Source: Glycocaulis abyssi
GTDB lineage: Bacteria > Pseudomonadota > Alphaproteobacteria > Caulobacterales > Maricaulaceae
Length of the DNA stretch: 64,000 nucleotides
Direction: 5' to 3'
Assembly (NCBI RefSeq): GCF_041429775.1
Contig: NZ_CP163421.1
Coordinates: 744,001-808,000 of the forward strand
The notes under the pieces are model-generated. The model searched no databases, was not told the origin of the DNA, and saw only the letters and a list, made by a program, of their open reading frames with translations. This document shows positions 1 through 64,000 of the stretch, one piece after another (the stretch's first letter is position 1; each line of letters opens with the position of its first letter). The position numbers and the translations under genes were made by a program.

Positions 1-732
1 GGCGTGATGGCGGAGCTGACGGGCCGGGAAGGGGGCTATTCGCGCGGCAAGGGCGGCTCCATGCACATGTTCAGCCGCGAGAAGCAGTTCTTTGGCGGGC
101 ACGGCATTGTGGGTGCGCAGGTCTCGCTGGGAACGGGCCTCGCCTTCGCCAATGCCTATCGCGAGGACGGAAAGGTGTGCGCCACCTATTTCGGTGACGG
201 CGCCGCCAATCAGGGCCAGGTCTATGAGAGCTTCAACATGGCCAAGATCTGGAACCTGCCGGTGGTCTATGTCATCGAGAACAACCAGTACGCCATGGGC
301 ACAAGCGTAAAACGCTCCTCGTCCGAAACCCATCTGTTCAAGCGCGGCGTCTCGTTCAATATCCCCGGCGAGGAAGTCGACGGGATGGACGTGAACGCCG
401 TCTATGAAGCCGCGAAAAAGGCCGTGGAGCACGCCCGCTCGGGCAAGGGACCGTACATTCTGGAGATGAAGACCTACCGCTATCGCGGCCACTCCATGTC
501 CGATCCGGCCAAATACCGCACGCGTGACGAGGTCAACGAGTATCGCGAGCACAAGGACCCGATTGATCTCGCCCGCAAGCGCATCCTGGATGGCAAGTTT
601 GCCACCGAGGACCAGCTCAAAGAGATGGAAAAAGAGATCAGGAAGATCGTCCAGGAATTGGCCGAGTTCGCCCAGTCGAGCCCCGAGCCCGATCCGTCCG
701 AGCTCTACACCGACGTGCTGGTGGAGGGCTGA
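1..732 (+). CDS. pdhA: Pyruvate dehydrogenase E1 component, alpha subunit (5'-truncated by window edge)
   Basis: The E1-alpha subunit, with E1-beta, uses thiamine diphosphate to decarboxylate pyruvate and transfer the acetyl group to the lipoyl arm of E2. The frame is open at the left edge (G-V-M-A-E-L-T-G-R), a signature that normally lies about 100 residues into the protein, so roughly the first third is missing. The ThDP/Mg site is visible as GDGAANQG followed about 30 residues later by ENNQYAMGTS. The phosphorylation-loop-like RYRGHSMSDP region is also present. The gene is followed by an unknown exported protein and then pdhB, in one transcriptional direction. Identification is firm; the true start lies outside the window. 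Confidence 0.96.
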   Translation, partial: GVMAELTGREGGYSRGKGGSMHMFSREKQFFGGHGIVGAQVSLGTGLAFANAYREDGKVCATYFGDGAANQGQVYESFNMAKIWNLPVVYVIENNQYAMGTSVKRSSSETHLFKRGVSFNIPGEEVDGMDVNAVYEAAKKAVEHARSGKGPYILEMKTYRYRGHSMSDPAKYRTRDEVNEYREHKDPIDLARKRILDGKFATEDQLKEMEKEIRKIVQELAEFAQSSPEPDPSELYTDVLVEG

Positions 733-733
733 T

Positions 734-1270
734 ATGCTTTCGGGAATTTTCTCTATGGTGTTGGCTGCCGCGCTGCTTGTGCAGACCGAACCCTCTTGTA
801 TTCCTGAGGACTATGACGGCGCGCTGGATTGCCTCGATGAGTTGTTGACTGCGGAATCGAAGTCTCAGCTTGACGGGATGGCATATAACGAACTCCTCGG
901 ACGTACGCACTTCGGCTTGGGGATGTGGATCAGGAACAACTGGATTTATCCCGATACCCCTCTAGCACAGGAACTGCGCGACACGGGTTTTCAACACGCC
1001 GATGATATGTCCGGGGTGGTCGTGGAGGGCTATTGGGCGCGCCGCCAAGGATGCGAATTATCGATAGAAAACTGGGTCGCGTTCTATGACGCCTACTGGC
1101 AGTCGCAAGAACAACTGATTGAAAGCGAGCCCGATCCGGAAACTGGCATCGTCGAGATACAGGTCCCACCGGGAGGACTGCGCGGAATCCCTGAGCGACC
1201 ACGCCCGGAATGCGACTTTCCACTCGATCAGACGCCGCCGGCGCGCGGCTCCCATGCGGAGCATAATTGA
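734..1270 (+). CDS. Hypothetical exported protein between pdhA and pdhB
   Basis: I do not recognise this 178-residue protein. It starts at an ATG one base after the pdhA stop and ends four bases into the spacer before the pdhB ATG. The N-terminus ([21 protein letters not shown]) looks like a Sec signal peptide, with no lipobox. The mature part is acidic and rich in Trp and Tyr, with a few Cys (CIPED, LDCLDE, RQGCELS, PECDF) that could form disulphides in the periplasm. Codon use looks less GC-biased than its neighbours, which hints at later insertion into the pdh operon. A longer in-frame reading starting inside pdhA exists but is a shadow. No function is proposed. Confidence 0.7.
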
Positions 1271-1272
1271 CC

Positions 1273-2691
1273 ATGACCATCGAAGTTCTCATGCCCGCTC
1301 TCTCTCCCACGATGGAGGAAGGCACGCTCGCCCGCTGGCTCGTCAAGGAAGGCGATGAGGTGAAATCCGGCGATGTGATCGCCGAGATCGAGACCGACAA
1401 GGCCACCATGGAAGTGGAAGCCGTCGAGGAAGGCATCGTTGCCAAGCTGCTGGTCGAAGAGGGCAGTGAAGGCGTGAAGGTCAACGCGCCCATCGCGATC
1501 CTGAAAGAGGAAGGCGAGAGCGATGAGGCGGTGAAATCGGCCTCTTCGCAGAAGAGCGCTCCTCAGGATGAGGAGGAAAAGGATTCGGAGGAGGCTAGCC
1601 CTCATCCTGAGGAGGATGCGAAAGCATCCGTCTCGAAGGACGAGGGCGGTGAGAAGAAGGCCAAATCCTCCTCCCTCAAGGACCCGGAAATCCCTGAAGG
1701 CACCAAGATGGTCTCCACCACGGTGCGCGACGCGCTGCGCGATGCGATGGCCGAGGAAATGCGCCGCGATGAGCGCGTCTTCGTCATGGGCGAGGAAGTG
1801 GCCGAGTATGAGGGGGCCTACAAGGTCACGCGCGGGCTGCTGGAGGAATTCGGAGCCAAACGCGTCGTTGATACCCCGATCACCGAGCACGGCTTTGCCG
1901 GTGTTGGCGTCGGGGCAGCGTTTGCGGGCCTGAAACCCGTCGTGGAGTTCATGACCTTCAACTTCGCCATGCAGGCGATTGACCACATCATCAACTCGGC
2001 CGCGAAAACGCTCTACATGTCCGGCGGGCAGATGGGCTGTCCCATCGTGTTCCGTGGGCCGAACAGCGCGGCGAGCCGCGTCGGCGCTCAGCACAGCCAG
2101 GACTATTCGGCCTGGTATGCCAATGTGCCAGGCCTGAAAGTCGTCGCGCCCTATGATGCTGCGGACGCCAAGGGCCTTCTGAAAGCCGCGATCCGTGATC
2201 CCAACCCGGTCGTGTTCCTGGAACACGAGCTCATCTATGGCGAAAGCTTTGACGTGCCGGATGTGGACGACTGGGTGCTGCCCATCGGCAAGGCGAAAAT
2301 CCGCCGCGAGGGCTCTGATTGTACCATTACGGCGCATTCGCGCATGGTCGGCTTCGCCCTGCAGGCGGCCGAAAAGCTCAGCCAGGAGGGCATTGAGTGC
2401 GAGGTGATTGATCTTCGCACCCTGCGCCCGCTGGATACCGAGACGGTGGTGGAAAGCGTGAAGAAGACCAATCGCATCGTCTGCGCCGAAGAGGGCTGGG
2501 GCCGCATGGGCGTCGGCGCGGAAATCGCCGCCGTCGTCACCGCAGAGGCGTTTGACTATCTCGATGCGCCGCCCGCGCGTGTGCATCAGGAAGATGTGCC
2601 GCTGCCCTATGCCGCGAACCTTGAAAAACTCGCTTTGCCGGGTGTCGATGACATCATCAAGGCGGTCAAAGCCGTCACGTACGCGGAGTAG
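1273..2691 (+). CDS. pdhB: Pyruvate dehydrogenase E1 component, beta subunit with N-terminal lipoyl domain
   Basis: E1-beta completes the ThDP site with E1-alpha. The ATG at 1273 gives 472 residues; a TTG two codons upstream is less likely. Residues 1-80 form a lipoyl domain with the lipoylation motif ETDKA (Lys43). A highly charged Glu/Lys/Ser linker spans about residues 82-145. The transketolase-type beta domain follows from [16 protein letters not shown] to the C-terminus. A lipoyl domain on E1-beta is known from alphaproteobacterial PDH complexes and explains the length compared with about 330 residues for ordinary E1-beta. The linker contains a palindromic DNA repeat in frame (1599-1646). 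Downstream are a DUF5076-like gene and pdhC. Confidence 0.96.
1599..1646. repeat. Small palindromic repeat inserted in the pdhB linker
   Basis: This 48-bp element has nested inverted repeats. The outer arms are CCCTCATCC (1599-1607) and GGACGAGGG (1638-1646). The inner stem is GGATGC / GCATCC (1614-1619 and 1624-1629) around a GAAA loop. The layout (CCTCATCCTGAGGA ... TCTCGAAGGA) matches, from memory, a palindromic repeat abundant in many alphaproteobacterial genomes. It is read through in frame as part of the disordered linker. An inverted copy of the arm, CCTCAGGATGAGG, lies just upstream at 1560-1572. Confidence 0.7.
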
Positions 2692-2696
2692 GTGCC

Positions 2697-2957
2697 ATGC
2701 AGCAGGATGCTTCTCCATTCTTCGTTGCTTTTCGTGCCGATGACGGCGACGTCACCGTGCACATCGATACCGAGGTGATAGAAAGCGGCAGCCATGCGGG
2801 CATTCTGCTGGCCGACTTTTCCCGGCATATGGCGATAGCACTGGCTCAGACGGGGAAGGCCGCGAGCCCTGATGCTGCGTTAAACGAGATGCTGGGCCTG
2901 TTTCAGGCCGAGATAAACAACCCCACCGATACCCCGCGTGGCGGGATAGCGAACTGA
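2697..2957 (+). CDS. DUF5076-like small protein
   Basis: An 86-residue acidic protein encoded between pdhB and pdhC, five bases after the pdhB stop. The sequence (FFVAFRADDGDVTVHIDTEVI near residues 9-28, then an Ala-rich helix and a C-terminal acidic helix) resembles the small alphaproteobacterial family of unknown function DUF5076. It has no signal peptide or membrane segment, so it is probably cytoplasmic. Its position suggests cotranscription with the PDH genes, but nothing in the sequence shows a role in the complex. The family call is from memory and is moderate. Confidence 0.65.
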   Translation: MQQDASPFFVAFRADDGDVTVHIDTEVIESGSHAGILLADFSRHMAIALAQTGKAASPDAALNEMLGLFQAEINNPTDTPRGGIAN

Positions 2958-3005
2958 TGATCGATACCCTCGTTCCCCACGCCGTACGATCCAGCGGAGC
3001 TGACA

Positions 3006-4370
3006 ATGCCCATTGAAGTCCTGATGCCCGCACTCTCGCCGACCATGGAGGAAGGCACGCTCTCGCGCTGGCTCGTCAAAGAGGGCGATGAGGTGAAATC
3101 CGGCGATGTCATCGCCGAGATCGAGACCGACAAGGCAACCATGGAGGTCGAGGCCGTCGATGAGGGCCGCGTCGGTAAAATTCTCGTGGAAGGCGGCACT
3201 GAAGGCGTGAAGGTCAATGCCGTCATCGCCGTGCTGCTGGAAGAAGGCGAAGATGAGAGCGCGCTTGAAAGTGCGCAGTCTTCCGCTTCGCAAAAGCCTG
3301 CTCCCAAGGATGAGGGCAAAGGCAAGGAACCGAAATCGTCTGAAACCCCGGCCGAGCGCAGCGAGAGCCGGGGCCGGGAGCAGGATAAAGACGAGGTCCC
3401 GGATCGCGCCAAAAGCGCGTCCGGGAGTTCAGCTCAAAATAACGAAGGCACCCGCCTCAAAGCCTCGCCGCTGGCAAAGCGCATGGCGCAGCTGGAAGGG
3501 CTGGATTTAAGCGATCTGGAAGGCTCCGGCCCGAATGGCCGCATCGTGAAGCGCGATGTCGAGGCTGCGCTGTCGCAAGGCGTTTCCAAGGCCGCGAAGA
3601 AAGACGCCGCGCAGGACAAGACGGGCGCGCCCGCAAAGGCCGAGCCCGGCAAGATCAGCGTGGCGAGCCTCAATCTGGAAGAGGGCACCTACGAGATCGT
3701 CCCGCTCGACGGCATGCGCAAGACCATCGCGCGCCGCATGACGGCGAGCTTCCGCGATGTGCCGCACTTCCCGCTGAGCATTGATCTGGAGCTGGATGCG
3801 CTGCTGAAACTGCGCTCCGAGCTGAACGCCAAAGCACCTGAGGGCGTGAAGGTGTCGGTCAACGACATGCTGATCCGCGCCTGCGCGCTGGCGCTGATCC
3901 GCGTTCCCGAAAGCAATGCCAGCTATACCGATGAGGGGCTGGTCATGCACAAGCACGCCGATGTGGCGGTGGCCGTCGCGATTGATGGCGGGCTTATCAC
4001 GCCGGTGATCAAAAAGGCGGAGACCAAGGGGCTCGCGAAAATCTCCGAAGAGATGAAAGACCTCGCCGCCCGTGCCCGCGAGCGCAAGCTGAAACCGGAA
4101 GAGTTCCAGGGCGGCACCTTCTCCATCTCAAACCTGGGCATGATGGGCATCAAGTCCTTCGCCTCCATCATCAACGAGCCGCAAGGCATGATCCTGTCTG
4201 TCGGGGCAGGGGAGAAGCGCGCGATAGTGAAGAATGATGCGCTGGCCATCGCGACGGTGATGACGATCACGCTGACCTGCGATCACCGCGTGGTTGATGG
4301 CGCGACCGGCGCGAAATTCCTCGAAGCGCTGAAACCGCTCGTCGAAGATCCGGTGACGATGTTGCTCTAG
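3006..4370 (+). CDS. pdhC: Dihydrolipoamide acetyltransferase, E2 component of pyruvate dehydrogenase
   Basis: E2 moves the acetyl group from its lipoyl arm to CoA and forms the core of the complex. The 454 residues contain a lipoyl domain at 1-80 with ETDKA (Lys43), a charged linker, an E1/E3-binding domain ([29 protein letters not shown], about 155-190) and the acyltransferase domain from about 220. The catalytic DHRVVDG motif is near the C-terminus. The first 80 residues are almost identical to those of PdhB, also at DNA level. The linker contains two palindromic DNA elements in frame (3346-3373, 3397-3426). The stop codon directly abuts the ATG of the thioesterase gene. Confidence 0.96.
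3346..3373. repeat. Palindromic repeat in the pdhC linker, element A
   Basis: Inverted repeat CCCCGGC (3346-3352) and GCCGGGG (3367-3373) around an AGCGCAGCGAG-type loop. From memory this resembles the CCCCGGCT..GCCGGGG palindromes scattered between genes of alphaproteobacteria. Here it is translated, in frame, as part of the E2 interdomain linker (peptide around [12 protein letters not shown]). Confidence 0.6.
3397..3426. repeat. Palindromic repeat in the pdhC linker, element B
   Basis: Arms TCCCGGA (3397-3403) and TCCGGGA (3420-3426) enclose a second stem CGCGC / GCGCG (3405-3409 and 3415-3419) with a CAAAA loop. This gives a 12-bp stem with one bulged base. It lies 23 bp after element A and is translated as [13 protein letters not shown]. 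Its shape is that of the GGTCCCGGA..TCCGGGA class of intergenic palindromes. Confidence 0.6.
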
Positions 4371-5183
4371 ATGGTCATCCAACCCAGCCCTGACAGTGCC
4401 ATTCGCCTGTGCGATCTGGTCTTCCCGCAGCAGACCAACCACCAGGGCAGCCTGTTCGGCGGCACGGCGATGGCGCATATGGACAAGGTGGCCTTTCTGG
4501 TCGCCGCGCGTCATGCGCGCCGGCCCTTTGTGACGGCCTCTTCCGACAAGATCGAGTTTCGCGCGCCCGCGCGCCTCGGCCATCTTCTTGAGCTGACCGG
4601 CCAGGTGCGTATGGTCGGCCATCATTCGCTGAGCGTGCGTGTGCAGCTGGACGCCGAGGACATGCTCACCGGCGAGCGCCACCGGTGCACGCAAGGCGAA
4701 TTCGTCATGGTCGCGGCGGACCGCAAGGAGAACCCGGAGGCCCTGCCGCCTGTGCCGCGCACGCGTCTGCCGGAGCTGGACCCCTCCAATGGCGCCAGCC
4801 GCATGGTGGAGATCATCTTCCCCGGCGACACCGATCATCTCGGCCGTCTTTATGGCGGCGGCGCGATGGAGCGCATGGGCAAGGCGGCGGTGATCGCCGC
4901 CTACCGCCACGCCCGGATGAATGTCACCATGGCAGCCTCCGACAAGATCAGCTTTGAAAAGCCCGCCCATGAAGGCGAGATGATCGATCTGCACTCTGAG
5001 GTGATTGATGTGGGACGCACCTCGATGCGGGTCGGCGTGCAGATGGACGCCGAGAACCTGATGAGCGGGGATAGGCGCACCGTGGCGCGCGCCGAGTTTG
5101 TCATCGTGGCGGTTGATGAAAACGGCAAGCCGTCGCCTGCCCCAGGGCTGGTGGCAAGACAGAGAAACGTTGCGGCCAGTTGA
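4371..5183 (+). CDS. Acyl-CoA thioesterase with two hotdog domains
   Basis: A 270-residue protein made of two tandem hotdog domains of the YciA/BACH type. The first covers about residues 8-125, with NHQGSLFGGTAMAHMDKVAF and FRAPARLGHLLELTG. The second covers about 140-255, with DHLGRLYGGGAMERMGKAA and FEKPAHEGEMIDL. Such enzymes hydrolyse acyl-CoA to free CoA and acid; the substrate cannot be told here. The ATG follows the pdhC stop with no gap, so translation is probably coupled to pdhC, and lpdA follows 28 bp later. The setting could mean control of the acetyl-CoA or acyl-CoA pool, which is inference. Confidence 0.85.
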   Translation: MVIQPSPDSAIRLCDLVFPQQTNHQGSLFGGTAMAHMDKVAFLVAARHARRPFVTASSDKIEFRAPARLGHLLELTGQVRMVGHHSLSVRVQLDAEDMLTGERHRCTQGEFVMVAADRKENPEALPPVPRTRLPELDPSNGASRMVEIIFPGDTDHLGRLYGGGAMERMGKAAVIAAYRHARMNVTMAASDKISFEKPAHEGEMIDLHSEVIDVGRTSMRVGVQMDAENLMSGDRRTVARAEFVIVAVDENGKPSPAPGLVARQRNVAAS

Positions 5184-5211
5184 GCCGCACAAAAGGTGAA
5201 AGGACAGGGCC

Positions 5212-6624
<1,413 letters not shown>

Positions 6625-6678
6625 GCAGTAACCAACCCCTCAAATCCGCAGGAGATTTCACGAGAGACGGCAAAAATT

Positions 6679-6738
6679 TATCGTTTTTCGAAAAAAGTGC
6701 TTCCTTATCGAGTTTCGATATGTTATCGAGTTTCGATA
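6679..6738. promoter_or_regulatory. Tandem operator-like palindromes upstream of the beta-helix lipoprotein gene
   Basis: An 18-bp unit (TTATCGAGTTTCGATATG) is repeated perfectly at 6705-6722 and 6723-6740. Each copy holds the palindrome TATCGA-GTT-TCGATA (6706-6720, 6724-6738). A degenerate third copy, TATCGTTTTTCGAAA, lies at 6679-6693. The AT-rich stretch stands out against its GC-rich surroundings and ends 33 bp before the likely start at 6771. A dimeric repressor or activator binding in tandem is the natural reading; the regulator is not in the window as far as I can tell. Confidence 0.7.
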
Positions 6739-6770
6739 TGGTTGGTCCCTCATCACAAGAGGTAAGAAAA

Positions 6771-7619
6771 ATGAAAAATCGTCTCCTCCTCTCTACCGTC
6801 ACCGCCACGGCGGTCATTCTGGTCGCCTGCATGCCGGCTCCTGTGTCGTCCAGCTCGTCTGCTCAGGATGGCACACGCGTCATGGGCGGTGATATCCGCC
6901 TGTCGCTGAATGATGACGGGGATGCCCGCATAACCGGCGCTGATGTACGGCTGGATGGCCGGGTCGGGCGCGAACTGCGCGTGACGGGCGCTGATATCAC
7001 CTTGCAGGACATGTCCGTTGGTTCGCTCACCGCCACGGGCGCTGATGTCAGTTTTGCCGGCGCTGTCCTGGGCGATGCCCGTGTGACGGGGGCTGACATA
7101 TCCATCCGGGGTAATATCGGTGGCGATCTGCGCGTTCGCGGCGCCGATTTGCGTCTGGAGGGTAATGTTGCCGGAGAGGTGGATGGCAGCTTTGCCGATG
7201 CCAGCTTCAACGGGCGGCTGGGCAGTCTTCGCGCCAACGGGGCGGATATCCGCCTGTCGTCCGGTTCGGTGGTCGACCGGGATATCCGCGTGAACGCTGC
7301 TTTCCTGGATACCGAGGCCCGGATTGACGGCACGCTTTACGCCAATGTGCGCAGTGCCCGGATTGGCGGGTCTGTTGCCGGCGAGATTGATATCAATGCT
7401 GATGAAGGCCGTCGCTGGCATCGCCGCGAAAGCGATGGCCGCGTGGAAATCAGCGGAGAGCTGGCTGGCGGAACAATCTGCGCACGGCGCGTTGTCATAT
7501 CCGGCACCGTTACCGGGCCGCTGAATGTCCGCGCGCTGGAGGCCGTCACGTTTACCGGAGACGGTTCGGCGCCCCAGCTTGAATATACCCCGCGCGGCGA
7601 TGCACGTTGCCGCCGCTAG
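6771..7619 (+). CDS. Putative lipoprotein with beta-helix repeats (GAD-type)
   Basis: The chosen ATG at 6771 follows an AGAGGTAAG ribosome site. It opens a lipoprotein signal peptide with lipobox LVAC (Cys20); an upstream ATG at 6720 lies inside the palindromic operator. The 282-residue protein then repeats short units of the form TGADVRL / VTGADIS / VRGADLRL about every 20-25 residues. This is typical of a right-handed beta-helix or adhesin-like domain (DUF4097/polymer-forming type). It would be anchored in the inner or outer membrane facing the periplasm. The next gene has similar repeats and membrane segments, so the two probably form a pair. Function unknown. Confidence 0.75.
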   Translation: MKNRLLLSTVTATAVILVACMPAPVSSSSSAQDGTRVMGGDIRLSLNDDGDARITGADVRLDGRVGRELRVTGADITLQDMSVGSLTATGADVSFAGAVLGDARVTGADISIRGNIGGDLRVRGADLRLEGNVAGEVDGSFADASFNGRLGSLRANGADIRLSSGSVVDRDIRVNAAFLDTEARIDGTLYANVRSARIGGSVAGEIDINADEGRRWHRRESDGRVEISGELAGGTICARRVVISGTVTGPLNVRALEAVTFTGDGSAPQLEYTPRGDARCRR

Positions 7620-7668
7620 GTGCCGCCAGATTCCAAATTCCTGAGCCAGCACAGAAAGGCTTGAACCG

Positions 7669-8925
7669 ATGTTTAGCAAGTGGATAGCGCGTTTCGCCCA
7701 GACGGGCATACTGGCCGGGCTGATGCTCGCCATGTCGCCCGCCCACGCGCAGTATATTGGCGGCGACCTCAATCTCGATCTCGATCAGGACCGCTCCGCC
7801 CAGTTCCTGGCTGGCGATGTGACCCTGCGCGGCCGTGTCGGTGGCGATATCAGCGGGCTTGCGGGCAATGTGGATATCACCGCTGATGTTGGAGGCAGCG
7901 TCCAGCTGGCGGCCGGTGACATCATCATTCGTGGCACGGTAGGCCGGGATGTATCGCTGGCGGGTGCCAACATATCCATCCTCGCGGACGTTTCGGGCGG
8001 CGCTGACCTGGCGGGTGCGGATATCCGCGTTGGCGGGCGCATTGGCCGTGATCTGGCCGCAGGGGGCGCGTTGATCGCCATTGATGAAAGCGGTTCGATT
8101 GGCGGCAATATGGATCTCGCTGGCAGTGAAATCCGCATGTCCGGCACGGCTCAAGGCCGCATGAAGGGCCGTGCGCGCACCGTGATTATCGAAGGCACGG
8201 TAGCCGGTGATGTGGAACTGCACGCCGAGAACGTGGAAATCATGCCGGGCGCGCAGATCGCCGGCCAGCTGCGTGTGCGCGGTCCCAACGCGCCGGTCAT
8301 CGCCGAAGGCGCGCAGATCATCGGCGAAACCAGCTATGAGGAAGCGCCGTTCAGCGACCAGCGCCGTGCCCGCGTCTACTCAGGGCCGCGCGTATCCGAT
8401 TTTGGCCCGCCGGTGTGGGCGTTTGGAACGGCCATGGGCATCGCCGCCTTTGTGCTCGGCCTGCTGGCCTGCCTGATTTCGCCGCGCGCCGTATCGGGCA
8501 TTGCCGATCATTTCCGGGCGCGTCCCTGGGCTTCCGGCCTGCTGGGGCTGGTGCTGGCCGCCTTCCTGCCAATCCTGCTGGTGGCGGTGTTTGTCTTCCT
8601 GGCCATCACGGTCATCGGCATACCGCTGGGCATCATCCTGCTTTTTGCTTTCCCCTTCATCATGGTGCTGGCCTACGCATTTGGCGCAGTGGTGCTCGGA
8701 GACCTGATCTTCAACCGCTCTGGCGAAGGCATCGGCCTTGGTCTGCGGGTGCTGTCATTCTTCCTGGTGCTGGCCGTTGTCGGGGCGCTGGGTGTGGTGC
8801 CGGCCCTCGGCTTCCTCATCGGGTCGATCGTCTTCTTCATCGGCCTGGGGGCCTGGACGCTGGCGCTTTTCAACCGCAATCCACGTCTCGTGGCAGCCGA
8901 GCGCAATGGCGGGGCAGCGATCTAG
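7669..8925 (+). CDS. Bactofilin-like/polymer-forming domain membrane protein
   Basis: A 418-residue protein with a cleavable-looking signal peptide (ending SPAHAQ, about residue 28). About 200 residues of Gly/Asp-rich beta-helix repeats follow (GGDISGLAGNVDITADVGG, VGRDVSLAGANIS and so on). The C-terminal half, about 235-400, has four or five hydrophobic segments (e.g. ILLVAVFVFLAITVIGIP and FFLVLAVVGALGVVPALGF). The repeats resemble polymer-forming cytoskeletal (bactofilin) domains, but export would put them in the periplasm. It follows the beta-helix lipoprotein by 49 bp and ends before a strong hairpin. A role in envelope structure or stress is plausible inference. Confidence 0.7.
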   Translation: MFSKWIARFAQTGILAGLMLAMSPAHAQYIGGDLNLDLDQDRSAQFLAGDVTLRGRVGGDISGLAGNVDITADVGGSVQLAAGDIIIRGTVGRDVSLAGANISILADVSGGADLAGADIRVGGRIGRDLAAGGALIAIDESGSIGGNMDLAGSEIRMSGTAQGRMKGRARTVIIEGTVAGDVELHAENVEIMPGAQIAGQLRVRGPNAPVIAEGAQIIGETSYEEAPFSDQRRARVYSGPRVSDFGPPVWAFGTAMGIAAFVLGLLACLISPRAVSGIADHFRARPWASGLLGLVLAAFLPILLVAVFVFLAITVIGIPLGIILLFAFPFIMVLAYAFGAVVLGDLIFNRSGEGIGLGLRVLSFFLVLAVVGALGVVPALGFLIGSIVFFIGLGAWTLALFNRNPRLVAAERNGGAAI

Positions 8926-8951
8926 CCCGCCAACGCATAACTGACTTGCGC

Positions 8952-8986
8952 AGCGGCCCGGTTCACAGCGCTTGAACCGGGCCGCT
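8952..8986 (+). terminator. Strong hairpin before lipA
   Basis: A perfect 14-bp inverted repeat (AGCGGCCCGGTTCA at 8952-8965, its complement at 8973-8986) with a 7-base loop, followed by TTGCGC rather than a long T run. It lies between the bactofilin-like gene and lipA, so it probably terminates or attenuates the upstream transcript. The weak T tract leaves some doubt. Confidence 0.65.
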
Positions 8987-9006
8987 TTGCGCGCCATGTT
9001 CCCGCC

Positions 9007-9978
9007 ATGACAACACTCTTCGATACCCGCCAGCAGCAGCGCGCCGAGCGCCATCCCGAAAAGCAGAAGCGGCCCGACACGCCGGTGCTGCGAAAGCCGG
9101 AATGGATTCGCGTCAAGGCCCCCGCAGGCGGTGTGTTCTCCGAGACCCGCAAAGTGGTGCGAGAGAATAATCTCGTCACCGTGTGCGAGGAGGCAGGCTG
9201 CCCCAATATCGGCGAATGCTGGGCGCAAAAGCACGCCACCTTCATGATTATGGGCGACACCTGCACCCGCGCATGCAGCTTCTGCAATGTGAAGACGGGC
9301 ATGCCCGCGCCGCTCGATACTGATGAGCCGCGCCGAGTTGCCGAAGCCACCGCCGCCATGGAGCTCAAACACGTCGTCATCACCTCGGTGGACCGTGATG
9401 ATCTGGCCGATGGCGGGGCGGAGCATTTCGCACAGACGATCCGCGCCATCCGCCGGCTGAACCCGGACACGACGATCGAGATTCTCACCCCCGACTTCCT
9501 GAGGAAGCCCGGCGCAGCGGAGATCGTGATCGACGCGCGCCCGGATGTGTTCAACCATAATCTGGAGACCGTGCCGCGGCTCTATCTCTCCATCCGGCCC
9601 GGCGCGCGCTATTACCACTCACTGCGCCTGCTGGAGCGGGTGAAAGAGCGCGACCCTTCCCAGTTCACCAAATCTGGCATCATGGTCGGCCTTGGCGAGA
9701 CCAAGGAGGAGGTGATGCAGGTGATGGACGATATGCGTTCAGCCGGTATCGATTTTCTTACCATCGGCCAGTACCTGCAGCCGACGCGCAAGCACGCGGC
9801 CGTTGACCGCTTCGTCACGCCGGACGAGTTCAAGGGCTATGAGACGATTGCGCGCGCCAAGGGCTTCCTGATGGTGTCCGCTTCGCCGCTGACCCGGTCC
9901 AGCTACCATGCGGGCGAGGACTTTGCCCGGCTGCGCGACGCGCGTGAGGCGGCGCTGAAAGCGGGCCGCAAGGTCTGA
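9007..9978 (+). CDS. lipA: Lipoyl synthase
   Basis: A radical-SAM enzyme that inserts two sulphurs into octanoyl groups on lipoyl domains, which here include those of PdhB and PdhC. The 323 residues carry the auxiliary cluster motif C-x4-C-x5-C (Cys60, 65, 71), the radical [11 protein letters not shown] motif (Cys86, 90, 93) and the C-terminal RSSYH. The length is normal. It is separated from the PDH genes by the envelope pair but is the obvious functional partner. The START-domain gene follows 14 bp downstream. Confidence 0.97.
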
Positions 9979-9992
9979 AGCGCGGCGAGCTG

Positions 9993-10481
9993 ATGACCTC
10001 CGAACACCGCGAGAGCCTGCGCCTGCCATACCGGCCTGACGAGCTGTTCGATCTCGTCAGCGATGTACGCGCCTATCCCAGATTCATTCCGCTTATCAGC
10101 GCATTGCGCGTGATACGTGATGATGTGGATGAGGGTGTTGGTGAGCTGGATGCCGAAGCACGCGTGCAGTTCCGCTTCGTTCGCGAAAGCTTCACGACGC
10201 GCGTCCTGCTGGACCGTCCGGCCAGGACCATCAAGGTCTCTTACCTTTCCGGTCCCTTCCACGAACTGGCCAATGAATGGAGCTTTGCAGAGCTGGAGGA
10301 CGGCTCGACGCAAGTCAGCTTCTGGATCCGCTACCGCTTCCGCAATCCGGTACTCAACGCCCTGATGGATGCCAGCCGTTCACGCGCCATCCGCTATCTG
10401 ATCGAACGTTTCCGCGAGGAGGCGGCCCGGCGCTACACGCCGGTCGGTTCAGATGCGGGCCGCGTCGGCGAGAAGGCGTAG
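9993..10481 (+). CDS. RatA/COQ10-type START domain protein
   Basis: A 162-residue protein with the SRPBCC/START fold pattern of the COQ10/RatA family. YRPDELFDLVSDVRAYPRFIPLI near the N-terminus is characteristic, followed by beta strands (FRFVRESFTTRVLLDRP, SFWIRYRFRNPVLN) and a long C-terminal helix with RFREEAARRY. COQ10 proteins bind ubiquinone and support respiration; bacterial RatA was first described as a ribosome-binding toxin. Linkage to lipA is common in alphaproteobacteria. Its 3' end overlaps the convergent cinA-type gene by 33 bp. Confidence 0.85.
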   Translation: MTSEHRESLRLPYRPDELFDLVSDVRAYPRFIPLISALRVIRDDVDEGVGELDAEARVQFRFVRESFTTRVLLDRPARTIKVSYLSGPFHELANEWSFAELEDGSTQVSFWIRYRFRNPVLNALMDASRSRAIRYLIERFREEAARRYTPVGSDAGRVGEKA

Positions 10482-10949
10482 CGCCTCGAAGGCCGCTGCC
10501 TCGCGCACGCCATGACGGTCAAGATGGTCGAAAAAATGCCGTTCGGTGCGTGTAGCTTCTCCGCGTCGGGCCAGCCCGAACCAGACCAGTCCCACCGGCT
10601 TTTCATCGCTACCGCCACCCGGTCCGGCAATGCCGGTAATCGACACGGCAATATCGGCGTGGGAGTTGAAAAGCGCGCCTTCGGCCATCGCGCTCGCCAC
10701 CTGCTCGCTCACCGCGCCGTGCTGGGCGATCATCGCAACCGGCACAGCAAGGCTCTCGGCCTTGGCTGCGTTGGAATAGGTAACAAACCCGCGCTCCAGC
10801 ACGGCAGAACTGCCAGCGATTTCCGTAATGGATGCCGCGACCAGCCCGCCAGTACAGCTTTCGGCGGTGGCGAGCGTAACGCCCTTATCCGTGGCCAACG
10901 CCACCAGTTCGCGGGCCGTTTCGGCGAGAATGGCGGGCAGGGTGCTCAT
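10449..10949 (-). CDS. CinA C-terminal-type nicotinamide-nucleotide amidohydrolase
   Basis: A 166-residue stand-alone CinA C-terminal domain (PncC type), which deamidates nicotinamide mononucleotide in pyridine-nucleotide recycling. Diagnostic stretches are [30 protein letters not shown] and [20 protein letters not shown]. The competence/damage-inducible N-terminal domain is absent, which is common. It is translationally coupled to ispDF (4-bp overlap, 10946-10949) and converges on the START gene with overlapping ends. Confidence 0.92.
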
Positions 10950-12082
10950 GTGAGAACTCCGGTGAAGGCGGCCTGCGCGGCGATCCCTTCGCCCCGGCCG
11001 GTAAAGCCCAGCTTTTCGGTAGTGGTCGCCTTGATGTTCACCCGCGCCAGCGCCAGACCGGTCAGCTCTGCCACGCGGGCGCGCATCGCATCGCGTACGG
11101 GGCCGATCTTCGGGCGCTCACAGATCAGCGTGATATCGGCGTGAACGGGGCTTATGCCCGCCTCGCGGGCAAGCTGCATGGCGTGAACGAGGAATTGCGC
11201 ACTGTCGGCGCCGCGCCAGCGTTCATCGCTCGGCGGAAAATGCTGGCCGATATCGCCTGCGCCAGCAGCGCCCAGAATGGCGTCCGTCAGTGCGTGCAGG
11301 CCCACATCGGCGTCGGAATGGCCAACCAGCGCCAGATCGCACGGAACGAACACACCGCACAGATGGATGCCGTCTCCTGCCGTCAGCCGGTGAACATCAA
11401 AGCCCGTACCCATGACCGGCAGGCCGGACGGCCCGCCCAGCAGGGTTTCGGCGCGTGCAAAATCGTCCGGGTAGGTCACCTTGAACACCGCCTCATCGCC
11501 TTCAACCAGCTTAACCTGAAGCCCCGCCGCGCGGACCAGGGAAATTTCGTCGGGATAGTCTCTGCCGCGCGTCTCATCGAACGCCGAGCTCAAAGCGGCA
11601 AGGTGAAACGCTTGCGGCGTCTGGATACGCATCAGCCCATCGCGGGAAACGGCCTCGACGCCAGCCTCGCCCTCACGCGCCAGCGCATCAGCGACGGGCA
11701 GGGCAGGCGCGGCGCCGGAAGTGTCTTCCAGCGCTTGCAGCAGGCGGTCAATGAGCGGCTGGCTCAATCCCGGACGTGCCGCATCGTGAATGAAGACAAG
11801 CGGCTGGCTGGCCCTGTCGATGCAGGTCTTTACCGAGCGCGTGCGGCTGTCGCCACCCTCCACGAGGATGACATCAAGGCCTTGAAGCGCCTCGCGCGCC
11901 GTATCCATATGGGCTACGGGCACTGCGACGATGATCTCGCGGCACAGCGTATGCGCGGCGAACGCCTCGGCCGACCAGCGCAGCAGGGGCTTGCCCCCAA
12001 CACGCTCGAACTGCTTGGGCACGCTGCGCCCAGCCCGCGTGCCGCTTCCTGCGGCAACGATGCATGCACTGAATGGCGTCAT
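10946..12082 (-). CDS. ispDF: Bifunctional IspD/IspF enzyme of the MEP isoprenoid pathway
   Basis: The N-terminal cytidylyltransferase makes CDP-methylerythritol. The C-terminal domain cyclises its phosphorylated product to MEcPP. The ATG at 12082 gives 378 residues beginning [17 protein letters not shown] with the nucleotide-binding motif; a longer frame from 12250 is unlikely because its first 56 residues do not resemble the family. IspD spans about 1-225 ([21 protein letters not shown]). IspF spans about 228-378 ([28 protein letters not shown]). The fused form is typical of alphaproteobacteria. It is divergent from dusB. Confidence 0.95.
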
Positions 12083-12194
12083 CAGGTCTCTTTCGTGCAG
12101 CACTCTGGCACCAAAACCGTGCAGAGCGCTGTGCGGCGTCTGGCGGTTCGCGTCCATACACTGTATCTGCAGCCTCATGACAAGGGTGTCACAT

Positions 12195-13205
12195 ATGGCC
12201 GAGGGGCCGGGTTTCAGCGTCGGCGCGGTGCGCGTGGACGTGCCGTGCATTCTCGCGCCTATGTCGGGCGTGACCGACTATGCCATCCGCAAACAGGCCA
12301 AAGCCTTCGGAGCGGGACTGGTCGTATCGGAAATGGTGGCGTGTGAAACGCTGGCGCAGGGCCGTGCTGATGTGGTGCGGCGCATGGCAGGAGATTCAGA
12401 TGTTGCACCGCGTGTCATCCAGCTGGCAGGGCGTGAAGCGAAATGGATGGATATCGGCGCGCGCATCGCTGCCGATGCCGGGGCCGAAATCATCGATATC
12501 AATATGGGCTGCCCGGCGCGGCAGGTGACGCGCGGCCTCTCCGGCTCTGCCCTGATGCGAGATCTTGACCATGCGCTGGAGCTGGTCGAGGCGACGGTCA
12601 ATGCCACTGACATACCTGTCACGCTGAAGATGCGGCTCGGCTGGGACCACGACACGATCAACGCGCCGCAGCTGGCACGCCGCGCTGAGGATGCCGGTAT
12701 CCGTATGGTCACGGTCCACGGACGTACCCGCCAGCAATTCTACACCGGCACGGCCGACTGGGCGGCGGTGCGGCCCGTGAAGGATGCCGTATCCGTCCCC
12801 GTGGTGGTCAATGGAGACATCACCAATGCCGATGAGGCGCGCGCGGCGCTGGCACAATCGGGCGCGGACGCCGTGATGGTGGGCAGGGCCGCCACCGGGC
12901 GCCCCTGGTTGCCTGGCGCTATTGGCCGGGCATTGCTTGAGGGCGGCGATGCGCTCGACCCGCCCATGGCGGACATGATTGATGCTCTGGTGCGGGCGAC
13001 AGAGGACTCCGCGGCCCTTCATGGCGAAATTCTGGGCGTGCGCTGCATGCGAAAGCACTATGCGGGCTTTGTCGATCATCTGTTTGATGATCCGGGCGAG
13101 GCGCGAAACTGGCGCGGCGTGCTGTGCAAGGCGGCCAGTGTTACAGGGGCCATTGCCGGGCTGGAGCGTCTGGCCCGCGAAGCCGGGATACGCAGCGCCG
13201 CATGA
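12195..13205 (+). CDS. dusB: tRNA-dihydrouridine synthase B (NifR3 family)
   Basis: A flavin enzyme that reduces uridine to dihydrouridine in tRNA. The ATG at 12195 gives 336 residues; a much longer frame upstream overlaps ispDF and is a shadow. Visible motifs are [16 protein letters not shown] at the FMN site, [20 protein letters not shown] with the catalytic Cys, [22 protein letters not shown] and [14 protein letters not shown]. The gene overlaps ntrB by 4 bp. This is the nifR3-ntrB-ntrC order known from Rhodobacter and relatives. Confidence 0.95.
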
Positions 13206-14242
13206 ACCCGTCAGATGCCACGACCGCCCAGGCTGCCGATTATCTGCCCAGCGCGGTACTGCTCATCAATGCCGGTGGCGTCATCTCCTATGTGAACGAC
13301 GCGGCCGAGGCGCTGTTCGAGCGATCCGCGCGGCGTCTGACCGGAGAGAGGCTGGACGGGCTGGGTCCGTGGGGCATGGCAGCCAGAACGGTCGCCAGCC
13401 GGGCGGTTGGCGAGGGCAGGGCGGTGTTCGCCCATGATGTGCGCGTGGAGTTTCCCGACGGCACACGCCGGGCAGCGATTGATGCCGCGCCTCACAAGGA
13501 TGGTGCCTGCATCTCCATCCGCCTCTGGCCGGAGGCCGGTGCGGTCGCGCGCGGTGACCGGGCGGCCAATGCCGCAGCCGGATTTGGCCGAATGCTCTCC
13601 CACGAGCTGAAAAACCCGATGGCCGGCGCGCGCGGTGCCGCGCAGCTGATTGCCTCATCGGCAGACCCTGAAACGGCGGAGATGGCCGCTCTCATCATGG
13701 CCGAGCTGGACCGGGCGCTGCGCATTGCAGACCGCTGGAGCAAGGTCGGCGATATCGCGCCGCACCCGTTCGCGCCGTTCAGCCTGAATGAAGTGGCCAA
13801 TGAGGCGCTGCGCTCCATGTCGGCGGCCAGCGGCAAGGGGCTGGCTCTGGTGGAGGATTATGATCCTTCGCTGCCCGATGCTTTCGGAGACCGTGATCTG
13901 GTGCTTCAGGCCGTGCTGAACCTGCTCGTCAACGCTGCCGAGGCACTGGCTGGCCAGGGTGATGGCGTTATCGAGATCACCACCCGCTATCGCACCGCGC
14001 GGCCCGGCGGGGTGGCGCCTGAGGCGCGCCTGCAGATTGATATCACCGATAATGGCCCCGGTGTTCCGGAGGAGCTCGGCGAGTTGATTTTCTCCCCCTT
14101 CGTCACCGGCAAGCCGGCAGGCGAGGGGCTGGGGCTGGCGCTGGTCTCGCGGGTGGCAGAGCTGCATGCCGGCGGGCTGGAATATGAAAGCCGGGCGGGA
14201 CGCACCGTGTTCCGGATCTATCTGCGCGAGGAGGCGGCATGA
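13202..14242 (+). CDS. ntrB: Nitrogen regulation sensor histidine kinase NtrB
   Basis: A cytoplasmic PAS-histidine kinase that phosphorylates NtrC according to nitrogen status via PII. The 346 residues comprise a PAS domain (about 12-110), an H-box [21 protein letters not shown] with His134, and an ATPase domain with LLVNAAEAL (N box), DNGPG and GEGLGLALV. There are no transmembrane segments. It overlaps dusB and ntrC by 4 bp each (ATGA), so translation is coupled. Its partner NtrC is degenerate, so what NtrB controls here is uncertain. Confidence 0.94.
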
Positions 14243-15531
14243 CACAGGATAGTGGCGGCGGACGGCGCATTCTCGTCCTTGAAGACGATGAGACCTTGCG
14301 CCTGGTCATCTCGCGCGCGCTCACCCGTGCAGGCTTTGACGTGCGTGCTACCGCTTCGCCCTCATCAGCCATTGAGCGCATGGCAAGGCGCGACGCTGAC
14401 CTTCTGGTAGCCGACGTGCTGCTGGGCGATGAAAACTTTCTCGACCGGCTGGAAGAGCTGCAGCATGTCCGGCCCGATGCGCCGGTGCTGGTCATCAGTG
14501 CGCAGACGACGGCGGCAACGGCCATTCAGGCGGTGCGGGGCGGGGCCTATGAATACCTGCCCAAGCCGTTCGATCTGGACGATCTGGTAGATGCCGCCTG
14601 CCGCGCGCTCGATACCGGTGAGCGCGCAGGCCAGCAGCGCTCCGGTGCCAACCCCTTCCCGGATCTCGTCGGGCGGTCCCCGGCCATGCAGACAGCCTTC
14701 CGCCTGCTGGCGCGCCTGTCGCGCGTCAGCGCGCCTGTCCTCTTCACAGGGCCAGACGGGTCTGGCCGGGCGAGTGCGGCGCGCACGCTCCACCGCGCGA
14801 GCAAGCCGGGTAAAGCCTTGGTCGAAGCCGGGCCTGACCGGCTGAAACGCGAAGGCGTGCAGGTGTTTGCCGAAGCGAGCGGAGCAGGCTTGTTGCTGCG
14901 CCGCGCTGAGCGCTGGGACGACGCCGTTCAGGACATGGTCCTGGAGCAGCTTGACCAGATGGGGGACACACGCCTTTACGTCACCGCTCTGGCCGATGTG
15001 CGCACCGTTATGGCGCCGGCCTTGTTCGAGCGTCTGGCGGTCGGCCATGTCGAGCTGCCGCCTCTGCGTACGCGCGGCGAGGACCGTGTGCGCCTGTTCG
15101 AGCATTTCCTGAAAAAGCACGGACGCACCGATTTTGCGATTGCCCGCGATGCGGCAGAGTTCATCAACGCCTATCCCTGGCCCGGCGAGGTGGCCGAGCT
15201 GGAGCGCAGCGCCGCCCGCCTCGCCGTGCAGGGCGACAAGGGAACGCTGGGGCTTGCGGCCCTGCAGGAGGCGCTGGCGGCCCCTGCAGCGCCGGGTACA
15301 GGCGCAGTCCTTGAAGATGCCGTGCGCGCTTTTGTCGGCTCCCGGCTGAGCGAGCATAGCCAGGATGTGGCAAATGATGTGGCGGCTATCGTCGACAAGG
15401 CGATGATTGAAACCGTGCTGGCCCATACCGGCGGGGTGCGGCGCGACGCAGCGCGATATCTGGGACTGAACCGCAACACGCTCGCGCGCCGCCTGACGGC
15501 GCTGGGCATGGATGGCGGCGGTGAGGAATAG
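14239..15531 (+). CDS. ntrC: NtrC-family response regulator with degenerate AAA+ domain
   Basis: A 430-residue regulator. The receiver domain is at 10-120 (LVLEDDE, phospho-Asp59, Lys109 in LPKPF). The AAA+ region is about 143-295. A Fis-type helix-turn-helix at the end (ETVLAHTGGVRRDAARYLGLNRNTLARRL) binds DNA. The ATPase domain looks inactive: Walker A is GPDGSGRA (171-178, Arg instead of Lys), Walker B is GAGLLLRRAERW (215-226, no DE pair), and the ELFGHEKGAFTGA segment that contacts sigma-54 is missing altogether. It cannot therefore act as a standard sigma-54 activator. Position after ntrB and the receiver/HTH make the NtrC assignment firm. Confidence 0.92.
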   Translation: MTQDSGGGRRILVLEDDETLRLVISRALTRAGFDVRATASPSSAIERMARRDADLLVADVLLGDENFLDRLEELQHVRPDAPVLVISAQTTAATAIQAVRGGAYEYLPKPFDLDDLVDAACRALDTGERAGQQRSGANPFPDLVGRSPAMQTAFRLLARLSRVSAPVLFTGPDGSGRASAARTLHRASKPGKALVEAGPDRLKREGVQVFAEASGAGLLLRRAERWDDAVQDMVLEQLDQMGDTRLYVTALADVRTVMAPALFERLAVGHVELPPLRTRGEDRVRLFEHFLKKHGRTDFAIARDAAEFINAYPWPGEVAELERSAARLAVQGDKGTLGLAALQEALAAPAAPGTGAVLEDAVRAFVGSRLSEHSQDVANDVAAIVDKAMIETVLAHTGGVRRDAARYLGLNRNTLARRLTALGMDGGGEE

Positions 15532-15608
15532 TTGCAACACTAGGCGTTGATATTTGGCCACACCCGGTCCAACATGCGCCGGGGCGTATCGAACATAGGC
15601 GCATCAGC

Positions 15609-17828
15609 TTGCCATCCTGGCTTAAAAACAGTGTCGAATCCCTGCGCATGTCGCTTTTTGCCACGGGGTTTCTCGTGGCAGCGACCGGGGTGGTCGCATG
15701 CGCGGTTCTGGCTGTATCGGAACAGGGCGCGATCGGCAGCCTGGCGCCGCTATTCTACACCCTGCTGACAATATCGGCTTTCATCATCGCGGCTCTGGCC
15801 GGCGCGGTCAGTGTGCGGGCGGCCCGCATTTTCATGGGGCGGCGCTTTGGCGCGCCCGCACCGCGCCTGCATATGCGCTTCATGGCGCTGTTTGCGCTGG
15901 CGGCGGTGGCACCCTCAATCCTGATGGCTTTGCTGCTGGCGCTGGTGCTGGGCCGGGGTGTTGAATTCTGGTTTGGTGAGCGGGTCACTACCCTTGTCGA
16001 GACCATGGCCGAGGTCGGGCGCGCGCAAGCGCCGCTGGAGCTGAATCTGGCCGAGCTGCAACTGGTCAGCATGGCGGGCGATCTGTCCTACCCAGAAGCC
16101 GTCGCGGCGATGAGCGAGAGCCGTATCGAGTACACGCAATATTTGCGCAACCAGGCCATCGGGCGCAATTTCGCCGCCGCCTATGTCATTGACAGCCAGT
16201 CGACCGTGCTGGCGCGCGCCGAGGCACCGGGCGCGCCGCCCTTCGTGGCCCCGTCACAGCTAATGTACGAGTTCGCAGGATCGCGCGATATCGGCGTGAG
16301 CGACCCGACCCAGCGCGAGGATGGGCCGGCCTATGTGCGCCTCCTGGTGAACCTGCCAGCCTATGAGGACGCATACCTCTATGTCGTCTGGTACGTCGAT
16401 CTGGGCGTGCTGACCGCTGCCGAGGAGGCAACCGCCTCCTACCGCCAGGCCGTGGCGCGCGAGGAGGGGATGCGCCAGGTCTTCATCCTGGTCTATTTCG
16501 CGGCTGTGGCGCTGATCCTGGTGGGCGCGCTATGGCTCGCCTTGAGCGCGGCTACGCGCGTGGTCACGCCGGTTGCCCGCCTTGTGGGCGCGGCTGAGCG
16601 GGTCCGGCGCGGTGATCTCGATGCCCGCGTTCTGGTCCAGCGCGAGGACGACGAGATCGCCGCTCTTGGCCGCGCCTTCAACCGGATGACGCGCCAGCTG
16701 AACAGTCAGCGCCGCGCCCTGCTGGAGGCGAATGCGGAATCGGAAAGCCGGCGCAACTTCATCGAGGCGGTGCTGACCGGCGTCAGCGCGGGCGTGGTGG
16801 GTCTCGATCCGCAAAACCGCATCACGCTCGTCAACCGCTCCGCCGAAACCCTGCTGGATGTGGAGGCAGGCACGCTCACAGGCGAACCGGTGGACGCCGC
16901 GCTGGGCATGTTTGCGCCCATCGTCGAGGAGGCGCGGCGCTCGCGCGCGGTCCTTATCGAGCGCCAGATCGACATTCCGGGCAACGATGGCGCGCTGCTC
17001 AATCTGAATGTGCGCGCCTCCACCGACGATGAGGGCGAGCTGGTTATCACCTTTGACGATGTGACGCGGCTGGTCTCTGCCCAGCGTAACGCCGCATGGC
17101 GCGATGTCGCGCGCCGCATCGCGCACGAGATCAAGAACCCGCTCACCCCGATCCAGCTGTCAGCAGAGCGTATCCGGCGCAAATACCGCAGCGGGATACC
17201 GGACGATCAGGCAGAGATTTTCGACAAATGCATCGAGACCATTGTCCGTCAGGTCAGCGATATTGGCCGGATGGTCGATGAGTTCTCGGCGTTCGCGCGC
17301 ATGCCCACACCCAAGATGGAGGCCGCCGATCTGGTAGGCGTGGTTGAGGGGGCGGTGTTCTCGCAGCGCGTCGCGTCACCGCGTATCAAGCTGCCGCTGG
17401 AGACGCCAGACCATCCGGTCATCGTGGAGTGCGATAGCCGCCTTACGGCGCAGGCCCTGGCCAACATCCTGAAAAACGCCGGTGAAAGCGTGCTGGCGCG
17501 GCTGGATGAGGAAGGCGCCAAGCAGGGCGGCGAGATTGCCGTGACCTTGAAGCTTGAAGACGACACGGCCGTGATCGAGGTGCGCGATAACGGGCTGGGA
17601 TGGCCCTTTGCTGACCGCGCAAAGCTGACCGAACCCTATATGACGACACGCGACAAGGGGACCGGCCTGGGTCTCGCCATTGTGCGGCGGGTCATGGAAG
17701 ACCATGGCGGCCGGCTGGAGCTTGATGAACGCGAGGATGGCAATCGCGGCGCGCTGGTCCGGTTGGCCTTTCCCTTGCTTGAAACAACGAACGCGGCCAA
17801 TGAGTCCGCACTGTCCCGAGAGGCATAA
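15609..17828 (+). CDS. ntrY: Sensor histidine kinase NtrY
   Basis: A membrane-bound kinase paired with NtrX. The frame begins with TTG at 15609 (739 residues); an ATG at 15648 is an alternative start just ahead of the first membrane helix. Several N-terminal transmembrane segments (about 15-115) precede an extracytoplasmic domain, another helix (about 297-318), HAMP (about 318-372), PAS (about 385-485), the H-box RRIAHEIKNPLTPIQ with His near residue 506, and the ATPase domain ending in DKGTGLGLAIVRRVMEDHGG. It is linked in alphaproteobacteria to nitrogen metabolism, redox sensing and envelope control. It is separated from ntrC by 77 bp and from ntrX by 3 bp. Confidence 0.93.
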   Translation: MPSWLKNSVESLRMSLFATGFLVAATGVVACAVLAVSEQGAIGSLAPLFYTLLTISAFIIAALAGAVSVRAARIFMGRRFGAPAPRLHMRFMALFALAAVAPSILMALLLALVLGRGVEFWFGERVTTLVETMAEVGRAQAPLELNLAELQLVSMAGDLSYPEAVAAMSESRIEYTQYLRNQAIGRNFAAAYVIDSQSTVLARAEAPGAPPFVAPSQLMYEFAGSRDIGVSDPTQREDGPAYVRLLVNLPAYEDAYLYVVWYVDLGVLTAAEEATASYRQAVAREEGMRQVFILVYFAAVALILVGALWLALSAATRVVTPVARLVGAAERVRRGDLDARVLVQREDDEIAALGRAFNRMTRQLNSQRRALLEANAESESRRNFIEAVLTGVSAGVVGLDPQNRITLVNRSAETLLDVEAGTLTGEPVDAALGMFAPIVEEARRSRAVLIERQIDIPGNDGALLNLNVRASTDDEGELVITFDDVTRLVSAQRNAAWRDVARRIAHEIKNPLTPIQLSAERIRRKYRSGIPDDQAEIFDKCIETIVRQVSDIGRMVDEFSAFARMPTPKMEAADLVGVVEGAVFSQRVASPRIKLPLETPDHPVIVECDSRLTAQALANILKNAGESVLARLDEEGAKQGGEIAVTLKLEDDTAVIEVRDNGLGWPFADRAKLTEPYMTTRDKGTGLGLAIVRRVMEDHGGRLELDEREDGNRGALVRLAFPLLETTNAANESALSREA

Positions 17829-17831
17829 CGC

Positions 17832-19253
17832 ATGGCACACGACATTCTGGTCGTTGATGATGAAGCCGATATCCGCGAGCTGATTGGCGGCTTGCTGGAA
17901 GACGAAGGGTATATGGCGCGCTATGCCGGCGACGCCGACGAGGCGCTGGCCGCTGTGCGCCAGCGCAAGCCCTCGCTGGCCATCCTCGATGTCTGGCTGC
18001 AGGGCAGCCGGCTGGACGGCATCGCACTGCTGGACGAAATCCGCGCGGCTGATCCCGGACTGCCCGTTATCGTCATTTCCGGACACGGCACGATCGAAAC
18101 CGCCGTCGCGGCCATCCGCAAGGGCGCCTATGATTTCATCGAGAAGCCCTTCAAGTCCGACAAGCTGCTGCTGACGGTGGAGCGGGCGCTGGAAGCCAGC
18201 CAGTTGCGCCGCGAAGTGGCCGAGCTGCGCGCGCGCACCGAAATGCATAACGAGCTGATCGGCAAGTCAACTGCGGCAAATCAGCTTCGTCAGACAATTG
18301 AGAGGGTTGCGGCAGCTAATTCACGTGTTCTGATAAGCGGGCCGGCTGGCTCCGGCAAGGAGCTGATCGCCCGGCTCATCCACGCTGGCTCTCCACGGGT
18401 AGGCGGAAACTTTGTGCCTGTCAGTGCGGCCATGATGAACCCCGACCGGGTTGAAGAGGAGCTGTTCGGCGCCGAACGCACCGATGGCAGCGTTGAACGT
18501 GTCGGCCTGCTCGAGCAGGCCCATGGCGGCACGCTATTCCTCGATGAAGTCGGCGACATGCCGCTGGCGACCCAAGGCAAGCTGCTGCGCATGCTGGTGG
18601 AGCAGCGCTTCCGGCGTCTGGGCGGCGGCGTGGACGTGGAAGTGAATGTGCGGGTGCTGTCGTCCAGCTCGCGCGATTTGCGTGCGCTGATCGGGCAGGG
18701 GCGCTTTCGCGAGGATCTCTATCACCGGCTGGCGGTCGTGCCGATCGAGGTGCCGCCATTGTCGGACCGGCGCGAAGACATTCCGCTGCTGGTGAGCCAC
18801 TTTCTGGAGCGTCTGACGGCCATGTCGGGCCTGACCCCGCGCAAGATCGGACCTGACGCCATGGCGGCCCTGCAGGCGCATAGCTGGCCCGGCAATGTCC
18901 GCCAGCTACGCAATAATGTGGAGCGCGTGCTCATTCTGGCTACGGGAGACCCGAACGAGGCCATCACCCTTGATGCGCTGCCTTCAGAGGTCGTGGGACG
19001 CGATAGCGGTCCTGGCGGACTGGATACAGAGCGGATGATTGCGCTGCCCCTGCGCGATGCACGCGAGAATTTCGAGCGTGAATACCTCAAGGCGCAGATC
19101 AGCCGGTTTGGCGGCAATATCTCGCGTACAGCCACGTTTATCGGCATGGAGCGCTCGGCACTCCACCGCAAGCTGAAAAGCCTTGGCGTGGGCGGAACTG
19201 ATCGCGGTGACGGGGATGGCGACGACACGCCCGCCACGGGGAGTGAAGGCTGA
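17832..19253 (+). CDS. ntrX: Response regulator NtrX
   Basis: A 473-residue partner of NtrY. The receiver domain has ILVVDDE and phospho-Asp53 (LAILDVW). The AAA+ domain has an intact Walker A (SGPAGSGKELIARLIH) and Walker B (GGTLFLDEVGDMPL). The DNA-binding Fis-type helix-turn-helix is at the end (ISRTATFIGMERSALHRKLKSLGV). The GAFTGA loop after ELFG is replaced by AERTDGSVERVG, so no sigma-54 contact loop is evident. That is known for alphaproteobacterial NtrX proteins, which work with other sigma factors. The stop overlaps the trkA start by one base. Confidence 0.94.
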   Translation: MAHDILVVDDEADIRELIGGLLEDEGYMARYAGDADEALAAVRQRKPSLAILDVWLQGSRLDGIALLDEIRAADPGLPVIVISGHGTIETAVAAIRKGAYDFIEKPFKSDKLLLTVERALEASQLRREVAELRARTEMHNELIGKSTAANQLRQTIERVAAANSRVLISGPAGSGKELIARLIHAGSPRVGGNFVPVSAAMMNPDRVEEELFGAERTDGSVERVGLLEQAHGGTLFLDEVGDMPLATQGKLLRMLVEQRFRRLGGGVDVEVNVRVLSSSSRDLRALIGQGRFREDLYHRLAVVPIEVPPLSDRREDIPLLVSHFLERLTAMSGLTPRKIGPDAMAALQAHSWPGNVRQLRNNVERVLILATGDPNEAITLDALPSEVVGRDSGPGGLDTERMIALPLRDARENFEREYLKAQISRFGGNISRTATFIGMERSALHRKLKSLGVGGTDRGDGDGDDTPATGSEG

Positions 19254-20626
19254 TGAAAGCCGTCGTTTGCGGAGCCGGGCGGGTAGGGTACGGTATCGCG
19301 CGCGAGCTGGCCGCCGAGGGCAATTCGGTTACGGTGGTGGACTGGTCGCAAACGCTCATCGACCGGGTGACAACGGATCTGGATGTACGCGGTGTTGTCG
19401 GCCATGGCTCGCATCCCGATACGCTGGAACGCGCCGGTATTGCCGATGCTGACCTGCTGGTCGCCGTCACCTATTCGGACGAAACGAACATGGTCGCGTG
19501 CCAGGTGGCGCATTCGATTTTCGATACGCCGCTGAAGATCGCCCGCGTGCGCGCCCAGAGTTATCTGGCAAAGTCCTGGCGAGACCTGTTTGCGCGCGGT
19601 GCGCTGCCCATCGATGTGACGATCTCGCCGGAGCTGGAGGTCAGCCGCTCCATCCTGCAGCGTCTGGAGACGCCGGGGGCGTCGGCAACGGCGCCTTTTG
19701 CCAATAACCGGCTTCAGCTTCTGGGCCTGCGCGTCGATGACGGCTCCCCCATAGCCGGTACCAATCGCGAGCATCTGCGTGAGCTGTTTCCCGATCTGGG
19801 CATGGATGTTGTCGGCGTGCGCCGCGACAGCGGCGTGTTCATTCCCGAAGACCGCGACCCGCTCAGCGTCGGTGATGACGCCTATGTGGCCGTGGCCGGG
19901 CCGCATGTGCCACGGGTGCTGGATGTTTTCGGCCATCAGGTTCAGCGCGCGCGCCGCGTGGTGATTATCGGGGCTGGTAATATCGGCGTATATGTGGCGC
20001 GGGCGCTGGAGCGCATGGCGGGGGTGCGCGTACGGATCATCGAGGCTGACAAGGCGAGGGCGGAACGCGCCGCTGACAGCCTGTCGCGCACCGTCGTTCT
20101 CCATGGCGATGGCCTTGACCGCCGCCTGCTGCGTGAAGCGGGCGTCGAGGATGCCGAACTCGCGATCTGCCTGACCAATGATGACAAGGTTAATCTGCTG
20201 TCGGCGGTCATGGCCAAGCGCGAAGGGGCGCAGCGCACGCTTTGCCTCGTCAACGAGCCGGGCCTGAAGGATGTCCGCACCGAGCTTGGGATCGACATTA
20301 TGATCGATCCGCGCGGCGTCACCGTGTCCACCATCCTCCAGCACATTCGCCGGGGGCGCATCACCGGCCTGCAAACGCTGGCTGACGGTCAGGCCGAGGC
20401 GCTGGAGGGCGTGGCGCTGGCGACATCGCCGCTCGTGGGCAAGTCGCTGCGCGATCTGGAACTGCCTGAAGACGTCTCGGTCTGCGCCCTTGTGCGCGGC
20501 GAGAAGGTCTATTTCCGCCGGGATAATGTGACGATCGAGACCAATGACCGGCTGGTGGTGTTTGCCCTGAAAGCGGCTGTTCCCAAGGTGGAGCAGCTCT
20601 TCCGGGTTTCCCTCGAATATTTCTGA
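19253..20626 (+). CDS. trkA: Trk potassium uptake system NAD-binding subunit TrkA
   Basis: A cytoplasmic gating subunit of the Trk potassium channel/symporter. The 457 residues contain two Rossmann RCK-N domains (CGAGRVGYGIAREL near residue 5 and VIIGAGNIGVYVARALE near 239), each followed by an RCK-C domain. It is coupled to ntrX by a TGATG overlap, and trkH lies 4 bp downstream. Linkage of ntrX to trkA is typical for alphaproteobacteria and suggests coordinated control of nitrogen/redox signalling and potassium. Confidence 0.95.
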   Translation: MKAVVCGAGRVGYGIARELAAEGNSVTVVDWSQTLIDRVTTDLDVRGVVGHGSHPDTLERAGIADADLLVAVTYSDETNMVACQVAHSIFDTPLKIARVRAQSYLAKSWRDLFARGALPIDVTISPELEVSRSILQRLETPGASATAPFANNRLQLLGLRVDDGSPIAGTNREHLRELFPDLGMDVVGVRRDSGVFIPEDRDPLSVGDDAYVAVAGPHVPRVLDVFGHQVQRARRVVIIGAGNIGVYVARALERMAGVRVRIIEADKARAERAADSLSRTVVLHGDGLDRRLLREAGVEDAELAICLTNDDKVNLLSAVMAKREGAQRTLCLVNEPGLKDVRTELGIDIMIDPRGVTVSTILQHIRRGRITGLQTLADGQAEALEGVALATSPLVGKSLRDLELPEDVSVCALVRGEKVYFRRDNVTIETNDRLVVFALKAAVPKVEQLFRVSLEYF

Positions 20627-20630
20627 TCCC

Positions 20631-22028
20631 ATGCAGCCATCTCCCCGCACGATACGCGCCCTGGGCTGGAGCTGGCTTGTCATCGGTCTGTCTGCATTGC
20701 CCGTGACGCTCTATGCCACGGCTCTTGGCGAGGCATCTGCCGCGCGGGGGCTGGGCACCAGCGCCCTGATCGGGATATTCGCAGGCGGGGCGTGCCTGGC
20801 GGCCACGCTGGGGCTTGATCGCAGGGTCCGCGCGCCAGCGGCCTTGCGCCTTCTCGTGCTGGGCTGGATCACCGGCCCGCTGGTGGCAGCCCCCTCTTTC
20901 GGGACCGTATCGGACGGCTGGATAGAGGCGATTTTCGAGGCGGTGTCGGCGCTGACCACCACGGGCGCAACGCTGACAGAGCCGGACGCCATGCCGCGCA
21001 GCCTGGTGGTTTGGCGCTCCATGCTGCAATGGCTGGGCGGGCTGGCGACGCTGGTGCTGGCCGTCACGGTACTGGCAGGGCTGGATGACCGGCGTGCCGG
21101 CTTGCGCCGCTCATCACTTCTCACCATCGATAGTGGTGATCTGTTCTCCAATCTGGGACGCGCGCTTGTCCGGCTGGGCGGGGTGTATACGGGCCTGACT
21201 GTGATCGGTTTCGTGGTGCTGGCTTTTGCTGGCGCGAGCGGGTTCGAAGCCTTCAACCTGGCGCTGTCGGGCATTTCCACAGGCGGCTACGTGCCGCGCG
21301 GGGGCGAGCTGACAGAATGGCTGCCAATGCCCGCCATAGCCGTGCTGGCCGTCCTGTGCGTCCTCGGTGCCGGCAATATGGCCGTGCTTTACGAGCATGT
21401 CTCGCGCGGCCGGGTGACGCGCCGCTTCGGCGATGTGCGCTCCATGCTGATCGTTTCGGTGGTTTGCGGCGCCATGCTGGCCCTTGTGGCCAGCCCTGCG
21501 GCGGGGATTGCCGGATTCTTCGATGCGCTGTTCGCGGTCACCACGTCTGGCTATTCGGTCAGTCCGGCAGATGCGGGTCTGCCCGTGATTGCCCTCTTGA
21601 TGCTGGCGCTGGCCGGTGGCGCAGCCGTTTCCACATCGGGCGGGATCAAGATGGCGCGCCTGCGCCTGCTGGTCCGGCGGGCAGGGCGCGACATCCTGCT
21701 TCTGGTCCAGCCCTCTGCCGCTGGCGGATCACGCTTTGCCGGGCGCGCCGTCAACGAGGCGGCTCTGGTATCGGTCTGGGCGTATGCGCTCGCCTATCCG
21801 GTGGTTCTGGCGCTTGGCGCTCTCGCGCTGGGGCCGTTTGCGGCTGATATGGGGCTTGCCTGGTCAGTGGCGGGCGCGGCGCTGACAAATGCCGGTCCGA
21901 TTGCGGGGCAAGCCTATGGCGAAGTGGGCACTGGCGGCCTGATAATCGCCTCGATCCTGATGATTCTCGGCCGGATCGAGATATTGCCGCTGGCTGCGGT
22001 CCTGTTCCTTCTGTTCAGCGGAGACTGA
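20631..22028 (+). CDS. trkH: Trk potassium uptake transmembrane protein TrkH
   Basis: A 465-residue integral membrane pore subunit with about ten hydrophobic segments. The potassium-filter-like loops are visible as SALTTTGAT, SGISTGGY, FAVTTSGYS and LTNAGPIAG, the four P-loop repeats of the TrkH/KtrB family. TrkA binds it from the cytoplasm. It follows trkA by 4 bp and is followed by dat after 6 bp, all in one run of genes. Confidence 0.94.
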   Translation: MQPSPRTIRALGWSWLVIGLSALPVTLYATALGEASAARGLGTSALIGIFAGGACLAATLGLDRRVRAPAALRLLVLGWITGPLVAAPSFGTVSDGWIEAIFEAVSALTTTGATLTEPDAMPRSLVVWRSMLQWLGGLATLVLAVTVLAGLDDRRAGLRRSSLLTIDSGDLFSNLGRALVRLGGVYTGLTVIGFVVLAFAGASGFEAFNLALSGISTGGYVPRGGELTEWLPMPAIAVLAVLCVLGAGNMAVLYEHVSRGRVTRRFGDVRSMLIVSVVCGAMLALVASPAAGIAGFFDALFAVTTSGYSVSPADAGLPVIALLMLALAGGAAVSTSGGIKMARLRLLVRRAGRDILLLVQPSAAGGSRFAGRAVNEAALVSVWAYALAYPVVLALGALALGPFAADMGLAWSVAGAALTNAGPIAGQAYGEVGTGGLIIASILMILGRIEILPLAAVLFLLFSGD

Positions 22029-22034
22029 CGCATC

Positions 22035-22889
22035 ATGGCCCGCATCGCCTATGTAAATGGCCGCTACCTGCCCATCGATGCGCCGGCCGTCCAGATCGAG
22101 GACCGGGGCTTTCAGTTCTCCGACGGTGTCTACGAGGTCTGGCTGGTCCGCGATGGAAACTTCCTTGACCATGCCGGGCATCTGGCACGCCTGAAACGCT
22201 CGCTCGGCGAGCTGCGCATTGATCTGCCGATGAGCGATGCGGCGCTGGATATCGCCTTGCGTGAGACGCTACGCCGCAACCGGCTGGGCGATGCGCTGGT
22301 CTATCTGCAGGTGACGCGCGGGGTTTCAAAGCGCGACCACGCCTTTCCGGTAAAGCCGGTCAGGCCCAGCATCATCATCACGATCCGGCCAGCCCCGCGC
22401 GCGCCGGTGGCAGCGCGCGCGGAAACGGGCATTGGCGTTATCACGACCGATGATATCCGCTGGAAACGCTGTGATATCAAAAGTATATCGCTACTTCCCA
22501 ATGTGCTGGCCAAGCAGGCAGCGCGCGAAGCCGGCGCGTTTGAAGCCTGGCTGATCAACGCAGGCGGAGAGGTGACCGAAGGCAGCTCCAGCAATGCATG
22601 GATCGTGACGGGTGAGGGGGTGCTGGTAACGCGGCCCGCAGGCGATGACATCCTCAACGGCATTACCCGCCAGCGCATTATCCGCATCGCCGCTGCCCAA
22701 GGACTGCGCCTGGAAGAGCGGGCCTTCACGGTGGAGGAGGCGTTGAGCGCGCGCGAGGCATTCATCAGCTCGGCCACCTCCATGGTGATGCCTGTCGTCA
22801 GCATTGACGGGCGGCCGGTGGCCAATGGCGCACCCGGTTCGCTTGCCGGGGCGCTTAGGGAGTCTTACGAGGCGGGCCTCGAAGGGTGA
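22035..22889 (+). CDS. dat: D-amino-acid transaminase
   Basis: A class IV PLP aminotransferase of 284 residues, interconverting D-alanine and D-glutamate for peptidoglycan. The PLP Lys is Lys149 in the motif CDIKSISLLPNVLAKQ. Other family stretches are DRGFQFSDGVYEV near the start, the phosphate-cup region EGSSSNAW and NGITRQRI. L-branched-chain or aminodeoxychorismate enzymes share the fold, but the DIKS(I/L)xLL motif and position between trkH and hfq favour the D-amino-acid enzyme. Confidence 0.88.
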   Translation: MARIAYVNGRYLPIDAPAVQIEDRGFQFSDGVYEVWLVRDGNFLDHAGHLARLKRSLGELRIDLPMSDAALDIALRETLRRNRLGDALVYLQVTRGVSKRDHAFPVKPVRPSIIITIRPAPRAPVAARAETGIGVITTDDIRWKRCDIKSISLLPNVLAKQAAREAGAFEAWLINAGGEVTEGSSSNAWIVTGEGVLVTRPAGDDILNGITRQRIIRIAAAQGLRLEERAFTVEEALSAREAFISSATSMVMPVVSIDGRPVANGAPGSLAGALRESYEAGLEG

Positions 22890-22916
22890 GGGCGTGAAGC
22901 CCCGCCTCTTACCCCA

Positions 22917-22945
22917 TTGCAGGCGCGGCCAACGCCCGCTACCTA
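22917..22945 (+). promoter_or_regulatory. Possible promoter for hfq
   Basis: TTGCAG (22917-22922) and TACCTA (22940-22945) are spaced by 17 bp in the 110-bp gap between dat and hfq. An independent hfq promoter would be expected biologically, but both boxes are imperfect. Confidence 0.35.
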
Positions 22946-22999
22946 TGGCGTTCCTTGTGTGTGATGCCCTTTGTGTGGGCGGGGAAAAGGTGGATGGCC

Positions 23000-23260
23000 A
23001 TGTCGAACGATAAAAAACAGAATCTTCAGGACGTGTTTCTCAATACAGTCCGTAAAACCAAGACGCCGCTGACGATCTTCCTGGTGAACGGGGTGAAGCT
23101 GCAGGGTATTGTCACCTGGTTTGACAATTTCTGCGTGCTCCTGCGCCGCGATGGTCAGGTCCAGCTGGTCTACAAGCATGCGATCTCGACCATCATGCCA
23201 AGCCAGCCGGTGCAGCTGTTTGACGGCGCCGAAGACGGCGCGGACGGGGATAGCGATTGA
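23000..23260 (+). CDS. hfq: RNA chaperone Hfq
   Basis: An Sm-like hexameric RNA chaperone that pairs small RNAs with mRNAs. The ATG at 23000 is chosen because the GGGGAAAAGG ribosome site sits at the right distance; the ATG at 22994 is too close. The 86 residues include Sm1 ([35 protein letters not shown]) and Sm2 ([11 protein letters not shown]). A short acidic C-terminal tail ([12 protein letters not shown]) follows. The stop overlaps the TTG start of hflX, the conserved hfq-hflX pairing. Confidence 0.97.
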
Positions 23261-24585
23261 CCCAAACCGCACCGGCATCGACACGCGCGCTGGTCATCCA
23301 TCCATTGCCGCCGGGCACGGATGCCAGCCGGGCCGATGCGCGCCTTGAGGAAGCCTCAGGTCTCGCCATCGCGCTGGGCCTTGAGGCCGTCGACGCCATA
23401 ATCGAGCCTGTGCGCAAGCTGGAAGCGGGCACGTTTTTCGGCAAGGGCAAGCTGGAAACGCTCCATGAGCGTATTCAGGCGCTTGAGGCGCAGGCCGTCA
23501 TCATCGACAGCGCATTGTCCCCGGTCCAGCAGCGCAATCTGGAAAAGCGCTGGCAGGTCAAGGTGATCGACCGGACCGGCCTGATCCTTGAAATCTTCGC
23601 CGAGCGCGCCCGTACCCGTGAGGGGACGCTGCAGGTGGAGCTCGCGCGCCTGACCTATGAGCGCTCGCGCCTGGTACGCACCTGGACCCACCTTGAGCGC
23701 CAGCGCGGCGGACGCGGCTTCCTGGCCGGCCCCGGTGAAACCCAGATCGAGACCGACCGCCGGCTGCTGGCCAGCAAGATGGCCAAGCTGCGCCGCGAGC
23801 TGGAGCAGGTAAAGCGTACCCGCGCCCTGCACCGCACGCGCAGGCAGGCCGCGCCATGGCCCTCAATCGCTCTGGTCGGCTACACGAATGCGGGCAAGTC
23901 CACCCTGTTTAACCGTCTGACCGCAGCCGGAGTGCTGGCCAAGGACATGCCCTTTGCCACGCTGGACCCGACCGTGCGCGGCGTGCGCCTGCCATCGGGC
24001 CGCCGCGTGCTGGTGTCGGATACTGTGGGCTTCATCACCGATCTGCCGACCGAGCTGATCGCCGCCTTCCGCGCCACGCTGGAAGAGGTGAGGGAGGCCG
24101 ACATCCTCGTCCATGTGCGTGATCTGTCAGATCCCGACCATGAAGGGCGCAAGGCCGATGTGGAAAGCGTGCTGACGGCGCTCGATTGCGGTCCGGCCCA
24201 TGGCCAGCCCCTGATTGAGGCGTGGAACAAGATCGACCGGCTTGACGAGGAAGCGCGCGACGATGTGGTCTGGGCGGCACGCATCGCTGCCAGCAAGTCG
24301 CGGGTATCGGTCCACCCGGTTTCCGCCGTCACGGGCGAGGGGGTGGCTGCGCTTCTGGAAGCTGTCGACGCGGCGCTTGGCCGTAATGATGAGCGTATCG
24401 TGCTGGATTTGCCGCCCGAACAGGCCGAAATCGCCGCCTGGCTGCATGAACATGGCGAGGTTGTCAGTGACCGGCGCGACGCCAAGACCGGGCAGATACG
24501 GATCGAGGCGCGGCTCGCCGGGCCGGATGCCGGCCGTTTCCGGTCGAAATTCGCTGCCGTGCTGAATGACGGGGCGGATGCGTAG
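23257..24585 (+). CDS. hflX: Ribosome-associated GTPase HflX
   Basis: A 442-residue GTPase that binds and splits stalled or stressed 70S ribosomes. It starts at TTG 23257, within a TTGA overlap with the hfq stop. The N-terminal glycine-rich domain holds [14 protein letters not shown] and a coiled region. The G domain has G1 [13 protein letters not shown]3 DTVGFI and G4 NKID. The C-terminal extension is complete. It is the last gene of the forward cluster and converges with mazG with only 3 bp between stops. Confidence 0.96.
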
Positions 24586-24588
24586 AGG

Positions 24589-25425
24589 CTAGCTGCTCTC
24601 GCCGCCTGCTCGCTCAGCCTGCTTTACGCGGCCCCATTCGGCTTCCATCTCGTCAAGACTGGCCGACGCAACCGGATTTCCAGCGGCGTCCATGCGCGCC
24701 TCTACGGCGCGGAATCGGCGCTCGAACTTGGCGTTGGCTTCGCGCAAGGCATCTTCCGGGTCAACATCAAGTTTTCGCGCCAGATTGGCGCAAACAAACA
24801 ATAAATCGCCTATTTCTTCCTTGATGTTCGCGGTGTCTTTCGCGGCGATAGCCTCGCGCAGCTCGCGCGCTTCTTCCTCGAACTTTTCGAGCACGCGTTC
24901 CGCATCCGGCCAGTCAAACCCGACGCGGGCGGCCCGCTTGGTGAGCTTCAGCGCCCGCAGCAGCGCGGGCAGGGCGAGGGGGATGTCGGCGAGGGCAGAG
25001 CTGTCCGGGTTTCGCGCCGCGCGCTCTTCGGCCTTTTGCGCCTCCCAGGCGATTGTCTGGCCTTGTGCGTCGCGCGCATCGCCATCACCAAACACGTGCG
25101 GATGACGCCGCTCCATCTTTTCGGCGATGGCGTCAGCGACATCATCAAAGGAGAAGTGCCCGGCCTCGGATGCCATCTGGCTGTGGAAAACGACCTGAAA
25201 CAGCAGATCACCCAGCTCGGATTTCAGATCTGCCATGTCACCGCGCGCGATGGCGTCGGCAACTTCGTAGGCTTCCTCGATCGTATAGGGCGCGATGGAG
25301 CCGAAATCCTGCTCCACATCCCAGGGACAGCCCGTTTGCGGGTCTCGCAGGCGCGCCATGATGGCAAGAAGGCGTTCCAGCGGCGATGGGGCTTTCCCGA
25401 TTTCGGCCTGGCTGGCTTGTGGCAT
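24589..25425 (-). CDS. mazG: Nucleoside triphosphate pyrophosphohydrolase MazG
   Basis: A house-cleaning enzyme that hydrolyses NTPs to NMPs. The start at 25425 is favoured by an AAGGAC ribosome site 6 bp upstream, giving 278 residues; longer readings run into the neighbouring gene. Two MazG domains are visible. The first has RDPQTGCPWDVEQDF..EEAYEV and ELGDLLFQVVFHSQMA. The second has DWPDAERVLEKFEEEARELREAI and EEIGDLLFVCANLARKL. The metal-binding EExxE/ExxD patterns are intact in both. Confidence 0.94.
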   Translation of the reverse strand: MPQASQAEIGKAPSPLERLLAIMARLRDPQTGCPWDVEQDFGSIAPYTIEEAYEVADAIARGDMADLKSELGDLLFQVVFHSQMASEAGHFSFDDVADAIAEKMERRHPHVFGDGDARDAQGQTIAWEAQKAEERAARNPDSSALADIPLALPALLRALKLTKRAARVGFDWPDAERVLEKFEEEARELREAIAAKDTANIKEEIGDLLFVCANLARKLDVDPEDALREANAKFERRFRAVEARMDAAGNPVASASLDEMEAEWGRVKQAERAGGESS

Positions 25426-25435
25426 CCCGGCGTCC

Positions 25436-25903
25436 TTATCCACGGTCGATGAGCGCGGCAAAACATCCGCGTCTGGCATAATGCGCGTGGATATAGGAAA
25501 CCGCCCGATTGGCAAACATGCGCGTGATGAGGCCGGGCGCTTCGCGGCCTTCCACAACATCGCCGTCCACCATCATGTGCGCCGCGTCCAACGCCCGCAG
25601 CGATAACAGGCGCGTCTGCAGGGCGGGCGGCATGATGTTCTCGTAAACTGCCGGATTGACGGCATTTTCCAGAACGAAGATGGCGTGGCTTGCCCGGTAG
25701 GGCGTATTGGCAGGCTGATGAACATGATTCACCAGCAGTGCCGTTTCGCCCGGTTCCAGATCGCGCAGCTCCACACGGTCGGGCAGTCCGGACCCGGCTT
25801 CGGCCTGAAAGCGGAACACGCCTTGAACTTCAAGTGCTTCGCCGGACTGACCGAACAGGTGTGCGAAGGGCTGAGGGTCCAGCCCCCTGACGATATAACT
25901 CAT
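25436..25903 (-). CDS. DUF1203 family protein
   Basis: A 155-residue protein starting at ATG 25903, behind a GGAGG ribosome site. The pattern YIVRGLDPQPFAHLFGQS, DRVELRDLEPGETALLVNH and SHAIFVLENA matches the DUF1203 family, whose function is unknown. It has no signal peptide or membrane segment. It lies 10 bp upstream of mazG on the same strand, so the two may be cotranscribed. Confidence 0.8.
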   Translation of the reverse strand: MSYIVRGLDPQPFAHLFGQSGEALEVQGVFRFQAEAGSGLPDRVELRDLEPGETALLVNHVHQPANTPYRASHAIFVLENAVNPAVYENIMPPALQTRLLSLRALDAAHMMVDGDVVEGREAPGLITRMFANRAVSYIHAHYARRGCFAALIDRG

Positions 25904-26006
25904 TGATACCTCCATTGCCGCGCCTGTGATGGCGATGGAGGCTTATGGAGCGGGCTTGCGGCCGGAGCAGCCCGTTTCTTGCGATGGGTGTGATTACCAG
26001 CCGTGT

Positions 26007-26414
26007 TCACCTGCGCTGTGAACCGGGATCATGCGCCGCAATCGCGTTGATGATCGGGCAGTCGGGCCGGTCATTGCCGTCACAGGCTCTGGCGAGGGTT
26101 TCCAGTGTCCCGATCATCGCGTTCATCTCCGCCACGCGGGCGCGCAGCGCCTTGATATGCCCGTCTGTCAGGCGTTTGACATCGGCGCTGGAGCGCGAGC
26201 GGTCCTGCCACAGGGCCAGCAGGGCCTTCACATCGGGCACCGAAAAGCCCAGCCGCCGGGCAGCGCCGATAAAGCGCAGCGTGTGGATGTCCTGCGGGGC
26301 GTAGACGCGATAGCCGTTGGCCGTGCGCCCCGGCTGGAGCAGGGCGATCTCCTCGTAATAGCGGATCATCTTGCGTGAAATGCCCGAGGCTTTCGCCGCT
26401 TCGCCAATATTCAT
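26007..26414 (-). CDS. cueR: Copper-responsive MerR-family regulator, CueR type
   Basis: A 135-residue MerR activator. The N-terminal winged helix is MNIGEAAKASGISRKMIRYYEE, a dimerisation helix follows, and the metal loop is CDGNDRPDC (Cys111, Cys119) followed by PII. This matches the CueR/HmrR Cu(I) site. The Ser in SSADVK at the second metal-site position also agrees with monovalent-metal sensors. Its ATG follows the stop of the glutaredoxin-MauE gene directly (TAG then ATG), so it is the second gene of an operon whose promoter bears a CueR-type site at 27210-27230. Confidence 0.9.
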   Translation of the reverse strand: MNIGEAAKASGISRKMIRYYEEIALLQPGRTANGYRVYAPQDIHTLRFIGAARRLGFSVPDVKALLALWQDRSRSSADVKRLTDGHIKALRARVAEMNAMIGTLETLARACDGNDRPDCPIINAIAAHDPGSQRR

Positions 26415-27158
26415 CTAGATCACGCCATACATGCGCAGCGGCATCCAGATCGCCATGGCGATCATGATCAGGTTCTCGGTCAGCGAGATGAAGCCGAGCG
26501 GTACGCGGCTGTCGCCGCCCATGCAGGCGCATTTCAGCTCGCGCCGCTCGATATAGACCGCTTTGAAGACCGAAATGGCCCCTATGGTGCCGATGAAGAG
26601 CGCAACCGGGGAGGCGAGCCAGATAAGGCTGCCCGCCAGCATGAGAAGGCCCGCACCGGCCTCGGCAAACGGATAGATGCGCCCATAAGGCACCCAGCGC
26701 CGCGCCAGCAAATCGTAGTTCAGGAACATGGTCGAGAAGGACTCGATATTGGTCAGCTTCTGCAGGCCCAGCAACACCATGGCGATGGCAATGAAGTATT
26801 CCACCGTGTGCAGGCCCACGATCGGCATGTTCGATTGCCAGGCGACGGCGAGGGCCAGCAGGGCGGCCACCGAGAACAGGGCGATGACCGGCGTGTAGCT
26901 GGTACCTTTGCCGGTAGAGAGGCCAAAATGCTCGCGCAGCGCCTCATACCCGCCAATGCGTTTTCCATCGATGAAGGTCTGCGGAGTCGTTTTCACGCCA
27001 TGCTCGGCCTTGAATGCGTCAGTTTCCTCGCGGCTGGTGAGCAGGTGGTCCTCAACCTCGTAGCCCTTGCTGCGCAGGAGGTGGCGGCTCTTCAGCCCGT
27101 AGGGGCAGGTATGGTCCGGCATATCCATGCGGTAGAGGGTAGCGGTCTTGCCAGTCAT
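26415..27158 (-). CDS. Glutaredoxin-MauE/DoxX-like membrane fusion protein
   Basis: A 247-residue protein from the ATG at 27158 (AAAGGAC ribosome site); an ATG nine codons upstream is possible. Residues 1-75 are a glutaredoxin domain with HTCPYGLKS (CPYG, so one thiol only), TTPQTFIDGKRIGGYEAL. A four-helix membrane domain of the MauE/DoxX type follows (about 85-245), with a CACMGG motif near the end that may hold a second redox or metal pair. The CueR-type promoter and downstream cueR suggest copper-induced thiol redox or copper handling at the membrane. The exact activity is unknown. Confidence 0.82.
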   Translation of the reverse strand: MTGKTATLYRMDMPDHTCPYGLKSRHLLRSKGYEVEDHLLTSREETDAFKAEHGVKTTPQTFIDGKRIGGYEALREHFGLSTGKGTSYTPVIALFSVAALLALAVAWQSNMPIVGLHTVEYFIAIAMVLLGLQKLTNIESFSTMFLNYDLLARRWVPYGRIYPFAEAGAGLLMLAGSLIWLASPVALFIGTIGAISVFKAVYIERRELKCACMGGDSRVPLGFISLTENLIMIAMAIWMPLRMYGVI

Positions 27159-27209
27159 CACGGTGTCCTTTCCATCGGCATTCATGGGTGCGGCTGGCGC
27201 ACACCCTGA

Positions 27210-27233
27210 ACCTTACCATCATGGGAAGGTCAA
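27210..27233 (-). promoter_or_regulatory. CueR-type promoter/operator
   Basis: Read on the minus strand: TTGACC at 27233-27228, then a 19-bp spacer, then a weak -10 (CAGGGT). The dyad ACCTTCCC..GGTAAGGT occupies the spacer (27210-27230). A 19-bp spacer with this dyad is the hallmark of promoters activated by DNA distortion by CueR, and it closely resembles the E. coli copA promoter. It drives the glutaredoxin-MauE gene and cueR. Confidence 0.8.
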
Positions 27234-27252
27234 TGCGAAAGGCGAGGCAGGT

Positions 27253-27714
27253 TCAGATCCAGCGGCGTACGCGGGCGCGGTAGGCGGTGAACGCATCACC
27301 GAAAAGAGCCTGCAGGGCGCGTTCTTCGGGCTGTATCTGGAACCGGTCGATATAGGCGACGAAGAGGGCGGCGCCCACGAGCCCGCCTAGATGGCCCAGG
27401 ATGATCGTCCAGCCGAGCAGCATGACCACCATGCCCAGATACATCGGGTTGCGGGTGTAGTTGTAGATGCCGGTGACGACGAGCGCGGTCGCGGCACCCG
27501 GATCAATCGGGCTTACCGTGGTGCGGGCCTTGCTGAAGGCGAGAATGCCGGAGGCAGCAATGGCAACGCCCAGCGCGGCCACCAGCAGGCCGAGCGCGCC
27601 CTGGCCGGGAAGGCTGATGGTCAGGCCAGGCGTCAGGGCCGTGAGACCCCAGCCCAGCGCGCCGCTCACCAGCACGACAAGAGGAGGCGGGATGCGGGTT
27701 TCGAGTGAGTTCAT
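27253..27714 (-). CDS. Isoprenylcysteine carboxyl methyltransferase (ICMT/PEMT)-like membrane protein
   Basis: A 153-residue membrane protein from ATG 27714, with a GGAAGG ribosome site. Hydrophobic helices at about 8-28, 40-60 and 100-128 precede the C-terminal part. The family signature is GIYNYTRNPMYLGMVVMLLGW, then QIQPEERALQALFGDAFTAYRARVRRWI. Such proteins are usually annotated as isoprenylcysteine carboxyl methyltransferases or phospholipid methyltransferases; bacterial substrates are mostly unknown. It ends 20 bp before the CueR operator and reads towards it. Confidence 0.8.
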   Translation of the reverse strand: MNSLETRIPPPLVVLVSGALGWGLTALTPGLTISLPGQGALGLLVAALGVAIAASGILAFSKARTTVSPIDPGAATALVVTGIYNYTRNPMYLGMVVMLLGWTIILGHLGGLVGAALFVAYIDRFQIQPEERALQALFGDAFTAYRARVRRWI

Positions 27715-28234
27715 CGTGTTTGCGCCTTCCTTGGAGCCATTTCGGGGGGGCAGCATAGTGTGAAGCCGATTTAGAATTATTGCCCGCTCTGAGTACAGAA
27801 ATATTCAACGTCTTCCCCACGCACCAGCTTTTCGTCGCGCACCGGCCTTACCAGCCCGGCGAGTGGAGCCGCCATGGACAGCGATATGCTGGGCTGGGCG
27901 ACATAGGGTCCAGCCGAGCCGAGCCAGCGCCCGTCCATGCGCAGGCTGTCGAGGCTGCCATCAACGAGAAACACCGAGATCATCGCGTAGCGCAGATTCA
28001 ACCGCACACGCGCCGCATCCGGGCGAAAGGCCGGTCAGGGCAATACTGGCTAGCGCCACTTGAATGAGATTGGCGAGGTTAACCGCTATCTGGACTGGTT
28101 GGCCCAACACCGCTCGCCGCGAAAGCATGCTGATCGCGCGGCGCGATCACAGCGAGCAGGGGAAGGTGTTGCCGGGCGGGGACGATCTCGTCATCTGCTT
28201 TCATTCAGCCGCAAAAAAAGGTGCGCGCGCAGCC
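27715..28234. other. About 0.5 kb without a convincing intact gene
   Basis: Short overlapping frames exist on both strands (for example plus-strand 28064-28336), but none shows a family signature or a ribosome site. The best candidate is a frameshifted minus-strand gene (27777-28128, listed separately). No tRNA, repeat or strong hairpin was found. The kdgK gene ends at 28235 reading leftwards, so its transcript may run into this stretch. Confidence 0.5.
27777..28128 (-). pseudogene. Possible small gene broken by a frameshift
   Basis: From ATG 28128, one frame gives a 55-residue start with a hydrophobic stretch (VNLANLIQVALASIALTGLSP), then stops at 27961. A second frame, open from about 28034, continues with coherent protein-like sequence (PDAARVRLNLRYAMISVFLVDG ... 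DVEYFCTQSGQ) to a TAA at 27777. Joining them needs one shift near 28020-28030 and gives about 117 residues with a signal-anchor-like start. I do not recognise the product. A sequencing error or coincidence is equally possible. Confidence 0.25.
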
Positions 28235-29248
28235 TTAGCGTTTCAGGTCGCTACCCTCACGCCATGCGGCGATATCACTGCGCCGCACTGTACACTGATC
28301 GCCGGGAATGGAGTGTTTGACCGCTGTTACCGTTAGCGCATCGGCGAGTGCTGTCTGATGGTCTGCACCGCTTGCCAGAGCGTCTATCAGGCCGGCTGCA
28401 AATGCATCGCCGCCGCCAATGCGTTCAACGATCCCCGCCAGTGTCTCCGGACCGGCAGCGATCACGCCGTCCCGGCTGGCAAGCCGGGCTTCCAGCGTCT
28501 GTTCAAGTGTCCCGCGCGACTGGCGGAAGGTCGTGACGATGTATTCAAGGCCGGTGAAGCGGGCGAAAGCGGCCTTTGCGGCGCTGTCGAAATCGGCCAC
28601 GCGATTTCCGGTCAGTTCAAGCGGCATGATGCGGGCCAGATCACCGGCGCTGGAAAAGAGCACGGTCGCTTGCGCCACCAGCTTGCCGAGTATCCCGCCG
28701 GCCTCGGCCTCGCGCCCCTGCCAGAGCATGGGCCGGAAATTGAAATCGAAAGATACCTTTGCGCCCTGCTCGCGGGCGTGCTGCGCGGCATCAAGGGCCG
28801 CTTGCGCCGGGGCCGCGCCAAGAGCAGGCGTAATGCCTGAAAGATGCAACCAGTCCACCCCGGCCAGTGCCGCGTCCCAGTTCCAGCCTTCAGCAGGCAT
28901 CAGGCTGAATGCCGAATGAGCGCGGTCATAGACAATTTCGGCAGGGCGTTGCATCGCTCCGCTGGCGTGAAAGTAAAGCCCCATCCGGCCCATGCCGCGG
29001 ATGACATGCGCGGTGTCGAGGCCTGACCGGCGCAGTTCGCCAAGGCAGGCATCGCCAATCGCATTGTCAGGCAGGGCAGTAATGACGCGCGCTGTGTGGC
29101 CAAGGGTGGCCAGGCCCGCTGCGACATTGGCTTCTGCGCCTCCGAAACAGGTGTCCAGCCTCGCCGAACGCAGGAGCGGTTCACGTCCCGGCGCACTCAG
29201 GCGCAGCATGACCTCGCCGAATACTGCGGCGTTGAGATGGGTCGTCAT
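28235..29248 (-). CDS. kdgK: 2-keto-3-deoxygluconate kinase (PfkB family)
   Basis: It phosphorylates 2-keto-3-deoxygluconate to KDPG, the substrate of Eda, feeding glucuronate or gluconate breakdown into the Entner-Doudoroff route. The 337 residues show the PfkB N-terminal pattern (FGEVMLRLSAP, CFGGAEANVAAGLATLG) and the C-terminal ATP/catalytic motif IGGGDAFAAGLIDAL with the base Asp. It lies 114 bp downstream of eda on the same strand. Release of glucuronate from xylan by the GH115 enzyme in this window would create a need for it. Confidence 0.9.
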   Translation of the reverse strand: MTTHLNAAVFGEVMLRLSAPGREPLLRSARLDTCFGGAEANVAAGLATLGHTARVITALPDNAIGDACLGELRRSGLDTAHVIRGMGRMGLYFHASGAMQRPAEIVYDRAHSAFSLMPAEGWNWDAALAGVDWLHLSGITPALGAAPAQAALDAAQHAREQGAKVSFDFNFRPMLWQGREAEAGGILGKLVAQATVLFSSAGDLARIMPLELTGNRVADFDSAAKAAFARFTGLEYIVTTFRQSRGTLEQTLEARLASRDGVIAAGPETLAGIVERIGGGDAFAAGLIDALASGADHQTALADALTVTAVKHSIPGDQCTVRRSDIAAWREGSDLKR

Positions 29249-29362
29249 GTCGGGCGCTCCATTGGAAGGGGGCGGGGCCGCGTTTCGCCTTCCGCCGCGA
29301 TTATTTCACATTAGCCGCAGAAAACTGCGTCGCGAAAGGGAGAGGTTTGCATGAGCGAACAC

Positions 29363-29998
29363 CTAGCGCTTCATCGCCTGCGCAGCGCGGGCATTGGCGG
29401 TGATGGCGGCCCAGTTGCCGCTGGTAATGTCCTTCGTGTCCGCGATCCATGACCCGCCGACACACACCACGTTGGGCAGGGCGAGATAGTCCGGCGCTCG
29501 CTCCCGGCTGATCGAGCCGGTTGGGCAGAAGCGCACATCTGGCAGCGGCCCGGCGAGGGCTTTCAGGTAAGCGATCCCGCCTGCGGGCTCTGCGGGGAAG
29601 AATTTGAGCACCTCAAAGCCCTGCTCGCGTGCGGCCATCGCTTCGCCAGCGGTGGCAACACCCGGTAGGCAGGCAAGTCCGGTGGCCAGCATCGCGTCTC
29701 CCAGCGCAGGCGTCAAACCGGGGCTGACGAGGAAGGCCGCGCCCGCCTCTGCGGATGCGTGTGCCTGCTCAGGCGTGCGCACCGTGCCCATGCCGACCAT
29801 CAGGTCCGGCGCGGCATCCTGCATCGCCTTCATCGCATCAAGGGCGATGGGCGTGCGCAAGGTCAGCTCGATCACCTTCAGCCCGCCTGCGGCTAGCGCG
29901 CGTGCCAGCGGGGCTGCGGTCTTGATATCTTCAACCGTCAGCACCGGAATGACGCTTGCCGCGTCGATGACGGCGTCCAGAGAGGGTGTGGTGCTCAT
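29363..29998 (-). CDS. eda: KDPG aldolase
   Basis: It splits 2-keto-3-deoxy-6-phosphogluconate into pyruvate and glyceraldehyde-3-phosphate. The start at 29998 overlaps the edd stop by 4 bp and gives 211 residues, the normal length. Schiff-base Lys132 lies in [13 protein letters not shown], and Glu44 and Arg48/Thr in [19 protein letters not shown] and FCPTGSIS are also typical. It is the last gene of the zwf-pgl-edd-eda operon. Confidence 0.96.
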
Positions 29999-31860
29999 GC
30001 GACAGTCTCCGTGACGGGTATGGGCGCGGCGGGCTCGCACAGGCCGGGCAGGGCCATGGCGCCTTCCTCGGCGGTGGAAACCCGGGATCGCATACCGGCA
30101 AACAATTCCCGGCCAAGTCCGGAATGGCTGGCGGTGAGGTCGCAGGCTGCGGCTTCGCGCGCGGCCAGCTCGGCAGCATCCACCCGCACATCGAGGCGGC
30201 AATTATCAGCATCGACGCGGATCACATCGCCGTCGCGCAGCCTTCCAATCATGCCGCCCGCCAGTGCTTCGGGGCTTAAGTGGATGGCGGCGGGCACCTT
30301 GCCGCTGGCACCCGACATACGCCCATCGGTCAGCAGCGCGACCTTGAAGCCCCTGTCCTGCAAGACGCCGAGCGCCGGGGTCAGCTTGTGCAGCTCGGGC
30401 ATGCCATTGGCCATCGGGCCTTGGAAGCGCACCACGACGACGCAGTCGCGCTCCAGCTTTCCTTCCCTGAACGCCGCCAGCATGGCGTCCTGACTGTCAA
30501 AAACGAGGGCAGGCGCTTCGACCACACGGTGTTCGGGCTTGACGGCAGACACCTTGATCACGGCGCGGCCAAGCGGGCCGTCCAGCACGCGCAAACCGCC
30601 ATCCTTTGCCACCGGATCGGAGGCAGGGCGCAGCACGTCGAGGTCAAGGCTCTCTGACGCGGCCGGGCGGAAGCCGAGTGTGTCTCCGTCAAGGAAGGGT
30701 TCGGTGGCAAAGGCAGCAAGGCTGTCTGCACCCAGGGTGAGCACATCGCCGTGCAGCAGACCTGCCTCCAGCAGTTCGCGTACCAGAAAGGCCATGCCGC
30801 CTGCCGCGTGGAAATGGTTCACGTCCGCCTTGCCGTTGGGATAGATGCGTGTCAGCAGCGGGGTGACGCGCGAGAGATCGTCAAAGTCATCCCAGTTGAT
30901 GATGAGCCCGGCCGCACGCGCGATGGCGACGAGGTGCAGGGTGTGGTTGGTCGACCCACCGGTCGCGTGCAGCCCCACAATCGCGTTGACGATGGCGCGG
31001 GCATCAATCGCCTCGCCGAGCGGGCGGTAATCGCTCCCCAGCGCCGTGATCTTCGCTGCGCGCTTTGCGGTCGCCTTGACCATCGCCTCGCGCAGGGGCG
31101 TGCCGGGATTGATGAAGGCCGAGCCCGGCACATGCAGGCCCATGATCTCCATCATCATCTGGTTGGAGTTCGCCGTGCCGTAGAAGGTGCAGGTGCCGGG
31201 GCTGTGATAGCTGGCGCTTTCCGCGTCCAGTAGCTTGTCGCGCCCGATTTTGCCTTCAGCAAAGAGCTGGCGAACCTCAGCCTTCCTGTCATTGGAGAGC
31301 CCTGAAGGCATCGGCCCGGCGGGCAGGAAGAGCACGGGAAGGTGGCCAAAGCGCAGCGCGCCGATCAGCAGGCCCGGCACGATCTTGTCGCACACGCCAA
31401 GACAGATCGCGGCGTCGAACATGTTGTGGGAGAGCGAGACGGCAGTCGCCATCGCGATCACATCACGCGAGAAGAGCGACAGCTCCATGCCCGGCTGGCC
31501 TTGCGTGACACCATCACACATGGCCGGCACACCGCCTGCGACCTGCGCGGTCGCGCCCGCTTCGCGTAAAGTCTGTTTGATTAGAGCCGGATAGCTCTCC
31601 AGCGGCTGATGGGCCGACAGCATGTCGTTGAACGCGGTGACGAGGCCCACATTCGGCCAGACAAGGTCTTTGAGCGCATTCTTGTCTTCGCCCGAGGCCG
31701 CAAAGCCGTGGGCGAGATTGCCGCAGGAGAGGATTTTGCGCTGCACGCCATCGGCCTTGGCCTTGGCGATCAGGTCCAGATATGCGGCGCGAGTCTCTCT
31801 GCTGCGTGTCTCTATACGCGCAGTGACGTCTTTCAGGACGGGATGGAGCGGGGCGGACAT
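29995..31860 (-). CDS. edd: 6-phosphogluconate dehydratase
   Basis: A 621-residue IlvD/Edd-family iron-sulphur dehydratase that makes KDPG from 6-phosphogluconate. Diagnostic stretches are [69 protein letters not shown] and the C-terminal [17 protein letters not shown]. Cysteines for the cluster are in the CDGVTQ and CDKIVPG regions. The length matches Edd rather than sugar-acid dehydratases (about 590; compare xylD here). It is located between pgl and eda. Confidence 0.96.
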
Positions 31861-31888
31861 CGGCTGCGCCTTCGGGGTTTGCGTCGCT

Positions 31889-32599
31889 TCAGGGCGACCA
31901 GAATATCTGTAAATCGATCAGGGGATGGTTCAGCAGGGCGCGCACCGGCATGTCTTCAACCGGGCCGGGCAGCAGCGCCTTTTCCAAGGCAGCGCGCTTG
32001 GCATCGCCCCGGATGAGGAGGGCGCAGAGCTTCAGATCCTCCAGCGCGCGCATGGTCAGGGTGATGCGTTCGGTCAGCATGCCGGTAACGACGCTTTGCC
32101 TTGCCGTGATGCTTGCCACGCGCGGACCGTCTTCGGACAGCGCATCCTGCAGCCCGTCAGCATGCGGGAACCATGACAGGGTGTGGCCGTCATCGCCCAT
32201 GCCGAGCACGGCGCAGTCGGCAGGCCAGTGAAGAGCTGCGAGCCTTGCCTCGGTGGCGGGAAGGCCGTCGGCCGCTCGCGCGCCGGGGCTTTTGAGGCCC
32301 GTAAAGCGCGCCTGCGCAGCCTTGCCCGTCAGCAGCGTACGGCAGATGAAATCCGCGTTTGATCCTTCTTCGCCCGGTTCCACCCAGCGTTCGTCTGCGA
32401 GCACCACATCGATGCGGGTCCAGTCGAGGTCCGTGACCGAAAGGCGGCGGTAAACGGGTTCAGGCGTTGAGCCGCCCGACACGATCAGGCTGGCGCGTGC
32501 GCGCGTGGCCAGCGCGTGCTGCAGGGTATCGGCTAGCGCGTCAGCGAGAGCTCTTGCAGCGGCATCGCCATTCCCGAACGGGTGGAACGTCTCAGGCAT
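31889..32599 (-). CDS. pgl: 6-phosphogluconolactonase
   Basis: A 236-residue DevB-type lactonase that hydrolyses 6-phosphogluconolactone, the product of Zwf. The start at 32599 overlaps the end of zwf by 8 bp; an ATG three codons upstream is also possible. Motifs are [28 protein letters not shown], and [13 protein letters not shown]. It is followed by edd after 28 bp. The overlap indicates translational coupling within the Entner-Doudoroff operon. Confidence 0.94.
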
Positions 32600-34055
32600 G
32601 GTGGCCATCGAACCATTCGCGTCCTTCCCGGCTGAGCAGAAGCGATCCTTGCGACGGGCCGTCCGTACCGGCAGCGTAGGCGTGCAACGGGCATGCGCCA
32701 TCATGCCAGGCGCGGATCACCGCATCGGTCCACCGCCACGCCACTTCAACCTCGTCGCGGCGCATGAAGAGGGCAAGATTGCCCCGCACCACCGCCATCA
32801 ACAGGCGCTCATAGGCGTCCGGGTAGCCAGCCTCGAACGCGTCCGCATAGCTCAGATTCAGCGGCACATAGCGCAGACGCATCCCGCCGGGACCGGGGTC
32901 CTTCGTCATCATCATCAGCTTCACGCCCTCATCGGGCTGCAGGCGGATGACGAGACGGTTGGGCTGCAGCACGCCGGCATCGGCGCGGATGATGTCATGC
33001 GGCACCGGCTTGAACTGGACAATGATCTCCGAACGGCGCGTTGCCATGCGCTTGCCGGTGCGCAGATAGAAGGGCACGCCCGCCCAGCGCCAGTTATCAA
33101 TGCTGGCCCGGATGGCAGTGAAGGTTTCGGTTTTCGTCGGCTGGCCGAGTTCATCCGCATAGCCCGGCACCTTCGCGCCATCAATCAGGCCCGCGCCATA
33201 TTGCCCGCGTACAAGGCATTGGCCGGCATCTTCGGCGCGGATCAGGCGCAGCGCGTGCAACACTTTCAGCTTTTCCGTGCGTACCGCATCGCCGTCCAGG
33301 CTTACCGGCGGCTCCATGGCCACAAGACACAAAAGCTGCAGCAAATGATTCTGCACCATGTCGCGCAGGGCCCCGGCGCGGTCATAATACTCCGCACGCT
33401 CGCCTGCACCGAGCGTTTCGGCGACGGTGATCTGGACGTGGTCAATGCCGTTCGCGTTCCACACCGGCTCCAGCAGCATGTTGGCAAAGCGCAGCACCAG
33501 CAGGTTTTGGACCGTCTCCTTGCCCAGATAGTGGTCGATGCGGAAGATTGACGCCTCGTCAAACACAGCGCCAACCGCTTCATTGATGTGGCGGGCCGAG
33601 TGGAAGTCATGGCCTATCGGCTTTTCCAGCACGATGCGCGCGCGCGGCGTGACAAGGCCGTGGCTCTCGATCGCGGCGCAGACCGGGCCGTATACCGATG
33701 GCGGCAGGGCAAGATAAAACAGGCGCACCTTCGCCGGATCATCGTCCAGCGCGTCTTTTACCGTCTCCCAGCCAGAGCCGTCACCATGGGCGTCGATGGC
33801 GGTGTAGCTGACGCGATCCGAAAACGCGGCCCAGGCTTTCGCCTTCTTGTCGCCGTTCACGAACTCGCTGGCGCGCTCCAGATACTCGCCCGTGCTTATA
33901 TCCTCGCGGGCCGCCGCGATAATGCGGGAATTTTCCGGTATCTGTCCGTCACACCAGCGATGGAACAGCGCAGGCAGAATCTTGCGCCGCGCCAGATCGC
34001 CGGTCGCGCCGAAAATGACCATGTCAAAGGCTTCAACCGGAACGAGTTCAGCCAT
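32592..34055 (-). CDS. zwf: Glucose-6-phosphate 1-dehydrogenase
   Basis: It oxidises glucose-6-phosphate to the lactone with NADP or NAD, the entry to the Entner-Doudoroff and pentose phosphate routes. The 487 residues have the coenzyme motif FGATGDLARRK (15-25), the substrate motif RIDHYLGKE (172-180, with the catalytic His in the following conserved stretch), and the EKPIGHD motif (144-150). It is the first gene of the minus-strand zwf-pgl-edd-eda operon. A GntR-type palindrome lies 66 bp upstream (34121-34131). Confidence 0.96.
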   Translation of the reverse strand: MAELVPVEAFDMVIFGATGDLARRKILPALFHRWCDGQIPENSRIIAAAREDISTGEYLERASEFVNGDKKAKAWAAFSDRVSYTAIDAHGDGSGWETVKDALDDDPAKVRLFYLALPPSVYGPVCAAIESHGLVTPRARIVLEKPIGHDFHSARHINEAVGAVFDEASIFRIDHYLGKETVQNLLVLRFANMLLEPVWNANGIDHVQITVAETLGAGERAEYYDRAGALRDMVQNHLLQLLCLVAMEPPVSLDGDAVRTEKLKVLHALRLIRAEDAGQCLVRGQYGAGLIDGAKVPGYADELGQPTKTETFTAIRASIDNWRWAGVPFYLRTGKRMATRRSEIIVQFKPVPHDIIRADAGVLQPNRLVIRLQPDEGVKLMMMTKDPGPGGMRLRYVPLNLSYADAFEAGYPDAYERLLMAVVRGNLALFMRRDEVEVAWRWTDAVIRAWHDGACPLHAYAAGTDGPSQGSLLLSREGREWFDGHHA

Positions 34056-34120
34056 GTGTCTTCGGTGTGTCCGTGTCTCTGGTGATACAAGGGGTGCGCA
34101 GCAGGCATGACGAAGGTTTC

Positions 34121-34131
34121 ATGTCTGACAA
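34121..34131. promoter_or_regulatory. GntR-type operator candidate upstream of zwf
   Basis: ATGTCTGACAA, one mismatch from the palindrome TTGTCNGACAA found at four other upstream regions in this window. It lies in the 279-bp gap (34056-34334) between divergent zwf and the LacI-type regulator gene. No other clear motif was seen in that gap. Confidence 0.5.
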
Positions 34132-34334
34132 GTTAAAGACTGCCTCGCTTCACTGCCCGGTGCAACCGCTGTCATTTCTCCCTTTCCTGGCGTGGCGCGC
34201 CACACGTGTTCCGGGCGCACAAACGGATTGGGGGCAGGACCGGTAGCTGGACCGCAATTTGATTATCCGCTATCGCAGAAAGAGGCGCCGTAAAGGCGTT
34301 ACATGCAATAGCTGCCAGCGCAGGACGGGAAGTA

Positions 34335-35381
34335 TTGGCCAGAACAAGGGATAGGCGCGGGGCAGTGACGATAGAGGACGTGGCGCGCCGTGTCGGCGTT
34401 TCGCCTATGACTGTATCGCGCGTTATCAATAATTTTGCCGGCGTGAAACAGTCGACACGCGATGCGGTTCGTCAGGCGGTGGAAGAGCTCGGCTATTCGC
34501 CCAATCCGGCAGCGAGAAGCCTGGCGCGTCATGGCGGACGCCGGGTCGGCCTGCTCTATTCCAACCCCAGTGCAGGATATCTCAGCGAGTTCCTCGTGGG
34601 GGCGCTAGATGGCGCGCAGCTTAGCGGATCGCTGCTGATGATCGAGAAGTGCGGCACCACAGCCGCCAGCGAGAAAGCCGCTATCGCGCGTCTTGTGGCA
34701 GGCGGCGTGGCCGGTGTCGTCCTTCCTTCGCCTCACGCCGAATCCGCCGACGCCCATGCCGAGTTGAAATTGCATGGTGTCGCTGCCGTGGCCGTCGGCA
34801 CGGGGCTGCTGCGGCAGGAGGCCAATTCGGTCCGCATTGACGACTTTGCTGCCGCCGCAGAGATGACGCGTCACCTCCTGTCATTGGGGCATACACGCAT
34901 CGGCTTCATCAAGGGCGCTGCCAACCAGACCGCCAGCGCCGAGCGTCTGAGCGGGTTTGAGGCGGAGATCAGCCGTGCACGGCCCAAGGCCACCTCACTG
35001 GTGGAGGAGGGCGACTTCACCTACCGGTCAGGACTGGAAGCGGCCAAGCGCCTGCTCTCCAGCAAGGAGCCCCCGACCGCCATTTTCGCCAGTAATGACG
35101 ATATGGCCGCAGGGGTGCTGGCGGCAGCGCATCACCGCGGCTTTGCCGTGCCCGAGCAGCTTTCCGTGGCGGGCTTTGACGATACGCCCATCACCACTGC
35201 GGTCTGGCCTGAACTGACAACCATTCATCAGCCTGTGGCTGAAATGACCGAAGCGGCTGTGCGCATCATTGCCGATGGCGGGCGGGGCCAGACACCCGGT
35301 GTGACGGCCAAACCCGTTGACCGCCTGTTGCCCTACAAGCTTGTGATACGGGCTTCGACGGGGCCTGTAGGAAGAGTATAA
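34335..35381 (+). CDS. xylR: LacI-family transcriptional regulator, probable xylose/xylan regulator
   Basis: A 348-residue LacI repressor with a TTG start (34335) behind CAGGACGGGA. The helix-turn-helix is VTIEDVARRVGVSPMTVSRVINN (about 11-33), with the hinge helix NPAARSLARHGGRRVGLLY. A periplasmic-binding-like effector domain follows (FASNDDMAAGVL, VAGFDDTPITTAVWPELTTI). It sits just before the xylose catabolic operon, the position of XylR in Caulobacter. LacI-type boxes occur at four promoters in the window, so it probably represses the whole xylan regulon until xylose is present. The symbol is by analogy. Confidence 0.85.
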   Translation: MARTRDRRGAVTIEDVARRVGVSPMTVSRVINNFAGVKQSTRDAVRQAVEELGYSPNPAARSLARHGGRRVGLLYSNPSAGYLSEFLVGALDGAQLSGSLLMIEKCGTTAASEKAAIARLVAGGVAGVVLPSPHAESADAHAELKLHGVAAVAVGTGLLRQEANSVRIDDFAAAAEMTRHLLSLGHTRIGFIKGAANQTASAERLSGFEAEISRARPKATSLVEEGDFTYRSGLEAAKRLLSSKEPPTAIFASNDDMAAGVLAAAHHRGFAVPEQLSVAGFDDTPITTAVWPELTTIHQPVAEMTEAAVRIIADGGRGQTPGVTAKPVDRLLPYKLVIRASTGPVGRV

Positions 35382-35401
35382 GCGTCTGGTTCATCGTCAG
35401 C

Positions 35402-35441
35402 TTGACACTCATGCCTGTGAGCGGCGATGGTAGCGCTAACA
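35402..35441 (+). promoter_or_regulatory. xylX promoter with LacI/XylR operator
   Basis: TTGACA (35402-35407) is a perfect -35 box. The operator TGGTAGCGCTAACA (35428-35441) overlaps the expected -10 position (17-18 bp spacing, GATGGT). From memory it closely resembles the operator described for Caulobacter XylR. Repression by blocking RNA polymerase is the expected mode. Confidence 0.75.
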
Positions 35442-35459
35442 AACAGTGCTCTTGCGGAC

Positions 35460-35470
35460 AGGTCTGACAA
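35460..35470. promoter_or_regulatory. GntR-type operator candidate between the xylX promoter and gene
   Basis: AGGTCTGACAA, matching the TTGTCNGACAA palindrome at nine positions. It lies downstream of the LacI box and 16 bp before the xylX start codon, so the operon may carry dual control. Confidence 0.5.
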
Positions 35471-35486
35471 GAGCCCGGGGGGAGAA

Positions 35487-36647
35487 ATGACCCGTCTCAT
35501 CGATTGCTTGCCGGCAGACTGGCGTTTTGCAACGCTTGTCGGCCGCATTGCCCTGCATGACGGGCCGACGCCGGTGATGATCCGCGATGGGCATCTGTAC
35601 GACATGTCTGGTGTTGCACCGACCTCGGCCGACCTTCTGGCCCGCCTCGGCGGGCTGGACGCCACCAGCGGACGCGATATCGGGGCCGTCGACACCTTCA
35701 CCGTCAAAACGGTCTGGGCGCGCGAAAAGCCGGGCGCGATCGAGATACTGGCTCCGGTCGATCTGCAGGCCGTCAAGGCGGCGGGGGTCACCTTCGCCAC
35801 CTCTACCATCGAGCGCGTGATCGAGGAACGCGCAGGCGGCGATATCGGCCGCGCCACGGATATCCGCGAGACGCTGCAGGAGCGGATCGGCGGCGATCTC
35901 GCTTCGGTCAAGCCCGGCTCTGAAAGCGCGGCACGCCTGAAGGCGGCGCTGATCAAGGACGGGCTCTGGTCGCAATATCTTGAAGTGGCCATCGGGCCGG
36001 ACGCGGAAGTTTTCACCAAATGCCCGGTGCTGGCGGCAGTCGGCTATGGTGCCCATGTCGGCGTGCGTTCGGACTCGCGCTGGAACAATCCGGAGCCGGA
36101 AGTCGTGATGGTCTGTGACCCCGCCGGCAAGGCTATCGGCGCGACGCTGGGCAATGATGTGAACCTGCGCGATTTTGAAGGCCGCTCCGCCCTGCTGCTT
36201 GGTAAGGCGAAGGACAATAACGCCTCCTGCGCGCTGGGACCGTTCATCCGCATTTTCGACAAGGAATTCACGCTCGACGATGTGCGCGCGGCCACCGTCT
36301 CGCTTCGGGTGGAGGGCGAGGACGGCTTCGTCCTCACCGGCGAAAGTTCGATGAGCCTGATCAGCCGCGACCCCCTGGATCTGATCCGTCAGGCATTCGG
36401 CCGGCACCATCAGTATCCCGACGGCATGGCGCTGATGCTGGGTACGATGTTCGCACCCATTGAGGACCGCGACGCGCCGGGCAGGGGCTTTACACACAAG
36501 GTGGGCGACATCGTGCGCCTGGCATCGGAGCGCCTCGGCGTTCTGGAAAACAAGGTAACGAGTTGTGACAAGGCGCCGCCCTGGACGTTCGGGGTTTCGG
36601 CACTGATGCGCAATCTCGCCGCCCGCGGACTTCTGGAGGAAGCATGA
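35487..36647 (+). CDS. xylX: 2-keto-3-deoxy-D-xylonate dehydratase (fumarylacetoacetate hydrolase family)
   Basis: In the Weimberg pathway it converts 2-keto-3-deoxyxylonate to 2-oxoglutarate semialdehyde. The start at 35487 is behind a GGGGGGAG ribosome site and gives 386 residues. The FAH-fold C-terminal half shows EVAIGPDAEVFTKCPV, VGVRSDSRWNNPEPEVVMVCDP, GNDVNLRDFEGRSALLLGKAKDNNASCALGP with metal-binding acidic residues. Length and sequence agree with XylX of Caulobacter rather than true fumarylacetoacetase. First gene of the xylose operon; overlaps xylB by 4 bp. Confidence 0.88.
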   Translation: MTRLIDCLPADWRFATLVGRIALHDGPTPVMIRDGHLYDMSGVAPTSADLLARLGGLDATSGRDIGAVDTFTVKTVWAREKPGAIEILAPVDLQAVKAAGVTFATSTIERVIEERAGGDIGRATDIRETLQERIGGDLASVKPGSESAARLKAALIKDGLWSQYLEVAIGPDAEVFTKCPVLAAVGYGAHVGVRSDSRWNNPEPEVVMVCDPAGKAIGATLGNDVNLRDFEGRSALLLGKAKDNNASCALGPFIRIFDKEFTLDDVRAATVSLRVEGEDGFVLTGESSMSLISRDPLDLIRQAFGRHHQYPDGMALMLGTMFAPIEDRDAPGRGFTHKVGDIVRLASERLGVLENKVTSCDKAPPWTFGVSALMRNLAARGLLEEA

Positions 36648-37420
36648 TTGCAAAGGTGAACGGCAACGCGGCGGTATATCCGTCCCTTAAGGGCCGCGTT
36701 GTTGTAGTGACAGGCGGGGGTTCGGGCATTGGGGCAGCGCTGACGGAAGGGTTCGCCCGTCAGGGCGCGCGCGTGGCCTTTATCGACATGGCCGAGGACG
36801 CCTCGCGTGCGCTGGATCAGTCGCTTTCAGGGCTTGATCCTGCGCCGTCCTATTATCACTGCGATCTCACCGATATCGACGCACTATTGGCGGTTCTGGC
36901 CCGTATCGCGGAGGAGGTCGGCCCGGTTGATGTGCTGGTGAACAATGCCGCCAATGATGACCGCCACCGCATCGAGGAGGTCACGCCCGCCTATTGGGAT
37001 AACCGGATCGCGGTCAATCTGCGCCACCAGTTTTTCGCCAGCCAGGCCGTCATCGAGGCGATGCGCGCGCGTGGCAGTGGCGTGATCGTCAATCTGGGCT
37101 CTTTGTCCTGGCATCTGGGGCTGGCAGACCTCTCCGTCTACGAGACCGCCAAGGCCGGGGTGGAGGGCATGACGCGAGCCATGGCTCGTGAGCTCGGCGC
37201 GGACGGTATCCGCGTGGTCTGCATCGTGCCCGGCAATGTGAAGACGCCGCGGCAGGCCAAATGGTACTCACCGGAACAGGAAGCGGAGATCGTGGCCCAG
37301 CAGGCATTGAAACTCCGCATAGAACCCAGCGACATAGCGGCCATCGCTATGTTTCTGGCATCAGACGACGCACGTGCCTGCACAGGACATGAATACATAG
37401 TCGACGCCGGCTGGCGATAG
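36644..37420 (+). CDS. xylB: D-xylose 1-dehydrogenase (short-chain dehydrogenase)
   Basis: It oxidises D-xylose to xylonolactone with NAD. The 258 residues show the SDR cofactor motif TGGGSGIG (23-30), NNAANDDRH (100-108) and the catalytic Ser153, Tyr166 and Lys170 (YETAK). SWHLGLADLSVYETAKAGVEGMTRA and the end TGHEYIVDAGWR match, as I remember it, the Caulobacter XylB enzyme very closely. It is coupled to xylX and precedes a sugar porter. This is not xylulokinase, which shares the symbol xylB in enteric bacteria. Confidence 0.92.
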   Translation: MIAKVNGNAAVYPSLKGRVVVVTGGGSGIGAALTEGFARQGARVAFIDMAEDASRALDQSLSGLDPAPSYYHCDLTDIDALLAVLARIAEEVGPVDVLVNNAANDDRHRIEEVTPAYWDNRIAVNLRHQFFASQAVIEAMRARGSGVIVNLGSLSWHLGLADLSVYETAKAGVEGMTRAMARELGADGIRVVCIVPGNVKTPRQAKWYSPEQEAEIVAQQALKLRIEPSDIAAIAMFLASDDARACTGHEYIVDAGWR

Positions 37421-37475
37421 CTCGCCCAGCCTTGAACAACGGGCCCGCCAAAGAGGCCCATGGGGAGGAATAGAC

Positions 37476-38984
37476 ATGGCCAATCTCTCGGCTACGGGAG
37501 CGGTCGGTTCGGTAGAGGCTGAACAGACCAATATGGGCTTCATCATCACTACCGCGCTGGTTGCCACGATAGGGGGCTTCCTGTTCGGTTACGATAGCGG
37601 GGTGATAAACGGTACGGTAGACGGGCTGAGGGGCGCGTTCGGCTCCGAGGATATCGGCACCGGCTTCAATGTCGCCTCCATGTTGCTGGGCTGCGCGGTT
37701 GGTGCGGCCTTTGCGGGCCGGGCGGCCGACATTTTCGGCCGGCGCACCATGATGATCGTGGCGGCGGTCTTCTTCGTAATCAGCGCGTGGGGCTCGGGCG
37801 TTGCCAACAGTTCCGGCGAGTTTGTCTTCTTCCGCATTCTCGGCGGTCTTGCGGTGGGTGCGGCCAGCGTCATGGCGCCGGCCTACATTTCGGAAATCGC
37901 GCCGGCGCGGATGCGCGGGCGGCTGACCACGATCCAGCAGATCGCGATCATTTCCGGCCTCTTCTTCTCCTTCCTCGCCAACTATCTGCTGGCCAACATG
38001 GCCGGCGGCTCGACGGCGGAGTTCTGGCTTGGCTTCCAGACCTGGCGCTGGATGTTCTGGGTGGAGCTGATTCCGGCCATCGTGTTCTTCATCGCCCTGT
38101 TCCGTATCCCTGAAAGCCCGCGCTTCCTGGTCATCAAAGGCAAGACCGATCAGGCCAACGCGGTGCTGACCCGCCTGTTCGGCGCCGAGGCGGCCAAGCT
38201 GAAGGTGGAGGAGATCAAGTCCTCGCTCGCCTCTGACCACAAGCCCAAGCTCGCCGACCTGTTTGACCGCGAGAAGGGCGGCGTGCGCCTGATCGTCTGG
38301 GCCGGCATCGGCCTGGCTGTCTTCCAGCAACTCGTGGGCATCAATATCGTCTTCTATTACGGCGCGGTGCTCTGGCAGTCGGTGGGCCTGAGCGAAGGCG
38401 ATGCGCTGATGATCAATGTGGTCTCAGGCGCGCTGTCGATCGCGGCGGTGATTGCGGGCCTTCTGGTCATCGACCGGATCGGCCGCAAGCCCATGCTGCT
38501 TTTCGGATCGCTGGGCATGGCGGTGACGCTGGGCCTTGTCGCCTATGCCTTCTCCACGGGCAATTTCCTGGCCGCAGGCACGGTGCTGGAGGCCGGTACG
38601 GTGCTGGCCAGCGGCACGGCCTATCCTGAAGGCGCGGTGCTGACCAATAGCATGCTCGACCTGCGCCCCGAAATGGGCCTGCTCGCGCTTGTGTCGGCGA
38701 ATATCTATGTGATGTTCTTCAACTTCTCCTGGGGTCCCGTCATGTGGGTGATGCTCGGCGAGATGTTCCCCAACCAGATCCGTGGCTCGGGGCTGGCCGT
38801 TTCCGGCTTTGCCCAGTGGATCGCCAATTTCGGGATCACGATGAGCTTCCCGATCATGGCGGCCGGGCTCGGCCTGATGACCACCTACAGCTTCTACGCC
38901 GTGTGCGCGCTGATCTCCTTCTTCTTCGTGCTGGCGATCGTGCGTGAGACACGCGGCAAGGAGCTGGAACAGATGACCGGATAG
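37476..38984 (+). CDS. xylE: MFS sugar porter, probable D-xylose:proton symporter
   Basis: A 502-residue sugar porter with twelve predicted membrane helices. Family signatures are FGYDSGVINGT in helix 1, GRRTMM after helix 2, PESPRFL before the central loop, FQQLVGINIVFYYG in helix 7, DRIGRKPML, and the conserved ETRGKELE at the end. It carries a GGGGAGG ribosome site. Between helices 9 and 10 is an unusual Gly/Thr-rich repeat (AGTVLEAGTVLASGTAYPEGAVL). Xylose is the likely substrate from its place between xylB and xylA; other pentoses are possible. Confidence 0.85.
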   Translation: MANLSATGAVGSVEAEQTNMGFIITTALVATIGGFLFGYDSGVINGTVDGLRGAFGSEDIGTGFNVASMLLGCAVGAAFAGRAADIFGRRTMMIVAAVFFVISAWGSGVANSSGEFVFFRILGGLAVGAASVMAPAYISEIAPARMRGRLTTIQQIAIISGLFFSFLANYLLANMAGGSTAEFWLGFQTWRWMFWVELIPAIVFFIALFRIPESPRFLVIKGKTDQANAVLTRLFGAEAAKLKVEEIKSSLASDHKPKLADLFDREKGGVRLIVWAGIGLAVFQQLVGINIVFYYGAVLWQSVGLSEGDALMINVVSGALSIAAVIAGLLVIDRIGRKPMLLFGSLGMAVTLGLVAYAFSTGNFLAAGTVLEAGTVLASGTAYPEGAVLTNSMLDLRPEMGLLALVSANIYVMFFNFSWGPVMWVMLGEMFPNQIRGSGLAVSGFAQWIANFGITMSFPIMAAGLGLMTTYSFYAVCALISFFFVLAIVRETRGKELEQMTG

Positions 38985-39004
38985 CCAGAAAGGGACCAAA
39001 TATC

Positions 39005-40447
39005 ATGGCCACCACACTCGAACTGTCGCACTGGATCGGGGGCAAGAAGCAGGGGGGAGACCGTCCGGCCGAAAGCCTCAACCCGTCCGATACCCGCGAT
39101 GTGGTGGCCAGGGTGCCTGATGGCTCGCCGGACGATGTGAACGCCGCCGTGGCGGCCGCCCGCGCTGCCTTCCCGGCCTGGTCAGCGGCTTCGCCGGAAG
39201 TGCGCTCTGACGTGCTCGACAAGGCGGGCACGCTGCTGATGCAACGTGCGCAGGAGGTCGGCGCACTGCTATCCCGCGAGGAAGGCAAGACGCTTCCCGA
39301 AGGCATTGGCGAGACGATGCGCGCGGCGCGCATACTGAAATACTTCGCCGGGGAGGCATTGCGCCTGCACGGGCAGAACCTCGCGTCCACCCGTCCGGGG
39401 GTGGAGGTGCAGACCTATCGTCAGGCGGTGGGTGTCTATGGCCTCATCACGCCGTGGAACTTCCCGATTGCCATCCCTGCCTGGAAGGCCGCGCCTGCGC
39501 TGGCCTTCGGCAATACGGTGGTGCTCAAACCCGCCGGCCATACACCGGCTACGGCAGAGGCGCTGGTGGCGATCCTGCACGAGGCGGGCCTGCCTGAGGG
39601 CGTACTGAACATGGTGATTGGCCGGGGCGGGGTGGGTCAGGCCATTGTCGACCACCCGGATGTCAACGCCATCTCGTTTACAGGCTCGCAGAAAGTGGGC
39701 GCCGGCGTGGCGGCCGGGGCTGTCGCCCGTCAGGCGCGTGTGCAGCTGGAAATGGGTGGCAAGAACCCGCTCATCGTCCTCAATGATGCTGATATCGAGC
39801 GGGCGGTGACCATCGCGCTCGACGGTGCCTTCTTCTCGACCGGCCAGCGCTGCACGGCCTCCTCCCGCCTGATCGTGGAAGACGGCATCCATGACAAATT
39901 CGTTGCCGCCCTTGCCGAACGTGTGAAGGCGCTTCGCGTTGGTGATGCGCTCGACAAGGAGACGCAAATTGGCCCTGCAGTCAGCGAGGACCAGCGCGAG
40001 ACGAGCTATCGCTATATCGAGGTCGCCACGCAGGAGGGCGGCAGGATTGTCGCTGGCGGTGACCGCCCGCAGATGGAAAAGCCCGGCTGGTATGTCCAGC
40101 CGACCCTGATAACGGACACTGAAGCCGCCATGCGGATCAATAATGAGGAGGTGTTTGGCCCCGTCGCCTCTGTGATCCGCGCGAAGGATTACGAGGAAGC
40201 GCTTCACATCGCCAATGGGGTGGAATTCGGCCTGTCGGCGGGCATCGCGACCACGTCGCTGAAATATGCGCGTGACTTCCAGCGCCGCGCGAGGGCAGGG
40301 ATGGTGATGGTCAATCTGCCGACGGCGGGCGTGGACTATCACGTGCCGTTTGGCGGGACCAAATCCTCCTCCTACGGCCCGCGCGAGCAGGGCTTTGCGG
40401 CGGCCGAGTTCTTCACCCAGGTGAAGACCGCCTATAGCTGGTCGTAG
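39005..40447 (+). CDS. xylA: 2-oxoglutarate semialdehyde dehydrogenase
   Basis: The last step of the Weimberg pathway, oxidising 2-oxoglutarate semialdehyde to 2-oxoglutarate with NAD(P). The 480 residues are a standard aldehyde dehydrogenase: Asn152 in TPWNFPIAIP, Lys175 in LKPAGHTPATA, FTGSQKVG, Glu249 in QLEMGGKNP and nucleophile Cys283 in STGQRCTASSR. The substrate follows from its place in the xylX-xylB-porter operon. The symbol follows Caulobacter usage and is not xylose isomerase. Confidence 0.88.
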   Translation: MATTLELSHWIGGKKQGGDRPAESLNPSDTRDVVARVPDGSPDDVNAAVAAARAAFPAWSAASPEVRSDVLDKAGTLLMQRAQEVGALLSREEGKTLPEGIGETMRAARILKYFAGEALRLHGQNLASTRPGVEVQTYRQAVGVYGLITPWNFPIAIPAWKAAPALAFGNTVVLKPAGHTPATAEALVAILHEAGLPEGVLNMVIGRGGVGQAIVDHPDVNAISFTGSQKVGAGVAAGAVARQARVQLEMGGKNPLIVLNDADIERAVTIALDGAFFSTGQRCTASSRLIVEDGIHDKFVAALAERVKALRVGDALDKETQIGPAVSEDQRETSYRYIEVATQEGGRIVAGGDRPQMEKPGWYVQPTLITDTEAAMRINNEEVFGPVASVIRAKDYEEALHIANGVEFGLSAGIATTSLKYARDFQRRARAGMVMVNLPTAGVDYHVPFGGTKSSSYGPREQGFAAAEFFTQVKTAYSWS

Positions 40448-40453
40448 TCTGCG

Positions 40454-41311
40454 ATGAGCGCGCCGGAACTCCTGTGGGATGCCAGATGCGAGCTGGGCGA
40501 AGGCCCGGTGTGGGACGCGGCGCGGCGTTGCGTCTGGTTTGTCGATATCAAGGGGCGCCGCCTGCACCGCTATGGCGTTGAGGACGGTAGCAAGGCCAGC
40601 TGGGCGACGCCGGACCAGACCGGGTTTGCCCTGCCGGCCGATGATGGCTCCCTGGTGTGCGGTGTGCGTGGCGGGCTTCACCGGTTTGATCCCGGCACGG
40701 GGGATTTCTCTGCCCTGATCGAAGTGGAGCGCGACCGCCCGCAAAACCGCATCAATGACGGGTTTGTGGCACCTGACGGCTCGCTCTGGTTCGGCACGAT
40801 GGATGATAGCGAGGCGGAAAAGTCCGGCGCGCTCTATCGCTGGGCTAACGGTGTGCTGACGCTGATGGATGACGGCTACGGCGTCACCAACGGTCCCGCG
40901 CTGAGCCCCGATGGCGCCACGCTCTACCATCACGACACGCTGGACAAGACCATCTACGCCTTCGGCCATGCCGGTGGCCGCATCTCGGGAAAGCGCGTGT
41001 TTGCGCGCACCGAGGAGGGCTATTGCGACGGGCCGAGCGTGGACAGCGCCGGCACACTCCATGTCGGCCTGTTCGGCGGGTGGGGCGTGGCGAAGTTTGC
41101 TTCAGACGGGCGCTATCTCGGCAAAATCGCGTTTCCGGTCTCCGCCGTCACCAAGGCGGCTTTTGGCGGGGATGACCTCAAAACCCTCTACTGCACGACC
41201 GCCTGGCTGCACCAGAGCGCAGAGGCCCGCGCCGCGCAGCCGCTGGCGGGCGGGCTCTACAGCGTGCGCGTTGACACGCCCGGCCTGCCACAGAACCTGA
41301 TCCGGCTGTGA
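40454..41311 (+). CDS. xylC: Xylono-lactonase (SMP-30/gluconolactonase family)
   Basis: It hydrolyses xylonolactone to xylonate. A 285-residue six-bladed propeller with the SMP-30 pattern LLWDARCELGEGPVWDAA (metal-ligand Glu), NRINDGFVAPDGSLWFGTMDD, YGVTNGPALSPDGATLYHHDT (metal Asn) and CDGPSVDSAGTLHVGLFGG (metal Asp). It follows xylA by 6 bp and overlaps the epimerase gene by 4 bp (GTGA). The substrate is inferred from context; related lactonases act on glucono- or arabinolactone. Confidence 0.88.
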   Translation: MSAPELLWDARCELGEGPVWDAARRCVWFVDIKGRRLHRYGVEDGSKASWATPDQTGFALPADDGSLVCGVRGGLHRFDPGTGDFSALIEVERDRPQNRINDGFVAPDGSLWFGTMDDSEAEKSGALYRWANGVLTLMDDGYGVTNGPALSPDGATLYHHDTLDKTIYAFGHAGGRISGKRVFARTEEGYCDGPSVDSAGTLHVGLFGGWGVAKFASDGRYLGKIAFPVSAVTKAAFGGDDLKTLYCTTAWLHQSAEARAAQPLAGGLYSVRVDTPGLPQNLIRL

Positions 41312-42183
41312 CGCTGGAGCTTGCCGCTGGTGGCTGGCGGGCCACGCTCCTGCCGGGTCTTGGCGGTGCCATCGGCTCGCTCAGCTTTAGAGGGTGCGAC
41401 GTATTGCGGCCCACGCCATCCGGGACGGCGGATGTTCTGGCAACTTCCTGCTTTCCGCTCTTTCCCTATGCCAACCGTGTGGCCAATGGGCGCTTCATCT
41501 GGGCGGGAGACGCCGTGCAGTTGCCAGTTCTGCCAGGCTTTGCGCCGCACGCCATACACGGGGTGGGCTGGCAGCGCGCCTGGCAGGTCAATGGCGTGAA
41601 CGATAGTGCTGCCCAGCTACGCCTTGATGCCGGCGGTGATGGCGGCTGGCCCTGGCGGTTCGTGGCTGAACAGGACATCACCCTGACGGATGCCGGGCTG
41701 CGCATCGATCTTCGCCTGACGAACTGCGATGACAATCGCGTGCCTGCGGGGCTGGGTCTGCATCCGTATTTCCCGCTGGGTGCGGGCGGGCGGCTGAGCC
41801 TGACAGCGAAAAAGGTGTGGCTGAGCGACGAGACGCTCATCCCCTCGACGCTCGCCGATGCGTCCGCCATCTACGATTTTGCGCAAGGTGAACGCCTGCC
41901 CGCCCGCACACTCATCGATCATTGCTATGAGGGCTGGGACGGGGTGGCGGAGCTGACGATAGCGGAGCGCAGTGTGACGGTGAAAGCTGATACCGGACGG
42001 GTCCATATCTACGCGCCGCAGGCAGGCGGGTTCTGCTGTGTGGAGCCGGTTACGCACCGCCCCGACGCTCTGAATGCCCGGCCGGATGAACCGGGCATGC
42101 CCGTTATCGAACCCGGCGCGCAAACGTCGCTGCGGATGGAAATCTCGGCCGTCAACACAACAGCCTCCCAACCCGCTCAGTGA
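41308..42183 (+). CDS. galM: Aldose 1-epimerase
   Basis: It interconverts sugar anomers so that the dehydrogenase receives its preferred form. 291 residues from a GTG start coupled to xylC. The mutarotase fold shows [29 protein letters not shown] (His), [10 protein letters not shown] (His) and [15 protein letters not shown] (catalytic Glu). It is the last gene of the operon and overlaps the convergent xylonate dehydratase by 7 bp at their 3' ends. Confidence 0.88.
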
Positions 42184-43961
42184 TTGTCGCGCGGGTTGCC
42201 GAGCGTATCGATGATCCGGTGATATTTGACCGCAGGCTCGAGCGTGGCGCCGGTATCAAGCTGGCCTGTCATGGAGCGCTGGATCTCCTGCCACGGCGTT
42301 TGTGAGGCCGGATAGGCATATCCGCCGGCCTCTTCCAGCATTTTGCGGCGTTTCGCGATGTCGTCCTCGGAAACCAGCCAGTCCACACGGGCAGTGTTGA
42401 GATCAACACGCAGCCGGTCACCGTTTTCCAGCAGGGCGATATTGCCCATGGCGGCCGCCTCCGGACTCGCGTGCAGGATGGAAGCCGAGCCGGATGTGCC
42501 AGATTGCCGCCCGTCACCCATGCAGGGCAGGGCGGTGACACCCTGTTTGATGAGGTAGGCGGGCGGGCGCATATTCACCACCTCGGCCGCTCCGGGATGA
42601 CCGATCGGTCCTGATCCGCGCATGACCAGAATGGAGTTTTCCGTGATGTTTTCGGCCGGGTCGTCGATGCGGTGATGGTAGTCCTCCGGCCCGTCGAAAA
42701 CGGTCACCACCCCCTCGAATACGTTGGGAGCCTGCGGATCGGACAGATAGCGTTGCCGGAATTCCGGCGAGATAACGCTGGTCTTCATCACCGCGCTGTC
42801 AAACAGATTGCCGGTCAGTACGAGAAAGCCGGCTTTCTCCATCAGCGGCGCGTCAAAGGTCCGGATGACGTCCGGCAGGATGATACGGGCGTCCTTGCAG
42901 TTCTCACCGATCATCTGTCCGTTGACCGTGAGGGCCTGCTCGCGGATCAGGCCCTGGTCCATAAGCTGGCGAACCACGGCCGGAACACCGCCTGCCTGAT
43001 GGAAGTCCTCGCCCAGATAGGTGCCAGCGGGCTGCAGATTGACCAGAAGCGGAATATCATGGCCGTGTTTTTGCCAGTCGGACAGCTCCAGTTCGACCCC
43101 TGAATGACGCGCCAGTGCCATCAAGTGGACCACCGCATTGGTCGACCCACCAATGGCAGAATTGACCGCAATGGCGTTCAGGAAGGCGTCGCGGGTGAGG
43201 ATGCCCGACGGCTTGAGGTCCTCATGGACCATCTCCACGATGCGCTTGCCCGTCACATAGGCCATTTGCGGGCGTTCCCGGTACGGCGCGGGAATGGCCG
43301 CGCTGCCGGGCAAACTCATGCCCAGCGCCTCGGTCAGCGAGTTCATGGTGGTGGCCGTGCCCATCGTGTTGCAATAGCCGACTGAAGGCGCGCTGGTGGC
43401 GACGAGCTCGATAAAGCCTTCATAGTCCAGCTCGCCCGCCGCCATCATCTGGCGCGCCTGCCAGATGATGGAGCCGGAGCCGACGCGCTTGCCTTCATGC
43501 CAGCCATTGAGCATGGGCCCGACAGAGAGCGCGATTGCCGGGATGTCCACGGTCGCCGCCGCCATCAGGCAGGCCGGTGTGGTCTTGTCACAGCCAATGG
43601 TCAGCACCACCCCGTCCAGCGGGTAGCCGTAAAGCAGCTCAACAAGACCCATATAGGCCAGATTGCGGTCCAGCCCGGCGGTAGGCCGCTTGCCGGTCTC
43701 CTGGATGGGGTGAACGGGAAACTCCAGCGCAATACCGCCAGCCTCACGTATGCCTTCGCGCACGCGCTGGGCGAGGGTTATGTGATGGCGGTTACACGGC
43801 GCGAGATCAGAGCCGGTCTGGGCGATGCCGATAATGGGTTTGCCCGATCGCAGCTCCTCCAATGTCAGGCCGTAATTGAGATAACGCTCGAGATAGAGCG
43901 CAGTCATGTCCGGGTTTTCAGGGTTGTCAAACCATTGCCGGGAGCGCAGCCGCTTGGACAT
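42177..43961 (-). CDS. xylD: D-xylonate dehydratase (IlvD/Edd family)
   Basis: It dehydrates xylonate to 2-keto-3-deoxyxylonate. 594 residues, the length of pentonate dehydratases with a [2Fe-2S] cluster. Visible parts are [16 protein letters not shown] (cluster Cys), [15 protein letters not shown] (cluster Cys and Mg site), [13 protein letters not shown] (cluster Cys), [13 protein letters not shown] and [20 protein letters not shown] with the active-site Ser. It completes the Weimberg set, although transcribed from the opposite strand. A GntR-type palindrome lies about 100 bp upstream. Confidence 0.9.
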
Positions 43962-44062
43962 AACTGATCTGCCTTGTTCAACAGCCTGTATACAAGCCAG
44001 TTGGGGATATCTCTGCGTACCCGATCCGGCCGTGCCAGATCATGGTTTTGGAGATGCTCGAT

Positions 44063-44073
44063 AAGTCAGACAA
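44063..44073. promoter_or_regulatory. GntR-type operator candidate upstream of xylD
   Basis: AAGTCAGACAA matches the palindrome TTGTCNGACAA at nine of its ten specified positions allowing the first-base variants seen elsewhere. It lies in the 196-bp gap between xylD and the gntR 3' end. A further, unrelated dyad CCTGTATACAAG occurs at 43985-43996, close to the xylD start, and may be a second site. Confidence 0.5.
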
Positions 44074-44157
44074 TTATAGCCAATTCTGCATCTTCGCAAG
44101 TGCGTGCAGTCACGCATGGTGCAGCGCGGCAGCTCGGAAAAAGCGCGGAAGGCAGGG

Positions 44158-44940
44158 TCAGCTTGCGGCGCTGCGCCGTTTCCGGCCGGCTGGCGTGGGC
44201 CGTTTGAGTGCGCGTGATGTGTCCTGGAGTGCGGCCCGCACGAGGATTTCCATCGCGGCTCTCGCATCGTCCGGCCCGCCCGCAGCGATGGCGTCGAACA
44301 CTTTCCAGTGCTCGGGCATGGGGTCGCGGGGAAGCTCGTCCTTGCGGGCCTTGTAGACAGTGGTCCAGTGGACGCCCGCGCCAATTGTGCTGGCAAGGCA
44401 GACCAAGGGCGGGTTGCCGGTCGCTTCAAGAATGATGGCATGAAACTCGCGGTCGGCGTCGCGCCCCTCCGCCGTCATCACGGTGTGCTGCTCCATGCGC
44501 ATCAGCGCTTCGCGCATCCGGGTAAGCTGGCGGGTATCACGGCGGGCTGCAGCCAGAGCGGCGGCGGCGGGCTCCACTATCAGGCGCAACTCGAAAAGGC
44601 CGTTTACCAGCTCTGGTGAAGGCTCTGCTTCGAAGAACCAGGCTAGCACGTCCGGATCGAGCAGATTCCACCTGGCCTGTTCGGTAACACGCGTGCCGGT
44701 TTTCGGGCGGCTTTCGACCAGCCCCTTCGCGGCGAGAGTGCGCACCGCTTCGCGGTAGGCGCTGCGGGAGACTTTCAGTCTTTCGCTGAACTCGATCTCG
44801 GTCGGTAATATTTCGCCAGACCGATACTTTCCCGACACGATGGCCACGCCAAGATCGTGTGCAATCGTACCGTGAATACGGGCTGCAGGTTGCCCCGGGC
44901 GGACCAGGGCGCTCATGTCAGCACGGTGCCGGGCATCCAT
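44158..44940 (-). CDS. GntR-family (FCD) sugar-acid regulator
   Basis: The ATG at 44940 follows GGAG and gives 260 residues. The N-terminal winged helix-turn-helix reads GEILPTEIEFSERLKVSRSAYREAVRTLAAKGLVESRPKTG. It is followed by WNLLDPDVLAWF and a C-terminal FCD ligand domain with the metal-binding pattern (ELRLIVEPAAAALAA, DREFHAIILEATGN). This type includes the galactonate regulator DgoR and hexuronate regulators, so a keto-deoxy or aldonic acid is a likely effector. Neighbours are xylD on one side and the divergent GH3 gene on the other. The TTGTCNGACAA boxes in the island fit an FCD-GntR operator. Confidence 0.85.
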   Translation of the reverse strand: MDARHRADMSALVRPGQPAARIHGTIAHDLGVAIVSGKYRSGEILPTEIEFSERLKVSRSAYREAVRTLAAKGLVESRPKTGTRVTEQARWNLLDPDVLAWFFEAEPSPELVNGLFELRLIVEPAAAALAAARRDTRQLTRMREALMRMEQHTVMTAEGRDADREFHAIILEATGNPPLVCLASTIGAGVHWTTVYKARKDELPRDPMPEHWKVFDAIAAGGPDDARAAMEILVRAALQDTSRALKRPTPAGRKRRSAAS

Positions 44941-45052
44941 TTGCGACTTCTCCGGATTGATGCCGCCGGACCCGACAGGGTCGGCAATCAGACATATCAA
45001 CCTGCAAATGCCGTGATAGTGCGAAGCGGTGCTGCTGTCCACCTGAAGCAAC

Positions 45053-45063
45053 TAGTCGGACAA
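45053..45063. promoter_or_regulatory. GntR-type operator candidate between gntR and GH3
   Basis: TAGTCGGACAA lies between the divergent gntR and GH3 genes, just upstream of the GH3 -35 box (TTGACC, 45069-45074). It fits autoregulation of gntR and activation or repression of the xylanolytic operon. Confidence 0.5.
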
Positions 45064-45068
45064 ATTCA

Positions 45069-45113
45069 TTGACCTGAAGCGCATCTCCAAACTACGGTAT
45101 GGTAACGCTAACA
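45069..45113 (+). promoter_or_regulatory. GH3 promoter with LacI/XylR operator
   Basis: TTGACC (45069-45074) and TACGGT (45093-45098) are spaced by 18 bp. The operator TGGTAACGCTAACA (45100-45113) follows at once, one base different from the xylX box. It ends on an ATG that is therefore unlikely to be the gene start. Confidence 0.7.
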
Positions 45114-45154
45114 TGGCCGGCCGCTACACGAGCCGGAACGCCGGGGAGGAAAGC

Positions 45155-47584
45155 ATGATGATAATGGGGCAAATACGCAGACCTTTGCACGCTGTGGCCG
45201 GGGTTGTCGCAGGCGGCGCGGTGCTGTTGATGCTGGCCGGATGGACGGCTGCCTATTCGCGCGGCGGTGCCGCGCAGGACGAAACCCCTCTGTATCGCGA
45301 CGCCTCCCAGCCGGTCGACGCGCGGGTCGAAGACCTGCTCTCACGCATGACGCTGGAGGAGAAGGTCGCCCAGATGATCGGCATCTGGCTGTCCAAGGGT
45401 GATTTGGAGACGCCCGAGGGCGAATTCTCCCCGGAGAACGCGTCGCAGAACTACCCCCACGGCATTGGCCAGATTTCGCGTCCCTCCGATTTCCGGGGCG
45501 CGGACCCTGAAAACGTCGCGGCGGGTGTCTCCGAAGGCGCGGTCAACCGTACCGAGCGCCAGACCGCCGAATACATCAATGCCGCCCAGCGCTGGGCGAT
45601 TGAGGAAACGCGCCTTGGCATTCCGATCATGTTCCACGAGGAGGCGCTGCACGGTTATGTGGCGCGCGGTTCGACCAGCTTCCCGCAATCGATTGCGCTG
45701 GCCAGCACCTGGGACCGCGATCTCGTTGAGCGCGTCTTCAATGTCGCCTCGCGTGAGGTGCGCGCCCGCGGGGCACGTCTGGTCCTGTCGCCTGTGGTCG
45801 ATGTGGCGCGCGATCCGCGCTGGGGCCGGATCGAGGAGACCTATGGCGAAGACCCCTATCTGGTCACCGAGATCGGCCTTGCCGCCATTCGCGGCTTCCA
45901 GGGCGAGACCCTGCCGCTGGAGCCGGAGCGTGTGTTTGTGACGCTCAAGCACATGACCGGCCATGGCGAGCCGGAATCGGGCATCAATATCGGCCCGGCC
46001 AATATCTCCGAGCGCACCCTGCGCGAAGTGTTCTTCCCGCCCTTCGAGGCGGCGATCACGCAGCTTCCCGTCATGTCGGTCATGGCCTCCTATAACGAGA
46101 TTGACGGTCTGCCGAGCCATGCCAATCGCTGGTTGCTCAACGACGTGCTGCGCGAGGAATGGGGCTTTGATGGTGTGGTGGTCAGCGATTACTTCGCGGT
46201 TCGCGAGATCATCACCCGCCACCAGATGCTCGACGATATCGATGACGCCGTCGTGCGCGCAATTGATGCGACGGTAGATATCGAACTGCCTGATCCCGAT
46301 GGCTTCCCCCACCTGGTCCGCCTGGTTCAGGAGGGACGCGTCTCGGAGGAGGCGATTGACGCTGCGGTGCGGCGCCTCCTGGCGATGAAATTCCTCGCCG
46401 GTCTCTTCGATGATCCTTACGTCGACGAGGATGCTGCCGAAGGTCTGACGGCGACACCTGATGCCATTGCGCTGGCGCGTGAAGCGGCTCAGCGGGCCAT
46501 GGTGCTGCTGTCGAACAATGGCACCCTGCCGCTGGACCCCGCCCGCACCGGCACGCTTGCCGTGCTGGGCACCCATGCGGTGGACACACCGCTGGGCGGG
46601 TATAGCGATATCCCCCGCCATGTGGTCAGCGTGCTGGAAGGCATGCAGAACGCCGCCGAGGAGCACGGCAATTTCAACGTCATCTATTCTGAAGGCGTGC
46701 GCCTGACCGAAAGCCGCGAATGGGCCGCCGACGAGGTCGATCCCGTGCCTGCCGAGGTCAATGAACGCCTGATCGCGGAGGCCGTGGAGGCTGCGCGCGG
46801 GGCAGACGTGATCCTGATGGTGCTGGGCGAGAACGAGCAGCTCAGCCGCGAGGCATGGGCCTACGATCATCTGGGCGACCGTCCGACGCTGGAGCTGTTT
46901 GGCCAGCAGATGGATCTGGCGCGGGAGATTTTCGCGCTCGGCAAGCCGACCGTCGTCCTGCTGCTCAATGGCCGTCCGCTGGCGATCCAGGAATTGCTGG
47001 AAGAAGCCGATGCGGTGATCGAGGGCTGGTATCTGGGTCAGGAGACCGGCAATGCGGTCGCCGATGTGGTGTTCGGCGCGGTCAATCCGGGCGGCCGCCT
47101 GCCGGTGAGCTTTGCCCGTTCTGCCGGCCATTTGCCGGTTTTCTATAACCACAAGCCGACCGCCCGGCGTGGCTATCTGCTCGACGAAGTAAGCCCGCTC
47201 CTGCCGTTCGGCTTTGGCCTGTCCTATACGTCGTTCGAGATGTCCGCGCCGCGCTTCCAGCGCTCCACCATTCGCGTAGGCGAGACGGCGATTGTGGAGG
47301 TTGATGTGCGCAACACCGGCGACAGGGAAGGCGATGAGGTCGTCCAGCTCTATGTGCGCGACGATGTGGCATCCATCACGCGGCCGGTGCTGGAGTTGAA
47401 GGGCTTTGAACGTATCACCCTGCGTCCGGGCGAGCGGCGCACAGTACGCTTCGAGCTTGGGCCGGACGCGCTGTCGCTGTGGAATCTGCAGATGGAGCGG
47501 GTTGTCGAGCCGGGCACCTTCACCATCTCGGCGGGTCCGAACTCGGCAGAGCTGCAGTCGGCGACCCTGACTGTAGCGGAATGA
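45155..47584 (+). CDS. GH3 beta-xylosidase/beta-glucosidase, exported
   Basis: A family 3 glycoside hydrolase removing terminal xylose or glucose from oligosaccharides. The start at 45155 follows GGGGAGGAAAGC, giving 809 residues; an in-frame ATG at 45113 lies in the operator. A signal or anchor helix (about 10-35) precedes DARVEDLLSRMTLEEKVAQMIG, the (beta/alpha)8 domain with KHMTGHGEPESG, and the nucleophile Asp345 in GFDGVVVSDYF. An alpha/beta sandwich domain and a fibronectin III-like end (EVDVRNTGDREGDEVVQLYV) follow. In a xylan locus beta-xylosidase is most likely. GH115 follows 38 bp downstream. Confidence 0.88.
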   Translation: MMIMGQIRRPLHAVAGVVAGGAVLLMLAGWTAAYSRGGAAQDETPLYRDASQPVDARVEDLLSRMTLEEKVAQMIGIWLSKGDLETPEGEFSPENASQNYPHGIGQISRPSDFRGADPENVAAGVSEGAVNRTERQTAEYINAAQRWAIEETRLGIPIMFHEEALHGYVARGSTSFPQSIALASTWDRDLVERVFNVASREVRARGARLVLSPVVDVARDPRWGRIEETYGEDPYLVTEIGLAAIRGFQGETLPLEPERVFVTLKHMTGHGEPESGINIGPANISERTLREVFFPPFEAAITQLPVMSVMASYNEIDGLPSHANRWLLNDVLREEWGFDGVVVSDYFAVREIITRHQMLDDIDDAVVRAIDATVDIELPDPDGFPHLVRLVQEGRVSEEAIDAAVRRLLAMKFLAGLFDDPYVDEDAAEGLTATPDAIALAREAAQRAMVLLSNNGTLPLDPARTGTLAVLGTHAVDTPLGGYSDIPRHVVSVLEGMQNAAEEHGNFNVIYSEGVRLTESREWAADEVDPVPAEVNERLIAEAVEAARGADVILMVLGENEQLSREAWAYDHLGDRPTLELFGQQMDLAREIFALGKPTVVLLLNGRPLAIQELLEEADAVIEGWYLGQETGNAVADVVFGAVNPGGRLPVSFARSAGHLPVFYNHKPTARRGYLLDEVSPLLPFGFGLSYTSFEMSAPRFQRSTIRVGETAIVEVDVRNTGDREGDEVVQLYVRDDVASITRPVLELKGFERITLRPGERRTVRFELGPDALSLWNLQMERVVEPGTFTISAGPNSAELQSATLTVAE

Positions 47585-47622
47585 CGGCCATCTGACCCAA
47601 CAGGAAAAGGAAGGCCAGCCCG

Positions 47623-50517
47623 ATGAGCATTTGTCCAATCTCCCGCGGTCTCGTGCTCCCGGCGCTTCTGGCCTTGCTTTTCCTGACGGGGCCGGTGGCG
47701 GCCCAGCATCCGGTCCGCGGGGTATGCGATGGCCCTGCCGGCGTGTGTGCCGGGTCTCCGCCGGTTTCCGCCTTTCCCCTGATCGTTTCTGGCGAGCCGA
47801 CTGTTGTGCGTACCGATCCCGGCGATTATCCGGGCCTGCTGCGCGCCGCGCAGGATCTGCGCGATGATCTTGACCGCGTGTCGCGCGGGGAAATCCCTGT
47901 AGAAATCACCAATCTGCGGCGTGTGGACGGCCGCGGCATGGCCGTTATCGCCGGGGTTCTGGGGCGCAATCACGATATTGACCGGCTGGTCGAAGAGGGC
48001 CGGCTGGATGTATCCGGTGTGGCCGGCGAGTGGGAGGCTTATGTCCAGCAGGTGGTCGATAACCCCGCCCCCGGCATAGACCGCGCGCTGGTGATTGCCG
48101 GCTCCGATATGCGCGGGGCCATATTCGGCATTTATGACCTCTCAGAGCGCATGGGCGTCTCGCCCTGGTACTGGTGGGCTGATGTGCCAATCGAGCGCCG
48201 CAGCGATCTCTACGTCACCGAAGGACGCCGGGCAGAGCGCCCGCACGTGCGCTACCGGGGCATCTTCCTCAATAACGAGAACCCGGCCCTGCTCGGCTGG
48301 GTCAACGAGACCTATGGCGGCTTCAATCACCGCTTCTATGGCGATGTGTTCGAGCTGATCCTGCGCTTGCGCGGCAATTATCTCTGGTCGGCCATGTGGG
48401 GGAAAGCCTTCTACGATGAAGATGCGCTCAATCCCATCACGGCAGAGGCGATGGGCGTCGTCGTCGGCACCACCCATCACGAACCCATGCTGCGCGCCCA
48501 TATCGAGTGGGAGCGCTATGGCACCGGCGAGTGGAATTACCGCACCAATGCGGACAATCTCCAGCGCTTCTGGCGTGAGGGGATCACCCGGCTTGCGCGC
48601 CATCAGACGCCGGTCGTGCTCGGCATGCGCGGCGATGGCGATGAAGCCATGAGCGACGAGACCGAGGTGGAGCTGATGGAGCGTATTGTCGCTGACCAGC
48701 GCGCCATCATCGAGGAGGTGACGGGCCGCCCCGCCAGCGAGACACCGCAGATGTGGGCGCTCTACAAGGAGGTGCTCGATTATTACGACGAGGGCATGCA
48801 GATGCCCGACGACGTGATGATCCTGTTTGCCAATGACAATTGGGGCAATATCCGCCGCGTGCCGCAACCGGGCGAGGAACGCGCGGGCGGGTTCGGCATG
48901 TACTATCATTTCGACTATGTGGGCGGTCCGCGTAACTACAAATGGATCAACACCACCCAGATCGCGCGCACCTGGGAGCAGATGAATATTGCGTGGGAGT
49001 TCGGCGCCGATCAGCTCTGGCTGGTCAATGTCGGTGATCTGAAGCCCATGGAACTGCCGATCAGCCACTTCCTGACCCACGCATGGAATCCCGAGGCTAT
49101 GACCCAGGACGTGATGGAAGGCTTCACGCGCGGCTGGGCCGCCCAGCAGTTTGGCGAGGATCATGCCGACGATATCGCCGCGCTGCTGACGGGCTACACG
49201 AACTACAATTCACGCCGCAAGCCGGAGATGGTCGGGCCGGATACGTACAGCCTTGTCAATTTCGATGAGGCCGAGCGCATCCTCGCCGAATGGGACGCTC
49301 TGGCAGAGCTGGCCGATGCCGTGCGGGAGCGCCTCGATCCTGAATATCACGACGCTTTCGTCCAGCTGGTCTGGTATCCGGTGATCGCGGCGGGCAATCT
49401 GAACCGGCTGCATATCGAGACCGCGCGCAACCGGCTCTATGCCGCGCAAGGGCGCGTGGCGGCCAATGCCAGCGCGGATGCGGTGCGCGAAGCGTTTGAG
49501 CGCAGCCATGAACTCGACCGCATCTACGAAGAGGACGTGGCCGATGGCCGTTGGGTCCACATGATGGCGCAGACCCGCATCTCCTATACCTACTGGCAGC
49601 AGCCTGAAGAAGATATCCTGCCGGATCTGGAAAGCGTGACACCGGCGCGCGGCGCGGTGCTGGGTATTGCCGTGGAGGGCGATGAACGGGCCTGGCCGGG
49701 TGCAGACGGCACGCCAGCTCTGCCCGTCTTCTACCGCTATGGCCGTCAGACCCGCCATATCGATCTGTTCGACAGAGGTATAAGCCCGGCCCGCTATACG
49801 CTCGCTGCCGGCGCGCCCTGGGTGCGCCTGTCGCAGACGCAGGGACGCGGCGATGGCCGGGTCGCGGTCTCCATCGACTGGGATTCGGCGCCCGAAGATG
49901 AGGCCAGCGCGGTCATCTCCGTCACGGGTCCTGACCGGAACGTTATCGAGATCGAGGTGAGGGCGGTGAACCCCGCTATCATGCCTGCTGAAGGCGCGTT
50001 CGTGGAAGCCGATGGCTTCGTCGCCATGGAGGCGGCGCATTTCGCCCGTGCGATTGATGGCGAGAGCGTGGAGTGGCGCACCGTGCCAAATCTCGGCCGG
50101 ACGCTCTCATCGGTGACGCTCTTCCCGCCGACCGCAGAGGCCGTCACGCCCGGCGGCGAGTCCCCGCGGCTGGAATACGATATCCACCTGCTTGAAGCCG
50201 GTGAGGTGGAGGTGCAGGTCACGCTATCCCCGACGCTCGATTTCAGAGGGCTGGGCGGTTTGCGCTATGCCGTCTCCATCGGGGACGAAGTCCCGCAGAT
50301 CATCAACATGCATCTCGATGACAGTGACGCCACATGGGAACGCAATGTCGGCAATAATTCGGTCGTCCATACCAGCCGCCACACCGTGGAGGCAGGCCCG
50401 CAAGTCTTGCGCATCTGGATGGTTGATACCGGCCCCGTCTTCCAGCGCATCGTGATCGCGCGTGGGCAGCTGCCACAGACCTATCTCGGCCCGCCGGAGA
50501 GCTGGCGGGGACGGTAG
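47623..50517 (+). CDS. GH115 xylan alpha-1,2-glucuronidase, exported
   Basis: It removes (4-O-methyl)glucuronic acid side groups from glucuronoxylan. 964 residues with a signal peptide ending PVAAQ (about 28). The GH115 core is recognisable from RGIFLNNENPALLGWVNETYGGFNHRFY, LRLRGNYLWSAMWGKAFYDEDALN, GTTHHEPMLRAHIEW, GMRGDGDEAMSD and FANDNWGNIRRVP. A C-terminal beta-rich extension (about 780-960) is usual for the family. It is cotranscribed with GH3, and the hairpin at 50560 follows. Released glucuronate could enter via kdgK and eda. Confidence 0.92.
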   Translation: MSICPISRGLVLPALLALLFLTGPVAAQHPVRGVCDGPAGVCAGSPPVSAFPLIVSGEPTVVRTDPGDYPGLLRAAQDLRDDLDRVSRGEIPVEITNLRRVDGRGMAVIAGVLGRNHDIDRLVEEGRLDVSGVAGEWEAYVQQVVDNPAPGIDRALVIAGSDMRGAIFGIYDLSERMGVSPWYWWADVPIERRSDLYVTEGRRAERPHVRYRGIFLNNENPALLGWVNETYGGFNHRFYGDVFELILRLRGNYLWSAMWGKAFYDEDALNPITAEAMGVVVGTTHHEPMLRAHIEWERYGTGEWNYRTNADNLQRFWREGITRLARHQTPVVLGMRGDGDEAMSDETEVELMERIVADQRAIIEEVTGRPASETPQMWALYKEVLDYYDEGMQMPDDVMILFANDNWGNIRRVPQPGEERAGGFGMYYHFDYVGGPRNYKWINTTQIARTWEQMNIAWEFGADQLWLVNVGDLKPMELPISHFLTHAWNPEAMTQDVMEGFTRGWAAQQFGEDHADDIAALLTGYTNYNSRRKPEMVGPDTYSLVNFDEAERILAEWDALAELADAVRERLDPEYHDAFVQLVWYPVIAAGNLNRLHIETARNRLYAAQGRVAANASADAVREAFERSHELDRIYEEDVADGRWVHMMAQTRISYTYWQQPEEDILPDLESVTPARGAVLGIAVEGDERAWPGADGTPALPVFYRYGRQTRHIDLFDRGISPARYTLAAGAPWVRLSQTQGRGDGRVAVSIDWDSAPEDEASAVISVTGPDRNVIEIEVRAVNPAIMPAEGAFVEADGFVAMEAAHFARAIDGESVEWRTVPNLGRTLSSVTLFPPTAEAVTPGGESPRLEYDIHLLEAGEVEVQVTLSPTLDFRGLGGLRYAVSIGDEVPQIINMHLDDSDATWERNVGNNSVVHTSRHTVEAGPQVLRIWMVDTGPVFQRIVIARGQLPQTYLGPPESWRGR

Positions 50518-50559
50518 GGGGTGGGTTCGGGTGCTCACAGTTCCGCCTCCCCTCGTTTT

Positions 50560-50575
50560 CCCGGCGAAAGCCGGG
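50560..50575. terminator. CCCGGC-GAAA-GCCGGG hairpin between convergent genes
   Basis: A 6-bp GC stem with a GAAA tetraloop, preceded by TTTT and followed after ACCCAG by AAAAAA. On either strand this gives a hairpin with a nearby T run, a plausible bidirectional terminator between GH115 and the converging GH43 gene. The form TTCCCGGCGAAAGCCGGGA resembles an intergenic palindrome common in alphaproteobacteria. The rest of the 189-bp gap shows nothing else. Confidence 0.6.
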
Positions 50576-50706
50576 ACCCAGAAAAAACTAGGCACCTGCT
50601 TGCGCCGGTGAAACGCAAATATTTGTTATCTATATAGTTATGGGCCCGGCTCGGGGGCTGCCCCCCCGGAAGCACGCAGCGCTGTCCGGGGTTTCAGCGC
50701 CTGTTC

Positions 50707-52500
50707 CTATTCGCCTGAATACGCGTACGGCCCCATGGTCACGCCGACAAACCCGCCTGCAATCCGGGTGGAGAGCAGCGTGCCGTCCGCGTCTTCCAGC
50801 AAAGGCTGCCACCGGCCTTCCTCAAGCGCGTAGTGGAAGTCGTATTCGCCTGCCCGGGCGGTGATGCGCAGGTCGATCGGTGCGCCCGCCTCGCCTTCAA
50901 AGGGGACGCTGGCAAGGATTTCGCCATGCACGTCCTGCTCCGGCCCGGCGCGGCGCTCCACCCGGATCACATCGCCGTCTCCATCGCGGGCAAGCCCGAT
51001 GAAGTACCAGTACTCATCGCTCTGCAGGGCCACGAGCCCGGCCCGGTCGCCCGCCGCCTGCGGCTCAAAGCGCATGCGCATGGAAGCGCTGGCATACATG
51101 TGCTGCTGGCGGCGTCCGAGATAGGACGGGTTGGCGTTCTCGCCCAGCGCCACATTGCGCGCGGTCAGCACCAGGCTGCCCGGCTCGCTGTCGAGATCAT
51201 GCCAGCTTTCCTGCGGCAGGCGCAGCATCATCCAGTGCGGGGGCAGGGGGCCTGAAAAGTCCTCATGCACCTCGAACGCGCCCGCCATGGGCGGATCGGC
51301 CGGTTCCTGCGGCGGCAGGTCCGGGCGGCGATAGGCATAAGGGATGAGATCGCCGTCCCCGGTCATGCGCGGCCAGCCCTCCTCCCAGCTTACCGGCATC
51401 AGGAAGGTCTCGCGGCCCGTATTGTAGAGATCATCGCCATAGGGCCGCACGGCGAGGAAGGTGCCCCACCATTCGCCCGACGGTGTGGTGACGAAGCTGG
51501 CATGGCCGGCAGAGGTGATGGGGAAGGGCCGGTCGCGCGGCAGATCGCGCTGGGTGAGGATGGGATTACCGTCCCACGCCTCGTAGGGCCCCATCGGATT
51601 CTCACTGCGCAGGACGACCTGTGAGTGGCCTTCTGCCGTGCCGCCCTCGGCGCAGATCAGATAGTACAGCCCGTCCACCTTGTAGATGTGCGGGCCTTCG
51701 ATCCAGATCGGCTGGGTAGAGAAATCCACCCCGCCATCGACCAGCACGATGCGCTCGCCGAATGTGGTGAGGGTTTCCAGATCAAACTGCTGGATCCATA
51801 CCGCGCGGTGGCCGTCATATTCCGGCTCGCGGTCTGGCGGGCCATTGTTGAGGATGTAGGCGCGTCCGTCCTCGTCGACGAAGAGGGAGGGGTCGATCCC
51901 GCCCGCGAGATCAGGCAGCCAGACCGGAGCGGACCACGGCCCTGCCGGATCGGTTGCGCTGATGATGAAATTATCGCCGCAATCCACACACGTGTTGAGC
52001 ATGTAAAATGTGCCGTCATGGTAGGCCATGGCTGGCGCGAAAATGCCGCGCGAGAGCCCCAGATTGCCGAAATCCACCATGTCGGTGCGGTCCAGCGCAT
52101 TGCCGATCTGCGTCCAGTTCACCAGATCGCGGCTGTGAAACACCGGAAGGCCGGGAAAATAGGCGAAGGTGGAGGTGGTCAGGTAATAATCCTCGCCCAC
52201 CTGCAGGATGTTGGGATCCGGATAGAAGCCGCCCAGAACCGGGTTCTGGAACTCGCCCTCGCCTGCCGGGAAGGCCTCGTGGGCTGGATCGCCGCCCTCA
52301 TAATGGAACCAGTCGAGCCGGGCCAGCAGCGGGCCGTCCTCACCGGCTTGCGGTGCTTCGGCTTCGCTATCGGAATTGCCAGCGTGCGGGGGTGCAGGCG
52401 GCGCTGCGTTGTCACCTGCTTCCGGCGCTTCACAGGCTGCCAGCATAAGCGCCAGCGCGCTGGCTCCGGTCAGGAGCGCGGAGTTGCTTTTCCGGGTCAT
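50707..52500 (-). CDS. GH43 beta-xylosidase/arabinofuranosidase lipoprotein
   Basis: 597 residues with a lipoprotein signal (LAAC, Cys23), then a Pro/Ala/Glu-rich linker (about 24-58) that would tether the enzyme to a membrane. The five-bladed GH43 domain has the base Asp95 in GGFYPDPNILQ, a second Asp in GGIDPSLFVDEDG, and the acid Glu in WIEGPHIYKVDGLYYL. A C-terminal beta-sandwich (about 400-597) resembles the accessory domain of GH43 xylosidases. It acts on xylo- or arabinoxylo-oligosaccharides. Its own LacI box is upstream; the halogenase genes precede it on the same strand. Confidence 0.88.
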   Translation of the reverse strand: MTRKSNSALLTGASALALMLAACEAPEAGDNAAPPAPPHAGNSDSEAEAPQAGEDGPLLARLDWFHYEGGDPAHEAFPAGEGEFQNPVLGGFYPDPNILQVGEDYYLTTSTFAYFPGLPVFHSRDLVNWTQIGNALDRTDMVDFGNLGLSRGIFAPAMAYHDGTFYMLNTCVDCGDNFIISATDPAGPWSAPVWLPDLAGGIDPSLFVDEDGRAYILNNGPPDREPEYDGHRAVWIQQFDLETLTTFGERIVLVDGGVDFSTQPIWIEGPHIYKVDGLYYLICAEGGTAEGHSQVVLRSENPMGPYEAWDGNPILTQRDLPRDRPFPITSAGHASFVTTPSGEWWGTFLAVRPYGDDLYNTGRETFLMPVSWEEGWPRMTGDGDLIPYAYRRPDLPPQEPADPPMAGAFEVHEDFSGPLPPHWMMLRLPQESWHDLDSEPGSLVLTARNVALGENANPSYLGRRQQHMYASASMRMRFEPQAAGDRAGLVALQSDEYWYFIGLARDGDGDVIRVERRAGPEQDVHGEILASVPFEGEAGAPIDLRITARAGEYDFHYALEEGRWQPLLEDADGTLLSTRIAGGFVGVTMGPYAYSGE

Positions 52501-52546
52501 GGTGTTCCTCCCTCAGATCGGTTGCGGGGCGTTTCGCCTCCATAAT

Positions 52547-52585
52547 TGTTAGCGCTATCATTTCAGGTGAAATCACACCGCGCAA
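52547..52585 (-). promoter_or_regulatory. GH43 promoter with LacI/XylR operator
   Basis: On the minus strand TTGCGC (52585-52580) is followed after 18 bp by ATGATA. The operator reads TGATAGCGCTAACA (52560-52547) and overlaps that -10. It lies 47 bp upstream of the GH43 start. The 101-bp gap separates GH43 from the halogenase operon, giving it its own promoter. Confidence 0.7.
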
Positions 52586-52601
52586 GGAAAACCGGGATAC
52601 C

Positions 52602-54116
52602 TCACGCCGCTTTCGCGGCGCAGTTCATGGCGATGAAGTCAGCATGGCCCGGCATCTGGTCTGCACAATTGCCGATCACCGAATGCAACTCGTTCATGCG
52701 CGCGCGCAGCGTGGCCTCGTCCATGGCCTCGACCACCGGGTCATAGCTGCGCGGCACCAGGCCCTGACCGATCATTACGGCGAACCAGCTGGTATCGTTG
52801 AACAGCTCGTCATTATCGCGGAAGATCCGCCCGTGGCTCTCGAAGATGCGGTATTTCTCTTTCAGGGTTTCCGGCACGTCCATGGAGCGGCAGTATTCCC
52901 AGAGCGGCGTGTTGTCGCGCTCGGTGAGGTGATAGTGCAGGATGATGAAGTCACGCACCTGCGCGAACTCGCGCGCGATCATGAAGTTGTAGCGCTCGAT
53001 ATCGGCCGGCTCGAAATCGCGGCTGGGGAAGAGGGTAAGCAGGCGCGCAATCCCGCTCTGTATGAGGTGGATAGAGGTGGATTCCAGTGGTTCGAGGAAG
53101 CCTGAAGCCAGCCCCAGTGCCACCACATTCTTCACCCACGCCTTTTTGCGTCTGCCGGTCACGAAGCGCAGCGGGCGCGGATCGGCCAGCGCCTCGCCGT
53201 CGAGATTCGCCATCAGCTTGGCCGCAGCCTCATCGTCGGAAATGAACTGGCTGGAATAGACATATCCATTGCCGATGCGATGCTGGAGCGGGATACGCCA
53301 CTGCCAGCCTGCCTCGCGCGCAGTGGAGCGCGTGTAGGGCGTAAACTCGCCATCCCCGTGCGCGCACGGCACCGCCACGGCGCGGTCGCAGGGCAGCCAG
53401 TGGGTCCAGTCCTCATAACCGGCCTTTAGGGTCTGCTCGATCAGTAGGCCCCGAAAACCGGAACAGTCGATGAAGAGCTCGCCTTCGATCTTCTGTCCGC
53501 TTTCCAGCTCCACGCTCTCGATGAAGCCGTCCTCACTACGCTGGTGAACCTTTGTGATCTTGCCTTCCTGGCGCTTCACCCCGCGCGCCTGCGAATAGCG
53601 GCGCAGGAAACGCGCATAGAGCGAGGCGTCGAAATGGAAGGCATAGGCGATGCGCGAAAGGGGCGAATTGCCTGCATTCACCGGCCGCATGAAGCGGTTC
53701 TGGCTCGCCGCGACCGAGGTCAGCGAATAATCGGTCACAAGGCGCGGATCGCCGCCATGCATCATGCGCAGCCAGTAGGCATGGAAGGACACGCCGTCCA
53801 TATCCACGCCGAACGGTCCGAACGGGTGGAAATAGGTGTGGTTCTTCTTGCCCCAGTCGACGAACTCGATACCCAGCTTGAATGAGCCTTGCGTCTCGCG
53901 GACGAAATCGTCCTCATCCAGCCCCAGCATGCGGTTATAGATATTGATCTGCGGGATGGTGGCCTCGCCGACACCGACAATGCCGATCTCTTCAGATTCA
54001 ACGAGCGTGATGTCGGCATAGCGGGGGCCAAGGATTTTCGCGAAGGCGGCTGCCGTCATCCAGCCGGCCGTGCCGCCGCCCACGATTACGATTTTGCGTA
54101 TCCGGTTCCCGTCCAT
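52602..54116 (-). CDS. Flavin-dependent tryptophan halogenase family protein (paralogue 1)
   Basis: 504 residues from ATG 54116. FAD motif [10 protein letters not shown] (11-20), [10 protein letters not shown] (48-57), the catalytic Lys80 in [12 protein letters not shown], the halogenase WxWxIP motif ([13 protein letters not shown]) and Glu345 in [11 protein letters not shown] are all present, so halogenation (or hypohalous-acid chemistry) is chemically possible. A flavin reductase partner is not in the window. Homologues next to TonB receptors are common in Caulobacterales, sphingomonads and Xanthomonas. Some have been shown to brominate indoles, but the natural substrate is unknown. Last of four tandem genes. 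Confidence 0.85.
53034..53640 (-). repeat. Near-identical tract shared with the next halogenase gene (copy 1)
   Basis: About 600 bp of this gene match 54562-55168 with no insertion or deletion (constant offset 1528). About 200 residues differ at only six positions that I count, while both flanks diverge strongly. It is either a recent partial duplication or gene conversion. Confidence 0.8.
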
Positions 54117-54126
54117 CTCGTCCCCC

Positions 54127-55644
54127 TCAGGCGGCCTCTGGCGCGCGGCAATGCTGATTGATGAAGTCGGCGTGCAACGGCATGGAGCCAGCGGCATCGC
54201 GTACCATGGCGCGTATCTCGTCCAGCGCGCGGGCAATGTTGTCCACCGGCGCGGCATCGACCAGCGGGTCGTAGCCGTCCGGCATCACGTTCTGGCCCAG
54301 CAGGACCGCATACCAGCTGGCTTCGGCGAAGAGTTCATCCTCATAGCGGAAGAGGCGGCCCTTGCTACGGAACAGGGCGAGCTTGCGCGCCAGCGTCTCC
54401 GGCACGTCCATGTGGCGGCAGGCATCCCAGAGCGGTACGCCTTCGCGCTCATTGGCGTGATAATGCAGGATGATGAAGTCGCGGATGAACCCGATCTGCT
54501 GGTCGGTCAGCCGGTTATACTCATCAATCTCGACGTTCGAAAAACCGCTATCGGGAAATAGCGCCAGAAGCCGTGATATCCCGCTCTGGATGAGGTGGAT
54601 AGAGGTGGATTCTAGCGGTTCGAGGAAGCCTGAAGCCAGCCCCAGAGCGACAACGTTCTTCACCCACGCCTTTTTGCGTCTGCCGGTCACAAAGCGTAGC
54701 GGGCGCGGATCGGCCAGCGCCTCGCCATCGAGATTGGCCATCAGCTTGGCCGCAGCCTCGTCGTCGGAAATGAACTGGCTGGAATAGACATAGCCATTGC
54801 CGATCCGGTGCTGCAGCGGGATACGCCATTGCCAGCCTGCCTCGCGTGCTGTCGAACGCGTGTAGGGCGTAAACGCGCCATCCCCGTGCGCGCACGGCAC
54901 GGCGACGGCGCGGTCACAGGGCAGCCAGTGGGTCCAGTCCTCATATCCGGCCTTTAGCGTCTGCTCGATTAGCAGCCCTCTGAAGCCGGAGCAGTCGATG
55001 AAGAGCTCGCCTTCCACGCGCTGCCCGCTTTCCAGCTCCACGCTCTCGATGAAGCCGTCCTCACTACGCTGGTGAACCTTTGTGATCTTGCCTTCCTGGC
55101 GCTTCACCCCGCGTGCCTCGGAATAGCGGCGAAGGAAGCGGGCATAGAGCGAGGCGTCGAAATGATAGGCCCAGTGAAGCTGGGTCACCGGATTGCGGAA
55201 TTGCGGGGAGATGCCGCCAAACCGGTTCTGATAGGCTGCAACGGCACACAGATTGTACTCGGCGAAATCGGCTGCCCGGCCTAGCCTGCGCAGTTTCAGC
55301 CAGTACTGGTGGAACTTCACCGCATTCATGTCCGCGCCGAACGGGCCGAACGGATGGATGTAGCGATGGCCGGGCCGGGTCCAGTCCACGAACTCGATAC
55401 CCAGCTTGTAGCTGCCTTGTGTGGCTTTCAGGAATTCGCGCTCATCAATCCCCAGCACCTCGTTGAACTGGCGGATGGGCGGGATGGTGGCTTCGCCGAC
55501 GCCGACAATGCCGATCTCCTCGGACTCAACCAGCGTGATCTGCGTGACGCCATTGCCGATAAGGCGCGAAAGCGCAGCGGCTGCCATCCAGCCGGCCGTG
55601 CCGCCGCCCACGATCACCACTTGCCTTATGGGCGGCGCGCTCAT
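54127..55644 (-). CDS. Flavin-dependent tryptophan halogenase family protein (paralogue 2)
   Basis: 505 residues. [10 protein letters not shown] (11-20), [10 protein letters not shown] (48-57), catalytic Lys80 in [25 protein letters not shown] and [11 protein letters not shown] are intact. The central 200 residues (roughly 175-375) are almost identical to paralogue 1, but the first 170 and last 130 differ, as expected for different substrates or partners with a homogenised core. It overlaps paralogue 3 by 4 bp and is followed by paralogue 1 after 10 bp, so the genes are translated from one messenger. Confidence 0.85.
54562..55168 (-). repeat. Near-identical tract shared with paralogue 1 (copy 2)
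   Basis: Partner of the tract at 53034-53640; same orientation, same length, offset 1528 bp. Differences are scattered single bases, mostly synonymous. Confidence 0.8.
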
Positions 55645-57119
55645 GGCCGGCTCCCATGCAGCTGGGCCAGCATGTCGCCATGGGCTGGCAGGCGCTGGGC
55701 GGTGTTGGCTACGAGCTGGCGCACCTGCTCGCAGCGCTGTTTCAGCGCCGCTTCATTCAGACCGTTGGCCAGCGGATCATGGTCACGCGGCTCCACGCGT
55801 GCAGCGATGAAGGCCGCGGCCCACATCGCCTCGTTATAAAGTCCGTCCTCGCTGCGCGGAATGCGGCCTCTGGCGTCAAAGAGCGCCCTGTGGCGGGTGA
55901 GTTCCGCAGAAGGCTCAAGCGTGCGAGCGGCCTTCCAGGGCGTCTCTTCGCGCGTTTGTGCGGTGTAGAAGAGGGCGGTGAAATCGCGGGCCGAGCTGGT
56001 CTCGGCGGCGAAGACGCGGCAGTACTCGCGCGCTTCCACCACCCCGCCACCCTCATGCGGAACAAGTTTAAGGAAGCGCAAGGCCGCACTCGCCGCGAGA
56101 TGATGCTCGGCGCTTGCAAGGGGGTCTGGAATGCACGCCGCTGCGCCAATGGCGAGGCAGTTGGCGCTCCATGGTGTCCCCCGCCTGCCGGGATTGAAGG
56201 CGGATATGTTCGCATTGCCGCCCAGGCGTTTTACTGCGGCGTCATCATCCATTTCGCCGGAGGAAAAGATGATCTGGCTGGCGGTGGCTTTGTAGAGCGG
56301 CATGCTGCGCTGCCAGCCAGCGCCGATCGCTTCATTGCGGGTCAGGGGAGAAGGCGAGGCGCTGTCGTCGGCCAGGGCGCTGGCGATCTGGTCAAGCCCC
56401 GGCACCGCCCAGCTTTCCCATGCCACGCCTAGCACGCCGGATATCAGCGCCGCGCGCTCACCTGTGGCGTCGATGAAGAGGTCGGCGCTAATCTTGCGGC
56501 CATCGTCCAGTACGGCGGCGGTCAGCCTGCCATCTGCGCCGCGCTCTGCCGACACCACACAGCCCTCGACTGCTGTCGCACCAGCCTTCAAGGCTGCGTC
56601 CCGCAGGTGCCGGGCATAGCCGCCCGACTCCAGATGCAGGCCGAAATCCAGCGTGGAGAGGATCGAGGCAGGATCGGGCGAGGGCGGCGCAAACCGGCCA
56701 AGACGGGCTGCTGATCCAGCGAGCGAGAAGGCGGCGAGGTCCATATCGCGCACCCGGGTGCCGAGCCGCATCAATTGCTGATGAAAGCGCACCGGGCCGA
56801 CATCCGCGCCTGTATCTCCATAGGGCAGGATGGCCGTGCCGCCGGTCGTCCAGCCAGTATAGCTCTCACCCAGCTTGAAACTGCCGCGCGCAGCGCGCAG
56901 GGCCGCGATGTCATCGATACCCAGCGCATGATGGTGGTCCTGAATGCCGGGCAGGGTGGACAGCGCCAGCGTGTGACTGCCAAGGCTCTCATCCGCCCCA
57001 TCATGGGTCACACTGATCTGCGTGCCGAGGGGGAGAAGCGCGCGTGCGCTCGCCAGCGCAATCAGCCACCCGGCGACCCCGCCGCCGGCAATCAGGATAT
57101 GTCGGGGTGCGCCGCTCAT
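55641..57119 (-). CDS. Degenerate tryptophan-halogenase-like flavoprotein (paralogue 3)
   Basis: 492 residues with the halogenase fold pattern but altered key sites. The FAD motif [10 protein letters not shown] and Lys82 in [12 protein letters not shown] are kept. The GEATIP motif is replaced by LALSTLPGI. WxWxIP is replaced by [11 protein letters not shown]. The catalytic Glu region LESTSIHL is replaced by LASAEHHLA, so the Glu is Ala. It is unlikely to be a standard halogenase. It may be a regulatory or scaffolding partner, or have another flavin chemistry. It sits between two intact paralogues and is translationally coupled to paralogue 2, so it has been kept in the operon. Confidence 0.78.
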
Positions 57120-57122
57120 GGC

Positions 57123-58646
57123 TCAGCCTGCTGCGCTGGCTGGCGGGCGGGTCATGCCGATGGCCACGCCGTGATGGGGCAGGGTATCCGCGAGCGCCGC
57201 GATCTCGGTCTTCATGCGGGCAAAGCGCGCGCGCGCGGCGTCTTCAGGTATGGCTTCTGCCAGCGGATCGAAGCGCCTGGGCAGGATGCGCTGGCCAATA
57301 TAGACCGCGATCCAGCTTGGCGGCAGGAAAACGCCGTATTCATAAGCGGTGGGCACGCCGCGCTCGCGGAACAGCTCCATCTTCCATTTGAGGGAGTCCG
57401 GAATGTCCATGGCCCGGCAATAGTCCCAGAAGGGCGTGTCGTCCCGCTCGGTCGCGTGATAGTGCAGGATCAGGAAGTCGCGCACCCGCTCGTACTCCAT
57501 GCTCATGGATTGGTTGAATTCCTCGGCGTCAGCCGGATCCCACGCGCCGGTGGGGAAGAAGTCCAGCAGATACCCAAGCGCCACCTGGATAAGGTGGATG
57601 GAGGTCGATTCCAGCGGTTCCAGGAAGCCACTGGCGAGACCTATCGCGACGCAGTTCTTGCTCCATTGCTGGCGGCGTTTGCCAGTCAGGAAACGCAACC
57701 GGTTGGGTTCAGCCAGCGCCTCGTTTTCCAGCGCGTTCATCAGGATGTCTTCGGCGCGCGCATCGTCCATGAAGGCGCTGGAGTAGACATGGCCGTTACC
57801 GACGCGGTGCTGAAGCGGGATGCGCCAGCACCAGCCCGCCTCCTGCGCGGTGGCGCGGGTGAAGGGCGGCAGCTCGTGCGTGGACGCACTCGGCATGGCA
57901 ATGGCGCGGTCACACGGCAGCCAGTGCGACCAGTCCTCATATCCGGCTTTTAGCGCCTGCTCGATGATGAGACCCCGGAAGCCGGAACAATCGATAAAGA
58001 GATCACTCTCAATCCTGGTGCTGTCCTCCAGCGTGATCGACGTGACAAATCCCGTCTCCCCGTCCAGCGCCACATCGACAACACGCCCTTCGGTGCGCTT
58101 CACCCCGCGCGCTTCAGAGAAACCGCGCAGGAAGCGCGCATAAAGCGCCGCGTCGAACTGGTAAGCATAGGAGAAGGTGGACAGGAGCGAGCCCATATCC
58201 GTCGTTGGGCGTGCAAAGCGCTCGCGCCGCGCCATCTGGATGGGCAGGGAGTAATCGTCGATCGGCCCCATGGCCGCTTCCCCGCCCAGCCTCTGCCAGT
58301 GATGGTGAAAGCTGACCGGGTCATCGGGATGTCCGTAATCACCGAAGGGGTGAATATAGGCATCGCCCTTGCGCGCCCAGTTGCGGAATTCGATCCCCAG
58401 CTTGATCGTGGCCTTGGTGTCTCTCAGGAATCCCGCCTCATCAATTCCCAGCGTCTGGTTGAAATGGCGGATATGAGGCAGGGTGGATTCGCCGACTCCG
58501 ACGGTGCCTATCGCCTCTGATTCGACCAGTTCGATGGCCGTGCCGGTGCCTTTCAGGCCGTGCGAGAGCGCAGCGGCCGCCATCCAGCCGGCGGTGCCGC
58601 CGCCGACAATGACGACCTTTGAAATCTGCCTCCCCGGCGTGCTCAT
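57123..58646 (-). CDS. Flavin-dependent tryptophan halogenase family protein (paralogue 4)
   Basis: 507 residues, first gene of the four-gene operon. [10 protein letters not shown] (13-22), GVGESTLPHI (50-59), catalytic Lys82 in [25 protein letters not shown] and [12 protein letters not shown] are intact. It is clearly more distant from paralogues 1 and 2 than they are from each other. Paralogue 3 starts 3 bp downstream. A perfect TTGTCAGACAA palindrome lies 20 bp upstream of the start codon, next to the divergent TonB receptor promoter, which links its expression to sugar-acid status. Confidence 0.86.
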   Translation of the reverse strand: MSTPGRQISKVVIVGGGTAGWMAAAALSHGLKGTGTAIELVESEAIGTVGVGESTLPHIRHFNQTLGIDEAGFLRDTKATIKLGIEFRNWARKGDAYIHPFGDYGHPDDPVSFHHHWQRLGGEAAMGPIDDYSLPIQMARRERFARPTTDMGSLLSTFSYAYQFDAALYARFLRGFSEARGVKRTEGRVVDVALDGETGFVTSITLEDSTRIESDLFIDCSGFRGLIIEQALKAGYEDWSHWLPCDRAIAMPSASTHELPPFTRATAQEAGWCWRIPLQHRVGNGHVYSSAFMDDARAEDILMNALENEALAEPNRLRFLTGKRRQQWSKNCVAIGLASGFLEPLESTSIHLIQVALGYLLDFFPTGAWDPADAEEFNQSMSMEYERVRDFLILHYHATERDDTPFWDYCRAMDIPDSLKWKMELFRERGVPTAYEYGVFLPPSWIAVYIGQRILPRRFDPLAEAIPEDAARARFARMKTEIAALADTLPHHGVAIGMTRPPASAAG

Positions 58647-58665
58647 TGGCTCAGCCTGTTCTTAT

Positions 58666-58676
58666 TTGTCAGACAA
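58666..58676. promoter_or_regulatory. Perfect GntR-type palindrome upstream of the halogenase operon
   Basis: TTGTCAGACAA is the perfect 11-bp form of the palindrome found upstream of zwf, xylX, xylD and gntR/GH3. It lies 20 bp from the paralogue 4 start codon, where a bound repressor would block transcription. Confidence 0.6.
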
Positions 58677-58825
58677 GCGGCGCTGCCATCTTGCCCTGCA
58701 CATCATCCTATTCACGCTTGTGCCGGGTGGTCAACGCGGGCTGGCTGCCCCGCGTGTCGCGTTTGTGTCGGCTGTTAAAGTTTTTTGAATTGGTAGGACG
58801 GAAAGGGGTTGCGGGTGGACTGATG

Positions 58826-58883
58826 TTGCGCTACGGATTTATTAATCAGACATAAGCGCCAAACCAAAATGGTAGCGCTAACA
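58826..58883 (+). promoter_or_regulatory. TonB receptor promoter with LacI/XylR operator
   Basis: TTGCGC (58826-58831) and GACATA (58849-58854) are 17 bp apart. TGGTAGCGCTAACA (58870-58883), identical to the xylX box, follows about 15 bp downstream of the -10. It lies in the 273-bp divergent region between the halogenase operon and the receptor gene. Confidence 0.65.
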
Positions 58884-58919
58884 TAAAAATATAAACGAAC
58901 ATAAGGGGAGGGAAGTCTG

Positions 58920-61900
58920 ATGTTTGTATCGTTTGAGGAGAAGTGCGTCCGCCGTCGGCTGTCCACGCACGAGCGCCTGTTGTCGGGGGCGTCGGCCATG
59001 GTGCTGGCGGCCTGTATGTTTACCGGCCCCGCTCTCGCGCAGGTCCAGGAAGAGGACGATGAGGGAGCCGAGGCTTCAAGCGCCGAGGTGATTGTTGTCA
59101 CCGGTTTTCGTGCCAGCCTGCAGACTTCGCAGGATATCAAGCGCGACGCGCAGGTGTTCGTGGACTCGATCACCGCCGAGGATATAGGCGCCCTGCCGGA
59201 CCGTTCGGTCACCGAGGCGCTTCAACGTGTGCCCGGCGTGTCGATTGACCGCTTCCAGGCGGGCGTAGACCCGGATCACTTCTCCATCGAAGGCAGCGGC
59301 GTTGTCGTGCGCGGCCTGACCTGGGTCCGTTCGGAACTGAACGGACGGGATACATTCAGCGCCAATAACGGCCGGATACTGAGTTTCGCCGACGTGCCGG
59401 CCGAGCTCCTCGGCGGCGTCGATGTCTTCAAGAACCAGTCAGCCGATATGATCGAGGGCGGCATTTCGGGCAGCGTGAACCTGCGCACCCGCGTGCCCTT
59501 CGACTCATCGGGGCGCATGCTTGCGGCGTCCTTCGAGGCGAGCTATGGCGACTTCTCGGAGGAGTGGAGGCCAACCGTTTCCGCGCTGTTCTCTAATCGT
59601 TGGGAGACGGCCAATTCTGGCGAGTTCGGTTTCCTGATCAATTATGTGAACTCCCAGCTCGCCGCGCGCAGCGATGGTCAGCAGATTTCCAATTTCGGCC
59701 AGCGTACGCTTTACGATAATGGCGACGTTATCAATGACGGCTCTGCCACGGCCGTCGGGCCTGTTTGGTTCCCGCGCGGTGCGGCCTTCCGGACCCAGGA
59801 TTTTGAGCGCGAGCGTGAAGGTATCGGTGCGGCGGCGCAGTGGCGCAGCCCGGACCGGACCATTGAGGCCACCGCCCAGTTCCTGCGCTCGGACTCGCAG
59901 CAAGCCTGGACCGAGCATGCGATTGAAATCGCGACCGACAACGTGGCCGATCAGGGCGACTCCCGTGCCTTTCCCGGAACCACGCTTTCCTTCGGCCCGG
60001 ACGGCGTGTTTACGTCCGGCCTGATTACCAGCGATTTTACGGGCTGGCGTGACGGCCAGTTCGATGGTCCGGGGTCACGCGGTGTGCGCACGCCAGGCTG
60101 GGGTCTGCAAAGCAATAATATCCGCCGGGACCAGCAACAGCAGTATGTGACGACCGATTACGGCTTCAATCTGCGCTGGGCGCCGGAAGGCCCCTGGTCG
60201 TTCAACGTCGATTACCAGCGCGTGGAATCCTCGGTGGACGTGCTCGATTTCACCTTGTGGAACTCCACCTATCAGGATGCTGAAATCCAGTTGCGTGGCA
60301 GCGATATTCCGATTGTCCGGTTCCACAATCCCGGCCGGTTTGTCACGCCAGGCAATCCGGGCGAGGCACCTGCTGGTGTTCCCTGTACGGTCACGGCCAA
60401 TGACTGCCCGGACTATCCCGGTCATACCAATCTGAGTTCGCCAGCGGCCACATTCACCCGCTCGGCCATGGATCATATCGAACGTAGCGAAGGCACGCTG
60501 GACGCCTTCCGGTTCGATGCCGATTACAGCTTTGACGACTCCAGCTGGCTGCAATCGATCCGCTTCGGTGCCCGGCGTTCGGTCCGCAACCAGACAACCC
60601 GCTTCTCCACGTATAACTGGGGTGTGGTCTCCGAGCAGTGGGGCAGTGGCGGTCCGATCTGGCTGGATGGCAACGTGGCTGGCATTGGCAACCTTGCCAA
60701 TTATCACAGCCCGTTCGGCTTCGATAACTTCATGCGGGGCGATGTTCCGGTGCCGACCGGCGATCAGCCGCGCCTGTTCTGGAATTCGGACACCGTTCAA
60801 AACTATCAGCGCATGATCAATTACGCGCGCGGTGTGAATGATGCGTGGCGTCCTGACACGGCCTGCGGCCAGCCGCAGAACTGGCAGCCGCTGCATCTGC
60901 GCTGCGGTGTCGGCGCGGACTCGCCCTTCCTGTTGCAGGAGATCAATCCGTCGCGGGAGCAGACCGATGCACTCTATGCCATGGCCCGCTACAATGTGGA
61001 TCTTGACCGCGGCGCAAGCCTGAGCGGCAATTTCGGGGTGCGCTTCGTGCGCTTCGACAGGACGGCGAGCGGCTGGCTTTCATTCAACCAGCAGGGCTTC
61101 CTGTCGGACGCGGAATGTGCTGCACAGGCTGCCGATCCGCTTCAGACGCCGTCCACCTTCTGTCAGCTTGATCCGCAGGTCAGGGCCGACGCCCGTGTAT
61201 TTGCCGATGGCTCGCTGGAGGCAAATGACGCGAGCTATACGGATGATTTCTGGTTGCCGAGTTTCAATGCCGTGCTGCGGCTTGAAAACGGCTGGCAGTT
61301 CCGTCTTGGCCTCTCGAAGGCTCTGACATGGCCGGATATCGGCCTGACCCGGAACTTCTACGATATCGAGCTGTCGACCAATGCGCAGGATATCATTGAT
61401 GGCCGTCCTACGGGCCGGTTCAATGTGGGTAATCCCCTGCTGCGTCCAATCCGCTCGGATAATTTCGACCTGTCGGCCGAGTGGTATTTCGCAGATGTCG
61501 GCTCGCTTACTCTGTCGCTCTTCTACAAGCGTCTGCACGATGTCCACACGAATGGTACCGAGCGGCTGTCCTTTACCAATAACGGTGCGACCTTCGACGC
61601 GGTGGTGACGACACCGGTCAACTCCGACAGCACCGGCACGGTGCAGGGCTTCGAGATCGCCTACCAGCAGGTCTATGACATGCTGCCGGCGCCGTTCAAC
61701 GGGCTCGGTGTCCAGGCGAACTACACCTATGTAGACTCCTCGGGCGTGAGCCAGTCGACCTTGTCAGCGACCGACCCGGATGTGGCTGCAGGCAACGTGG
61801 CCAATGTGGACACGTCCCGTCTGCCACTGCAGGGCCTGTCGGAGCACACGGCCAACCTCGCGGCCTTCTATGAAGGCGAGCGCTGGTCGGCGCGCCTGGC

Positions 61901-62165
61901 CTATGCCTGGCGGTCGGAATTCGTGGTGACGGTGCGCGACGTGATCGTGCCGTTCGCCCCGATCATCCAGGAAGACTCAGGGCAGCTTGACGGGTCGATC
62001 TTCTTCTCCGTCAACGAGAACGTGCGGATCGGGCTGCAAGGCGTGAACCTCACCAACGAAGTCACCCGTACCAGCCAGGTGCTCGACAATGACCTTCTGA
62101 CCGCCCCGCGGTCGTGGTTTATGAACGACCGGCGCTTCACCTTCGTGGTCCGCGCCAGCTACTAA
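58920..62165 (+). CDS. TonB-dependent outer-membrane receptor, probable xylo-oligosaccharide importer
   Basis: A 1081-residue TonB receptor behind a GGGGAGGG ribosome site. The signal peptide ends GPALAQ (about residue 40), followed by the TonB box EVIVVTG (56-62). The plug domain has PDRSVTEALQRVPGVSIDRF and the beta-barrel ends in an aromatic terminal residue (RFTFVVRASY). Large receptors of this kind in Caulobacterales and relatives take up glycan oligomers. The LacI box at its promoter and the xylanase genes nearby make xylo-oligosaccharides the likely cargo. It is divergent from the halogenase operon. Confidence 0.88.
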   Translation: MFVSFEEKCVRRRLSTHERLLSGASAMVLAACMFTGPALAQVQEEDDEGAEASSAEVIVVTGFRASLQTSQDIKRDAQVFVDSITAEDIGALPDRSVTEALQRVPGVSIDRFQAGVDPDHFSIEGSGVVVRGLTWVRSELNGRDTFSANNGRILSFADVPAELLGGVDVFKNQSADMIEGGISGSVNLRTRVPFDSSGRMLAASFEASYGDFSEEWRPTVSALFSNRWETANSGEFGFLINYVNSQLAARSDGQQISNFGQRTLYDNGDVINDGSATAVGPVWFPRGAAFRTQDFEREREGIGAAAQWRSPDRTIEATAQFLRSDSQQAWTEHAIEIATDNVADQGDSRAFPGTTLSFGPDGVFTSGLITSDFTGWRDGQFDGPGSRGVRTPGWGLQSNNIRRDQQQQYVTTDYGFNLRWAPEGPWSFNVDYQRVESSVDVLDFTLWNSTYQDAEIQLRGSDIPIVRFHNPGRFVTPGNPGEAPAGVPCTVTANDCPDYPGHTNLSSPAATFTRSAMDHIERSEGTLDAFRFDADYSFDDSSWLQSIRFGARRSVRNQTTRFSTYNWGVVSEQWGSGGPIWLDGNVAGIGNLANYHSPFGFDNFMRGDVPVPTGDQPRLFWNSDTVQNYQRMINYARGVNDAWRPDTACGQPQNWQPLHLRCGVGADSPFLLQEINPSREQTDALYAMARYNVDLDRGASLSGNFGVRFVRFDRTASGWLSFNQQGFLSDAECAAQAADPLQTPSTFCQLDPQVRADARVFADGSLEANDASYTDDFWLPSFNAVLRLENGWQFRLGLSKALTWPDIGLTRNFYDIELSTNAQDIIDGRPTGRFNVGNPLLRPIRSDNFDLSAEWYFADVGSLTLSLFYKRLHDVHTNGTERLSFTNNGATFDAVVTTPVNSDSTGTVQGFEIAYQQVYDMLPAPFNGLGVQANYTYVDSSGVSQSTLSATDPDVAAGNVANVDTSRLPLQGLSEHTANLAAFYEGERWSARLAYAWRSEFVVTVRDVIVPFAPIIQEDSGQLDGSIFFSVNENVRIGLQGVNLTNEVTRTSQVLDNDLLTAPRSWFMNDRRFTFVVRASY

Positions 62166-62182
62166 GAGGTCTTTCTCCTGGT

Positions 62183-62220
62183 GGGCGTGTGGTCAAAGGC
62201 TTGCCTTGGGCCACACGCCC
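62183..62220 (+). terminator. Rho-independent terminator after the TonB receptor gene
   Basis: GGGCGTGTGG (62183-62192) pairs perfectly with CCACACGCCC (62211-62220), with an inner AAGGC/GCCTT helix, and is followed by TCTTCTTCT. It separates the receptor gene from the antiporter gene. Confidence 0.8.
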
Positions 62221-62260
62221 TCTTCTTCTGCGCGAAGACATCAAGGAGAGGTGAGGGGTA

Positions 62261-63574
62261 ATGAGCGTAGCAGAGCTCAGCGTAATCTTCTTCGCGCAGC
62301 TTGCTGTGATTATCGCCGCATGCCGGACGGTTGGCTGGCTGGCGCGCCGCTATCTCGGCCAGCCACAGGTCGTAGGCGAGATGATCGCCGGCATCATTCT
62401 CGGCCCCTCTCTTTTCGGTCTTTTTCTGCCTGAGTTTCAGGCCGTCATCTTCCCTGAAGAATCCCGCGGCCTTCTCTATTCCGGCGCACAACTCGGCGTC
62501 GGGCTTTACATGTTCCTTGTCGGGCTGGGCTTCCGGACCGGCGAGTTCCGCGCCAAGGCCGGCAGCGCGGCCGCTGTCTCATTATCGGGCATCGCCGCGC
62601 CGTTCCTCATCGCCGTGGTGCTCACACCTTGGCTGATGGAGGTGCCGGGGCTCTTTTCCGAGGCTGCGACCCAGCTGCAGGCCAGCCTCTTCATGGGCGC
62701 AGCCATTGCGATCACCGCCTTCCCCATGCTGGCGCGGATCATTCACGAGCGCGGGCTCTCCGGAACGCCGCTCGGTACGCTCTCGCTTTCGTCCGGGGCG
62801 ATTGGTGATGCGGCGGCGTGGATCGTGCTGGCCGTTGTCGTGGCAAGTTTTGGCGGGGGTATGGGCGCGGCCTGGATCACCATTGCCGGCGCGATTGCCT
62901 TTACCGTCTTCATGGTCACGTTCGCCCCGCGCCTGCTCGCCCCTCTCGGCCGTATCGTGGAGCGTGAAGGCAAGGTCAGCCATGGCGTGCTGGCGGTCAC
63001 GCTGGTACTCTTCCTGCTGGCCGCCTTTGCGATGGACGCCATCGGCATTCACGCCGTGTTCGGGGGGTTCCTCCTGGGCGCAGTGATGCCGCGCGGGGTC
63101 TTTGCCAGCGAAGTGCGCCGCATGCTGGAACCGGTCGCGGTCGTGCTCTTCCTGCCCATGTTCTTCACCTATTCGGGCCTGCATACCCAGCTGACGCTAG
63201 TGAACAGCCCGGACCTGATTATTGTTGCGATCGCTGTGCTCGCGGCGTCAGTGCTGGCGAAGTTCGGCGCTTGCTGGGCGGCGGCGCGTCTGACTGGTCA
63301 GGATAATGCGACCGCCCTTGGCATTGGCGCGCTTATGAATGCGCGCGGGCTGATGGAACTCATCATCATCAATATCGCCTTGCAAGCGGGCATAATCGGC
63401 CCGTCTCTGTTCTCCATTCTGGTCGTGATGGCTGTGGCAACCACGCTGATGGCCACACCGCTCTTCGAGTGGGTGTACGGGCGCAAGGCAAGACAGGCGG
63501 GCCGGCTCGGCGCGCTGGAAGAGGGGGGCGGTGCCGACCCGGTGCCGTCAGAGAAGAAGCAGCTTGCGGAGTGA
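62261..63574 (+). CDS. CPA2-type cation:proton antiporter
   Basis: A 437-residue membrane protein with about twelve hydrophobic segments and no C-terminal TrkA-type domain, so it is a bare Kef/Nap-like exchanger. Features are QPQVVGEMIAGIILGPSLFG near the start, AIAITAFPMLARIIHERGL, SSGAIGDAAAWIVLA with the Asp expected at the ion site, and LMNARGLMELIIINIAL. It probably exchanges sodium or potassium for protons. The GH10 gene starts 4 bp after its stop, which suggests cotranscription with a xylanase although its own role in xylan use is unclear. Confidence 0.86.
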   Translation: MSVAELSVIFFAQLAVIIAACRTVGWLARRYLGQPQVVGEMIAGIILGPSLFGLFLPEFQAVIFPEESRGLLYSGAQLGVGLYMFLVGLGFRTGEFRAKAGSAAAVSLSGIAAPFLIAVVLTPWLMEVPGLFSEAATQLQASLFMGAAIAITAFPMLARIIHERGLSGTPLGTLSLSSGAIGDAAAWIVLAVVVASFGGGMGAAWITIAGAIAFTVFMVTFAPRLLAPLGRIVEREGKVSHGVLAVTLVLFLLAAFAMDAIGIHAVFGGFLLGAVMPRGVFASEVRRMLEPVAVVLFLPMFFTYSGLHTQLTLVNSPDLIIVAIAVLAASVLAKFGACWAAARLTGQDNATALGIGALMNARGLMELIIINIALQAGIIGPSLFSILVVMAVATTLMATPLFEWVYGRKARQAGRLGALEEGGGADPVPSEKKQLAE

Positions 63575-63578
63575 TATC

Positions 63579-64000
63579 ATGCTGACGCGTAGACAGACCC
63601 TGGCCCTTGGTGCGGGCGGCCTGGCGGCGATGGGGGCACCGGGCCTCGTCATGGGCCGGGAGGATCGCGGACCGTCCCTGCACGAGCTGGCACAGGCCAA
63701 GGGGATGCGCTTTGGCAGCGCCATCGGGGTGAGCCCTCCGGGCACGGTTTCCGGGGCCTTCCACGATCCGCAATACCGCCAGCTTCTGATCGATGAGTGC
63801 GGCGTTCTGGTCCATGAGAACGAGCTGAAATGGTATGTCGCGCGGCCTGATGCCGAGACATTCGATTTCGAACGCGCCGACATCATCATGGATTTTGCCG
63901 AGGAAAACGGCATGGAGATGCGCGGTCATACCTTGCTGTGGCATCACACCAACTGGTTTCCTGACTGGATAAACAATCACGATTTCGGCTCGCGCCCGGC
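63579..64000 (+). CDS. GH10 endo-1,4-beta-xylanase, 3' end outside window
   Basis: The visible 140 residues begin with a Tat-type signal (TRRQTLALGAGGLAAMGA). The GH10 N-terminal pattern follows: GMRFGSAIGVSP, then LIDECGVLVHENELKWYVARPD and FDFERADIIMDFAEENGMEMRGHTLLWHHTNWFPDW. GH10 enzymes cut the xylan backbone. The catalytic Glu residues lie beyond the window edge. This completes the endo-acting part of the locus; the products would be imported by the TonB receptor. Confidence 0.92.
   Translation, partial: MLTRRQTLALGAGGLAAMGAPGLVMGREDRGPSLHELAQAKGMRFGSAIGVSPPGTVSGAFHDPQYRQLLIDECGVLVHENELKWYVARPDAETFDFERADIIMDFAEENGMEMRGHTLLWHHTNWFPDWINNHDFGSRP

Follow-up and report, generated by a model that had tools for sequence, protein, structure and literature searches.

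Four halogenase-family genes lie within a xylan CUT locus

The window, that is the whole 64,000-nucleotide stretch of the Glycocaulis abyssi genome analysed here, carries at 52602-58646 on the minus strand four head-to-tail genes of the flavin-dependent halogenase (FDH) family, divergent from a TonB-dependent receptor. They are FDH A (57123..58646, 507 aa), the first gene of the array, FDH B (55641..57119, 492 aa), FDH C (54127..55644, 505 aa) and FDH D (52602..54116, 504 aa counted from the ATG at 54116). The family assignment made in a preliminary description of this DNA is borne out, as all four genes exceed the PF04820 cut-off (646.6 bits for A, 301.3 for B, 675.6 for C and 673 for D), and they are the only PF04820 genes in the whole genome (15 candidates scored). 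The same description gave overlaps or gaps of 4-10 bp; B and C overlap by 4 bp, C and D are 10 bp apart (with D taken from the 54116 ATG) and A and B 3 bp apart. Taken from 54257, the longest open reading frame for D would run into C; the FAD motif of D comes after the later methionine. The divergent gene (58920..62165, plus strand) does encode a large receptor, a 1081 aa TIGR01782 protein with the clade motif YNWGVVSEQW around residues W567 and W574.

The surrounding locus is one for glucuronoxylan and xylose. Downstream of D and on the same strand is a GH43 gene with a C-terminal ConA-like domain (50707..52500), and the plus strand carries a xylosidase-type GH3 gene (45113..47584), for which the best NCBIfam models score under their cut-offs, and a GH115 gene (47623..50517), GH115 being an alpha-glucuronidase family. 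These three neighbours are as previously described; the GH10 neighbour is also real, but lies mostly past the window, its domain starting at 63675 on the plus strand (63675..64000) and continuing beyond the window end. An antiporter of the cation/proton type is found at 62261-63574, and the locus ORFs scanned with Pfam include an acetylesterase-type gene.

At lower coordinates, a LacI-family regulator (34335..35381, plus strand) is followed by FAH-type, SDR, MFS sugar transporter, ALDH, lactonase and epimerase genes (35427..42183, plus strand, the first gene probably starting at 35487), which make up an oxidative pentose (Weimberg-type) pathway. The FAA_hydrolase gene (35427-36647) has a name from aromatic catabolism and is read here as a member of this pentose pathway. 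On the minus strand are an ILVD/EDD-family dehydratase (42177..43961), likely a pentonate dehydratase, and a GntR/FCD regulator (44158..45051). With a TonB receptor, xylan glycoside hydrolases and a sugar regulator together, the region is a xylan CUT locus. It resembles the XCC4120 xylan CUT locus of Xanthomonas, in which receptor and carbohydrate genes likewise form a single locus, and which is of a sugar-induced type according to the sections of PMC1790865 covered here. The word 'halogenase' is absent from the covered part of the main text of that paper, as it is from PMC2996990 and PMC5507952.

Three members resemble BrvH-type halogenases

A, C and D retain GGGTAGW, GVGE(A/S), the Lys, WxWRIP and EPLES, in agreement with the earlier statement that three of the four genes have the Lys, the catalytic Glu and WxWxIP. 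Across 17 arrays (window included), the motifs are intact in 17/17 copies of A, in 16/16 of D and in 16/16 of C, save one cut C gene in which the Glu falls outside the visible sequence. The combination of a PF04820 score above cut-off, the FAD glycine motif, Lys, WxWxIP and Glu places A, C and D with the BrvH-type halogenases. Their closest solved relatives are BrvH, 9luq and Xcc4156, which score above the tryptophan halogenases; PrnA, RebH and PyrH have PF04820 and the catalytic motifs in common with the array but score lower against A, C and D. Their substrate loops are also as short as those of BrvH, with 14-16 residues in region 1 and 11 in region 2 (15 and 11 in BrvH), where the loop limits follow the covered part of PMC7336383, are possibly off by about 2 residues, and exclude region 2 of one cut gene. 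Substrate-binding loops are longer in RebH and Th-Hal (PMC7336383, covered sections). We rejected a free-tryptophan halogenase of the PrnA/RebH type for A, C and D, which have no extended loop closing over free Trp.

In the tree, A, C and D form three distinct active groups. BrvH (6FRL, Brevundimonas-type, from a marine metagenome) has the same motifs and short loops but falls outside these groups, and Xcc4156 (6Y1W, Xanthomonas campestris), although BrvH-like as are A, C and D, groups instead with 9luq and with FDHs of three receptor loci (L118, L119 and L120). From their sequences, A, C and D are apparently working halogenases. The native substrate of BrvH- and Xcc4156-type halogenases is given as not known in the covered part of PMC7336383, where the open site of Xcc4156 is described as one that might take peptides and a peptide substrate is proposed. 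For BrvH, the covered part of PMC5945002 reports that Trp is not halogenated, that indole is brominated slowly and that another halogenase gene is located immediately upstream of brvH.

The array could alternatively encode flavin monooxygenases or oxidases that act without halogen on the receptor, its ligand or a redox partner. The retained FAD motifs agree with this, as do weak matches of all four proteins to the QhpG model and of C to the LodB maturase model, both models standing for flavoproteins whose role is the oxidation of Trp residues in a partner protein. These model scores are, however, far under their cut-offs, and across the arrays A, C and D show no variation, at any visible position, in the Lys, Glu and WxWxIP diagnostic of halogenases. 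We consider such a role unlikely.

The second member appears to be a conserved dead paralogue

B of the window retains the FAD glycine motif (GGGVAGW) and the Lys, and has WQRSMP and DPLAS in place of WxWxIP and EPLES. The same is seen across arrays: the second gene is without WxWxIP in 17/17 (window included), and its aligned Glu is replaced in 14 of the 16 arrays where the position is visible. The exceptions are L043, whose B may keep the EPLES Glu motif elsewhere in the protein, and L047, whose 266-aa B aligns unsurely and is assigned only from its position and a match of 35 bits. Lacking both WxWxIP and the catalytic Glu, B was rejected as an active halogenase.

Between the window and Alkalicaulis, dN/dS (NG86) is 0.205 for B, compared with 0.069 for A, 0.112 for C and 0.071 for D; constraint on B is weaker in pairs with Glycocaulis profundi (0.42 and 0.55, NG86). 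B thus looks to be under purifying selection, and a decaying pseudogene is ruled out by the open frame, the dN/dS and the presence of the second gene in 17 arrays. Judged on these alignments, B is a conserved, catalytically dead paralogue in a fixed second position, not the decay of a single copy.

The cassette appears to follow a receptor clade

Halogenases beside TonB receptors, which the preliminary description calls known in this bacterial group, do occur in its annotations. To our reading of the literature that joins (tryptophan) halogenase and TonB terms, judged by its listings, there is no pointer to an association of array and receptor, and the covered part of PMC8269204 has nothing on receptors. 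New here are the conserved dead second member, the tracking of a receptor clade by the cassette and the local operator-like wiring.

The receptor-first search used a profile (A2) derived from 20 receptors that have an FDH next to them, with scoring of the best 2-5 candidates in each genome. In this search, an FDH-family gene is present within 6 kb in 74/77 loci, and the nearest FDH is at most 400 bp from the receptor in 69/77. A dead copy was found at 43 receptor loci by a motif rule (without WxWxIP or EPxE) instead of a hand check, so that a few calls may be frameshifts or belong to a neighbouring opposite-strand pair, as in L216 and L217. By the same rule 31 of the 74 FDH-linked loci show no dead member, which is therefore dispensable or overlooked there. 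In a comparison of 55 receptors, the 17 linked to arrays group in a single clade. Twenty-eight receptors in this comparison are classed as FDH-free among the matches listed, a class in which some FDHs may be missed and in which 18 receptors have under 4 kb of flanking sequence on at least one side and may have an unseen FDH; the 10 loci with other FDHs were in part chosen for having them, and 10/38 is accordingly no rate.

Across loci the array is one conserved cassette, and its surroundings differ. The same array, in unchanged order and with a dead second member, stands beside GH9 (L043), beside GH5 and alpha-galactosidase (L041, where the array is without C) and beside GH16 (L036). GH43/GH115 probes match near 8 of the 43 dead-member loci, the glycan probes in this survey being the window's own GH3, GH43 and GH115 proteins only, which miss other glycan genes. 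An array as a xylan speciality is ruled out by these contexts and counts. Since the same set tracks the receptor type across differing sugar-digesting genes, the enzymes are suggested to serve the receptor and not xylan digestion; as far as the sequences tell, the cassette follows the receptor clade, not xylan. The refuting outcome named in the preliminary description, an array equally common beside unrelated receptors without glycan genes, was not observed: in the sets examined the array keeps to receptors of one clade, and it is the genes for glycan use that differ.

The preliminary description raised the possibility that the substrates are plant aromatics attached to xylan or set free along with it. 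In the genus, GH115 and PF04820 genes co-occur in the same 2/6 genomes, among the matches listed, which fits this idea, as does an operator-like site that the array has in common with the xylan genes (see below). The varied GH9, GH5/alpha-galactosidase and GH16 neighbours argue against it as a general role, as do the few GH43/GH115 matches and the lack of a feruloyl-esterase match among the window-locus ORFs scanned with Pfam. Two genomes with an array (G028 and G030) gave no GH10, and GH115 was found in no more than 4/61 genomes, this one included. We regard action on xylan-borne aromatics as very improbable.

Operator-like sites link the array to xylan use locally

A LacI-type operator-like site, TGGTAGCGCTAACA, lies between the array and the receptor (58870..58883, plus strand). 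It recurs with 1 mismatch in the stretch separating FDH D from GH43 (52547..52560, minus strand) and before GH3-GH115 (45100..45113, plus strand), and with 0 mismatches before the xylose-oxidation operon (35428..35441, plus strand); its likely reader is the LacI-family regulator. Five genomic sites have at most 1 mismatch (3.05 Mb searched), all within this locus, and one operator-like site is common to the array, the receptor, GH43, GH115, GH3, the acetylesterase-type gene and the xylose pathway. The linkage to a xylan locus first described thus holds, and here also looks regulatory: by its promoter sites the array is wired into xylan use in this genome, a link that is real but local.

Palindromes were sought in 19 array promoters, the limits of some being approximate. 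Those of AGCGCT type occur in the window, L034, L045, L046 and L123, a different half-site in L036, L037 and L039, and weak palindromes in L126 and L252. No palindrome was found in 9 of the 19, including L040, L261, L262 and L263, which carry xylan-type hydrolases; the shared operator is therefore a trait of this lineage and not of all xylan arrays. Operator types differ (TGGTAGCGCTAACA in the window, TTGACAACGATGTCAA-like in L039, TTGACAACGCTGTCAA-like in L036), as would be expected if the halogenases served general halide or redox stress and merely hitch-hiked on receptor operons. Such pure co-regulation is improbable given the 74/77 linkage, the conserved order, the conserved dead member and the single receptor clade.

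Receptor tryptophans and a possible protein partner

In an alignment of the receptor clade, W567 is present in 92/92 rows and W574 in 91/92, with two rows identical and the low-scoring receptors L304 and L308 left out. We read W567, W574 and perhaps W376 as located in extracellular loops. FDH-linked receptors outside the clade, without the full motif, have N566-W567 in 0/10 and a Trp aligned at 574 in 4/10. Trp content is higher in FDH-linked receptors (1.64%, 1.30% and 1.33% vs 0.88%). With ancestry controlled, neither association of W376 is significant: pairs split 3:0 (p 0.25) for the presence of a dead member and 1:0 for more than one FDH, the latter after four rows were set aside. Trp-richness, at about 2:1, is not significant, the Tyr control behaving alike. 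As a sign of modification the Trp signals are suggestive, strong before ancestry control and not significant after it. The numbers of FDHs and of candidate Trps do not match, and a sugar receptor would be expected to keep Trps invariant for sugar stacking even without any modification.

We tentatively propose, with a probability of roughly 0.3, that the four genes are the halogenase module of one clade of glycan TonB receptors and act on a protein partner. Sensing of the local glycan would lead to array and receptor being made together, and a housekeeping reductase would supply FADH2 to A, C and D. These would generate hypobromous acid, and a protein or peptide partner would have its indole groups brominated (or oxidised) while still in the cytoplasm, ahead of export. 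B might pair with an active subunit as a non-catalytic scaffold or substrate-holding partner, and the modification could adjust how the receptor binds its ligand or how stable it is. The simplest target would be Trp residues of the new receptor, with W567, W574 and perhaps W376 as candidates. That more specific form, in which three active halogenases and a dead partner brominate conserved receptor Trps before export, we hold to be doubtful. If true, it would be a dedicated post-translational halogenation in bacteria and would reveal the native substrate of the orphan BrvH-type halogenases.

Nearly as probable is that the array makes a halogenated small molecule of indole or phenol type from a free aromatic metabolite, to be used as signal, weapon or receptor-borne carrier, with the receptor importing or sensing the product or being merely co-regulated. 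BrvH and its Xanthomonas relatives accept free indole derivatives (covered parts of PMC5945002 and PMC7336383), and the three active groups could be successive or alternative regioselective enzymes. However, the slow turnover of indole by BrvH speaks against this, as do the cation/proton type of the antiporter and the absence of any flavin reductase or natural-product biosynthesis family among the window-locus ORFs scanned; near-obligate linkage to a single receptor clade would also be unexpected for a free metabolite pathway. The near-obligate receptor pairing and the conserved dead paralogue in its fixed operon position turn the substrate question into a specific experiment. Were proteins the targets, bacteria would be shown to modify proteins in a new way, and tools for halogenating peptides could be drawn from these enzymes.

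Gene conversion between C and D

Conversion between C and D does not appear recurrent: among 15 arrays compared, a strong tract is found solely in the window and in Glycocaulis profundi (L034), with a weak one in L040. In the window, C and D have a converted central block in common, the tract in C (about 54586..55164, minus strand, limits approximate) being 91.9% identical at the DNA level to its partner block in D (about 53058-53636, minus strand).

A dead halogenase holds a fixed position in a conserved array

A genome search for PF04820, the flavin-dependent halogenase (FDH) family, returned only four genes, arranged head to tail on the minus strand and named A to D in transcription order. 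As claimed in the preliminary description, three of the stacked genes have the halogenase Lys, Glu and WxWxIP: A (57123–58646), C (54127–55644) and D (52602–54116) carry these together with the FAD glycine motif, the Glu lying in EPLES. B (55641–57119) has lost both WxWxIP and this Glu. Members without WxWxIP or EPxE are referred to as 'dead' by this motif rule.

The A–D-like spacing recurs among PF04820 genes of the surveyed genomes (61 including our own, 45 with a match among the matches listed). Twenty regions were compared. At least A and B are present in 16 of them and in the window; of these 17 arrays, L041 has no C, and L051 and L052 end at contig ends. Locus L048, with only C and D placed around the receptor, was kept outside the 17. 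Complete motifs are found in A in 17/17 arrays, in D in 16/16 and, as far as visible, in C in 16/16, the Glu of one truncated gene being out of view. In none of the 17 does B have WxWxIP. At the aligned Glu position, B carries another residue in 14 of the 16 arrays where the position is visible, the exceptions being L043, with EPLES at another place in B, and L047, whose second open reading frame (266 aa), recognised from its position and a 35-bit match, gives a poor alignment. In B, the Lys is kept in the window copy only, with Arg at that place in Glycocaulis profundi (L034) and L040. Among the best 80 of 380 relatives, dead-member arrays also occur in Niveispirillum, Henriciella, Marinimicrobium, Gilvimarinus, Paraglaciecola and others, and the order receptor, FDH, dead, FDH is found in four of the five gammaproteobacterial ones.

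Between the window and Alkalicaulis, dN/dS (NG86) is 0.205 for B, compared to 0.069 for A, 0.112 for C, 0.071 for D and 0.117 for the receptor; in pairs with G. profundi (NG86), values are 0.42 and 0.55 for B and 0.23 and 0.30 for A. YN00 values were obtained for some pairs only. B is far more divergent than the other array genes yet, judged by these ratios, appears to be under purifying selection.

In the window, C and D share a central 579-nt tract (both copies lying within 53058–55164) that is 91.9% identical, compared to 61.3% outside. Synonymous changes account for 39 of 43 differing codons within the tract and 54 of 207 outside it. The tract is also present in G. profundi, and in the tree C of the window and of G. 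profundi groups among the D genes. Gene conversion explains both the tract and the tree placement.

Several variants were observed. The dead member measures just 266–433 aa in L042, L044, L045 and L047, where A, C and D stay complete. In the gammaproteobacterial array L141, two dead halogenases alternate with three active ones. Six GH43-bearing loci of the same receptor clade (L129, L131, L256–L259) have two FDHs only and no dead member, and are a natural reference set for asking what B does. A DUF6445 protein adjoins the array in L044 (6339–7028); in L042 and L050, proteins that look alike by eye lie close to FDH genes.

The array is coupled to a single receptor clade

The array is divergent from a TonB-dependent receptor (58920–62165, plus strand). 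In a tree of 55 receptors, comprising 17 array-linked ones (L048 included, L051 excluded), 10 with other FDHs and 28 without an FDH in view (18 of the latter flanked on at least one side by less than 4 kb of sequence), the array-linked receptors form a single clade with support of 100. A receptor-first search, using a profile built from 20 FDH-adjacent receptors and an E-value limit of 1e-150, matched 6/289 class-level and 47/150 order-level genomes. All 77 distinct loci were examined, and 74 have an FDH-family gene within 6 kb of the receptor; the three without one are L284, L304, where the receptor stands at a contig end, and L308, which gave the weakest match. By motif rule, active and dead FDHs number (3,1) in 26 loci, (1,0) in 24, (2,1) in 13, (2,0) in 7, (1,1) in 3, (4,1) in 1 and (0,0) in 3. 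Two findings are new: a nearly obligate coupling of the array to one receptor clade, and a dead halogenase conserved in a fixed position. The chemical role of the array is now testable.

Xylan is one glycan context among several

The window array lies in a glucuronoxylan setting with GH43, GH115 and GH3; GH10 follows immediately past the window end, with a second GH3, GH9 and an acetylesterase-type gene further out, and a LacI regulator and oxidative pentose pathway genes lie upstream. A CPA2-type cation/proton antiporter (62261–63574), unexpected for a xylan locus, sits between the receptor and GH10.

An operator-like 14-mer, TGGTAGCGCTAACA, precedes the pentose operon (35428), and sites of this type precede GH3-GH115 (45100) and GH43 (52547) and lie between array and receptor (58870). 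With at most one mismatch, the 14-mer occurs at five places in the 3.05 Mb genome, all inside this xylan locus, the fifth being between the GH9 and acetylesterase-type genes. At two mismatches, sites also appear outside the locus and a reversed control pattern is more frequent (22 and 19 versus 9 and 6), so only near-exact sites are meaningful. The receptor-side site is kept in Alkalicaulis (L123), L124 and G. profundi (L125), and the stretch holding it is absent from the aligned sequence of L126. The proposed linkage to xylan is real in this genome and apparently regulatory; its extension, that the enzymes act on xylan-borne aromatics, does not hold as a general explanation, since other arrays sit with GH9 (L043), GH5 and alpha-galactosidase (L041) or GH16 (L036, with a below-cut-off CBM match) in a Pfam scan of selected neighbours. 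The same scan found a CE2-type esterase in L039 and no glycoside hydrolase among the scanned neighbours of L038 (four) and L037 (five).

GH43 or GH115 probes match near 8/43 dead-member loci and 4/31 other FDH-bearing loci, and GH10 was searched and not found in array-bearing genomes G028 and G030. Within the genus, PF04820 genes (among the matches listed) and GH115 co-occur in the same two of six genomes. Promoters of some other xylan-type arrays (L040, L261–L263) showed no palindrome like the 14-mer above. Operator types differ among array promoters in some loci, which is consistent with a module tied into the local control of glycan use.

Possible substrates

The closest solved proteins to A, C and D are BrvH, 9luq and Xcc4156, and all three genes encode both substrate loops at BrvH length. 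Trp is not halogenated by BrvH, which brominates indole slowly (PMC5945002); for Xcc4156, larger substrates, possibly peptides, have been proposed (PMC7336383).

FDH-linked receptors are Trp-rich. A Trp pair marks the clade (W567 in 92/92 rows, W574 in 91/92), each residue being found in about 1/28 FDH-free receptors (2/28 and 1/28, respectively, in a second alignment), and W376 tracks the dead member (48/53 with versus 10/39 without). Bromination of the receptor by these enzymes is our leading guess. In ancestry-controlled tests, no receptor Trp association stays significant, and stacking against sugars accounts just as well for Trps in predicted extracellular loops; receptor bromination is therefore a guess and not a result.

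Cupin_8 (JmjC-like) genes adjoin receptor/FDH loci L034, L040, L041 and L045, and L042 by eye; in genome G000 the sole Cupin_8 match is below cut-off and far from the array. Protein hydroxylases beside halogenases would fit a protein-modification theme.
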